A stretch of 64,000 bases of DNA from contig NC_134027.1 in the NCBI RefSeq assembly GCF_964204645.1, positions 27,020,485 to 27,084,484 on the forward strand, read 5' to 3'. The notes under the pieces were generated by a model. That model ran no database searches, had not been told where the DNA came from, and saw only the letters and a list, made by a program, of their open reading frames with translations. This DNA is from Tubulanus polymorphus (taxonomy: Eukaryota; Nemertea; Palaeonemertea; Tubulaniformes; Tubulanidae). Within the stretch, counting starts at the first letter, position 1; every line of letters begins with the position of its first letter. Below, in pieces: positions 1 through 64,000 of the stretch. Made by a program: the position numbers and the translations under genes.

Positions 1-2048
1 ACGGATTTTTTTTTCCTACCTCGAAATTGAAATCTACAGAACAAACAATCTGTTCCATACTAGATATAAATTTATTAACATAACAATGGTGAATAGATAA
101 GCAGAATTTGTCCAAACCGTTGATTTTCAATCGAACTTTCTGTTTTTCTATGAGTGATTGTTTTCTTTCTTTTTTTTATATCGAATTGTATTTTGTCAAT
201 GTCATCGGCAAACCGAAGCCCATTTGTCGCAGCTGGTCGGAAATTTACTATTATTATTACAACCATACTAGGACATAATTACAATATATCTAATAATTCC
301 TATTAAAATGAGTTTATGTACGATTGGTCTATTGTAGTGGTTTGAACAGCTGTAAGACTTCGGGCCTGACACCTGGTGTCACATCTATTAATAATCCCGA
401 ACGTTCATCCGCGATTATGTATCTTTATTATTAGATTATTTCTGTAAAATTCAATCCAACATTGAGGGCCGTGTTGTTATGGTAATTAGAAGGAAATTGC
501 TCGATTTGAATAGGGTTTTTTTAGATCCCTAGAAAACAGGTGTCCTCGCCGAGGCCAATAAATATATGATTAAATTCTTAAGTTATAATCGATTTATCTT
601 TGCTTCTACCATTAAATCGTAGATAGTTCGTACAGTTCAGTTTTTTTTAAACCCCGGATGACGTTCTCGGTTAAAATTTGACTCGTTATAACCAGAAGCG
701 AATATTGAAGATTTTGTCACATCCCATAAGCTAGTGACTTTGATGTCCAAAAAGACAATATCAAGCGTACTCCCACACACTGAAATGAATCAATTTTCTT
801 AGTTGACAAAATGAAAAAAAAGGTCATTCAAAATTTGATAGACTCATGCAAGTCTCAAAAGTCCCCCCCCCTGGATTTGCCCCAGATAACATTGAAAATG
901 AACTTATCTTAACTCTGGAATCAAACGAGATATTGATCAGTATCTCGTTCCGCAGTTCTGGGATCAAATTTGACCCTATAGCGAAAACATCTGAAGCGAA
1001 CGAATTAAGAACTTAGGATCGAGAAACTGCTGTTTCATTGATTGCGTAGAGAAATTGGTAAAAACGACGACCAATTTCATCAGTGAATTCATCAGTGACA
1101 AATATCATATCGATGTATAACACATGTTTACGGTGTTTTTAATTGATACTTTTGTTCCATTCGCGATAAATCATCGTAGATGTTAGTAACAGAAGGGACG
1201 AAGAGACGACGTCGCGTTGTATATAGAGTGAAAGAATATGATGACAAAAGCGCGAAGTAACGTAACAAGCTGCTGCGTCCACAGTCCGACGACCGACCGA
1301 GATGATAACTGACAGTTTATTGTTCCGATGTCTTTATCTATTTCACAGTTACCGGTTATCTCTAAATGCAGCTGGTCCCCGGACGACATTCTCTTCATAA
1401 GTTTTATATTTCGAAATATTGAATTGATTAAAGACATAAGTTAATAGTAATCACACATGTGCGTATAGTCAGTTATAATATGTATCAGGTGGTCGCGTTG
1501 ACTATTGTCAGTACCAGCATTTTACAGAACACCGAATGCAATTTATAGTTGAACATTTTAGATGCGTATTAATACCGGATTGTTGTGGCATACGAATGAT
1601 CCTTGATTTGACGCTCAATTCGGTGAATTTTGGAAATAGTTTTAATTTCTCGATGATAATTCTCAACTCTGACGATACTGAAATATATTATCACGATGCA
1701 TTGAGGAAAAGATATTAGTGAGCATTTGAAGTTCACGATGTCAGGAATGACCTTTTAGTTATATGTTTTTTTGTAAATGTGACATTTAGAATAATGGAGC
1801 GATAAGGACCGGAAGCTAAGAGTAACCACTGTAAACTTGACTGAGCGTTTGAAGAATAGTTTGACGGATATAAGAATTACCAGAGGCCCAGGAATTTTGA
1901 ATAGGAGGGAGGTGGGGCAAAAAATTGGAGACCTACACATAATTGGTACAAGAACGTGAGCGCTGTGGGCATGAGGTCCTTTAGAGGGTTTAGGGGCCCA
2001 AGCAAATTAGGAAAAAAATTGATAATTTTCTTAGCATCTAGCGTGATT

Positions 2049-2209
2049 CTAAATAGAACAACAGGGGTCAGTTGCTCAAAAGTTGCTTAGAGTTAACAAG
2101 TGGATAGTTTGCATAGTGACAATTAAAAGTTCATTGTTACTATGGTATTTATCCGCCGGTCATCTTTAACCAACTTTTGAGCAACTGACCCCAGAACTAA
2201 ATAGAACAA
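2049..2209. mobile_element. MITE with perfect 22-bp terminal inverted repeats (family A, copy 1)
   Basis: Positions 2064-2085 and 2171-2192 are perfect 22-bp inverted repeats beginning GGGGTCAGTTGCTC. They enclose only 85 bp and no coding capacity. A 13-bp direct repeat, CTAAATAGAACAA, lies just outside at 2049-2061 and 2197-2209 and may be a target-site duplication, though it is long for one. A diverged relative is at 34921-35021. Confidence 0.7.
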
Positions 2210-2990
2210 TCAAAGCTAACCAATTTGGGTCCTGCTTCTTGTCGGACATAATTTGTACTGTGTAATATGTCAAATTTTCACTGTTTGTGTCATATTCTTA
2301 AGCAATGTTTGTTGTCTTGCTAAAAATAGGGGCACCGGGGATGCTTAAACCCCTGGATTCACCCCTGATTAATAACAAGCTAAACTGTTCGCAATCTGTA
2401 AGTGGAATATCAGTCTCAGGTTGGAAATCTCTTACAGCGGCTGCTCTTTGAACTGAGGATCGTTACATTTGAATTCATATTCCTAGCTTTATGAATTCAT
2501 CAACACTGAAATATGTACAGTGAATCGCGATGTTATTGTGTAGTTTATGCTGAAACTTTTCTTTGAAAAGAACAACAGAATTCAGGAAAAAAATGAACAA
2601 CTGAAATGTATGATATTGAAATTGATTAGACGATGAAGAGTGGTTTCGGGGGGGATCAGTTTAGTTGCGCTGCTCACAGGATGAGATTGAAGCATTAGCG
2701 GTCGTTGTTAAATCGCGGAATTATCTGATTTTGAATTGACTGAAACTGAGAAACCTTTACAAATCCAATCGTATTAATGTATTAATCTACTTGAGAACAG
2801 ATGCTCAAATTCCAGCGATGTCTCAACATGTAAATGATCTTCTCTCGATCCATTACGATCTATCCTTGAACATCTACTATTTCATGTTAGACGAATGGTT
2901 CCTTTAATGCAGAGGGCACCGATTTTTCTAACAAACTTTTCTTCTTGTATAAGAAAAAGCGTTTCCTATCAGTGTCAGTAGTTTTTCTCG

Positions 2991-3046
2991 AAGCAGCAGC
3001 AGCAGCAGCAGCAGCAGACGTCGTCAGTGGTGGTGGTGGTGGTGGT
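2991..3046. repeat. AGC and GGT trinucleotide microsatellites
   Basis: An (AGC)n run to about 3017 is followed by a (GGT)n run at about 3028-3046. The poly-Ala/poly-Gly frames that cross it on both strands have no other coding character. Confidence 0.85.
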
Positions 3047-3520
3047 ATAAGGGTAGCCAGGATTAATAGAATGCCAGCGAACAAACGAGCGCGACCAGTT
3101 TGGGAACATCGCCTCCTGCAGAATGTGTATGACACAGTGTAACACCAGCTCAAGACAGCCTTAATTCACAAGTGTAGAGAATGTGAAAGGTTTTTCATGT
3201 AACGGGACACCTGACAAAGTCTCAGATAGATGGACTCAAACATACTGTCAGTTCACATCACAATTAATACACATTCAACCATAAATAACTGTATTCAAAC
3301 TATAGTTTACCACTTTGTATCGGTGGATGGTGGATGGGGGTTGATGTTTGGATAACTAAGGGGCGAGTAACAGAAGTAACATGTGTATCTAGAAACCGAG
3401 CATGTTTCTCATATTATACACCTCTCTCTCGGTGCAGTTCCCTGACAAATTAGAAAAACCTGTTTCAGCTACTTATCTCATTAAACTACACTTAGACATG
3501 ATTACTGATACATAACCCAC

Positions 3521-3912
3521 ACCATTACCATAGGCCTACCACTGACTGACCACCATAACCATACCACTGACTGACCACCATACCACTGATACACCACCAT
3601 AACCATACCACTGATACACCACCGTACCACTGACTGACCACCTTACCACTGACTGACCACCATAACCATACCACTGATACACCACCGTACCACTGATACA
3701 CCACCATAACCATATCACTGATACACCACCATAACTATACCACTGATACACCACCGTACCACTGATACACCACCATAACCATATCACTGACTGACCACCA
3801 TAACCATATCACTGACTGACCACCATAACCATATCACTGACTGACCACCATAACCATACAACTGTGACTGACCACCATACCACTGACAACTGACCTCAAC
3901 AATACACTGACA
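3521..3912. repeat. Degenerate minisatellite (ACCACTGACTGACCACCATA type)
   Basis: About 390 bp are built from two alternating modules, CACTGACTGACCACC or CACTGATACACCACC joined by ATAACCAT or GTAC. Minus-strand frames stay open through it and translate to Tyr/Trp/Gly/Val repeats, which I take as repeat artefacts. Confidence 0.85.
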
Positions 3913-5422
3913 GACCACCTTAGATTATAGTCAGCAAACCTATAAATCAAACTGAAAGGAAACTTTGGGCAAAAAATCAAATTGAGTGAAACACCGTAAA
4001 ATATAATGTCTAATGTTCTATTACTGAAGTTCTGAAGAGAAGTTTCTGAGACGGGTAAAAAAACTTAGAGAGACACAAGTGATTACGAGATAGAGCTGGA
4101 CCAGCAGGCTGTCAATAGAAAACCTGAATCAATACGAGCTGATACCAACGATTCTTGAGCCAACCTTCTGAACAAACTGTATCTGCCATTATTTGCCCGA
4201 ATGCTTGCATTATTGCGTTGATTCAGCAGTATTCACCTTCAAAAATTACCATACAGCTGATACAATTGTAACAAGTATAAGTTTTCAAGCTGTGTAACTC
4301 TGCGATAGACCAGCTAGTAGTATACCTTACAGCGCGTTATTATATCTCCTAGTCTCAGAACTAGTCTCTTTCTTTGCCTGATTTTTCAGAATAAAGTTTC
4401 ACTAACTAAAGTATTGAAATGAAACAGTCTTCGGAAGTTTAGTAGCCAGGGTTTGGTTTTGTCAGTATATCCCGGTGTCCTGAGGGAACTAGATTTGTTT
4501 TTCGAATTCTGAAATGATACCATCCCAAGAGGTTACAAAAAATTTCACCTAAACATGTTTTCAATTTGATTTTTGATTCTTTCCTGTGTTTTCTTGATAA
4601 GAAACTTAAATCAGTTGTAAACTGGGAGCAACACTAATTGTTGACATGGGCGGGATCTCATATCCTGAGACGATACTCTCTTGATTGTGTAAATTGAGCC
4701 TTTGAGAGAGGGAGGTGGTACCCTGGAGATAGTGGTAACCCCCCCCCCCCCCCACCCCATGAGATCAGTACAGCGCGTACTACGCAGTATCCATCTCTAT
4801 TTTTACCTGATCTACTAGAAATTTGCTTAATTCACGTTTGTCGATTATATTTTTAGTCGTCGGTTTGTGAAATATTAATCAGTTTTGATGTAAAAACGTC
4901 GTGTGGTGGCAGCGCGTGGCGAGTGGCTACAGCGCCGCCGCTGACGACGCATATCGTACATATGGTTAGCTCCCACACGTTAATAACCAAAATTCAATAA
5001 TATACTCGTGTATCCTGAGAAAATTCAACTCTACTGCAAGAGGTGCGCATTCCAAAAAAATATTCTCTTATTCACGCTATTACATTTCATAGAAAAAAAA
5101 AGAAATAGATTATTTGAACTCACTTCGGAGTTCGGAAACTTTTTATGTATGTCTATCCTGTAGATATGTTCTAGTATCACACTTTGCTGAACCCTGCAGG
5201 GATTTTTAAGGAATTTTTTTTTTGTTTTGCCATGTTTTGGGATCAATTAGAAATCGTCTAGCGTGTCCTCGGCTTAAACTTTTCATCTGTAAAATATGAA
5301 ACTCAGTTTTCAGTCTAAACGCCTGAATACAAGTTTTAGAATACATGAATCTGAGGAGTTGTCATGATTTTAAGATTGAAAATGAAATGTATTTATCCAG
5401 AATTAAAATTAGTAATTAATAC

Positions 5423-5468
5423 GCAATGTTTCAGACTCTAGAGACCATCACCAGGTCTGAAACATTGC
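5423..5468. repeat. Perfect 14-bp stem hairpin
   Basis: GCAATGTTTCAGAC at 5423-5436 is the exact reverse complement of 5455-5468, with an 18-nt spacer. The flanks are AT-rich. It could be the core of a small fold-back element; no gene lies nearby. Confidence 0.6.
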
Positions 5469-6226
5469 ATCGTAATTTTTGATCACGAGTCATGACAAAT
5501 GAATTTCATTTTTAAAACTTTTTACATTTGAAAATAGTTTTAATCTCATCAAATTCCACAACTGTGTCTCAGAGCAGGTTCTACATCGCACAGCCGGTCC
5601 GCGCTAGTCCGTCTGCAGCCTCGGTGGTGCACATGCCTGGACGATTGATTTACATCAATTAGGTTATTACGAATCGCTGTTCACAAGTGCACAGTGATTA
5701 GTTCACTAATAAGCACCAATCTGTGGGTGTTTTTACTGTTAGAGAGAGGAAGAGAGGGACTACAACTACGATGGTTATATATTGACTATTTTAGAATGCA
5801 CTTCGCTGGATGGAAATTTGTGCACCTGGCCAATTAATTACAATGTATAGGTAGTAATAGACATAATATAGAAAACCGATGGAAACTGAAACAGATGACA
5901 AATAATTAATCAGTCATCTCTCACACACACACAGAATCCTCTCATTCTCCCTCCCTACATCTCACTCCCTGTTCATTCTTGATTGTTCATGTCACAGTCT
6001 GAATAATCCTTAAATTAGTGATGTACTAATTAACTATCTACGGTTCTTAAGGATAGCTGTATTGCATCATCTTTTATAAGGCTCATCATGTCTAACCCCC
6101 TCGTAGCTCGGGGTGGGAGATTCGTTATACTCAATTAATTGTGAATCAGTCGTTAATCCCCCGAGTGTTAAGTTTGAAGCCTTTGGGTGCTCGTGCTTAA
6201 CACTGGACACTCAACTTAGACACCGG

Positions 6227-6467
6227 GTACAACCAGGGATAGGTGTACATCGCCGGTCTACAACCAGGGGTAGGTGTACATCCCCGTGATACAACCAGGG
6301 GTAGGTGTACATCCCCGTGATACAACCTGGGTTAGGCGTACATCCCCTGGGTACAATCATGGGTAGGTGTACATCACCTTGGTACAATCAGGGATAAATG
6401 CACATCTGGGTATTACCGGGGATAGGTGCACATGCCCTGGGTACAGCCAGGGGTAGGTGCACATCTG
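6227..6467. repeat. 31-bp minisatellite, about 7.5 copies
   Basis: Units follow the pattern TACAACCAGGGGTAGGTGTA then CATCCCCGTGA. The first copies are nearly identical and the later ones increasingly diverged (TACAATCA.., GGATAGGTGCACAT). A short open frame at its 3' end is not coding. Confidence 0.85.
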
Positions 6468-9400
6468 CTCCTCGCACGAAATGGTACGAGACAACTGGAG
6501 TTCAAATCAAATTGAAATATAGATTTTTCTCGAAAAACATTAAATATTTCAGTAAGTTGTTGTTAGTATTTGATAGAACAGGTAAGATGGCACAGTTTAC
6601 TATTATTCTCTCAGTCTGGGATACACAACATAAGGGTGTTTAATTGTTGATGGAATTATGCGGCTTTTGTTTGCCGGGTATGTGTACGATTCTTGTGAAG
6701 TTACCAGTTGTTCCATTCAACTAGGAATATTAAATCACCCTCGAGTCACATCAATGTTTCATTGCAATAGTATCTGTATCAGATATCGTGTTGCCTCCTG
6801 CAAGCGAAGTCTGAGGCCCTCTCACTCTTCATTTTACTCATTTCTGGTTACAATAAAATCCCTGCGCACTAAGAGTGAAATAGAGTCTGAAATGCTTCCT
6901 TGAGCTGTGATCATTTATGAGTTGTTTATATCTCTAAATTCTGTCACAATATTCTATTCCTGAAGATGACTATTAGGTGAGTTCAATGAAACTTTTTGGA
7001 CTCTTTTTATTTTTAGTGTGCAGGGATTTTATATCATCGTTACAATGCAGACTCGGAGTGTTGTTTCATCAATGGTTTTCTGGTTAAATTTGATTTGTTT
7101 TTTTGTTTTCAAAGTTCAAGCCATTTTAGAATGAGTTATCGTTGATGAATTCGAGAAGATATTTGAGAAATTATAAACGGTTGATGGTCGTTTGGACCAG
7201 GTGTGAATTCACCCATGGGAATTTAACATGGAGCTCAGTGTCGATTCATCTTTAAAATCAATCGTTGTTTTCATTCTAAAACACGGGTCGGATCTGATTC
7301 AAACATGGGACTCATCTGATTCAAACACGTTGGTTTTACATCCCTTACAAACAGCCAGCATCTCTGAAAAACAGAAATATCAACTACCAAATTTATGATG
7401 ATTCCTTCCATGATTGATTCATCAAAATTCATCTTATTTCTTAATTCTTTATCTTTTCTTCGTAGAATATTAATTTGTACATTGTTCCATAAATTATGTT
7501 TTAGGGTGTTTCACTGGACAGCGTTTGACTCAAAAAACCGGGAAATCCATTTGAACCTGGTCACTGCTACGATGATGTATGAGGTTCAAATGCAAAACCA
7601 GAGGGTTTTAGGAGGTCTTGTACCAGAAAATATGTTATGTTTGTCGCATTATGAAGATTTTAATTCGTCTTTTCTTATGTCGATTCAGTTGAAAATACTT
7701 GTGGAGTTTATAGCTTTCAAAGAATATCATCACAAATCAAATTTAAATCTTTACAGCTTTAGGTTTACAGTATGTAGACTGTTTTGAAGCCTAATAAGGT
7801 CTGGAACTGTAACTGTACTATTTTACCAGTTCTATTCTGTCTCTATTTATTAGTTGAATATGAATGTGATCAAGTTTTATCAGATAGGCCTATACACACA
7901 GTGTGTTTGGTTGGTTTGGCCTCGTTCAATTACTGGTAGTTATCTGTAACTGGCAGGGTAAGGGTGTCTGGACTGGACAGATGACATATTCAGGTGTTCC
8001 CATCTGATAAACACTGCGTCTCATCATCCCCAGCTTCCCCTCACACCCGCCCTGCCTGTCTGACTGACTGCAACCGTGGCGTGCCATTCATTCATAGAAA
8101 ATGTGATATGAAAACATAATTTGTTTCCTTGAATTTTTGGATTTCATGAAGCATCATACTGAGGGTTAAGGGGTAACTGAAGGTTTGGCATATGTTTCGC
8201 ATATCCCAGTAGGTGATGTCATTACATTGTTTTTACAGTAAATATGAAATAACAATCATATAAGTGGTCCAGATGGAATAGAATAACAAGTTAGGCATCT
8301 GTTTGTTAAGCGGCTTTGATCAAATGCCATTTAAAATTGTGGGAATTAGATCAACCAGTGGGTTCTGCAATAAAACTGCTGCTGCTGCTGCTGCTGGTGA
8401 CCAGTTACAGTTAGTGGAACCGTGTAGTGTACATCGGTGTACAGGATGGTATTGGTAGAACCACAGTGGACTGTACACCCATGTGCAGCTCATCTAACAT
8501 TCCTAACCGATCTGATACGGTTATGATTACCCTACGAATATCCGTTCTCACCAATATTGTTCAATATCATCTATAAATTACCTGCTAATAAATGTCAATC
8601 TGTAAACCATCAATGTTACAACGAAACATCGGCTTTTTCATTAATAATCACTTTTTAAATACTTCCTGAAAATTATTTACGATCCGTGAATGTGCTGCAA
8701 TAACTGACGAACTCCATTCTTGTCCTGTCAGTCTGGGACCCATCCTGATCATTTTTATTTTGGGAGTAATAGAATTATGAAGGTTAGTTACGAGTAAAGA
8801 CCGGTCTCCGAGTAAAGACAGGGTCTCCGTATAATTCTATAAATGCCATATGAAATTACAGTGATTTGTCTCATGATGATTCACAGACAAAGTCTGTTTC
8901 TGATCACCTAAAAAAAAAATCGACATTTCTGTGATGCCCGGTAACCATCACCAGCACCACCACCACCACCACGTGTGGCTGCGCCTTCACAGGGGTAAAT
9001 ATCTGAAATTATTGCTACGTGACTACGTTTTACTGAAACATTCGTTAAGATAATAGTTTGATATTTAGTAAAGGAAAGCGCTGGAGTGCGTAATGTTGTT
9101 TTATTTCTGTTCCGGTAATCTGTTGATAAATAGTACGCATTGCCATGGCAACTGTAACAACAATAGTTGGCTAAGTGGTAGAATTGTGTGTCGTTGTTTT
9201 TCACCTCTGGGTCTATTTTCTTAGTTCCAGTTTTACTGTGATTATCGTTGTTTGTCCAATATGAATAACAGTTTACTGTGTAAGTTCAGCTCCCTTAGCC
9301 CGGGCTCAGATACAGTTGTGATAATATTCTGATGAACATATGTTGTTTTTTTGGCTGGTATGTTCTGTGAATATATCTGTATTTCTGATCTGTTGGACTG

Positions 9401-9548
9401 ATGTCTGATGTGTGGTAATATCAACATCTGTGGTTCATATCTGATTTGTGCTGCATGATTTAGTTCTCATCGAGCAATATGGCAACAAAATTCATCAGAT
9501 ATGCTGCTTCAAATGTGCTAAAAGTCTGCAGGTCGGAAGCTTCCCTTC

Positions 9549-9693
9549 TAAAAAAAACCCCTCCCGTTTTAATGCGATTTCTTTAGGCGAGGCAAATTGT
9601 CTTCTTCAATCTAATAAGAAAAAACCCCTCCAGTCTTAGTACTTTTTCCTTAGGCGAGGCACCCAAATTGTCTTATCAATCTAATAAAAAGTT
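9549..9693. repeat. Direct tandem duplication of about 75-85 bp
   Basis: Two adjacent copies share AAAAAACCCCTCC, TTTAGGCGAGGCA (or TCCTTAGGCGAGGCA), AATTGTCTT and CAATCTAATAA in the same order. No coding potential. Confidence 0.7.
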
Positions 9694-12600
9694 AGATATT
9701 GGACATTCCATTAAGAATTTCTGGCGACGCATAATTTTAGTTGGAACGTAGGATAAAAAGCTGAAAAATGTCCCAATTTGTAAGATAGGAAAAAATGTCC
9801 CACCCTTACTTAGTAATTCAGTAAGTTTCATACCAAAATAATATCGCGCTGACAAACTTAAGTTACATTATACATCTTGATGATAAGTGATAAATTATAC
9901 AGATTGATATAAATGTTGAACTGTGCAGATTAAACATTATTTTCCGTGAATAAGTTAAAGTTGTTCCACCTGTTTTTCTCTGCTCTTTGTTTGAAGTCTG
10001 ATTCTAGTTTATTTAAAACGGTGAAATTATAAATTGTGCGTTTTTTTTCTACTCATTTACAAGTTCTGCGTAAAAGTAACGAAATATCTCTGAATCTCGC
10101 CGGTATTTTTCTCTCGTCACTTGAGTTGTGTTTATCGAGTCAAGGATCGAGTTATTGAAATAGAATCAACCACCGACTTTATGAATCTTTTGAAGATGAT
10201 ATACATATGGCGAATATATGCATAAACAAAATGGAATATTTTGGTATGAATGAAGTGTGTGGAATTTATGAAATATCTCGTAACATGAATAACACGCTCT
10301 GTCAGTCTGTGTCTGCGCTGAGCCATATTCATATCAAATATGACCAACTGATATAAATTGTAAGCACCTGTTCTCATGAGTGAAGAAGTATTCAGATCTG
10401 GAATCTGATATGTTGGATTCCTGTGATGTAATTATCATGTTGGACTAATTATTCACACTGACTGAGACATGTTTATGATGTTCCCATCACCTCAAAGATT
10501 CCCCGCCTCCATGTTTGGCTACAGCCTTCACACCTGTCTGGATCAGTTACAAATTATACCTCCAACACTTTCTACGCGGGTAAAAAACAAATTAGCCCGA
10601 GGTCTTTAGCCTCAACTCGTCTGGATACCTCGAATAGGATCGCAGACATTCAGTTCATTTAGTTTCTTAGATAACTTTCATTTTTCTATTGCATTTTGGA
10701 CGAAAAACGAAAATTCATTGTCGGTAAAAATTGCTGACTCGAAATTTATCGACATTGTTGTGGGTAGGACCACGTGATAGAAATTAGTGAGTTCTGATTG
10801 GTATCTGTAAGGAACACAAGTCTGTTGCTCATCATGTTGGCGACTAGTTGCCTGGTATTTGCCTCCCATCTGTTAGATACAGATGGCCCGGCAAGCTGGC
10901 ACCAGACAAGCTGTTGCTTATCTTGTACAGATGTTCTTCTCTAGGTGGGAGGGAAGCGAGTACTTGTCTGACGTAATAATCTGTCAAAAGTTTAAGTCAG
11001 TTATTAGGTATTAGTGTTAGGGATTGATTATTACAAATAGTTTGAACATGCTCGCGTTAATTGATGTTTAATAACTGTTGACTGTTGAACAATGGCTAAA
11101 AAATTGCTCACAATACGAATAATACTCTTCACAACTGAAACCCTGAATTATTTTACCAACTCTTCACAATCCCTGAAAAACTACTTCCCACAAACCATGA
11201 AAAACGATTTTTGAAATACAAAAAAAAAATACCTGAATAAAAAACTTTTGAAAACAAATTTGTATACGACATAATTTGCTAGGTAGATCTGGGTAGTTTC
11301 AAATCACAGTAGTTGGGTGGTTACCAACTTGAATGTCTGGACAACTGCAAAACATTTTTTTAAAAAGAAATAGTTGAAATAATGCAGATGTTCGAGGAAT
11401 CTGTAGTGATTGTAGTTAGTGATGGTTGTTATGGTAGGCACATGTGGCTAGTTGAAGGGCGACATCGTGGCGCCAGTAATGTTTTTATTACTAATCACTA
11501 TACATGTGCCATGTATACCACTGCTATTTATCAGACACCAGCTGCTCAGTACTGTTACTGATGTAACAACTCTTCAAAACATCATTCCTCTCCTCCCCCT
11601 CCTCCTCTTCAGCTTCTTGTCATAAAAGTGTTGTGTACCTCTATACTAGAGTCTGACCACACCAAACACCTACGCGCCACGGGGGGGGGGGGGGGTCCCG
11701 ATTGTCCAAATTGTTCATTTCACTTTTTCTCTGACGCTGTTATCAAATTAAGTCAATATTGTTTTGGACATTGTTTTCTGACCGTTTATTTTCTCTCTCG
11801 TGTTTTGTTATTTCTCTATAAGAGATTGCTGTGGTCTGTAAATGGAAATCCGATGTAGGTTAATTAAACTATAGTAAAAGTTCCACGCGGGACAGAAGAC
11901 GATTGTTTTATGTGGTGGGTGAGATTTATGAGTTGTTACTGGAGGTTTTGACAAGTGGCGTCAGTAGAACTGTTAGTCTGGTACGAGGAGGTGTTATCAT
12001 AACACATACCCGGCTACAATTCAAACTACATGTCAGTCAAACTCTGACACACTCTCAACCCCTTTATTCTACAGATTTATTACCGGATTAGAATTAACCC
12101 TGCGAGATCTCTAATTATCAAACTGGGCGGGCTGGTCCTAAACAACCAGGGCACCGTTTCAAATTTCTTAGCTACTTACAAAACATTAATGATAAAGCTG
12201 TTTGTTCAATGAAATGGATCCCTAAACCTTGGAGTAGTCAAAAGATTACTCCAAGACTAAACCTAGCCTAGCCTAGCCCAGCCATTGGTAAGCAGAAGTC
12301 TTGAGTTAATGATAGGAAAATACAAAATGAAGACAGACAAAATGATTCGGTTTTTGGGCGAGAGTAAAGCGAGATTTATTGTACAATATTTTACAACTTG
12401 CCTGAACAAACGTGTGACGAATGAAACACTGAAGAAAAAATAAGAATCGATGAAATTGAGGTTTATGAGTTCGACAGTATCAAATGTTAATCATTACATG
12501 ATGATGTATATATTTTTTTATATCTGTGTATGAGTCTAGAACGTTACAGCTGTTGTGGATGGACGGAAGGAAGGCAGTCTCTCTCTCTCTCCTCTCTAAC

Positions 12601-14445
12601 TCGGGATGTGTTGGCACTCAACCAGTTCGAACCACACTGTTGAGAGTGCCACATCTTGTACATCTTTTATCTCTCGAAACCTTTCACAAAAATAAACTTT
12701 ACACAATCGAATTCGACTTCTTTGATCTCACGAGGACGAAACTGGAGATTTAGAATTCTTCACTTTACGCGAAAGACACAATTGCGGATTTTTCATCAGA
12801 ATTCGACCGATTTAGACGAACTGATCAGTTCATTGTTTGACAACATCACGTGGATTATTATTGTTAATATGATTATTTATTGTTGGATTATTCGTCGCGC
12901 GTAGATCAGTAGTTATAATAATGAATGGTTGGTTTGATTTGAACTGGAAGATATCAAAATGTTCCTTTCTTCACAAACAGTCAACGAACGGCGTTAGGTT
13001 TAAAGGTATGATTACATTAGATTTTTCTCATCGCTTGTTTTTCCGGCGCTCTCGCGAAACCGGCAGCTGAAAAAGTGTTCATTATTGCAAATTTCTATCA
13101 GTTTTAGTGAAACGAGAATTATGTGCTCAGGTGGCCGAGCTCTTTAGTCGTCATTACGTCTTTATGTAACTGCGTCTAACATATGGTGTCAGCATCTGTG
13201 ACATAGGTCCAGCATCCGCTGCTCTTTATCGTCGCTGATGAAAGTGATGGACACCATGAATAATTCAATTCCCGAATGGAACGAGCTGCTAGCGAGCGGC
13301 GTTATAGCTGAAGTCTGAACGTACCGAGAAATTCAAATAAAATATTCAACACGGAAGATTCAGACGTTTATTCAATCGTATCGTGTTTGAATCCGCGTTT
13401 CTTTTTTCCATTACTTAATTAAGAATGTGCGGATAGCTCGGGTTATTCGTTAGATTTCATTAAATGCCGGCCGGACTGTCGCGCGCGCTAGCTCGCTTGT
13501 TCGTAAGGAACCATTCAAAGGACCATCGACATAAGTTCTTAGCAGCGGGGAACCCGGTTAGCGTAATCAAATTATTATAAACAAATTTGTGAAGATTATT
13601 GCTTACGCCAACAAAGGACACATCTGGTGGTGAAGTAAGATATTACAGTTTGCTGACACCAACAGAAGGCATCAAATTACATTATCTTTGATTATGCGTA
13701 TTTGAAAGATGCATTTGCTTCGTCCTATTCGGGTTGAGTCAACATTTTGGTCGTAATGTCTTATGTAAATTATGGACTCTTAGAGAGAATCCAGTCGTTG
13801 AGTCTTAGAGACTAGAGTCCTATGTGCCAGTTTTCACAATTAATAGTTTGATACGTCCTGCAGAACACATATACATATATTCCAAAAAACAATACAATCT
13901 TTTGTTTGTTAATGCTATAAATAAGGTTAGATTTTGACTCTGGTTGAGTTGTCTCGTTAGAAATAAAATGAGTTAATTTGACAAATTACGATTATGAGAT
14001 ACAATCGTCCTTGCCAGCTGTAAAAACATTAAGTTGAGATTGAATTACCACAATTAATTCTCAAGAATTAATTACCACTAATTGTAACTCAGTGAGTTGA
14101 TTCAAACTCAGGACTCAGTTCCACACAAATCAATGAAACCAAAACTGCGAAAATGAGTCCTGACTTTTTACCTCAAAGTAGACTATTAAGAGTTCAATGA
14201 ATAGCGGATATAGAATAATGTGGACAATGAAACTAAAATCCACAGCATCCACTTGGTGAGAGGCTGAGGACTGTAAGAGAGACAGATGCCGACAGATTGA
14301 TGGAGACATCCTTCTCTTCCTCTTCCATTCGCATTCCTCTAGACATACATCTGTCACCCTTGGTCGCCGTAGCAACGATCCCATCTGCAATAATATTTTG
14401 CGAACAAAGAAAAACATTTTATGGCGATTTCTCATGTTTTACGCT

Positions 14446-14860
14446 CAAGGATAACCGGGTCGTAGACTCTCCCTCAGAGTCTACCCTCATACAGTCACCC
14501 CTCAGTCTCCCCTCACACAGTCACCCCTCAGTCTGCCTCAAGGATAACCCGGTCATAGACTCTCCCTCAGAGTCTACCCTCATACAGTCAGTCCTCAGAG
14601 TCTCCCTTTAGAGTCACCCTTAGAATCTCCCCTCACAGTCTCCCCTCAGATATCGAATAAAAACCCACAGCAGATACGTAGAAAGGTTTATTTTCTAACA
14701 GTTTCGGGGTTATTTCTAGACCCCATAATGGGAGAAACTTAAAAATGTCTCCTCTCAGAGTCTCCTCTCAGAGTCTCCCGTCAGAGTCACCCCTCAGGCA
14801 CACGAGGTCTCATCTCTGTTGAGTACGATCGGGTCAAAGCTCTCCCTCAGAATCTCCCCT
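14446..14860. repeat. Degenerate repeat of CCCTCAGAGTC modules with an 86-90 bp duplication
   Basis: AAGGATAACC-GGTC-TAGACTCTCC CTCAGAGTCTACCCTCATACAGTC occurs twice (near 14446 and 14537). CCCCTCAGAGTCTCC-type modules follow to about 14860, broken by a 100-bp unrelated insert around 14650-14745. Confidence 0.75.
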
Positions 14861-15649
14861 AAGAGTCTTTAAATGTTTTGCTTACGAACTTTGAAATTTC
14901 GATATAAAACTGAAAACCTTTTTGATGACATTTAGAAAATAATTCAAGAGTAAAATCAGTAAAGATTGAACTCAGGAGAGTTTTTTTGTCATCAATGGAT
15001 TTATGATATTTGTGGCTATTCACAATCAATAGAGAACTTTAACTGCGTTGTAATTTTGGCGAATGATTCGTCTTTGTTTTCACGCGTATGAATTATTTTG
15101 AAACATATTGTGAATATAATATATGACGTCTATACGCGGCATATGTACTGAGTGTTATATTCAAACTGATCATCGAGAGAGAGGAGGGCACAACAATATG
15201 TGACATGAAATTTGAATGATGCATCTGTTATAGCAGCTGCGACAGGAGCGATAGTTTCAGGCAGGGGGGACACAGACAGACACTGCTACGAATTATTCAA
15301 ATAAAAGATGCCACCTGTGTCAGGATTTATCTCGATTCAGACCTGATTACATTGTGTCTAGTTTTCCTCTACGCGCTCGCTTTATTAGATCATCATCTGG
15401 CAAATTGTCATCGGATTTTTTTTTAAGTTAAACTAAATTTTTGTCGGGGGAAAAAAGGATTGAATTTCGAATTTTGCGAAAACTCCTCAAATATCTCGAT
15501 AATCGCTTTTGTAGGATGAGTAAAGTTTGCCCTTACTTCCAAGTATATTTTTTCATTTCTTATATATATTAATTTAATGATGGCTTATTAGAGATAATGT
15601 GAAATTAAAGAGTTTTTACAGTTTGAACTGTATGGATGGTGTCGCTATT

Positions 15650-16281
15650 GTGGAGGTATCGTTAGCACGTCTCCGCGCCGCGCGGCAGAGAGAGAGTAAC
15701 ACAGCTGACACCAGGTGCTGGCTATGAGAGTAACTAGCTCTGCTCACTCAGTTGTGTGTGAATGCAGGTGGTGGATCTCAGCTAGCAGCTGTCCATCGAA
15801 TTAGTCATTATCAGAAGAACCGCAGAGCAGTGAGGACTGACACACGGACGTGCTCTAGTTCCAGCAATCACGCACAGTGGATTTTTCAATCACGCGCGGC
15901 GCCGCGGAGAATCAGTCGTTATAATTTGTACTGTACCGGAATTAGGATTAATTACACGATATTACGAAACGAATCAAAACAATCATTCTCATCGATGGAT
16001 TAGAACTGGACTGAAAAAGTTGACGAATAGAATATTCAACGGAAAATACAACAGTTAAAATTTACTGGTTTGAGCGAACGATGAGTGGACTTTAAATGAT
16101 TTGAAATATACAATATTGTAGTGAACCGCAGTTCATTGTCGAACGCTTACAGATAGTGATGCTTACGATTAACTGTCAAATTCAAACTCTATCGGATTAA
16201 ACTAAACAAAGTGATATATAATATTATATATATATATATTATATATAGGAATGAAAGTTTTCCTCATGTAGAAAATGACAG
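15650..16281 (+). promoter_or_regulatory. RUNX1T1: Candidate upstream promoter and 5' exon of the MTG gene
   Basis: This CpG-containing stretch begins with CGCGCCGCGCGGCAG and ends in ATGACAG followed by a GTAAAA donor (16282). ATG-ACA-G (16275-16281) would splice in phase 1 onto the MTG exon at 19977, giving Met-Thr-Asp-Cys-Arg. An in-frame TAG lies two codons before the ATG, so if this is the first coding exon the protein starts here. Coding content is only seven bases, so the assignment is an inference from phase, the donor and composition. The alternative 5' exon at 19786 is better supported as coding. Confidence 0.35.
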
Positions 16282-19200
16282 GTAAAATTATATTTTTTGA
16301 TATTTCGAATGATATAAAGCAGCGTTTTATATCGAGTTCATATTCGATATAGTTGAAACGTTATGAATTATTTCAGACGAACAGATGTTTTTTTTTTTGT
16401 ATATTCGAACAGTATGAAATAGTAGCGATAATTTTCACATCTGAATATTCAATATTATACGTTAGTTAAAGTGGTTTAGTCCTGATCCTGTTGCTAATTA
16501 CTGACGGATTAACATCGCCTACGAATTCAATGATTTTATGATTTACTACATTGGATAAATTAGAGGTTATATGGAAAGACAGAGATCACTAAATGGGGTC
16601 AATGAGGTTTTTAAATGTATTTTAATACCTGAGTGTATTGTAGACTGGGATGCAAGTTTTTCCAGGGTAGTTTTGCATGGTAAACATAACTGAAACAGCT
16701 GTTTGAAGCCACCTGTTACTGTACCGAGCCATACCGCCAGCATACTGCTGTCAAGGGTAGATTGTTTATAAATTGTTAACCCGATATTCCCTTGAACTGG
16801 ACACTTCAAAACAGCATCCGAATGATTAGACCTGGTTTAATGTGAACCCAGTAATTGATAGAAATGACCGGTATGTAAAATATGAATTTATTACACAACC
16901 CCGATTGAGGATAATTAGTTTCTGAAAGAATTTCATCTATTTCTCTCTCTTTCTCTTTCTATTCTATCCATATCTCTCTTTATTTGATTTAACAAGTAAA
17001 TTCAGTAGACAGTTATTTTTGTAATCTGAGGCATTGATCTGGTGCGGAGTCTGAAAGCTTCCTCTTTGACTTATCTTAATCTCAGACATCTTGTCGACAT
17101 AGCTACTCGATGAATTATATACAAATTATCACGATTAGATAAACCAATTACCTCTGTAAAAAATGCCTCATGGTTTTGATAGGCACTTGTAGTAGAAATT
17201 CCGATTCAAGTTTATAACATCAGAAATATTTCTTATTGGAATTAAACGATTGATCATTTCAACTATGCATTTCAAGTTTTTTTGAATTCCATACGTTCAA
17301 TTCGCTATTTCTAGGGCAGATTTAAGTTTACCCCCTAGGGTTACCTAGCTATTGTGTTATATTTGACAAGCCACTTAACGAAGGCCTTTTGTTATCGAAA
17401 ATACCTGTACATAAAGTCTTTATCCGACGAGCGATTCGGGGTCTGTCCCTGGTGTTCACAATATGCGCCTCTAAGCTCGATGAAAGATCTGTAAGTTTGT
17501 TTTCTACATGTTTTTTTAGAATGTTATTTGAATATATTTGAACTGTAGGTAATTTGTACTTAAGTGGCAGTTTGATAAGTGATAGTGGTTTATAGGCGCT
17601 ATTTTCAAACGATCAAACGGTTTTGGGTTGAATAGAATTAAATGGTCTCCTAAACTAGGATTATAGCGATATTTACTTAGATTTTACTGGTAAAGAATTG
17701 AAGTTCGAGGAATACTTGAAGTTTAGAGGAAAACTGAAGCGCCGACACAATAGTTAATCTGGATTATAAAAGATTTATTATTAGATCTGATAATATTTGT
17801 ATAAAACATTAGAACTAAGATGTTTGTTTTGAAATGAAATGTGAAAGTCCCCTCTATCTGTGTGTATGAATGGGAAGTGTAAGACGGTAGATAGGGCTAT
17901 ATGTGTATAAGGGGAAGGGTGGGAGGCTCTCATCGGGGTGTTAGTGAGAAGTATTGTGTAGATACCAACAATAACCTGACATTTGGTGATGAATGCAAGA
18001 TATGACACAGCGAACACCTGGCCTCCATACAACCCTATCTCTACATCCAGCTGTTACCCACGACGGTTATGGCGGCTTTTTTTAAATGTTTGATTCTAGG
18101 CGATTGATTGGCTGATCGGTGCGGGTCGTTAAATGACATATGGTATGGAGTTCTCTGTGAAAACACGTGTCAAATATAGTCGTCTATAGTATTATATTTA
18201 ATAGAACAACAATGAATGAAGACTCGACATTATTCTAATCCACGTGCGCTACTTCGGCGTATAAACATTACTCTTAGATCGATGTCTTTGTACCAGATAC
18301 AAACGATTTTATCTTTTCTGGGAACGTTGAACGTGAGAAAATATCTCGAATCCTGAATTATGAGAAAATATCTCTCAATCTGTGGTTCTCAGGATCCGGA
18401 TCCGCAGTTCTCAGGATCCAGATCCGCAGTTCTCAGGATCCTGATCCGCAGTTCTCAGGATCCTGATCGGCAGTTCTCAGGATCCAGATCCGCAGTTGTA
18501 AGAAAGAGATACAATCAGTTCATTTTCGATGAGTTTACACGTAACATCCATGGTAAATTCTAACCTCCGAACTGTATAGAATTGGGTTCAGATTAATACT
18601 CTCATCGCGTTAGTAACAGCACAGGGCATCAACCGGAACTGATGACTTCACACGAATCTCATCTCTGCCACCTTTAGTGAAAAGCCATTTACACAATGAA
18701 CTTTGCTGCGTTAATCAGGAAGTATTTATTATCGCAGGTGTTCCATTTGAAAGTGATTAATCCGTCTAATTACATAGGAACTACAAATCAATTTGTCTAA
18801 GGGCTTGTATTATGTAATATTTCCCAATGGTCAGTATGGAAAATGAAAGTCATTGATACCTGTGGTTTAATTGTGGCCACCTGGGTCTATTGTAATCTTT
18901 GTCACACAGATAGCTATTGTGTTGTAGTTAGGGGTTGGGATGTAGGGGAAGGATATACAGTCTACCAGTTTATATTCAATAGTAATAAAACAGCTGCTTA
19001 TGTTTAAAAAAAGAATTACTATGATATTATCACCTGTTTGAACGTGGGACTTCTGGTAATAACTCATTCAAATACAGCTGACTATTGAATATACTTATTG
19101 AAGTAACGGGTGCGACGAGATGCTGATGAAACCCCTAAGAGTCCGTAGATTATTCACCGATATAAAAACAAAATTCATAAATCAATACTGAAAAAACTCC

Positions 19201-19785
19201 TCCCGAAAAACACCTGATACTTGAAGCATTGTATAGAATTTTAAACGGTTCACAAATTGGATACAATTGTTTGTAGGTGTTGTTTTAATCCTGTAGTCTG
19301 ACACCGGGCCTGTGGGTATAAAGATATCTATTGTGATGAGCGAGTGATCAGCGCACACAGAGACGTGTGTTTAATGATACTGCGTCAGATGAGGGTTGAC
19401 TGTCGCTGTAAACTGGTTGTCAAGGAAAACTTGTGACAATATAAAACTAGCAAGATTTCTTAGTTTTAACATTTGCCCTGATTCTATTAGGTTTAGCTAA
19501 GTGTAATGCCCCTGGCTACAGTTCATTGTCATTCCCTTTCGGCATTGTGGGCTACTTCCTCCGTAGATTGTGGACATATTGGTTCCTGCCTGGAATATTG
19601 ACAATGTGAAAGACGTTGTTTGTCTTGCACAGTGAAAGGGTCGTGTATGTTAGCTGCATGGTGTCTGTCTGTCAGTGGTGGCCTGTAGCAGATAGAACAA
19701 ACCAACGTTCACATCCATTTGATCCATTAGCAAAAGTGCAAGGATTACATTTAGTTTAGAACAGAAAGAATTGCTAATAATTATA
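16282..19785. other. Upstream/intron-1 sequence without a recognised gene
   Basis: This is AT-rich non-coding sequence. It would be intron 1 if the 16281 donor is used. It contains a (TA)n tract just before 16250, CT-rich sequence near 16940-16980, and the GGATCC-bearing minisatellite at 18382. I see no conserved protein segment on either strand. Confidence 0.5.
18382..18497. repeat. 22-bp minisatellite with BamHI-like GGATCC in each unit
   Basis: Five units follow the pattern TTCTCAGGATCC(A/G/T)GATC + (C/G)GCAG. The open frame through it gives a Ser-Gln-Asp-Pro-Asp type repeat and is an artefact. Confidence 0.85.
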
Positions 19786-22700
19786 ATGGATGATTTTGAG
19801 AATGCTTGTTTGATGCGTGACCTCTCACCCGATAGGTTTACTAGTTCTCCTATTATTCCATCAGTTTGTAAGTTTTACGACTTGTTTTATATGATTTCAC
19901 TTTTCAGATATTTAGATTTTGACCTCGTTTTTCGACACTCGCTTAATATATTATTGAATGATTCGTATTTTTACAGATTGTCGTGATTCCATGATGCCCG
20001 ATTCTCCCGATACTAATTCTGCTATTGTGACGTCTACGAATATATCGCCGATAACTTCCATTCCTCCTCCACCTCCTACCAGTCTTACTAGACCATTATC
20101 TACCTCATCAGCAGGTATGTGACATTAGTTCTTCGTGCTCTCACCGGTTTAAGCGTGGCAGCACTTACTGCGGTTCATATACGGTAATCATTGATTTCGA
20201 AGGATGAAATAAAAATGTATTTATTTGAATATAGGAATGAATGGAAACCATTCTCCTCGACACTCTCCTCGTAGTATGAACGGACGAACTCCGTCGCCAC
20301 CCTCGATGGGTAACACTACATCTAGTCAACAACTTCCACCGGCGTGTGGAGCCCGTCAACTCAGTAAACTCAAACGATTTCTAACGACGTTAATGCAGTT
20401 CGGGTCGGATATTTCCCCGGAAATCGGCGAACGAGTCCGAACGCTCGTCTTAGGTTTAGTTGTAAGTATCAATGACTTTATCAACCGTTACGTTAAACTA
20501 TTATCTTCATTCGGTGTCTTAGTGATGTTCGTGTGTTATTTCTATTTTGTAGAATTCCCATTTATCAATCGAAGAATTCCATGCCAAATTACAAGAAGCC
20601 ACTAATTTTCCTTTGAGGCCTTTTGTGATACCATTTTTGAAGGTGAGAATTGTTCATGTTCTTGATGATGTTAATCTGTTTTCACTGAATATCTATAATA
20701 ATTCTATTCACGTTCTTGATGTTGTTATTATCTATTTTTGCTGAATATCTAGAAATATTCTAACGCTGTTTTTCTGTAATTGCAGGCTAATTTACCATTG
20801 TTACAACGAGAATTGTTGCATTGCGCGCGTTTGGCAAAACAAACGCCTCAACAATACCTGGCACACAATGAACATATACTGTTTGAAACGACCGCGTCTC
20901 CGAACGAAGGACAAGATTTACAGGTCGATGTTAACGAAAACGGAAAACGACGAACTCCTGACGATCGGTAAGAATCTAGCATCTGTAGTGCCGGTAACTC
21001 ACACCAGATGGTGCGCCTAGACAGCTGATTTTATATAAGTGGATTCCAAAAATTATCAAACAAGCATCAAAATATATAAAGGGTTGCATTCCCTCTCAAT
21101 GCATATCTACAAGAAGCTGATTTGATTTTCATAGAAATTTAAGAGAAATTGTGATTCGTTCACCAAGAGTAAAATGGTGAACCTCACTCGCCACAGTAGC
21201 AATGCCGGTGACTGTTATTGAAATTGTTTTAAAATCTATATTACAGAAAAGAAGTTGATACACAGATAGACACGCTACACCCGGCGAAGCGCCACCACGC
21301 GATGAGCCCGGGAAGCAACGGAAGTCGAATCAGCCCGACGGGACCAATAAACCTGAACTACGGACCGATCCGATTGGAGGATTTATCGAGAGATCTTCGT
21401 GAGAGAGATCGATTGGAACGAGAACGATTGGAACGAGAAAGAATCGATCGATTGGAACGTGAACGACATTACAGCAATAACAGTTATTCCAGTAAGATTC
21501 ATACATATCTCAAACATGTGATCCAAGGGGAGGGGGTACAGGCCAGGCTACGCAACCCCTATAAATGTTTAGAAATTTTACGGCAAAATTAAGCTGAAAA
21601 AGTTTAAATTCATAAGCTTTTTCTCTGTATTTCCAGAAATGAGTTTTTTTTTTGCATTAGCTTTCTTTGTGGGTGCCCTTTTAAATTGCCTTATTTTGTG
21701 ACTGCAGACCTCCCTGAATCAGACCCTAGATTCATTCCCCCCCTGATGATTCAAACTGATTCAACAATTTACTTACCATGTATGAATTAATTACAGGTTA
21801 CCATAGAGACACTCCGTTTGATCATATGGAAAGAATGGAAGACGAATGGAAACATGTTGACAATGTAAGTTTGTCAAAAGAAATCAATTGAACAGTCAAA
21901 TGAATTAGATGAACACAAGATCATGAAATAATGAATTATTTTTTTTCTATTTTTGATAGATGTTGAATTGTATAGTGAACATGGTCGACAAAACCAAACG
22001 AGCGTTATCAGTTTTACAAGAGAGGTGTACTCGCGATAGAGAGGAACTGGCGATTTGGATGCGACGACATTCCGATAGTATCGATCACGATTTGAAGAAA
22101 CGTACTCACGGCGGCGGTGAACTGATTTCATACCGTCAAACTGAAGATCGAGTGAATGAAGTTAAAAGACGAGCAGGTATGTAGTGTATCTTAACACAGT
22201 GAAACATTGCTGAACTCGTCTTAGTTGAAACCATTGTTATATCGATGACTGATACCAGTTCGTAAATACACTTAGTAAATTGCTATAAAAATACGAATTG
22301 GGACTAGAAAAATAGAGACGACTTCAGTATTGTGAAGTCTTATACAAATGGCAATTTACGTTTAAAAATTGAAAATTTTAAATTGAATTGGCAATATAAA
22401 TTGGGACTAAAAAGATAAATATGACTTCAGTTATCGACATGGGCCTTAGAGAGTTTCGCTAATCCTATTAAACTATTGCTATATTATATCATGTTCTACA
22501 GATTATATTTTCTCCTATACATTCAGTAATGGTTTGCTCTGGTGATATTGCAGAAGATGCAGTAAACGAAGTCAAACGTCAAGCAGTTTCCGAACTTCAA
22601 AAAGCGGTTGCAGCTGCGGAGCAGAAAGCGAACGAACTAGTCGCGGCTGAAAAACAGAAAATGGAATGCACGATCGCTGATATCCGTAAACAAGCTCGTG

Positions 22701-23151
22701 AAGATATGTTATCAGCCATGAATCAACAAGAGGAATCAAGTGAGGTAAGAGAAAGTACTCGGCAGGATCTTTCTCGATTTACCCGTGCGTTACAGACTGA
22801 ATATTGATTATGATGTGTTGGTATTTGTAGACATGTTGGAATTGTGGAAGAAAAGCGAGTGAGACTTGTAGCGGTTGTAACGTCGCGCGTTATTGCGGTT
22901 CGTATTGTCAACATAAAGACTGGGAAAATCACCACAGAGTGTGCGGACAACCGCAAACGACTCGCGGAGAACCGAGTTCAACAGCGCCATCTACGTCATC
23001 TACTACTACAACGTCGACTACGAAAACAATCGAAGCTTCGCCTTCGACGCCGCCCGTCGTATCTAGTCCGGTTCATTCGTCATCGGGTTCTCGTGCCAGT
23101 ACGCCAAACGAAGTTACGACGAAAATTCCAGAAACCAGTGTCGTGCACTAG
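19786..23151 (+). CDS. RUNX1T1: MTG/ETO-family transcriptional co-repressor (RUNX1T1/CBFA2T2/CBFA2T3/nervy homologue)
   Basis: Nuclear co-repressor scaffold that in other animals links DNA-binding factors to NCoR/SMRT and histone deacetylases. Coding exons: 19786-19867, 19977-20114, 20235-20461, 20553-20642, 20786-20967, 21247-21491, 21797-21864, 21960-22176, 22554-22744, 22831-23151. All phases match, giving 586 aa. Order: MPDSP N-terminal motif, NHR1/TAFH (about 110-208, from [17 protein letters not shown]), an Arg/Glu-rich RLERE tract, NHR2 oligomerisation helix (about 332-378), NHR3 coiled coil (VNEVKRQA), MYND zinc finger (about 482-518: CWNCG, CSGC, YCGSYC, HHRVC), and a Ser/Thr/Pro tail. 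All seven Cys plus the His of MYND are seen. The first exon ([10 protein letters not shown] start) is inferred from its open frame and phase-1 donor. Translation could instead begin at Met 19991 or from the 16275 exon. Human paralogues are about 575-650 aa. Family identity is very sure. Confidence 0.96.
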
Positions 23152-25440
23152 ATTCACATTCGCGTCATCCAAGACTATTCACAAATCTTAAAAAATTAGT
23201 CATTTCTTTAAAACCTTCTTCTCAATCAGCTATGAATTGCGCTACTTGGAGGCGAGCTCTACGAGATGTAAGGTCACTGATAGGACAGTGTCGATATCTA
23301 ATTGTGATCTTTTTGTTGATTCTGCTGTAGTGTTTGTGTTTATATCATCGAGTGTTCGCCGTAAATCGCCGTGAATGATTTATGAAGGCTGCAGGAAGGA
23401 GACAGGAACGAGCAACGACACAAAGCTCTCTAGAATATAACATTTCTGTGCAATATCTCATTTTAGAACTGTAAAAAACAACAGCGACGATTGCTGTTAA
23501 CAGTTCGAGCACGAATAGAATTCATCGATTACAATGAATTTACTGTAATTAATGTATAACTAACTATCAGTGAATGTATAAGAAACAGGGTGAGATAGAT
23601 AGAAATCTATGGAGAGAAAGTATTCATAGATCCTTCAATAGAATGAATATCTATGTTTTTGTTTTATCAGGGGCAGCATTTCTTAAAGTCTGTACATAAA
23701 TGCTTCATCACGTGGTGTTTGGTTCGCCCTTAAATATAGAGTATTCGCGTACGTTCGGAAATCTCTTTCATATTTCTAGCCGCTCTATTTCTCTTCGAAG
23801 GTGTGTTGTTTTAAAGATTTATTTTTCTAATTTTATATATCCATGTATATCATCACGACGAGATAATGCACTTTGAAAGAAAGTATAATTGTTGTTGTTA
23901 TTGTTATTTTTGGTGCATAAATTTCTGTGAAGTTCTACCAAACATCGCAGACATGAAGGGAATGAGAACGACTAGAGAACCACGTAGTCGTCAAATCAAT
24001 ATCTCAAGTCAAATCTTAACCGATCTTGATGTTAGATTAGCCATGGAATATGTGAGCATTGACCAGGGTTCCATCATGGACTCTATATTGATAATTCCAT
24101 GGACATATTTTTGGAATTGAGATAAGTGATGTTTTTGCATAGATTCTAAGCTGGATGAAACAGATCTGAAATTTCCGTCGCATAGATAGAATTATTTTAA
24201 TGAGTTGTAAATGATTGTAGACTGTTTGACAGTTTTAACCCGATTGAATCAAATTTTAATCAATTGAATACAATTAGAAAAACAACAAATCTCAAATCAG
24301 AATACAGTTGCTGCTTTAAAAAACGATAAAGCATTTAATTTATTGAAGTAATTAATAGTGTAATTATGAATTGGGTAAGATTGTTTATGAATGAAGGTGT
24401 GAATGTTTGGAAATGTGTAGTTTGTGTTGTGTATAAATTCTTTTGGTGCTTTTAACATATAGAGATGGTGATCTCTCTCTCTCTCTCTTTCTCATACAAA
24501 TCAATCATAATTAAATTCTATGTGTAATTGAATAGTTACGTCATGTATCATGTTTATTCATTGTATCGGCTACAGATAGATCTATAAAAATTTGCTATAA
24601 AATAAGAACCAAGATAGAATTAACCCTTTCAGTGCGTCTACACCGCAATGCGGTGTATAAATCAGTGATAGATTTTGCTAGTACACCGCACTGCGGTGTA
24701 TTAATGTAATTAGTAATTATCTCTCTTGAGAAATGGCAGCACCTGTCAAACATAGTGAAATACAACTAGCTAACGATACACTGCGCTGCGGTGTATTGAT
24801 GTAATTAGTATTTAATTTATATCTCTCTTGAAAGATGGCAGCACCTATCAAACATAGTGAAATATTAGTAACTAACGATACACTGCGCCGCACTGTAGAC
24901 GCACTATAGTGGTATTCCCGTTATTCAACACATTAGGGTGGAATTTTTCAAAATTTTCAAATTATCTCCAGCACTATAGGGTATTGATTAGTCAGCACTG
25001 AAAGGGTTAAGAAATTGATGAAGTTTATATTCGATAAGTGAATATCATGTGCTAAGGTGAATAGACATTATACGTGACAGACAATAGTGTCACCTGTGAA
25101 TCATTGTAAATACATTATGGAATAAAGTGTAAAGAATTATTATCAAAAAGAATAACCTGAAATAATGGCAGTCCGAAGCAGAAGTTGAAGCATTGATTCG
25201 TATAATTCCATGACAATTAGAGTCAGTTTTACTTGGTGTGTAAATAGAAGTCTCAAGTCTGTATCTAAATTTCAATGCTTACGAAGGTTTTTATGTATAA
25301 TTACTGATGACTGTTAGTGGTAATTGCTGTACATTTGTTTTAGGCTGTACAAAGTCTGTATGTTTAACTCTTGTCTGTATATGTAATGGTGATATTTTCA
25401 ATATAAAAAGTGACTATAAATTTAAAACATATGTGTTATG
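23152..25440 (+). other. RUNX1T1: 3' UTR and downstream flank of the MTG gene
   Basis: There is no reading frame of note after the stop at 23151. The first canonical AATAAA I found on the + strand is at 25121-25126, so the 3' UTR may be about 2 kb and would then include the TTAA-flanked element at 24620. A variant signal could end it earlier. The stretch also holds a (CT)n run near 24475. Confidence 0.5.
24620..25010 (+). mobile_element. TTAA-flanked piggyBac-type MITE (family B, copy 1) with internal duplication
   Basis: TTAA-CCCTTTCAGTGC at the left (24620) mirrors GCACTGAAAGGG-TTAA at the right (ends 25010). TTAA target sites and CCC.. ends are the hallmark of piggyBac transposons. The interior (383 bp) has no coding frame. 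It carries several short palindromes of the type ACACCGCA-TGCGGTGT (for example 24640-24656 and 24682-24700). A block of about 90 bp containing ATGGCAGCACCT and CAAACATAGTGAAATA is present twice. Copy 2 at 30378-30667 has it once and lies in the opposite orientation. Confidence 0.8.
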
Positions 25441-26052
25441 ATTTGATTGCGCTGTCAATGAGGAAGGCTGTATCACTTGCAAGTAGTTGGTCTCTGAAAG
25501 CTGGGAGTAGGGACATCTGGCCGTAGTTTTTTTTACCGGGGGGGGGGGGGGGGCTGAAGGGCCGAAATACTGTGAAGTAGGGGTTAAAATTGCTTGTCAG
25601 CTGGTGCTTCCCCTACATATTACATTAGCGGCGACCAGGTGAACTACCTCAACATAGACTGGTTACCGGTCTCTATCTTCAATCATAGACTGGTACCGGT
25701 CTCTATCTTCAATTAGATATACATGTATTCAATATATATGAATATATATTCAATATATCTATATTCAACCATATTGAATGGGACAGGCAACCAGTCTATA
25801 CCGTGGCAATCTCGAATCCCTCCCTGGGGGAGGATGGGCAAAAATCCTTCACCTTTCAACTTCAAGTGAAGAGCTCTTGGTGATTTCAGCGTCTAAATCC
25901 AACAAACGATACATCAATGAAGCACAACATCTTATATTTTGTTCATAACCAGATTCATCAAATGAACGTATTCTGAGCTTAGGAGAGCAAAATTTGCAGG
26001 TCAGGGCCGCTGGCAGGGTCGAGCTATGGGTGATTTACTGTTAGGGTCGGGT

Positions 26053-26243
26053 CGGGATCATGGGTGATTTACTGCTGAATAGAGGATGTACAGGGGTGTC
26101 CCGGGTTTGAAAGCCAGTAATTACTGACACTGATTCAGAGTGGTCCTGATGTTGAATAGGGGATGTACAGGGGTGTCCCGGGTTCGAACCCAGTAATTAC
26201 TGATAATGATTCAGAGTGGTCCAGACGCTGAATAAAGGATGTA
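26053..26243. repeat. Tandem repeat of about 85-90 bp, about 2.2 copies
   Basis: The copies share GATGTACAGGGGTGTCCCGG, GTAATTACTGA and GATTCAGAGTGGTCC. One copy carries GGGTTCGAACCC, which looks like a tRNA B box, but no A box or tRNA fold accompanies it. Confidence 0.7.
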
Positions 26244-26529
26244 CCGTGGATTAGCGGATTTTTCATACACTAATGTGAATTAACTCTGGCAACCAAGAGT
26301 CTACTGCCAGAGTCAGTTCGTGTTAGTTTATGCAAATCCAAGCATAGTGAATCTTAAGAATCGGCAGAACATAGCATCACAACCACTGACTGGTGAACGA
26401 ATTAAGTTCAGAGTAGCTAATTAACTAAACAAACAAAGAGTTTCTAACAATTATATTTACTCTCATACAACAATTATACGAAATGCCAGGTGTGCTCGAG
26501 GAATTATAACTTAAGTTCCTCAAACACGT

Positions 26530-26598
26530 GGACTGTATTTCAAAAACAGTCCAACCATGGGCGTATAAACTATAAACTAGAGTTTATACGTCCATGGT
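26530..26598. repeat. Two adjacent hairpins, one with an 18-bp stem
   Basis: GGACTGT (26530-26536) pairs with ACAGTCC (26546-26552). Immediately after, 26554-26571 (ACCATGGGCGTATAAACT) pairs with 26581-26598 with a single mismatch and a short loop. Further partly complementary pieces (CCATGGACTCTAAACT) follow to about 26680. Confidence 0.65.
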
Positions 26599-28036
26599 CC
26601 AAGCATAGACTCTAAAAGAGAAACGTCTATAGCACACAACCATGGACTCTAAACTGTGAGAGTGCATGGCTCCCGCACTAAAACCACGAGAGATAAACCT
26701 GGCCGAATACCCTGGAAAGCGTAAGATTTATTTCACCTATCTACCGTAGACCTTACATTACTTTTTTTTAGAATCATGATCAAGCTAACCATAACGGACG
26801 CGGCAGATAGAAATTAACTGATTACAAATTTCATTGATTGAAATGACCCGGCCGATCAAGAAAACAATGTATTATCATTAGCCTTTTAATGACTTAGATT
26901 ATCCAAAATATAAGATTTCTAGCTTTTAATATCACATATGCTACATCATGGAAGGTATTTCAAGGTTTTATTCGCCAAAAACGTTTCCACTGCAACTGAT
27001 TCATACAATTTGAATCAATAGGAAAATAACAAAATTACACACAGAATTGTAAACCTTGATCCATAAAACACCGACAATTAGGACTAGTCTGAATGTCTAA
27101 GACTATTTGACATTCATGAAGTCACTGGGCATAAGTGACACTTGGTTATTTCATGAAATATGAAGCATTCAATCATATCAACTATTCAAATGACAATGTA
27201 AGAGAGATTTTAGATATTCTGTTTATACAAAAAATAAACTGCATAACATATCTCCAACATATAAACATTAAAACTGGACATAAAACAAATTCACTCTCTC
27301 AAATAATCAATCTCTGATTTCGAAAAAATGTCTAGCGTGTGAGAATTACAAGTGGAAGGAAAAGGCTACTTCGTGTATTTCTAGTCAATGGAGCAAAGCC
27401 ATTAGGTTGTATTGACAAGAATCTCCAACCCGGAGCGCTTCCCCGTTAGCGTCCAAACATTATGTAGACGGGTTACCGGTCTCTATCTTCGATATACACT
27501 GGTCGCCAGTATAACCTCAACAGGGCAGTATATTTACTGCGGCATGCGAGTAATAAGTTCACTAGTTTCGGATATTCTCGGAGCTATCCTTTGTTTACGC
27601 ATGGTTGTTCAGCCCATCTATCGTCAGAATATGGAACTAACCCGGAAATGATATTTGTGTTTTCCCCAACATCGACATAGCGAATACGTAAATTCATACC
27701 TGATAAACGTGAATCATTTAATAGATTGATTGTCAACGGTCATCATCATAACGTAAGGCAGCCTGCAGCGTCGACCAGTCTTTCTCTCTGTTCATCTAAT
27801 GACCGTGGTGCGTGGTGGTGGTGGACGTGGTCGTGGAATTCATTAGTTGTCACAGTCTGTCAACTGGTCGATGTCATAACCAGCAGCAGGTCAGCCTGGC
27901 AGGGGGACAGTCAGAAGTGAACAAGTGGGACGAAAAAGCGAGGTACGAGCAGTGACCATTCAGGTGCGAGTTGACCTATTCTCCTCACTTAGCTGATGGG
28001 ACAGTCAGTAGAGTTACTTGTTTCACAACCTCCCTT

Positions 28037-28347
28037 GCCAGGGTTTGATTACCTCACACCAACATAATAAACCCTGGCAGCAAACCCATCATTGGTCTAT
28101 TACATTGCCCAAGATTTCTTGCTAAGCAGCCACCAGTCAATGTATTAGGTATAAGTCAATCATATGCGTTGTTTTCACCGCCAGATTTGCTACGCATTTG
28201 ATTGGTTAGATATTTAGACCAGTAGCCGCCTAGCGGCAACCTGTCCGACCAAGAAATCATGGGCAATGTAATAGACCAATGCAGGGTTTGCGGTTAGGGT
28301 TTGTGTTGGCATCAGAGCTTTGTGAGGGGCGGCAATCAAACCCTGTG
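28037..28347. mobile_element. Fold-back element (family C, copy 1)
   Basis: CCAGGGTTTGATTACC at the left end mirrors GGCAATCAAACCCTG at the right. Inside, GGTCTATTACATTGCCCA at the left mirrors TGGGCAATGTAATAGACC at the right. The arms are imperfect and about 100 bp, with a spacer containing CATATGCGTTGTTTTCACCG. There is no coding frame. A related left arm plus spacer is at 37637-37830. Confidence 0.75.
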
Positions 28348-28430
28348 AGTTTGAAACTACTGTGGATTATTGAGGCAAGAGGAGCTCATTCAATTGTAAA
28401 TTTTATATTTATCAAATTTAGGAAGATGTC

Positions 28431-31400
28431 ATGATGAATACGTATGACGAAGATATCACAGAAAATAAGTTCTTCATTACATTCCAAAATAAATATCCAG
28501 AACTTTGCGATGAGGTCACGAACAACAGATGGATCGTAAGTTTTATATCTGTGATAGTAAACTGAGTGAAATTCATTCAATAAATCTGGCCTTTGATTCA
28601 GTGAATTGTGATGATGGATTTGATTTTCAGATATGTGTTCCTCGTGGAAATAGCAACAGTAAATATGTATATACAGAAATTGACTTCAAGAATCACGTCC
28701 TAAAACCAGAATCTGAGGATTCACATAAATATACTACATTAAGTGACAAGGTATCTAATTAACTGTATGGTTCCCTCCACCTCTGTCTCTTATTAACTGT
28801 ATGGTTCCCTCCATCTCTGTCTCTTCTCTTTCTTCTGATGTGTTGCCAAACAAAATGAGATTTTTAAATATATTTACAGGAAGTGATTATACAAGGTAGT
28901 ACTATAACTACGAGTAATGGATTTCCTGACCTCAGAGTTGTAAGTGTTACGATTATCATAATCTGTCAGTTGACTGAGTTTAAGGATCTGTGGATAGGAT
29001 TATTCATTTTCATCTTATACTTTAAGGTTCCCATTCTTTTCGATGAAACGTACTTCAACAAGAATGATGAAAGCTATAGGATTTTATGCGTTAACACGAT
29101 GCTCGAAGGAGGACCAGCTGAAGTGGAATCCTCACCGGCTCAGATTACGCTACATAGCATGGATGATTGTACCGAACTACTTTGGGGACACACAGGTATC
29201 AATGAGATTATTCCGCTGTAGAACCGGCTCACTAAATTCTATTTTTCAATTTGATAATTAAGATCGTAATTTTGTCTTTTAGAAAATCGAAGGACGAAAA
29301 GAAGCCTTATTGAAATAATAGAATTATTCAATAAAAGCTATGATTGTTTACAAGGCGAGACACTTATTCATTACGTGGTAAGTTCATAGTGTTTATTTGT
29401 TTTTGCCGATATAAATGTTACATCAAATATGTTTTATTTGGTTTATTTTTTAAACAGGATGCCGCGAATGCATTGTTTACAAGAGCCATGCAAATTGTTT
29501 TAAAAGACTCATTTGTTGTGAGTACAGTTGTTTTCAGAATGTATCTATTTTCTAATAATAATAATATGTGTCTTAGGCCTATATAGCGCTAAATCCAGCC
29601 AGGCTGCTCAGAGCGCTTTTACATTTTTCGGTATTAATACCACGACCAATTTTTATACTCTAACATGTATCAGTCATCTCTCCCTGGGGAGAAGTAACAC
29701 CGAGCTGCTAACAAACGCTCAGGAGTCATCTATCAGGCCAGGTATCCATTTACTCCTGGGTGGAGAGAGGCAATGAGGATAAGTGTCTTGCCTGAGGACA
29801 CTACGGCTATGTACGGGGTTCAAACCCACGACGTGGCTTCCCAGGGCCGAACGCTCTAACCACTCGGCCACACCGCTCCAATCTATTATCTATTCTCCTT
29901 GTCTGAGTATTCTACTTCACGCTGATGTTGTTTATTCAATTCTTCGATTTAATTTCAGAAAAGAACTGCTCGACACAATAAGATGTATATGGATAATATA
30001 AAGATAGCGGTTGAGGTAAACATTTATTACTCGTATAGAGTGACCTTCATTTATAAAAACACATGATAAATAATAACCTGACCTGATTCAATAAATAATT
30101 GAAGTAAATGTTGACCTGAATCGACGTACGGTAGATACCATTGATTTAATCACTGAATGCATCAATATTTTCTCTAATTGTAGACGTTTGTTATGCATGG
30201 AATCTTTATGAAGGTTTTTGAGGGTATAACGTTATGTTTGGCGAATAAAGATGCTCAATTGAACAAAATCACTAGAAATTTAGCTCATCTTCAGCTTCGA
30301 GATTTAGGGGTTACCTCAGGTTTCAGGTACAGTAATCATTACAGTTACCAGTGTATTCACATTATCTGTATATACCATTAACCCTTTCAGTGCTGACTAA
30401 TCAATATCCTATAGTGCTGGAGATAGTTTTAAATTTTTGACCACCCTAGTGTGTTGAATAACGGGAATACCACTATAGTGCGTCTACACTGCGGCGCGAT
30501 ATTTCGTTAGTTACTAATATTTCACTATGTTTGACAGGTGCTGCCATCTTTCAATAGAGATAAAAACTAATTACTTATTACATCAATACACCGCAGTGCG
30601 GTGTACTAGCAAAATCCATCGCCGATTCATACACCGTGCTGCGGTGTAGACGCACTGAAAGGGTTAATGATTTACTGAGATAAACAGTACTGAGATAGGA
30701 GGGGTCTGCAGTAATTGGGATATGAAAGTGATGGGAACGCTTCCTCAAAATTTGATATACCCAGGAATGACTGTAATCTGTTGGGACAAAAGGGTTGGCG
30801 CATGCACGCAAAATATGGAGGTCACATGGAGAGAGGTCCGGTTAAAGTAGCTTTTATCACTGGTTGAAGCGAAATTACGGTAACCATTGATACACAGACT
30901 TTTAACGCGAGGGACTGAATTAGTATCTGAAAGCACCCCAAGGTACTCGAGCTACAACCGGCCTGTCAGACCAGTCTCTACCATCACTGCGCCAACCTGC
31001 GCGTAACAGCGGAATAATCAGCCTGTTGATTGATTGAGGCTGTTTACCTGGATTATGACCCCGTATTTGAACTGATTGTTTTGAATTGTAGCGAAAACAT
31101 TCCTCGAGCTCGTAAGGAATTAACGAGTTTATGTAGATACAGTACACCTATTGGTAAATTATACTGTATCAGACGTGTGATAATGGCGTTGATGCAAACT
31201 CCGCGAAGTTCGAAAAAATCAGGAAATTCACCGGTGATGACGACCGATGATTTATTACCGATGCTTGTATTTATGGTGATTAAATCAGAGATAGCTAACT
31301 GGTGAGTGATACCACAAAACTGCATTCCATTCATTACGTAATCAGTATTTTCTACCTGACCATATGGGCAAATCTCTAGAGGGGCTGTCCATAAAAGATG

Positions 31401-34400
31401 TCCAAAATCAAGGGAACGTGATTAAGTGAATGAAAATATTATTTTATACGACTGATGTCTTGAATTGCTTTTTTGTCCAATGGACACGGGGCGATGTAGA
31501 TATTCTGTGGACTCGGGGGAGCAGGGTCAAAATTTAGCAATTTTTTATGGACACCTTTTTTGGACGGCCTCTTGTAAAACTTGCATATTTTGTATCAAAT
31601 TGTAAAAGTTTGGTTGTATTGAGAATATACATGTTGTATAGTATCTGTATGAATTGTATTGTATATTGAAGGTACGCACATTTGACGTATATGAATCATT
31701 TTCGGTTTTCTAAATTGAACAACGACGATGAATTCGGATATTATTTAGCGTCTCTTGAAGCCGCTATTCAACACGTAACAAGCGGTAAATTAATCGACAT
31801 CGTTCCTGGAGCTGTTAATCCACAGGTATTAAACAAAAAAACTGATTCAGTCACTGAATCATTCAGTCATTGATTAGTCGAGAAGATACGCAATATCTGT
31901 GTAAGATATGAGGGAAATCCCACAATAATTCAGCCACAAAAGATGTAAATTTCTAGAGAAAAAGGTTTTCATATTGGAGCAACATGCCTAATGATAGTTA
32001 ATTGTCTTTAGTCCAAATGTTGCTCAAATATAAAAACACTTCTTTTTAAGAACTTTGATAATTTATTTCTTAAAATGCTTTACGTTAAGAACAATCACAA
32101 AGCTCTGTAAACTAGACACAATTAATACATATGAAATTAATTTACAGCTTAACATCTTTGGCTGAATTATTGTGCGATTTCTGTCATTTTCATTATCGTA
32201 ACTAACATTATTGATTTGTTGTTTATACAGAGATTGACGGTTATACCTACGTTAAAATCAGATACGACTCAAACGGATCAGTTTGAAGTATCCGGAGAAG
32301 TGAGTTCGATCGACCGACTATTCCAGCAAATTAAAGACGGAAACGCGATCGCCGTGAAATCGCTGATCAGAAAAAACCGTGAAGAATCGGCTGAAGCTAA
32401 AGTGAAACTGTGTCACCCGTTGTGTTCGTGCGATCGTTGCGAAGAATTATTGTCTAAAAGTCGTTCAGATCTCGAGACGGTGACTGCATTTTCTAGAGAT
32501 GATCGTGGATTTACAGGTAATGCTCAAATCGTGGAATCTTCATCGTCGCATTCATGAACTCGATATCATTTTGTGAAACTCTTTTTTCAGCTTTACACGT
32601 TTCGGCGTTATACGGACACGCTGATATAATAGAGATATTAGCTGAATCGGGAGGTGTAGTTAACGCTACTGATTACCACGGATCGACGCCTTTACACATC
32701 GCGTGCCAAAAAGGACATCAAAATGTTACGGTAAATAGTTAAATCATTTTGTACTGGTTTGTGTTGAGCTTAAGGCACCTATAGAACGCAAGAGAAGATG
32801 CCCCCAGAGCAATGGATAGATGATATCTGCTCCTGGGCAGGCGTCTGATGCCGAAAGATCAACTCGTCTGGTAGAGGATCAGCTTCAGTGGAGGCTGTTG
32901 ATAAATGATGTTTTTCTTGTCCGCTGAATATGTTCTATTGTTTGATGATGTATTGTTTATTTTAGTTGATGTTACTCGATAAAAAAGCTCAAGTTAATGC
33001 AGCAGATAATGATGGTAATACATCATTACACTTGTGCACAGCTAATGGACACGAAGATGTAAGGCAAATTTAACTGATTTCATTAGATTTTTTAACACTC
33101 CGTATCTTACATTGATTATGTACATATTGCTGGTTTTGTTTATATTCTAGTGTTTAAAAGCTTTAGTCTACTATGATCGAGCTAGCTTAGACGTGAATGC
33201 TGCTAATGATTTTGGAGATACAGCTTTACACCTGGCCGCTAGGTGGGGTTACTGTAAGTAGTAAATTATTTCATCCGCGATGATATATTGATTTAACGAA
33301 ATTTTCACTAAATCAAAATTCTAATATCTTATTTTCAGACAACATAGTTGAGATTTTATTAGAAAATGGAGCGTCAGTTGAAGCTAGGAATAGGAAGAAA
33401 TTAACACCGATACAATGTGCTCATAATGTGAATGTATCACAGTTACTCATAAAAACTGCTAAAGCGACGACTATTGAAGATAAAGTTGAAGTCCAACCAA
33501 CTCCGAAGGTACGAGATCCATTTATTGATTCAGTTTGACTGTAATTAAAATGAGTGAATATCAAAAATGTTTTAAACCTAGATTGTTTGAATGAACCGCG
33601 ACCGAATTTCCCAATTATGCACTTTGATTCAATTCTGTTAACTCGACCGCCGACCACACAACTATATCAGTACTTAGATTCCCGATTTCACAATCAAACT
33701 GCCTGTTTCGCTCCCGGCAGGTGCTGTGGGTTTGTAAGGGACAACAATAAAATAATTGAACGAAATTTACCAACCAAATAAATAACAGGAACAATCCCTA
33801 TTTTAAGATCAAAAGTTGAAACGAAACCGATTTTCAGTTGGGAACTGTTGAACTGGATCCTGTAAATTCAATATGATAGATGTTTTATTCTCTGATACGT
33901 AGGTAAATCACAGCGTACCGACGCCTATCTCTCCAGTTATTACTCCGACTACTCCGACGAAGAGACGCGTTTCATTAAGTTCTGCAGCTCGTTTGGAATC
34001 GGAGAAATTACGTTTTCCGCAGAGTCAAAAAATTCAGAAAATGTTAAGAGCAGTCGCAGACGGCGACGTGGAGATGGTAAATATTTCTGATCTGTTTTCA
34101 TGGAATGGATGAGGACTGGGAATCACTTTGTATTTGAAAACCTGGATGAGGAATCAACCATTTATTACCTATCCCTGCCCCCTGAGTAAATACATGGCTC
34201 AATGAATTCTTATTTTGCAGGTGAAATTTCATCTCGGTTGGTTAGAGAACGGTGATAGCGATGATGCTGACGAAAATATTGATCTCAGTAAAAGAAAGTT
34301 GTGTCATCCGTTGTGTCAATGTGATAAATGCATTCCATTACAGAAGGTAGGATGAGATAATGAATTAAAACAGCAACTACCGTTTCAGCTGACTGTGTCA

Positions 34401-36786
34401 GTTTCAAACTGTTAATCGATCCTCGTGATATTTTAGATGACGACGTCAGTAGCTGGTTCATTGACCGTCGATACGTGTAACAATGATGGTTCAACGGCTC
34501 TTCATATCGCTAGTCGTCATGGTCACGATTTCCTCGTTTTACTATTGATTAAACGTGGGGCTAATGTAATTGCTAAAACTAAAAGTCAGGGATGTTCACC
34601 ATTGCATTTTGCTTCGCAATATAACAAACCAAAGGTAAATATATATGTATTCATTTCAAATAAGTTCATTTTGTTTAACAGTTTACATCAATAACCTCTT
34701 CAAGGGTGGATTTAGGGACTGTTCCACCCCATCAAAATTTGAATGTGCCCTACAAAAATATGTTTCACTTGAAAAGTCAAATGAAGTGCCCATTCCAATT
34801 TCAAGGTCCACCCCTTCAAAGAATTCTAGATCAGCTCTTGCCCCTCACCCAGCCTGATACCAGGTTGTTTCTGTTAAATCTGCATTTTGACTCAGAACTA
34901 GTAAAAATGAATCCCAAATTGGTCAGTTGCTCAAAAGTTGGTTAAAGATAACTGAAGTCAGAGAGTCAACTATCCACTGGTTTACTCTATAACTCTAACT
35001 AACTGTTGAGTAACTGGCCCCTGGCCTATAGCCATACTCTCTATACCAACAAAATCGTAACTCACTGATCAGTGGTTGTCTGTAGTCGTTCGATGTGTTT
35101 TGTTCTGAAGGTGGTGAGACTGTTAATGAAGAGCGGTGCTAAAGTCAATGTAAAGGACAACAGAGGAAACACGCCGATGCATTTCGCTGCTATTAATAAC
35201 TGTATAGATGTCGTAAAAAGACTGATACACGTAAGTTCAAATATTCCGACACGTGAGAAATGTCAGAAACGTGAAAATACAAAATGTTATTGTGTTTATT
35301 TTATTACAGTACGGAGGAACAGTTAATCAGGCTAATATGAAAGGTAACACCCCTCTTCATGAAGCTGCTCGCTGGAATTATTTTCATATGGTTGAACTTC
35401 TGGTGAAAGAAGGCGCGTCGGTGCAGTGTAGAAATAAACAACATCTGACGCCTATGCAGCTAGCCCAGGTCAGTCATTTCATTTCACTCGTAGAATATTA
35501 GTAGAGTTAAGCATAGATATTATTAACGAATAGACAATTTCTCTTTTACAGAATGATGAAATAGTAAATTTGTTGGATAACGCTTTGATCGAACAATCGA
35601 ATACGGTGACTTCAAAAAATCAGATGTCAAGGTCTCCTATAAGTGTTAATTCAGCTGATAGTTCACCGGTCACAGGACGCGGTAAGATAACAATCTGGAC
35701 CCATTCCACTGTTTATCACTCAAGATCAGACTCCATGGTTTGAACACCGAAACTAGAGGGCGGCCAAACTCTAAATAGTGTCATCAGTAACAAATTGAAT
35801 TCTTTCTAGTAACATTTCATTGCAATATGATAGGAAATGTTCAAATTAATCAGAAATCAACAGTAAGACCCTCAGTAACATGCTTCATATTTCTGTATGC
35901 ATCAAACAAATCAAATCAGTATTTCTTATAGAATTGTAACATGTGCTGAAAATCATGAACAGTTGTCAGCTCTGAAGCTAATATGAACTTGTCATTCTTA
36001 GATAACTCAGCAGAACCAGGTCCCACTTTAAGCTTTCCTCTTTAGACATTTTCAATGATAGAATATTTTTCTAATTTAATTGTAGTTGGCCTGACTAAAA
36101 CGAAACGAATGAGTGTACGCGATCTGTTCGCTGCATTCGAAGATAAAGACTTGAAAAAACTGGAGACGTTGACGAAATCAGTTCGTAGTCATAGACGTGA
36201 AACGTTGAGACGTACATCGACTATCGATCGCAGCGCACCTCGTTTAGATTTATATTTCACTTCACCCGATTCATCAATGATTGAATCTACACGAGCTACT
36301 GATAGATTATCAACACCCGATGACGTTGATGTTGATGATGATCGGCCGGTGTTCTACGAAACTAAACAGCAAACTAGCGATACTAAAAACCCGACGGAAA
36401 ATGAATGGCCCAAACTTCCGATGGTGAAAGAACAAGAATTACACGAGATTAATGAAGATATGGAGAGAATTCGATGCGATTCTAAACCGGACTCTGAACC
36501 GTATTTAGTTGTGCCGTACGATACTCCTAGTGATAGTAGTCATATATCTACTGAATATTACTCGAAACAACTAACGACGACTAGTCAACATTCATCACCG
36601 GATGGCATTACTAACTGTCAATCAGAACAAACTCCTCCTCTTCCCATTGCTACCGTTACTTATCATAAAGATTCGCGTAGTGAAAACGTTCATATCGAAA
36701 CATCTCCCGAGAAAGAGAATGTTCACACAGATTGTTCAACACCGACTGATGACGATAAATTCTGTGATGTCGAGCAGAAAATGTGA
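28431..36786 (+). CDS. ANKRD27: VARP / ankyrin repeat domain-containing protein 27
   Basis: Endosomal protein; in vertebrates it is a Rab21 GEF, a Rab32/38 and VAMP7 partner, and binds retromer. Exons: 28431-28535, 28631-28750, 28880-28939, 29027-29195, 29283-29377, 29458-29517, 29959-30015, 30184-30326, 31092-31301, 31672-31825, 32231-32516, 32591-32730, 32966-33058, 33151-33253, 33339-33508, 33903-34076, 34221-34346, 34437-34634, 35111-35230, 35310-35468, 35552-35681, 36086-36786. All stay in frame: 1190 aa (human 1050). Order: conserved N terminus (YDEDITENKFF), VPS9 domain (about 245-370, with TDDLL and FGYYL at the GEF residues), zinc motif CHPLCSCDRC (452-461), first ankyrin block (about 485-640), zinc motif CHPLCQCDKC (741-750), second ankyrin block (about 760-925), and a disordered acidic/Ser-Thr tail longer than in human. 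The start is Met 28431 or 28434; an ATG-TCA-TGA mini-ORF overlaps it. Confidence 0.96.
29577..29880 (-). mobile_element. tRNA-derived SINE with L2-like 3' tail, in an ANKRD27 intron
   Basis: Read on -, the head has an A box TGTGGCCGAGTGG and a B box GGGTTTGAACCCC (29816-29827), as in Leu/Ser-type tRNAs. The body follows. The 3' end reads AAAAGCGCTCTGAGCAGCC then TAGCGCTATATAGG, resembling the AGCGCT..CTATATA tail of L2/CR1-clade LINEs. It lies between coding exons 29458-29517 and 29959-30015, antisense to the gene. Confidence 0.8.
30378..30667 (-). mobile_element. TTAA-flanked piggyBac-type MITE (family B, copy 2)
   Basis: TTAACCCTTTCAGTGC at the left and GCACTGAAAGGGTTAA at the right. It is inverted relative to copy 1 at 24620: its left end matches that copy's right end (CAGTGCTGACTAATCAATA). 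It has one copy of the internal GGTGCTGCCATCTTTC block and two ACACCG..CGGTGT palindromes. It lies in the intron between the 30326 and 31092 exon boundaries of ANKRD27. Confidence 0.8.
31378..31573. mobile_element. Fold-back element in an ANKRD27 intron
   Basis: GAGGGGCTGTCCATAAAAG-TGTCC on the left is mirrored on the right by TTTTTTATGGACACC and TTTTGGACGGCCTC. The ends are imperfect inverted repeats, with TCCAATGGACA in the middle. No coding frame. Confidence 0.55.
34921..35021. mobile_element. MITE family A, copy 2, in an ANKRD27 intron
   Basis: GGTCAGTTGCTCAAAAGTTG at the left matches the terminus of the 2064 element. The right end, AACTGTTGAGTAACTGGCCCC, is its imperfect inverted partner. 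More diverged than copy 1, and without a visible long flanking duplication. Confidence 0.65.
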
Positions 36787-37079
36787 GATTTATCTCGTTT
36801 TTGTGGCTTATCAAATGAGTTAAGTTACACTATGCAATTATAGTAGAATCACTCGCTGCAGTTAAATGAATGGCCTCAAATACATGTTATACAGTAATTT
36901 GAATCTCTCAAATTGATCGATGATAATCAATGATGTTTTATTTAATAATTATGAAAATGTTTTGTTGATGAATGATGTTTCGACTTTTTAATCATGAAAT
37001 GTTAAGTGCTATAAAGAAATTCATTCGATTTATTTGTATATGTGAAGCCAAACATATGATGTTACAATTTTTCACCAAA

Positions 37080-37085
37080 AATAAA
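37080..37085 (+). terminator. ANKRD27: Polyadenylation signal of ANKRD27
   Basis: AATAAA about 295 bp after the stop codon at 36786, in AT-rich sequence followed by GTGTG/T-rich sequence (37118-37137) that could serve as the downstream element. Confidence 0.65.
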
Positions 37086-37223
37086 TAATTTTATAAATGT
37101 CGCCGATTGAGTTAAACGTGTGTTACATTTCTATTTGTTCCAAATGACAAGTGTCCATGGGGATCAGTTCAGGCAATAACAAATTAACACTTATATGATT
37201 CGATTCATTATAGATATATTACT

Positions 37224-37229
37224 TTTATT
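37224..37229 (-). terminator. COMMD7: Polyadenylation signal of COMMD7 (minus strand)
   Basis: TTTATT on + is AATAAA on -, about 165 bp past the COMMD7 stop. With the ANKRD27 signal at 37080, the two convergent transcripts would end roughly 100 bp apart without overlapping. Confidence 0.55.
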
Positions 37230-37392
37230 CATTTGACATAATTTTACATATATATACATGTACAATGTACAGCAAGTTGATAGGGCTTAACAGTTTGTAG
37301 CACCAGCGTAAATATTTTGTTCGCAATTAAGAACCGCAATTCAGGTTTTCATGATTTTAAAGATGATAAGTTTGAGTTTTAGTGACGACCGC

Positions 37393-39511
37393 TCAACTGA
37401 AGAATTCAAGACTCGTTTTTGCTCTTTCCATTTCATGAAGGAATGAATAGAACTGAGGTAGCGATAATTCTGAAATAATCAAAACAAACTAAGGGTACAA
37501 GGACACCATGCCGACTTGGGGGAAATGCTTGACAAATTTCAATAATCGCTATAATCAAAGAGCATTCAGTGACCAACAGTTTTGCAATTTATTGTTGTGC
37601 AATACAATATGTCTAGGTATGGGCATCCTCACTTGCCAGGGTTTGGTTGCCACCGCCGACATAAACCCTGCCCTTCATTGGTCTATTACACCGCCCAAAA
37701 TTTCTAGGGTCAACAGGTTGCTGCTCAGTGGCCACTAGTCTTATGTATTAAGCCAATCAGATGCGTTGTTTTTCACCGGCAGACTTGCTCTATCAGAACC
37801 ACACACCTGATTGGCTAGATACTCAATGATTTATGAGGATGGATGGACGAAAAGTGAACGCAATAGCCAGCTGGGACTGACAAGACTGAAAAACAAGAAG
37901 ACAAAACTGTTTATGACAAGTACACTACTTACCCATATGTACGTTTTCCATCTTATTTCCCTTATTTATGACCAATTTGAGCTAGAAATAGAGATAATAA
38001 TTGTATAGAACTTGAATACAGAAGATTCCGTGATCGCCTCGGAGCTCGCAGGACTGAATTAATTCTGAATCTGAGGTATGCAAATTCTAGGTCAGTGATA
38101 GCAGGGATGGGTCCTGATCACGGTAAATCTAGATTATTAAGTGAAAATCCGAGGAAATCGACTCCTGGGCCCAGTTTCACGAAAAAGTTTAAGCCTAACG
38201 CGTTTAAGTTTGAATTGTCGTCCTCATTGAAAAATATGAAGTAACCAATGGCGATTATACCAAAAATTTGAGTTAAATTTTTTTGTGAAACTGAGTCGAG
38301 GGAAAAATAACTCGTTGAATAATCAAATTGTTGTCACAGAATTATTACCTGAATGAATGTATTACCAACTTTCTGTATTTCGCTGCTCGCTGCTGTCACT
38401 ATAGAACAGTAATACATTCAAACAATCATCAGTGTTAGAAAAACAGAAGTTGATCGCTTAACGAATTATGAATCTAGTCTTACCTCCAAATTTCCATTCC
38501 ATATCAACCAGTTGATTTACCATCAGTGTTTGACCGAGGACACTTTTAGATAGAGCCAGTAAATTCACTTTATACTGAAATACAGACAAATAATATAACA
38601 GGGTAACAGGGAAACCCTGTGTAACAGTATTCATAATAGAGCGGCCCGGTGGTTTAGGCATTCATTCAGATGATCTACATCAATAGGCTTGCACTGCTCT
38701 GTAATTCACCAGTCCCGCAAGATCTGAGGTAAGTTCAGTACTGTTGTTATATTTGATTAGATGAAAACACTAAACATTTTGTCAAATTGTGAATTACCTT
38801 TTCGGAGAAAAACATTGATTTGTCTTCAGATAAACCTAAAACAACAGAAAACAGTGATAGAATTGATTCAGCAGCCAGCCAGCAGGCCAAATAGACTTCT
38901 ATCAGGACCAGATCATACCTAGATTTATCAAATCTTCCTTCAAATGTTCTGGATTCAAATTCATTTTCAGAGCAGCTAAAGAAAAAGAAATAATTGAATG
39001 CTTATTATAACAATTAGAGAATGTTTGAATATTGTGTCAAGATGAAAGGGCAGGTCTCCTAACCATTTGGAATGGAAAGTAATCCTTTAATTGTATTCTT
39101 TAACTTGTCAGCACTGATTCCATTCTTCTCTGCAAACCCTTCCAACTGGTTCAACAGTTTTGTCGTCTGAAACGAAAAAAAGATGACGTCTTATGAAGGA
39201 ATTGATTGTTATCAGACCCCCCCTCTCACGACGGCGCCCGGCCACCAGGAGAATGAGACATACCTTACTCGGTTCATTCAAGAATTCAAATACAATGTCA
39301 GACAGTTCTTTGAATTGCTGAAAATATAAATGTGAATTTACAATCATTGGCATCAGTGGGACGGGGGGAGGGGTATTCCGCCTCCCCTGCCCCCACCAAG
39401 GCTTAAACACTCACTACTACTGCTTACCTCATGCTGAAATTTATTCAACGTGTTTATATCATTAAACAGCGAGTCTGAAGGAGTTTTCTCGCTGAAATGA
39501 AACGAAGCCAT
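37393..39511 (-). CDS. COMMD7: COMM domain-containing protein 7
   Basis: Subunit of the COMMD ring of the Commander endosomal recycling complex; vertebrate COMMD7 is also linked to NF-kappaB control. Minus-strand exons in order: 39511-39428, 39317-39264, 39166-39064, 38975-38919, 38835-38798, 38574-38484, 38398-38349, 37981-37933, 37469-37393. All junctions are in phase and give 200 aa plus stop, the length of human COMMD7. The N-terminal helical domain covers about 1-115 (QFKELSDIVFEFLNEPSK; QLEGFAEKNGIS). The COMM domain covers about 128-196, with the hallmark LVDMEWKFG, then KLVINKGNKMENVHME and LPQFYSFLHEMERAKTS near the C terminus. The start Met at 39511 (MASFHFSEK) opens exon 1. The exon 3 donor is a weak GTTAGG. 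The gene is tail-to-tail with ANKRD27. Confidence 0.95.
37637..37830. mobile_element. Fold-back element family C, copy 2 (partial), in a COMMD7 intron
   Basis: CCAGGGTTTGGTTGCC, ATAAACCCTG, CATTGGTCTATTACA and AGATGCGTTGTTTTTCACCG occur in the same order as in the left arm and spacer of the 28037 element. The complementary right arm is not visible, so the copy looks truncated. It lies between the last two COMMD7 exons. Confidence 0.65.
38166..38298. mobile_element. Small fold-back element in a COMMD7 intron
   Basis: GGCCCAGTTTCACGAAAAAG at the left is mirrored by TTTTTTTGTGAAACTGAG at the right, about 130 bp end to end. The interior is AT-rich. No coding frame. Confidence 0.6.
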
Positions 39512-40493
39512 TTTCGCTGCGCAATAAAATTTACTTGATTTGAAGTGAACAGGAAGGAGTAAGATATTTAATTGAATTGGACTTTAACCATCACATTTTC
39601 TTTCTTCTCTCTATTTTATTATCGTTCCCACTGTTTAAAGTAAGTTCTTCTCAATATAGCGATAATTGTGATAATCTATGCTATTAATGCGAGGATGTGG
39701 TCGCGATATTTAATTCTCTAAAATCCTGTTTATTTAGAAAATTAATGAAATGTATGAATTATAGTTTTCAATTCAAGTCAAATCCATACTTTATTACACG
39801 CGGTATGAACTGTGTATTTGAGTTTATGGCCCCGGAAATCGTCATTGGGAATTTTTTTACAGTGGGACATTTTGATTATTAGTGAGACCCCATTTTCCCA
39901 CCGGAAGCATAAAGCCCTCCTAGAATTAAGGGCGAAATTAAAAAAAAAATTCTTACTGCCCTAACCTTCATCCAAAAAGTTTTATCAACCCAGGCTTTCT
40001 AACCCTAGTTATATCAGGCCAGCTGGGATTTGAACCTGGGTCTCTCACTTGCCAGCCCACTGCCCTAACCACTAGACCATTGAATCATTCATTGGTCATA
40101 GAGTCTGGTCAGTGTCATGACTGGTGACCAGTCGGGTATGACTGGTCACAAGTCAGGTGCGGTGACTGTTCATTACGTCTAACAATATCCACTGTCATTC
40201 TTATCTGACCCGTTCTAATCTTTACGCCTCAATTATTCAGATTTAATCATAAGTTCTGTAATATGGTATTTTTAACATACACTTAGTCAACTATCAACCT
40301 GTTTAAATTGTAACAAACCCCTCTGAAACCATCTGATTATTTTAGTGTTTCAAATCTTCTGACCTGAAGCCTACACGAGCCTCTTATGATGTCTCTCTAC
40401 TCTGAGCACTTCATCTTTCATTCCCGGAATTAAATTAGAATTGAGTAGTGAACGATTTTTCTTGTTCCACTTCAGATATGGATACATTAGTAG
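39512..40493. other. Upstream region of COMMD7
   Basis: This holds the COMMD7 promoter side (a CpG, GCGCAATAAAA, just before the start codon) and the SINE-like element at about 39880-40088. Apart from the orphan exon starting at 40494, no coding sequence is seen. Confidence 0.5.
39880..40088 (-). mobile_element. tRNA-derived SINE-like element
   Basis: On -, the sequence begins CAATGGTCTAGTGGTTAGGGC (A box TAGTGGTTAG), runs through GCTGGCAAGTGAGAGACCC, and has a B box GGTTCAAATCCC about 40 nt on. A body with an oligo-T stretch follows to about 39880. The tRNA-like part does not form an obviously intact cloverleaf, so I call it a SINE rather than a functional tRNA. Confidence 0.65.
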
Positions 40494-40577
40494 ATGGCAT
40501 CTAGAAGAAGAGATTATTTAAGAATCGACGATATACTTGAAGAAGTTTGTATAGACAGTGATAATAATATTGAATCG
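40494..40577 (+). CDS. Orphan candidate coding exon (MASRRRDYL...), function unknown
   Basis: ATG at 40494 opens 28 codons (MASRRRDYLRIDDILEE then CIDSDNNIES) ending exactly at a strong GTAAGT donor (40578) in phase 0. A good acceptor (TTCCACTTCAG) lies just upstream at 40475, so it may be spliced to a 5' UTR exon. Phase 0 would fit the TOX exon at 54673, making this a possible third TOX first exon. A basic-then-acidic N terminus of this kind is also common in piggyBac-type transposase genes. I cannot identify it, and no second exon of a separate gene is seen. Confidence 0.35.
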
Positions 40578-40944
40578 GTAAGTTTAAAACACTGAGCAGC
40601 ATTTAACCACTAACAGTAAACACTATACGCTAGTCATTGAAATAATCAATATATAGTACTAGCAGGAGACTCGCTTTCGAAGAGGGGGAGAGGAGAGGAG
40701 GGGGATTGATGTTGAGACTCTACATTCACAGAGAATCTCCCAAAACTACCAATGGTATAGTTCATTAATCCCTTCACAGGGGGAGACATGGTAGCAATAT
40801 GGCTGATGTTTCTATTTCATTTTGTTATGATTTTAATTAAATCTAATGCCTCCTTGTTATTATTTACATTTCAAACTATGCTAAAAACCTTCCAAACGTT
40901 ATTTAGGACCAAGAAATTGTCACATTAGCATGAAACACTCCACC

Positions 40945-41296
40945 CAACAGTTCTAGTCACGCGGTAGCCATGCTAACAGTTCTAGTCACGTGGTAGCTGT
41001 GCTAACAGTTCTAGTCACGCGGTACCCGTACTAACAGTTCTAGTCACGCGGTAGCCATGCTAACAGTTCTAGTCACGCGGTAGCCATGCTAACAGTTCTA
41101 GTCACATGGTAGCCGTGCTAACAGTTCTAGTCACGTGGTACCCGTGCTAACAGTTCTAGTCATGCGGTAGCCGTGCTAACAGTTCTAGTCATGTGGTACC
41201 CGTGCTAACCGTTCTAGTCATGTGGTAGCCGTGCTAACAGTTCTAGTCATGTGGTAGCCGTGCTAACAGTTCTAGTCACGTGGTACCCGTGCTAGT
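40945..41296. repeat. 29-bp minisatellite, about 12 copies
   Basis: Units are TAACAGTTCTAGTCACGCGG then TAGCCATGC, with recurring variants (CACGTGG, CATGTGG, TACCCGTGC). Confidence 0.9.
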
Positions 41297-43299
41297 TTGA
41301 TTGTAGTCAACGCATACGTGATGTGATTGTTGCCAGTCTCTCTAAATCATTGAACGCTTACGTTTATCAAAACCTGTTTTGTTATGTACATTCTCTGGAA
41401 TCATTGTCATCCTCACAACTCTATGAAGTATTTTTAGGAATGTATTGTTTTTCTGTGATTGCGAACTTTATGCGAACTGCGTGCGTTGAATCTGAATTAA
41501 GAGTTGAGCATCTTTAAAACGTATTGTGTAAGAAAGAAGCACTCACTCACTCATTCAATAAGTTTTGATATGAATAGAAATGAACTGGTCGTGAATGAGT
41601 TCAATATCTAAAAACTGCAGGTGGATCAGGTTTTACTCTTATTGTCCTCATTCTAAAACAGCTGTCGTTTATTTGGTATCTCGTTTGATACATTAGAAGT
41701 GCGCTTCAGGTTTATTGTTTGCGAAAAAAAACTGATTTTTGATCGAAGCTCATTGTTACAGAGTTTTATGTTCCGAGTAGTTATTTGAGACGCATTGATT
41801 TAAATCCGGACCCGGTTTCGCAAACAGGTTCAACTTATTTCTTCATTAAATCAGTTGAAGATTTTTGTTTTGTTTTTTTAAACATCTTACTTTATTTTCT
41901 AATGGAAAGCTCTATTACATCTACCGGTACATCACACCCCCTGGAGTCAGGAGGGGACTGAATAATTGTTACATGATAGGCTTAATAGCGATAAGAAACA
42001 GCTTGAATAAAAAGTTGTCAAGCTTCGTGTATTCAAGGTGCCTTACAACTTACGAATGAGAGGGAGAATTCTTACTGTTCTTGTTAAACGTGGCCTCAGT
42101 TGTTTGCAATAAATCATTACCTATAACATGTATCTTGATGATTATACAGGGTGCAATCTAAGCACTTGTCGGATTGCCCGGGACAAGTATATTCTCATCA
42201 GGGCAAGTAAGTTATCATTATCACTTGTCCCCCGAGCTAGTGCAATTTTATGTCACAAAGCTTTTTTTTCAAACCGATACAACAGATGATGGTGCCACCA
42301 ATCGGACTGCCTGTGTAGGGCAAGTAGCTTTTGGAGGGGGCAAGCCAAATTTCAGATATGCTTGCCTCCCCCCCTCCCCCCCCCCGGGCAAGTGGCTTTC
42401 ATTCCTTAGATAGGACCCTGCTATAGATGTAGATTCTGATGGAATAGTTTTGAGTTTATACTACGTCTCAACAACTATTGAAACTTTAATTACGGAGTTT
42501 CTGTTATAATACAAGTCGTACGCTCGAATATCATCTCCTCTTAATTGTCAATTCTGAAGGACGTCGATGAGTTCTGAGAACTTTAGAATTACATTATTCA
42601 TAAGTACGAGCGATGACTAATTACATCTTTATAATGAACAACCTCGTTATATATTCAGGATATAAATTCATCTCTTTTCATTCTGAATTCATTTATTAAG
42701 AATAATTTCGTAATCGAATAATAGCAATTTATATTTTCGATTTAAGTAGAAAATCCCGCATTAAGTCCAGAAAAAGATGAAATGTTGTTGTAGAATAGCT
42801 CCGATGCACTCTGACATGGAGAATAGATTATTAGTTTAAAACCCACTATATGTAGCATTTTTGATAAATAAAATTCCCTTTTAATTTTTAAAAATTTTTT
42901 TATAGTGCGTTTTAAACTTGTAAGTGAATATATTGTAAAATCTGAAATGTTACGGATCATATTCGAAACTAACACGTGTTATTCTGTTTTCTGGACATAT
43001 TGTCACATTTATTTCTACTAATTAGTTCATCTTGTCCAGAAATAGTGTCCTTTATCTCCGAGCGATTTATCATTTTCTATCCGTGTTTAGACAGAATGTT
43101 TTCATCATTTATAGATTCAGTCGCTTAACATAAAAGAATCCCTTATAGGATTTCTCATTCTTGAGAATAACAAATGTTGTCTTTGAATGATGTTGCATTT
43201 CATTGCTGTGAACGTTAGAGTCTTATAAATATTGTAATAAGATGATGCAGTGTTGTTTGTGAACAGTGTTTGTTGATCAGTTTTAATGCGTGATCTATT

Positions 43300-43520
43300 C
43301 TCGTATAGCCGAGGGGTTCGACGAGTTTGCATGAATCCCAATAGTCTTTCGAGTGCCTGGTCTCGTCAATCCAGGGTTTACAGGTTCGAACCCTGGTGGT
43401 GACAGAGTTTCTTGGTCGAAGGTTCTTCTCTGGTCTCTCCCCTATTGGGAAAAAGAAACAGCGAACCCGCTTATAAATGCCCTGCATGGCGCTAAGCGGG
43501 TTGAGGGTTAAAAAAAAAAA
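43300..43520 (+). mobile_element. tRNA-derived SINE with A-tail
   Basis: An A box-like TAGCCGAGGGGTT near 43306 and a perfect B box GGTTCGAACCC at 43382-43392 are followed by a body. The 3' end reads GGCGCTAAGCGGGTTGAGGG and then TTAAAAAAAAAA. The A-to-B spacing (about 65 nt) is longer than in a tRNA. Confidence 0.7.
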
Positions 43521-43984
43521 CTGGTACGAAATCTACTTCAAAAAGGGACAGATTTTAGTAAAACACACTGAGCTCCTTGTTGAAAAAGGTACTGAATATT
43601 TACGTTTTGATCAGAGGGAAGTCATTCACATGCGATCAACCTGTTTGTGCCCTATTTTAATTGTCATCAGGGATCTTACAAATCAGGCGATTCCAGTTTT
43701 ATCATCAGGGAATTTGAATTCTATTTGTGTCTTGTTATTGTTACTGGTGATGAGTGACACGAGGAATCCCTTGATAACAAACAGCCATCTCTAAGGATAA
43801 TCTAATCCTGGAATTTGTGGTCAAGGATCTGGAAAAGTCAGAATTGTGGATTCACCGATCTGTTTGAACCTTTGTCTTATACTTGTGTCCTTTAGGTTAG
43901 GTTTGGACCTGCCTTTGCGAAATGCAAGCCACAGTTTTCTGTTGAGAGTTGTTCCTGTTATTTGGTGAATTATTGTATCATTAT

Positions 43985-44236
43985 TAGGCCATCCCAAAAT
44001 AATGGTCTGTTTGCCGTCACCCGACCGACCCGACTTCAAAGGTGCCGAGTGACAACTATTTTTCGGTATTCATTGAAATAGGATTTGTTTTTGATATTTT
44101 GTTTCCATATAAAAAAGGTGATAAATTTGTTTTTTCGCCTTAAAATTTTGCAAAAAAATATTTCTACCTACATACAGGAATCATCCTGTAAACTTGGTGT
44201 TTACGGCAAACAGACAATTATTTTGGGATGGCCTTA
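43985..44236. mobile_element. MITE with 30-bp-class terminal inverted repeats
   Basis: TAGGCCATCCCAAAATAATG then GTCTGTTTGCCGT at the left is mirrored by ACGGCAAACAGACAATTATT then TTGGGATGGCCTTA at the right. The interior (about 180 bp) has no coding frame. The possible TTA/TAA flank is too short to call a target duplication firmly. Confidence 0.75.
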
Positions 44237-44630
44237 TATACGGATTACTATGAGAGATTGAAATTGGTTTAATATTCATATGAAATCTCGTATTTTACTC
44301 GATGAAAGGAAATGAACGTCATTTATTCTGACATTATCCGATAAAACCTGATTTACGAGGCACAGATAGAATCGAGCGCATCAATCTCAGAGTGAGAGAA
44401 ACAAACACTGAGATATAAATAATTTAATCAATTGTTACAACATGTTTATCAGAAATATCAAAGTAAAGCTTTGATTACATCGATATCGGATTGATTTCAT
44501 TTACTGGTACTCGTTAAAAGTGTCTTAGCTCGAAGGTATTTTCAGATTTTATCATATTTATTTGGTTGTTTTATATGAGATACCGACGACTGGGGACAGG
44601 ATAGAATTCTATTGGTTCATCGCTCTATAC

Positions 44631-44690
44631 AGTGAGTGAGTGAGTGAGTGAGTGAGTGAGTGAGTGAGTGAGTGAGTGAGTGAATGAGTG
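44631..44690. repeat. (GAGT)n microsatellite
   Basis: About 14 tandem GAGT units with one GAAT interruption near the 3' end. Confidence 0.95.
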
Positions 44691-44766
44691 TATCTCCTCC
44701 TCACCAGTAATACGATGCTTTCAATGAACTCATAATAAGCATTAATGATAGGAGAGAGAGAGAGCC

Positions 44767-44767
<1 letters not shown>

Positions 44768-44797
<30 letters not shown>
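44768..44797. repeat. (AGC)10 microsatellite
   Basis: Ten AGC/CAG triplets follow an AG-repeat (GAGAGAGAGAG) upstream of the TOX first exon. Not in a recognisable coding frame. Confidence 0.9.
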
Positions 44798-45233
44798 TTC
44801 AGTTCCACGCGCGCGAACGAATAATTCAAACGTTGAATGTTCTACGAGTTGAAGTCAGTTTCATCAATGGTTTAAACAATCGAAGTTCGATGATTTTTAT
44901 AACGAGAGGAAACTCTTACGTAGGATTCAGTTATGATTCGCTCTGTTAGGATTCAGTAAGGATTCGCTGGATTCACTCAGTTTCGGATTCTATTCAGTAG
45001 TAGTTCATAGTTGTTTATTCCGATACTCATAAAACAAACAGTGATATATATATATATATATAGACGTACATGCGTGTGTTTTGATTGGTTAGTGAACTGT
45101 CGATTGGGAGGAGTTGTTATTGATTCAACTCATGTATCCACTTAAATTCATCACCTATAGCAACTAGCGCGAGCACGCGGGTCCGGATTCAGATTATAAT
45201 CGTCCTCATTGAACACATTTATTATAGTTGGAC

Positions 45234-45240
45234 TATAAAA
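45234..45240 (+). promoter_or_regulatory. TOX: Candidate TATA box for the short TOX isoform
   Basis: TATAAAA lies 55 bp upstream of the ATG at 45289. A start site about 30 bp downstream would leave a 5' UTR of roughly 25 nt. Transcription could also begin further upstream; a long (TA)n run at 45045 complicates the choice. Confidence 0.4.
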
Positions 45241-45288
45241 CAGTTTGAGAATATTTTAAACGTTCAAATAGTTGATAACTATAATACG

Positions 45289-48200
45289 ATGATGGATGTT
45301 AGTAATAATTGGTACATCGGACAGATGGGGTCCGGGTACCATCACCATCTCCACCATCAGCACCAGCAGCAGCAGCAGCAACAGGATTATCATCCTTCTT
45401 ATCAGTACTATAGAAAGGTAAGCTGTTCGATATTATTGTCGTGTATGATGAGGGAGGTTCCGGTGACTTCAATCTCTAAACGTCCCGTTAAAGCTGTCGT
45501 GTTTGTGTTGATAGTTCTTTCACTGTCAGAGACCATTCTTCTATAGCAGGATTCATACTCATCCTGAAAATCCTGGAAAAGTTATCGAAATTAGTATTTT
45601 TTTTTCCAAAGGCTTGGAAAAGTGTATTTGAAGCTATGAAAAAGCGGTCTAAAAATGATGGTCTTGATGATTATTTTCTCGTTGTTTCAATGCCGAAGAC
45701 CTATCATTTGTTTTTGTTAACTTTCAATTCTGCCTAAGTTAATATTTAAGCTCATACCTCATTTAGTAGCTATGGAACATAACATATTTATCCTTGGCGA
45801 GGTCTTGTTGTTCTGTCTTAGCGAATAAGTGTTTGACTCACAACCGAGAGGTTGTCGGTTCGAATCCTAGTGAATCTATGCAATTGGACTCTGGGCACCG
45901 AGAATCATCGATATGATGAAGGAAGGGATCAGAATAAGAGAAAAGGTTATAGAAGACTGCGATCAGTACAAACCCTGTTCACCGGGACGACTGCGATCAG
46001 TACAAACCCTGTTCACCGGGACGACTGCGATCAGTACAAACCCTGTTCACCGGGACGACTGCGATCAGTACAAACCCTGTTCACCGGGAATACTGCGATC
46101 AGTACAAACCCTGTTCACCGGGAACACTGCGATCAGTACAAACCCTGTTCACCGGGAACACTGCGATCAGTACAAACCCTGTTCACCGGGAACACTGCGA
46201 TCAGTACAAACCCTGTTCACCGGGAACACTGCGATCAGTACAAACCCTGTTCACCGGGAACACTGCGATCAGTACAAACCCTGTTCACCGGGAACACTGC
46301 GATCAGTATAAACCCTGTTCACCGGGAACACTGCGATCAGTACAAACCCTGTTCACCGGGAACACTGCGATCAGATCAGTACAAACCCTGTTCACCGGGA
46401 ACACTGCGATCAGATCAGTACAAACCCTGTTCACCGGGAACACTGCGATCAGTATAAACCCTGTTCACCGGGAACACTGCGATCAGTACAAACCCTGTTC
46501 ACCGGGAACACTGCGATCAGATCAGTACAAACCCTGTTCACCGGGAACACTGCGATCAGTATAAACCCTGTTCACTGTCGATACAAAAACATAACACTTT
46601 CAAAGGATGTTGAGTAACAGTGTTGCAGGTGTTATCTATGTCCAAAACAAGTCTTTAATCATGAGACTGGTCTTAACTTGTTAGATTGACCAATAGAACT
46701 TAGATGATCTTATATTTTGTCTTAAGTTGGAACTAAGTCTGTGACTGTGTGATGTTATATCTGAAATTTGACTTTGCAACTGGGTCCGAGGTACCAAAAG
46801 ATAGTCCCTAGAGGATGTCCGCAACATTGTGGCATTATCATTTCTTAAACTTATAAATTTTGTATTTTTATATTGTGTTGGAATTATTGTAAAAACACAG
46901 AATTTGTATCGATGAAAATAATGTGTGAAAATCTACGACGACGAAAACGTTGTGTTTTGTGTTTAATTTTTTCATGTGATGCTCGTAATTTGCGTTATTT
47001 TTATTCAGATGGGTTTCTGCTGTCAGTGAAAGGTATAATTACCCTACATCATTAATACACTTATAATTAACCTTTTAACTGTAATTACTGCCTTCAATTC
47101 AACATTACCGGGTTAATTAGATAGAATTGGAGCAATGCTATGATTAGTGATAAAATTAGACTGGATTCGATCAGAGATATTGCGTGTTGATTGTTGCCCG
47201 GAGGGGTTTAGGACAGCTGTCATTCGCGTATCGTCAATATCTTATTATAACTCATTTAAGGCCATTAAGAGGCTTTTTCGAGTTATCGATATCAGTAGAA
47301 GAATCAGAGATCTGTAACTGCAGTTCGGTTTTGAAGTTACAGAGATTTACAACTTTTGATCATGAATCGCGCTGATGGTATCCATCGTGATGTGACGCGG
47401 TGTATTGTCATTATAATCTATTCAACCTCTTGGCATATTGCCAGTTAGAATAACATCGTGATGTCAAAGCGGACAAAAGGTTTTTTGTGCTGCGGGTCTC
47501 ATATTTTTTCTGCTCTCGAGTTTTTGTTTTATATACATGTTCTGTTGATCTAAAATGAACTCATCTGATTTATGAGTTTTATGCCTCTTGTCACAGAAAA
47601 CTCATTATAAGAATTGATTGTCTCTGACTCCGGCAATTTGACTTCAATTGCGTATTTGATTTTTCCTCAAATCTTAATGAGTAAAATAGCGTCTATTTGT
47701 TACAGTATTGACATTGATCTGTTTGTCTCGAGATCTCGACTATTAATCTCTCAATATCCTGAAATTTCTTGCATCTATAAATCAAGTTTATAATGTAATT
47801 ACGCATTGATGTTTGGTGAGCCAATTTCACAAGAGATCAATCAATCTTTTGTTATCGTTAAAATGACAAGAATGTATGAATTATTCCGCAGAAGATTAAT
47901 TCCATTTTTGTTGAATTGTTTTTGAACATTTAGTTCGTCTTTGTCAACTCTAGCGTATTCTAGATAATTTTTTGAAAGATGATTTTTACTCTTCGGTTGT
48001 TTGTAGACCAATCGTACCCCTTGTTAAAGGTTTGGTTTCATTGCACGGAAATTCAAAATAAAACTCACCCAGCGAGGAGACGTGAGGGTAAATTGATGAA
48101 GTCATCCCAGGGGGGCTTTGAGGGTTCTGGAATACCGTCAAGCTTTGTGTGTGTTCCTCGGAGATGCCCCTAAATCCATGGATTTGACATAAAGCGCCCT

Positions 48201-51200
48201 CATTTGGCATGATTTGGCGCAGTAAGTGCCCCTGAAAACCACAAGTTCGATGTGAAGAGCCTTTTTTTGCCGTGATTTGACATAGAAAGTGCCCTCCCCC
48301 ATAATAGTGAGCGCCCTTATACAATTCGGAACCCCATCGAGATAGACCCCCTCCTGGATCAGATTATAACTGATAGATATTTGTTGATAGTTATTTTCGA
48401 TACAATCTTTACGTCGGATTATTACCTCAGCTCTCACCATTAATTGTATAATGCAACATTTTTCACTAAATGCCCTTTTCCCCATTTATGGATACTGCTA
48501 GTAAACTCCATTACGGATCTCCCCCTCGTTGTCCATTAAGGAATTGCGAAAGCATTTGATGTATTATATTTGAATGTAGTTGTCAGATTTATGAAGATCA
48601 ATGTCTGTTGTGTATGTAATGTCGGTTATTAATGATAATGTAAGCGTATTCAGAGTTCGGATCGTAGATCTGTCAGTTTACCAGAAATCTCATGATTTAT
48701 CAGATATTTATTGAGTAGGAAACATGTGGTAAACCTGGTAACAATCCGACCGACCAACCGTCCGACCGACTGTCCGACAAAATGAATGTGAAGTTAAATT
48801 AGAGAGAGAGAGAGTTGTGTGCGATGAGTTCGGATGATGAATACTTTATGAATTATTGTGTAAGCATCGTTTATCAAGGGAACATTCGTCATTATGTGAG
48901 ATTAGATATAAATTGTCATGTTGCCGATGCAGGTAATGGTTTAGATTTATTCGGTATCTGCTGCTGCTACTGCTGCTACTAGAGTACCTGTTATATAATA
49001 CAAGATGTCTACGATGTAGCTGAGTCCTAAACACTGATAAGACTGTGTAGGTGCTGACACAGATTGACGATTGCACCTGAACTTATGATGTCATGAATCC
49101 AGGTCTACACGAAATTGTTTCTGAACTTATGATGTCATGAATCCAGGTCTACACGAAATTGTTTCTGAACTTATGATGTCATGAATCCAGGTCTACACGA
49201 AATTGTTTCTGAACTTATGATGTCATGAATCCAGGTCTACACGAAATTGTGTCTGAACTTATGATGTCATGAATCCAGGTCTACACGAAATTGTGTCTGA
49301 ACTTATGATGTCATGAATCCAGGTCTACACGAAATTGTTTCTGAACTTATGATGTCATGAATCCAGGTCTACACGAAATTGTGTCTGAACTTATGATGTC
49401 ATGAATCCAGGTCTACACGAAATTGTTTCTGAACTTATGATGTCATGAATCCAGGTCTACACGAAATTGTGTCTGAACTTATGATGTCATGAATCTAGGT
49501 CTACACGAAATTTTGTCTGAACTTATGATGTCATGAATCCAGGTCTACACGAAATTGTGTGTATTTTCATATTGTTTATATCAGGTGACCACCTCTGGTC
49601 AATAACAACATAACCCTAGGTTTGGCCTGGCTAGGGTTAGTAAACAACAGTAACCCTAGGTTTGGCCTGGCTAGGGTTAGTAAACAATAGTTATCCTAGG
49701 TTTGGCCTGGCTAGGCTTAGTAAACAACATAACCCTAGGTTTGGCCTGGCTAGGGTTAGTAAACAATAGTTATCCTAGGTTTGGCCTGGCTAGGGTTAGT
49801 AAACAATAGTTATCCTAGGTTTGGCCTGGCTAGGCTTAGTAAACAATAGTTATCCTAGGTTTGGCCTGTGAATTTGCATATAAGGTGACCAGCTGTAGAC
49901 CAATCAGAATGCTATGGTTATTCAGCCCTTGCCACTTGGCCTGTTTATTTACTTCAGATGACCTATACATTTTGACTATAAGAATGATATTAATGACAAA
50001 CAAACATGCAATTTGACAGCAGTATCGATGAAGCCTGCCTGCGCTGCACGCTGCTCGCTGGTCTCATGGTTGAATTCCTCTAGTCTAAGGGCTACTTATG
50101 ATTAATGTTCTAATTACATTGTCCAATGTTGACTCACAGTCAACTGATTCTAATTGAATGAAAATTGGTCCACTCTACATCATCAATTACTTTAGATGTT
50201 TGTATAAACAAATTGGCATAAAACTGATGAATTCATTTCATTAGCGCGGAGAATTTAGTGTCAATAGTCGTAGTGTTTATTCAGGAACAGCAAGTACCGG
50301 TCCCTAGAGTTCACTACACATTACTAATATGATTACACTGTTTCCTGGATAAAGGAAATATTTGATAAAACATGTTTAAACTGATCTTCAGTTTCTACAT
50401 ATTCTCATCATATCATTCTCTGTCTTATTCTCATCTCTCCCTCTTTCCCACTCACTCTCTCTCCATCTCCAGTCTCTCCCTCACTCCCTCCCCTCACTAA
50501 ATCTCTCTCCATCTCCCTCTCTCGCCATCTCCATCTCCCTCTCTCTCTCCCTCTCTCTCTCTCTCTCCTCTCCCTATCTTCCTCTCTCTCTCTCCCTTGG
50601 CTCTGGTTGCATGAATAAATTTAGTTTTAAAATTGGTTTTAATGCAGATATAGATGAAAGCTATGAATTTTATGACATTATCCTCGTGCACCGACTCTCA
50701 GGTTTGATTACAGCGTAATTATTCGCTATTGTGATGTCTGGTTGTTTGAAGTATTTCAGGCTTTGATCATCTCTGTAGCCTCCGGGAATTGCAGCTTATA
50801 CACCATATATATATAAATACATCTTGAAAGTACTGAAAACAGTTTCACGTGATTTTACTCGAAACTTTCATGAAAACAGTATATTAAGTACTATGAATGT
50901 AAGTTTAGATTTTATTTGGAATTGTGAGGTTTCGTTACAGTAAGGTCATAATTTCTTAACAAAATCAGTTAAACCTGTTTTATGCCTGGCTAACAAATTG
51001 TCCTTTATTCATAAATTCTTGTTCAAATCCACCAGTGTCCAGTGCAGGGTTGTGACTAGTCATACAAATTACTACTAACTACTAATATGGCCTTTCACTG
51101 GTCTTTCACTGGATTTGTATTGAGTTGCCAAGAACCAACATAGTCTTAGGCTGGTCTCAGATCTAAGTGTCTATAACAGGGCTGTGATATTAATTCATTC

Positions 51201-54200
51201 TGGGCCGTTTATTTGTGTTTATCCCAGTGGTCATTATTCTATAGAATTGTTCAATAACACACGATCAATGATTGCATTCAAATACTAAATAAATAATTCA
51301 TTAGAATTTCAACTCAGAGTGTTAAAATGGAAGTTGAATTCAGATCGATGTTTATAAGAAGAGGTTAATTAGTAATTGAAAACGTGGTTTGTTCTCGTAA
51401 GCTCGGGATGCAAATGAGATAAGAACTATTGAATAAAACCTGACGACTTCTAAACATCGATAACATTCTCATATTTATTTTCATTTTTCATTAATGAGAA
51501 AATCTGATCTATACAAATTGAAGAAACGGTGTCGGTTTGCGCGAAGGATCAGCGGTTCTCTATAAATTATTTGTTTTTATAATCGAGGTTTGATTCTTGT
51601 GTCGTGTTTACGAACAATAGAAGTCATAATTAGAAGCTTTATTTATCGCTGAATCGCGATGAAAATGTCAATGAATTTCTATGATTTAATTGTGAGTTTT
51701 TGTTACTCGTAACAAACGTTTGAATGAAGAAACTAAGATGACCGACGCGACGATGCGATGATTATATTCTTCATCGATATTTGATAGAGTTTCCACTTAT
51801 TTAAATCACTGAGTCATCGACGATATTCTCATTCTCAATTACTGCAACGATTCACTAAGATTGTGATACTCTTCCTCGACCAGCTGAGCGCCACCGAGGA
51901 CAGTTTCAGCGGGTTTAAGGTTTCCCCCCTCTACCCCGCTGAGCGCCACTGAGGACAGTTTTAGCAGGTTTAAGGTTTCCCCCTCTACCCCGCTGAGCAC
52001 CACTGAGGACAGTTTTAGCAGGTTTAAGGTTTTCCCCCTCTACCCCGCTGAGCGCCACTGAGGACAGTTTTAGCAGGTTCAAGGTTTTCCCCCTCTACCC
52101 CGCTGAGCGCCACTGAGGACAGTTTTAGCAGGTTCAAGTTCAAGGTTTTCCCCCTCTACCCCGCTGAGCGCCACCAAGGACAGTTTCAGCAGGTTTAAGG
52201 TTTTCCCCCCTCTACCCCGCTGAGCGCCACTGAGGACAGTTTTAGCAGGTTTAAGGTTTCCCCCCTCTACCCCGCTGAGCGCCACTGAGGACAGTTTTAG
52301 CAGGTTTAAGGTTTCCCCCTCTACCCCACTGAGCGCCACTGAGGACAGTTTTAGCAGGTTTAAGGTTTCCCCCTCTACCCTGCTGAGCACCACTGAGGAC
52401 AGTTTTAGCAGGTTTAAGGTTTTCCCCCTCTACCCCGCTGAGCACCACTGAGGACAGTTTTAGCAGGTTTAAGGTTTCCCCCCTCTACCCCGCTGAGCGC
52501 CACTGAGGACAGTTTTAGCAGGTTTAAGGTTTCCCCCTCTACCCCACTGAGCGCCACTGAGGACAGTTTTAGCAGGTTTAAGGTTTCCCCCCTCTACCCC
52601 ACTGAGCGCCACTGAGGACAGTTTTAGCAGGTTTAAGGTTTCCCCCTCTACCCTGCTGAGCACCACTGAGGACAGTTTTAGCAGGTTCAAGGTTTTCCCC
52701 CTCTACCCCGCTGAGCACCACTGAGGACAGTTTTAGCGGGTTTAAGGTTTTCCCCCTCTACCCCGCTGAGCACCACTGAGGACAGTTTTAGCGGGTTTTA
52801 GGTTTTCCCCCTCTACCCCGCTGAGCGCCACTGAGGACAGTTTCAGCGGGTTTAAGGTTTCCCCCTCTACCCCGCTGAGCACCACTGAGGACAGTTTCAG
52901 CGGGTTTAAGGTTTCCCCCTCTACCCCGCTGAGCACCACTGAGGACAGTTTCAGCGGGTTTAAGGTTTCCCCCCTCTACCCCGTTGAGCACCACTGAGGA
53001 CAGTTTCAGCAGGTCATCAACATTTTTGGGGCATTCCGGAATCTATAGGGGCGAGGTGGACCCGGTGGACTCCCCTCGAATCAGGGTTTGGATATAGACC
53101 AGAGAACTGCTGCCTCTGGGATCGGAGCCGATGAAGGACCTGTGACCGATCACTGGGCCACTACGTCAGCCTTGTGCATTGTTTATCTTCATTGAACACA
53201 TGGTTTTAATCGAGTACCTGAATGTATCTCGTATTCAACGGATCAACTTATTATAACAGCACATGTTAATAGCATCATCGGTATCATTGTTACCGGTTTC
53301 GATTGTTTGTTTCAATTTTCAACAGTTCCATCGTGATAGGATACCTACCGACCGACCATCCACGGCTATCGCCATCGCCGTGATGAAAAAAAAGAAACTT
53401 TATGCTCTAATCTGCACATGGTGTATAAAGACTAACATTATAGTAAATCAACTTTTATAGCTCACGTTTACCCCTTAACGCCATATGTCTTCTGCATTGT
53501 ATAAAAAATGCCATAAGTTTTTTGATTAGGATCTGTTCGGTGCAGCTATCTGTGTCTGTTTTACTCTAATGTTTGTTTAAGTTACGGTGTATCACACAAT
53601 GATTTACTAAATTGACACAACTCATGATTATGCATCGTAATTATCCGACATTCGTTTGTTTGTGCGCTGTAAATTTTTCGATGAAAATGCAAAAAAGTCA
53701 TGACAATTTAACGATATGAGGTTTAGTTATTGCATTATGAATGGTTCATTGTACGCGATGTACATTAACAATCAGTGAATTTATCTCGTGACTCCGCATC
53801 ATTATCATTATGTTCATCGTAATTGATCTGAGCACCTGCATAGTACGAATACCAGCCGGTTTATACTACTGGGGCTTATGGGGTTTATAGTGTGGGGTTT
53901 GTGGGGTTTATAGTGTGGGGTTTGTGGGGTTTATAGTGTGGGGTTCATAGTGTGGGGTTTGTGGGGTTTATAGTGTGGGGTTAATAGTGTTAAGGTTTGT
54001 GGGATTTATAGTGTGGGGTTAATATTGTTGGGGTTTATAGTGTGGGGTTTATAGTGTGGGGTTTATAGTGTGGGGTTTGTGGTATTTGTAGTGTTGGAGT
54101 TTGTGGGGTTTACAGTGTGGGGTTTTTGGGGTTTATAGTGTGGGGTTTGTGGGGTTTATAGTGTGGGGTTTTGACTTGTATTTGTCTTGTTGCGATATGG

Positions 54201-57200
54201 ATTTATAATTTGATTTATGATCATTTACCGCCGTTGTTCGAAATTGAAAACTTTCTAATTCCCGGGATTTATATCATTATACTAATTAGATTAAACCTTT
54301 AAATGCGAAACATGATTTATTGAAATATTATTGAGATGGATTTATGAATGTAAATCCTACAATCAATCAAATGGCTGTCTGGAATTTCCCTGTGGACAAT
54401 GAAGTAAATGAATGCAGTAGTTTGTGATGCAGTTTGTATCATGTGTTTATATCATATGAATGACCCTCATGCGTCATGTATAAACAGCTCTTCTGAATTA
54501 TGATATTTTCACGTTTTATCATATCATTTATTTTCTCACTTTTTCTCACGAAATGAATATTGATATATGTATTTAGTTTGTTTGCACCAGATCTCGAGCC
54601 GCACATTCTAAAACCCTTTAACCGAACATGCTTGAAGCTTGATGTAGTTTTCTTATTGTTATTTTTTTACAGGGTATTTTTAACGATTTGGGTCTTGAAT
54701 CAAGTCGTAGAACATCATCTTTCATGGCTGGGGAGGTATGTACATACACTACGCGACACTAGAGAACGTTTATTTGCTAGTTGGATTTTCAACTCGAAAA
54801 CTCAATTCACACATCCAACTATCAGATAAATGATTGCCTGATTTGGTTGAAGGTGTTGAGGATCGGGGCACTGTTTCACGTGTTATTATTATCTTTCTCT
54901 AATAAATGCACACTCGCCTGTTCTATATATTATGATTCATAGGATGTAATATACAGCAGAGAGTATCCTTGACTCGCTGCTGTCATTTACGCAGATGATC
55001 ATTACTACAACCATTTCTGTTGATCTTTGACATTTTTGTCGCTTTAATCACCTCGTATAAGATCATACAACATCATAAATCTCCATTTACTTAAACATGA
55101 AAAATGCAGTTTTTGATAATTTTATGTGTAAAATCTCCTGTTTTGAGTCTTACGTCTCCATGCAGCTGCTGCTGCTGCTGCTGCTGCTGTTCACTGATTG
55201 ATTTATTTTTATACAGAGCTTTGATGGAATTACATTTATTACAACACTTTTGATGTTGCTTAATTAACCGGTAAATGTCCATGACAATATGAAAGGAGAT
55301 TGTTATTTCGTGGAAAAATTGGATCAATTTCAGCAAATTAATTTTTCCGTTTTTGCCTCGGTTTTGCCTCGGGGATTTTACCTGTTAATACACGATCGCA
55401 ATAAACGAACCTTTTGTAGATGAAAAATTATGGATGAATTTTTCATCGTATTTCATTATTTTCACCGAGTTCGATCTTCATGCGATGATTTTTGTACGTT
55501 CTGTTAATTCGATTAAAAAGTTCTCGAATCGAAATCGAAACTCGAGGAAACTTTAGATAATATTTTAATGATATTTATCGAATGCTCCGAGAGTGAATAT
55601 CGTCTCGGCCTTTGTTAATACGCAGATGTTCGAAACGCTCGTTGTCAGTAGCAACCAACTTAGATAATTCGCGATTAGCCAGATGTTCGGAATATAATGG
55701 GTTAATGGACGGATATTTTATGTATTCATTTTTTTTTCCCATTAATGAAAATGAAATATGAGAAATCGATAGGTAACAAAAATGTTGCTTTACTAAGCAT
55801 AAGTTATGAATGTAGGAACTAAAGCGTGGAACCGAACTGAGAACCAATAGTCATTGAGCACATAGGAGTTAGTTGTCATCTTACACGCGTCGTCGTTTCG
55901 ACGACGTATACCGTCGACCTTTTCTCATTCGCGGTTTTTCATATTCGACAAAAACAACAACGGAATTGTTGGAATTTGTAGCCGAACAGAAACCAACAAC
56001 TGCTGCCGCTACGAAACACGATTCGTTTGTTGTATCATCTACAGATTTATAATAATTAGTTGTCTGTGGATGAAATGAGCGTTACAGCAGTCGTCTACTC
56101 TACTGTACGGATATACAGAATGTCAGTATTAATTGCTGATTGTTTTATGTATATTTGATCTCAGCGGATTCTAACGTACGTCGATGATGATTTGAAACTG
56201 AATGAATCTCGGATTCTTTTTCAACCGGGTGTTTAATCTGATGCATTGTTTAGAACTGCAAACGACTGTTCTGCGACTGTTCTGCTATTTACGCGTAAAT
56301 GACTACTGTTCTGCGATTGATTATTAACGAAATTTATTTCAATAACAATTTGATTATTCGACATATGCCGATGACGAACGTGGTATATCTACGATACTCG
56401 TGATATATAATAACACTGTAATACACCGCGTATATGTGTTCTTGTACATAGCTGGATTAGATACGTTTTTAGAGCGAGCACGTATATAAAAACCGGTGTA
56501 CTTATCTTCATATATTTAGTCTGACCTTGAATGTGTTTTCGAGAGGTTATCAGTAAGATCAATAATTATGGCCCCTCGTCGTAAAAGAAAACGAAAGATT
56601 GTCAAAAAACCTTCAACAGCCGCAGCAGCAGCAGCAGCTGCAGCAGTAGCAGGGGTGGATAGTACCAGTGGATACAGCACTGAGGCAGTGGATAGTACTT
56701 GTGGATATACTGCTGAGTTAGTGGATGGTACGGGTGGAAATACTGGTGGAAACAGTACTGAGACTGTGGATAGCACAGGTGGAAATACCACTGAGACATT
56801 GGATAGTACTGGTGGAAACAGTGCTGAGACAGTGGATAGTACATGTGGAAATACTACTGGGTTAGTGGATAGTGTTGGTAGAAACAGTGCTGAGATAGTG
56901 GCTAGTGCTGGTGGAAACAGCGCTGAGACAGTGGATAGTACTGGTGGAAACATTGCTGAGATAGTAGATAGTACTGGTGGAAACATTGCTGAGATAGTGG
57001 ATAGTACTGGTGGAAATATTGTTGAGATAGTGGATAGTACTGGTGGAAACATTTCTGTACCTGGTGGAAATACTGAGACAGCGGATAGTGCTGGTGGAAA
57101 TACCACTGAGACAGTGGATAATACTGGTGGAATTACCAATGAGACAGTGGATATAAGTGTGGAATCTAATGGTCCACATGATAAACCAGAGTTAGAGCAG

Positions 57201-60200
57201 TTTAGGCCGACGACCAGTACTGATAAAACTGATATATCTATTAACAATACACAACTGTATCATATCAACAATGAATACAGTGAATTAAACTTACGCAAAC
57301 ATTCCATGAATAACGAAACGATCTGCGAAATATCAGAATCTGCCGAAACACAAACGAAATTAACCGAATTTGAAAGTTCGGAAAGGAACTATCGCGCGAG
57401 GGACGAGGTCTGTTGTCGGAACGCGACTGATTCTAAAAATACCGATAACATACTTCAAAATCTTAACATCCTCGCGTTGAATGATTCAGGTTTAATTCCT
57501 GCGAGGAATACTGGATCAAACGACGATTCGAACTCGAACGAGATATTCATGCGTTCTACAAACTTAGATTTAGCCGATGGTAACATTAAATTACTGATAT
57601 CTGTAATGAAAACATCAGAAGACGATTCATCTTCGTCGAATCATCATCAATCTATGGCGAGATGTAAAACTAATCCTGACAAAATAATCAACTCACAAAA
57701 TGCGATTAATAAAACTGAAGTGAATTGTATCGAACGCGGAGATGATAAAATAGCCGTAGGCGAAACATTGAGTAAGAGCTATAATAAAATAAAGCAACAT
57801 TTCCCTCAGGTAATTGATAATCATCGTGATGATACTTATCTCTTTTTATTGTTTGCAGTTTATAGGTTTTTTATACGTGTATAAAACAATCAAATCCATC
57901 ATTGAAATTTTAGACGGCATTTTTTTAGTTCGTTCAGCGATGTGTGATAAGTGTATTTGAATATTGGTTGAAAACTAGGATTTTTATCATCGGGATTCAT
58001 ATTAACAACTCGCATTCATAAATCACATCAATTATGCTTAATGTCAGTTTGAAGTATATATTGTGTTTCTCAAGGAGATGTTTAGTTGAATTGATAGAAC
58101 CTATTCCCGAGCTAGAGCTAATGAGCCATCCCCGAACTAGAGCTACCTGGGTGATAGCCATCCCCGAACTAGAGCTACCTGGGTGATAGCCATCCCCGAA
58201 CTAGAGCTACCTGGAGTATAGCCATCCCCAAACTAGAGCTACCTGGGTTATAGCCACTGCGGACTAGAGCTACCCCAGTTAATATAGTCATCCCGGACTA
58301 AAGCTACCCCGGGTTATAGCCATCCCAGACTAAAGCTACCCGGGTTATAGCCATCCCGGACTAAAGCTACCCGGGTTATAGCCATCCCGGACTAAAGCTA
58401 CCCGGGTTATAGCCATCCCGGACTAAAGCTACCCTGGTTATAGTCATCCCGGACTAAAGCTACCCGGGTTATAGCCATCCCGGACTAAAGCTAGCCCGGG
58501 ATATAGTCCTCCATGTTTAAGTAGTTATAGTTATATATGTTTTATTTTGTATTGTTTCAGACGTTTCACGCACCAAGTTTCGGAGATGAAGAATTTCAGA
58601 TTCCTCTCATTTTACCCGAAGACAATCTATCATCGTTTTCACAAGGTTCATCAGTTGCGCCCCCTGTGAGCGATTCGTCGAGTTACGCCGCGACATGTCA
58701 GATGTTGGATTCGTCGTCGTCGTCGTACTCGGAATCGCGCATGAATCACGACGATATTCAACCAAAATTTCCACCACAAAATATCGATATTCCGGATATA
58801 ACGGAAACGAACTATAATCAGAATCAGAGCGTTACGAATACGGTCGGTACATCGACGTATTTACCGATGGACCAATCACTGAACTCGATACAGAACGTGA
58901 CATCACCACCGGGTAGTAATCAAACATCACCCGTTAGAGCAGCAGAAAGTGGTAGCAGCGATAGTGATGACTTACCCTTATCACGGGTATGTATACCTCA
59001 TATCATACCTTCAACCCCAACTCGATTCCACCCTCACTAGATTCCACCCTAGATTCCACCCCCACTCGATTCTATCCCCTGTTCTGCTATTCTGGATTCC
59101 AATTCACTAGGATCTAGAAAAATTTGATAAGGGGGCGCTCTTTGAGTAAAAAGAGATCTATAGTCACAGGAACCCACGAAGCAGGAGGTCTGGAATGTCC
59201 TCCTCCAGAAAATTTGGAAAAATAGATTCTTTTAGATGGCATTCAAAATAATTATTTTAAAAAAAATGAATTCTTTTCTTCCAAATCTTCTGGAGGATGA
59301 CACCCCAGACCGCGATGTGGTTTTTCAACAACACTCAATTGAAAAAAGGGGGACACACGCCCTGCTGCGCCCCCTGGTTTCAAGGATAGATAAATCATTG
59401 AAGTGAACGCAGTGCAACCTCGTTATAACAAACTCAGATACAACTCTTCATCAGATATAACAGAAATAAGTAAAACAATTTCACTAATTTCATACTGGAT
59501 ATAACAAACTATCGGTTTTAACGAACAGATTTTCTGGTCTCATGTTGTTCGCTGTAACGAGGTTGCGCACTGTATAGATAGGAGTGATGGGCGTGAGTTT
59601 AATTTGATCGTTCAAACAATAATCAACTGAACAACTGAACCTGTATATGAACAGTACTTGTAGAAATTCAATATACACTAGTTACTGGTTCATGTTTTAC
59701 TAAATCATCGAACAATAACATTTCAGATAAAAGACCTTCGTATCTTAGCAACCGTATTCGTTTATTGTCAGTTATAACAATGTAACTCGGTCACCGCTCG
59801 CGTTCGATACAATTATTAATTATCGGAGCGCTTGAATTTTTTGACATGAATATCAAATGGTTCGTTCGTAATAAACTCTTTTGTTGCGGAAACAATTCAA
59901 AATATCATTTGCCTCCGATAGAAATATCGATCGTGATAATAATAGTAATAATAATCATAATAATGAGTAGTGTTTGATATTTCATGTTTGATCACGATCT
60001 GTTCTATTCAACGGTTCGCACACGTATCTGAATGTAAAGTTCATGCGTAGATTAATAATTGAATAATTCTGTCAGATTCATGAATCATGAAGTTTTATTC
60101 ATTTCGTTGTATTATTAGTTGGCGACTGGTTTGAAGAAAGCTCCGGCTGCAGTCGGCAGAAAACCGAAAGTTGCTCCGAAAAAACGAAAAAAGAAAAAGG

Positions 60201-63200
60201 ATCCGAATGAACCTCAAAAGTAAATCTTCGAATTGATACCGACAACACCAGATGGCGCAACAAAACACTGGGTTACTCGTGGTGAAAATCAGTTCATTTT
60301 CAATGAAATTTGAACATTATTTTTTAGTTTCCAAATCTGGAAATTATCAAACGAGTCATCGGATTGATATACGATTCCCTTTCTCTCTCATTATATGGTA
60401 TTGATTTCACTGAAAATTGATTTATTAATCAGAAAATTTGACTCGAAGTTTATTGAAATGTAGAAGAAATTGAAGCGCAGTAACCCAGTGCCACTAGCGA
60501 CACCTGGGGGATTATCGCTGAATCCTCGCTTCCCTCAGTAGCCTTGCCGGTATCCCATTGATGAGAAGTTTGACGAGAAATTTGTCAAAATGAATAAAAT
60601 CTGATTTAATTTTATGTATATATTTCAGACCGGTTTCCGCGTACGCGCTGTTCTTCAGAGACACACAGGCCGCGATTAAAGGTCAAAATCCGAACGCTAC
60701 GTTCGGGGAAGTTTCTAAAATTGTAGCTTCAATGTGGGACAGTTTGGCCCCCGATAGTAAAGAGGTAATTCATCTATAGTCATATAACTTAGAATAACAA
60801 TCCTATCACGATTAATGAAATATCTTATTTGTTTTGTAACAGTTTCTAAATCACATCAAATGTCACGATGTAAAATTCCGAAACTATTGTACCACATTTT
60901 TAATTTCATCAGTCTTCACGCTGTCATCTTATTTCTAAATTAAATCGTGTAATTTCATCGTATTTCAGAACTATAAGAGGAGAACTGAAACGGCTAAGAA
61001 AGAATATCTACAGAAATTGGCAGCTTATAGGGCAAGTTTAATCTCTAAGGTCAGTGACAATGTTCTGTGTTGTCACAGTGTCTGCATTTAAAACTCTATT
61101 ACTGCTTGTGCTTGTGGTGGAAATGGGTTCTTTAAATTCTGATTCAATGTATCGGTTCATTCAACAGAAGTGTTGCCTTTACACGAAGCTGATTGTCTCT
61201 GATTATCAATTACAGTGATTCACATATGACTACTCGGTCCATTGTGTATAGCTCCTCATAGGGGCCGATCCACGGACCACCATCGAGGGTAGCACAACTT
61301 ATGATAAAAAGGGCATTCTAAAATATTGAAAATCTGCTTTTTGGTGCAATTTCCAAGCGATTAAAGTCCTGACACAAAGTGCTTTCTAGCAAATTAACGA
61401 CATCGAGATGTAGTTTCCAGGGGCGGGCGTAGGAAAACCCTGTTAGCCTAACCGTGGTTAGTGGCTTATCCGTGGTTAGGCTAACTAGATTGAAATAAGA
61501 GGCCGCACGAAGACAATAGGTACCTAACAGCGTTTTCCTGCGCCCGCCCCAGGCAATAAAGACAAAATCTTGAAGAATCATGTATTTTTGTTTGCAATTA
61601 TCTACCTCGTCTTGTAAATGTGCCATTTTCTACTTTGGGAAAAAATGAAAAAAAAGGCACGAGATTTTCACGACGGTAGCACGTGCCACAGATCTGAATC
61701 CGCGCCTGCCTCTCGTTTAATGAGTTTGTATTTTCTGTTATTACAGCAGTCGCCTTTAGACGTATTAGAGAAACCAGCTGCGAAACCGGTTCAAATAACA
61801 AACACGTTGAGTACGAAGACTTATCCACTACGTAGCAGTCAACGAGCCGTTACTAATAATGATATGTCTCCAGTTCATTCTTCTTCATCTTCATCTCCTG
61901 CCCAGAGTTTATCACCTATTCATATGTCACCGACTCAACCTGAATTATCGCCTAAACTAAACAATGTAAGTTTTCAAGTTGCAAGGAATGGTATAACCGA
62001 TATTTCTATACAAATCTATCTGATATTACTATATGAAATAGAACCTCGTAACAATGAACTTCAGGACACCAGAAAATCTGTTCACTAAAACCGATAGTTC
62101 TATACACGGTGGTACCTTGTTACAACGAACTTCAGTAGTCCAATAAATCTGTAGGTATTAACTGATATTACTATATGAAATAGAACCTCGTTACAACGAA
62201 CTTCAGGACACCAGAAAATCTGTTCGTTATAACCGATATATAAAATACATAAAGAGAACTCTTTATGTATTTTTGCCGATATACATAACAAACGCAGTTA
62301 AAATCTATTCATTCTAATTGATAGTTAGTCGTGCCTGATCTTCCTAACGTTCTATTATGATTTATAATTTCAGGATTACCACGGAAATCACGTACACGAC
62401 AGTCCCGATCATACCGGACGACCTCATAATTTATGTACACGTAATGGTTGTCAGAATATAGCAGTTGGTAATACAGGATGGGATAATGAATACTGTAGCA
62501 ATGATTGTGTAGTTACGCATTGCAGGTGAGATATACTTTATTCACACCACACTAAACTCATTGTTTAAACAGGTGTAGGTCGACTTGTAATTGGTTGCAA
62601 TGTGACACAATTGGTTACGAATGGCAACATAGGTTGACTGCAACGTGATCATCAGCAACAATGTGCAACTAGTCTCTCAGTTGCAAGAGTAGCTTCGCAA
62701 AAAGAATAACATGTAGTTATTTTGCAAGACCATGTAGATTGATGGATATTTGCGATCCACGCTGACAGTCACAGTGAATCACATTGCAACAAGTCTGTGG
62801 CAGTTACAAGACCGACCGACCCTCACCTTTAGTAGTCATTCTTAAAACATACACGAAACTTTGCTAATTTTTGCATACCGGGAAAGTGGCTAATTTTGTA
62901 GCTCTTTTTCCTTTGAATACCTGTACTTTATGAATAACCAGGGTGGCTACTTAATCTGGTAATCAAAGAAAAGTGTGGGAATTTTCTTTTCCTGGGCCAT
63001 GGAAATTTGTTGAGATTGCCAGATCGAAGTCAAAGTTCTTGGATTCTGAGCAGATCTCGTCAGGGAAAACAAATCACATGTCAGGGAATAGCTGGGGAAT
63101 TGTTCACCCTGAAGACCTGTTACATGATATTAAACACTGTGTATTTGATATAGTTTGCGTGTGGTTTATTACAGAGATGTATTTACTGCGTGGGTCGTAT

Positions 63201-63241
63201 CCAGACAGCAGAGTACTAGTAACTACATGCAAGTCAGTTAG
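45289..63241 (+). CDS. TOX: TOX-family HMG-box transcription factor (short isoform)
   Basis: Nuclear HMG-box regulator, the invertebrate counterpart of TOX, TOX2, TOX3 and TOX4. Exons: 45289-45417, 54673-54735, 58561-58986, 60119-60219, 60629-60764, 60969-61049, 61747-61965, 62374-62525, 63175-63241. All phases match: 457 aa. The N terminus is His/Gln-rich (polyQ about 30-36). The family motif [17 protein letters not shown] (about 60-76) resembles TOX4 FLSGAETFHTPSLGDEEF and bridges the 54735/58561 junction, supporting both exons. A Ser-rich region follows, then a Lys-rich nuclear signal and the HMG box (about 234-312, from [20 protein letters not shown] to AAYRAS). The C terminus carries a CX4CX14CX3CX4C cysteine module (406-435), [20 protein letters not shown], as in TOX4. 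Intron 1 is 9.3 kb and rich in minisatellites. An alternative first exon is at 56568. Confidence 0.94.
45800..45955 (+). mobile_element. tRNA-like SINE head abutting a minisatellite
   Basis: TCTTAGCGAATAAGTG (weak A box), an anticodon-arm-like CAACCGAGAGGTTG, and a perfect B box GGTTCGAATCC (45857-45867). The 34-bp minisatellite begins directly downstream, so the array may have grown from the SINE body. Confidence 0.5.
45955..46575. repeat. 34-bp minisatellite, about 18 copies, in TOX intron 1
   Basis: Unit CTGCGATCAGTACAAACCCT then GTTCACCGGGAACA. Early copies end GGGACGA, one ends GGGAATA, and the rest end GGGAACA. A 5-bp ATCAG insertion (GATCAGATCAG) recurs in three units. The unit has no stop in any + frame, so long open frames run through it; these are not genes. 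Confidence 0.95.
46576..49077. other. TOX intron 1, no feature of note
   Basis: AT-rich intronic sequence. Around 48060-48370 there are degenerate repeats of the type CATGATTTGGCGCAGTAAGT, probably an old transposon. A CTG-rich imperfect microsatellite lies near 48960. No coding exon is seen. Confidence 0.45.
49078..49561. repeat. 44-bp minisatellite, 11 copies, in TOX intron 1
   Basis: Unit CTGAACTTATGATGTCATGA then ATCCAGGTCTACACGAAATT then GTTT or GTGT. Copies are almost identical; the last positions alternate between GTTT and GTGT, and one copy has a TTGT variant. Confidence 0.95.
49600..49872. repeat. Minisatellite of about 40 bp with self-complementary units, about 6.5 copies
   Basis: Unit AACCCTAGGTTTGGCCTGGC then TAGGGTTAGTAAACAACAGT. 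Within each unit AACCCTAG and CTAGGGTT are inverted repeats. Variant units read TATCCTAGG. Confidence 0.9.
50390..50600. repeat. CT-rich low-complexity tract
   Basis: A polypyrimidine run of CTCTCTCC/CATCTCC modules. The minus-strand Arg/Glu/Gly frame through it is an artefact. Confidence 0.85.
50601..51880. other. TOX intron 1, no feature of note
   Basis: AT-rich non-coding sequence with no repeats or conserved coding segments that I can see. Confidence 0.4.
51885..53014. repeat. 54-56 bp minisatellite, about 20 copies, in TOX intron 1
   Basis: Unit ACCCCGCTGAGCGCCACTGA then GGACAGTTTTAGCAGGTTTA then AGGTTTCCCCCTCT. Length varies through the C-run and the T-run. Minus-strand frames give a Leu/Ser/Gly/Glu repeat that switches frame between units; not coding. 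Confidence 0.95.
53866..54172. repeat. G/T-rich 23-bp minisatellite in TOX intron 1
   Basis: Unit TTTATAGTGTGGGGTTTGTG + GGG with frequent shortened copies (TTTATAGTGTGGGG). The + strand carries clusters of three to four G, and C-rich complementary runs lie on -. Confidence 0.9.
54736..56482. other. TOX intron sequence upstream of the alternative promoter
   Basis: Contains a (CTG)n run near 55164-55190 and a CpG-rich patch at about 55885-55920 (ACACGCGTCGTCGTTTCGAC). The last several hundred bases are likely the promoter region for the 56568 exon. No coding exon is seen. Confidence 0.4.
56483..56490 (+). promoter_or_regulatory. TOX: TATA box of the alternative TOX promoter
   Basis: TATATAAA 78 bp before the ATG at 56568. 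A start site about 30 bp downstream (near 56515-56520) fits a first exon with a 5' UTR of about 50 nt. Confidence 0.55.
56568..57809 (+). CDS. TOX: Alternative long first coding exon of TOX (basic, poly-Ala, 11-residue repeats)
   Basis: One open exon of 414 codons ends at a CAG/GTAATT donor in phase 0 and joins in frame to the TOX exon at 58561 (HFPQ then [12 protein letters not shown]), giving about 807 aa. Order: a strongly basic nuclear-signal-like start ([15 protein letters not shown]), a run of nine Ala, about 14 repeats of an 11-residue unit ([11 protein letters not shown] type; 33 bp in DNA, so always in frame) to about residue 200, then a non-repetitive Asn/Ser/Glu-rich segment. If unspliced, the frame ends 25 codons later at 57884. 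The length of the open frame in AT-rich DNA, the TATA box, the good start context (ATTATGGCC) and the phase all favour a real exon. A separate gene cannot be excluded without transcript data. Confidence 0.65.
58090..58505. repeat. 31-32 bp minisatellite, about 13 copies
   Basis: Units CATCCCGGACTAAAGCTACC then CGGGTTATAGC, and earlier variants with CCCCGAACTAGAGCTACCTG. The array ends about 55 bp before the acceptor of the TOX exon at 58561. Confidence 0.9.
59128..59385. mobile_element. Fold-back element in a TOX intron
   Basis: AAGGGGGCGCTCTTTGAG on the left and GCCCTGCTGCGCCCCCTGG on the right are imperfect inverted ends. Inside, GAGGTCTGGAATGTCCTCCT then CCAGAAAATTTGGAA is mirrored by TTCCAAATCTTCTGGAGGAT then GACACCCCAGACC. 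Confidence 0.6.
59410..59572. mobile_element. pogo/mariner-type MITE in a TOX intron
   Basis: CAGTGCAACCTCGTTATAAC at the left mirrors GTAACGAGGTTGCGCACTG at the right. The CAGT..AACCTCGTTATAACGAAC end is typical of Tc1/mariner-pogo superfamily MITEs, and TA follows the right end. About 163 bp, with ATATAACA modules inside and no coding frame. Confidence 0.7.
60254..60505. mobile_element. Fold-back element directly after a TOX exon
   Basis: AACACTGGGTTACT at 60264-60277 mirrors AGTAACCCAGTG at 60479-60490. Inside, TTTTCAATGAAAT pairs with ATTTCACTGAAAA. It starts about 35 bp from the 60219 donor. Confidence 0.55.
61420..61550. mobile_element. GC-ended MITE in a TOX intron
   Basis: GGGGCGGGCGTAGGAAAACC at 61420 mirrors GTTTTCCTGCGCCCGCCCC ending at 61550. 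CTGTTAG and CTAACAG continue the arms inward. A second internal pair, AGCCTAACC..TGG and GGTTAGGCT, is nested at the left. No coding frame. Confidence 0.7.
62014..62245. repeat. Two to three tandem copies of a pogo-MITE-like sequence in a TOX intron
   Basis: ACTATATGAAATAGAACCTC then GTTACAACGAACTTCAGGAC then ACCAGAAAATCTGTTC occurs at about 62026-62085 and 62168-62225, with a more diverged copy between (near 62117). CCTCGTTACAACGAAC resembles the end of the 59410 element. Confidence 0.6.
62526..63174. other. TOX: Last TOX intron
   Basis: The first part has several GTTGCAA/TTGCAAC modules (about 62590-62830). No additional exon is seen. Confidence 0.5.
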
Positions 63242-63799
63242 TTGTTGAGAGCAGTGAGATATAGATCAGTCCAGTCATCGTGAATCATGCGTCTTATATG
63301 AAATAAATTTGCTTTAAACGCGCGTAGAACAATGAAATATAAAAGCGATCATAAATATCTAAGTTTGAATGGTGTTTCAACTGTGTTAAACCTCACGCTT
63401 TTATTCTACTATTCGTATCTATCTCATTTTGTTCTTAAAATTTGTTACTTAATAATAATAATAATAATAATGATGCATTTTAACTGATGATACACTGAAT
63501 ACGCAGTGAACCTGTATTTGATACGGTATACGACGATGAAATGGATCCTGTCATATTACTGGTGTGATTATTGTCAACAGATGTTCGAACGTTTGAAATT
63601 ACACTCGTAAAATCACTATAGGACCTGTATATTACTGACAGTATCTAATGAAGGCTTTAATTGAATATATATGAATCCTGTATAATAATAAATGTATCGA
63701 CGATTCCTTTGTTATTATTCAATTTAAATGTACTGGAAACTGTGAGCGTTTTACGCTTCTCTTGTATAGTTGTCTTTCTTTCTGTATAAATCAAATAAA
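63242..63799 (+). terminator. TOX: TOX 3' UTR with polyadenylation signals
   Basis: After the stop at 63239-63241 the sequence is AT-rich, with an (AAT)n run near 63452-63470. AATAAA occurs at 63687-63692 and at 63794-63799. The second is followed by GTTTCAGTGTTGTTG, a plausible downstream GU-rich element. Confidence 0.65.
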
Positions 63800-64000
63800 C
63801 TATCATGTCTCAAGAGTTTCAGTGTTGTTGCGATTTCCTCAGTATTTCCTTGAATTTAGACATTACACAGATTCTTGACTCAGTTCGCGAGTATTTCGTT
63901 GAATTTAGAGACCTAACCCTAATTACTCGGTTTCCTGACTCCGTTCTCCCTACAATTAGAAAGGAATTTTTGGATTGACGGTTGGTGCCTTCAGATTTCA
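63800..64000. other. Downstream flank, nothing recognised
   Basis: The last 200 bases show a duplicated TTTCCTTGAATTTAGA / TTTCGTTGAATTTAGA motif and no gene. Confidence 0.4.

Follow-up and report, generated by a model that had tools for sequence, protein, structure and literature searches.

A 414-codon open frame in an intron of the Tubulanus polymorphus TOX gene, a probable alternative first coding exon

The TOX gene of Tubulanus polymorphus carries, in the intron between its second and third exons, an open frame of 414 codons (56568-57809, plus strand) that on balance we read as an alternative first coding exon with its own internal TATA promoter. The frame, its splice donor, a phase match with the downstream exon and a coding signal in its non-repeat tail are all present in the sequence. 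All positions refer to the window, the 64-kb stretch of DNA that was analysed.

The TOX gene and its intronic open frame

The gene occupies the plus strand of contig C3 between about 45.2 and 63.3 kb. A profile search identified its HMG box (Pfam HMG_box, 44.4 bits against a cut-off of 25.4), and among solved structures the box was closest to TOX 2co9 (1.3e-21; runner-up 1.2e-8), in agreement with the original prediction that this is TOX. Exon 3 (58561-58986), which is common to all forms, follows a phase-0 acceptor, TTGTTTCAG/ACG, and carries 5′ of the HMG box a TFHxPSxGDEEF stretch like that of the vertebrate TOX-family consensus. The C-terminal part presumably resembles that of TOX4.

Two exons are predicted upstream of exon 3. 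Exon 1 (45292-45417, MDVSNNWY...) lies downstream of a TATAAAA at 45234, 55 bases 5′ of its first ATG, and exon 2 (54673-54735), with 21 codons ending in MAGE, was placed by splice sites and length without a strong match. Downstream of exon 3 are predicted exon 4, with a basic stretch and DPNEPQK (60119-60219), the first part of the HMG box (60629-60764, recognized by Pfam HMG_box and 2co9) and its second part (60969-61049), an exon at 61747-61965, an exon with the cysteine-containing C-terminal part (62374-62525) and the last coding exon with the stop (63175-63241), which is followed by AATAAA at 63302. Together with exon 3 these make seven later coding exons, which encode 393 residues in agreeing phases, and predicted exons 1 and 2 contribute 63 residues with an N terminus starting MDV, which gives a predicted short form of 63+393 = 456 aa if the second of two neighbouring ATGs is taken as the start. 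A short start of 64 residues, as first proposed, is obtained from the first ATG and one of 63 from the second, because exon 1 has the two side by side. Vertebrate TOX also has a short N terminus that starts with MDV.

Searches of the organism's own genome (267.8 Mb, 77 contigs) with exon 3 found no second TOX copy at E up to 0.1, although one could still lie in sequence absent from the searched contigs. A further HMG match, at C1:24898486, covers the same portion of the domain but was rejected as a second TOX: its best structures were of the HMGB1 and SSRP1 types, TOX was absent among the 26 matches listed, and it gave no alignment to the TOX exon of the window.

Other genes share the window. 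Exons resembling the MTG/RUNX1T1 (CBFA2T) family were recognized by eye at 20200-23200 on the plus strand, about 22 kb upstream of TOX, and a MYND finger within this gene (22831-23148) was confirmed by Pfam. In human, too, TOX and RUNX1T1-family genes lie on the same chromosomes, and the proximity of the MTG-like gene and TOX may reflect an old linkage. Between the two lie exons of an ankyrin-repeat gene (32500-36800, plus strand; Pfam ankyrin at 34437-34691).

The intronic frame is open from 56520 to a stop at 57882-57884 and has an ATG at 56568. From stop to stop it measures 454 aa, the longest among the frames of at least 70 aa listed for the window; next come its own antisense (247 aa) and a frame at 36046-36783 (246 aa), for which no Pfam match was found. 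From the ATG onward it consists of a basic start and a poly-Ala tract encoded by a CAG-type triplet run (56568-56654), 14 units of an in-frame 33-bp minisatellite (56655-57146) and a non-repeat tail of 221 codons (57147-57809); beyond the donor it continues for 24 codons and a stop (57810-57884). The exon has the TATA box, basic start, poly-Ala and roughly 14 repeats that the original prediction had described, and the phase-0 donor at 57809 joins in frame with the conserved exon at 58561, again as proposed. The joined product is predicted to be 414+393 = 807 aa long, as opposed to 456 aa for the short form. Structure prediction without relatives gave the segment a mean pLDDT of 34.2, a value that fits disorder but is uninformative when obtained from a single sequence.

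Coding signal in the repeat and the tail

The useful evidence for a coding frame comes from the non-repeat tail and not from the repeat, as openness of the tail goes beyond chance and that of the repeat alone does not. None of 20000 Markov sequences of the same composition were open in that frame over the 221 codons. When 5000 overlapping segments of the window presumed to be non-coding were compared, none matched the codon-position bias of the tail, and of 3000 simulated open frames 2 did; the bias was alike in the two halves of the tail (17.2 and 16.7). For the repeat alone, the expected number of stops was 0.55, and 54% of simulated mutation histories were stop-free. The repeat unit is stop-poor, and an open frame across it therefore proves little.

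The array comprises 12 units of 11 residues, one of 15 and one of 17. With a unit of 33 bp and two odd units that are longer by 12 and 18 bases, all changes in length are multiples of three. The encoded segment is acidic and T/S/G-rich, with 26 D/E versus 1 K/R in 164 residues. Changes among the 12 full units, with the two longer ones left out, were synonymous in 16 of 55 cases versus 15.5 expected (sd 2.8), and 6 of 26 distinct changes were synonymous; purifying selection on the encoded unit was not detected in these 12 units, a weak test given how few they are. Three central units are near-identical (32/33 and 30/33), which makes recent gain of units plausible. A survey of human proteins (PMC3995336) reports that repeat units are seldom gained or lost quickly, although such change is less uncommon where the unit has 10-15 aa.

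The original prediction had the whole exon growing from this minisatellite. Such an origin fits 492 array bases of the 1242 but does not extend to the 663-base tail, which, its first few bases aside, belongs to no tandem array seen. Minisatellites also crowd the introns of TOX, at 45952-46575, 49077-49560, 49615-49868, 51883-53014, 53858-54171 and 58124-58506, with base periods of 34, 44, 40, 55, 23 and 31 bp, respectively. None of these six periods is divisible by three, in contrast to the 33-bp array of the open frame. A further TOX intron holds three diverged tandem units of 71 bp (62022-62239).

Comparisons with known sequences concerned the tail and the rest of the frame separately. The best Pfam match of the tail was PDU_like, with an E of 0.1 that is below the cut-off of that family; no solved structure matched up to E 10; and in the genome the tail had, apart from itself, just two weak hits, at E 0.106 and 0.143. 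The head and repeat matched 16 other places in the genome at E up to 0.1. The best of these (1.2e-7) has 11 stops inside, and those in open frames include one on C10 (4.2e-7, 178 aa) and one on C6 (7.2e-5, 49% identity, 835 aa); all 16 are taken as low-complexity matches. At the DNA level, 57000-57600 matched this locus only (3 rows, all within the array region, in one assembly with a single copy of the locus).

Codon usage hardly separated the frame from non-coding sequence (P 0.031; 0.064 for the synonymous part only). The measure was trained on 18 of 25 kinase loci, the 7 with stops inside their matches having been dropped, and the comparison leaves out TOX exon 1 and the 61748/61749 exon rows. 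It was set aside as a discriminator, because exon 3 of TOX is rated about as low, as are several of the kinase exons.

These observations bear on whether the frame is functional at all. A stop-poor minisatellite might simply adjoin a frame that is decayed or open by chance, possibly with low-level splicing. The repeat is open by nature, and the 34-bp array of intron 1 likewise yields an open stretch in each of the three forward frames (145, 203 and 206 codons); the changes among repeat units appear neutral at the protein level; and the codon usage is weak. Against these points stand an open tail of 221 codons with position bias and a strong donor in matching phase, and we consider a non-functional intronic frame improbable. 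From its letters, the frame looks like real coding sequence.

Splice donor, promoter and competing readings

Splice sites were scored with textbook weights. The donor at 57809, CAG/GTAATTG in phase 0, scores 5.14, higher than any other donor of the open frame and higher than all 751 intronic GTs. In the window as a whole, 15 of 3931 GTs on the plus strand (itself included) and 11 of 3627 on the minus strand score as high. With both strands counted, donors of at least 5.0 have a frequency of 0.00027 per base, which corresponds to 0.12 phase-0 donors expected by chance in the frame. Donor and phase thus support the predicted in-frame splice of the 414-codon exon to shared exon 3.

The same donor weighs against another reading, in which the frame is a nested gene of its own, terminating at 57884 and not spliced to TOX. 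The frame does have a start context, a TATA box and a stop of its own, and TATAAA, a minor polyadenylation-signal variant, is found at 57880. Yet the strongest donor of the frame lies 72 bases 5′ of the stop codon, and there is no AATAAA or ATTAAA in 57885-58560, a weak point, the chance expectation for that interval being no more than about 0.34 for each motif. We regard a separate gene as highly improbable.

Upstream of the start codon, a TATA-box-like element, TATATAAAAA, occupies 56483-56492, 83-85 bases 5′ of the ATG. Its TATAAAA at 56485, 83 bases before the ATG, is 1 of 18 on the plus strand of the window; at 18 per strand, about 0.014 would be expected in any 50-base stretch. The motif is locally denser, at 53500, 56485 and 57880, and no start is predicted at 53500 or 57880. 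The context of the start codon at 56568 is favourable (A at -3, G at +4), and TATAAAA also precedes the ordinary first exon (45234). A second promoter, as originally proposed, is made plausible by the TATA box and start context; at the same place, however, an acceptor-like site at 56519/56520 would allow an internal cassette exon, a reading that the original prediction had overlooked.

This acceptor-like site (56500-56519, ending TAG/T, score 0.21) overlaps the place of the proposed transcription start. An internal exon beginning at 56520 would be in phase 0, and with the donor at 57809 it would comprise 1290 bases, or 430 codons, with phase 0 at both ends. Transcription from the ordinary promoter would then insert 430 residues between exons 2 and 3 to give a TOX of 886 residues. 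Exon 2 ends in phase 0, the length of the cassette is divisible by 3, and the in-frame stop TAG at 56517-56519 would double as the acceptor AG. The predicted exon-4 acceptor (60119) is also TAG/T and scores lower still, -1.31, and the exon-4 donor scores 0.45; splice sites of this gene are not uniformly strong. On the other hand, the score of the 56519 site is equalled by 17% of 548 intronic AGs, four AGs in 56300-57100 outscore it, all of them off-phase, and 7 of the 8 predicted TOX acceptors are CAG with scores above it. If the exon were a cassette, the TATA motif and the favourable context of the ATG would both be coincidental. Insertion of such an exon is unlikely, although quite conceivable, and we favour the alternative first exon over it.

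As an alternative first exon, the frame would be transcribed from an internal TATA promoter in the exon 2-3 intron, with transcription starting near 56515 and translation at 56568, and its donor at 57809 would be joined to the exon 3 acceptor at 58561. Everything encoded from exon 3 onward, with the HMG box and C-terminal part, would be retained in the product, and a 414-residue low-complexity segment would take the place of the 63-64 residue start, in the order basic head, poly-Ala, acidic T/S/G-rich repeat and N/S-rich tail. We infer, beyond the promoter and the transcript, that the segment is probably disordered and that it would act on nuclear retention or on the activating N-terminal part, not on DNA binding. 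The basic head could aid nuclear retention. In vertebrates, the N-terminal part of TOX-family proteins is described as activating (PMC3842248, PMC4324787), so that the likeliest effect would be a shift in activation or in the choice of partners that leaves DNA binding as it is. A bolder proposal is that an exon confined to one lineage, driven by a promoter of its own within a conserved regulatory gene, gave TOX a disordered, length-variable 414-residue segment whose repeat number tunes the activity of the chromatin regulator within a species; this we hold to be improbable.

Relation to known TOX forms and coding minisatellites

If expressed, the exon would be a clear case in which a conserved chromatin regulator acquired a long alternative N terminus, built in part by an in-frame minisatellite, and this way of forming disordered sequence would be testable via repeat length. 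At present it is a good gene prediction and not a new mechanism, the variant being of an ordinary kind. The HMG box is common to the gene described here and to the TOX family (TOX, TOX2, TOX3, TOX4). The 414-residue repeat-rich N terminus of the predicted long form has no counterpart in the family descriptions consulted, and titles and abstract beginnings of the TOX literature, among the matches listed, contain no long repeat-rich TOX N terminus.

Alternative N termini are nevertheless known in the family. Between the human TOX3 variants the difference is confined to a short stretch and does not run to hundreds of residues. Two splice variants of human TOX3 with distinct predicted N-terminal sequences are reported in PMC4324787, and to that extent the forms predicted here are alike, as splice variants that differ at the N terminus. 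The repeat itself has counterparts in coding minisatellites (in-frame VNTRs), which likewise have a short unit that is a multiple of three, with neighbouring units near-identical. In Daphnia magna, multiple-of-three repeats are reported to occur preferentially in coding regions (PMC2763877).
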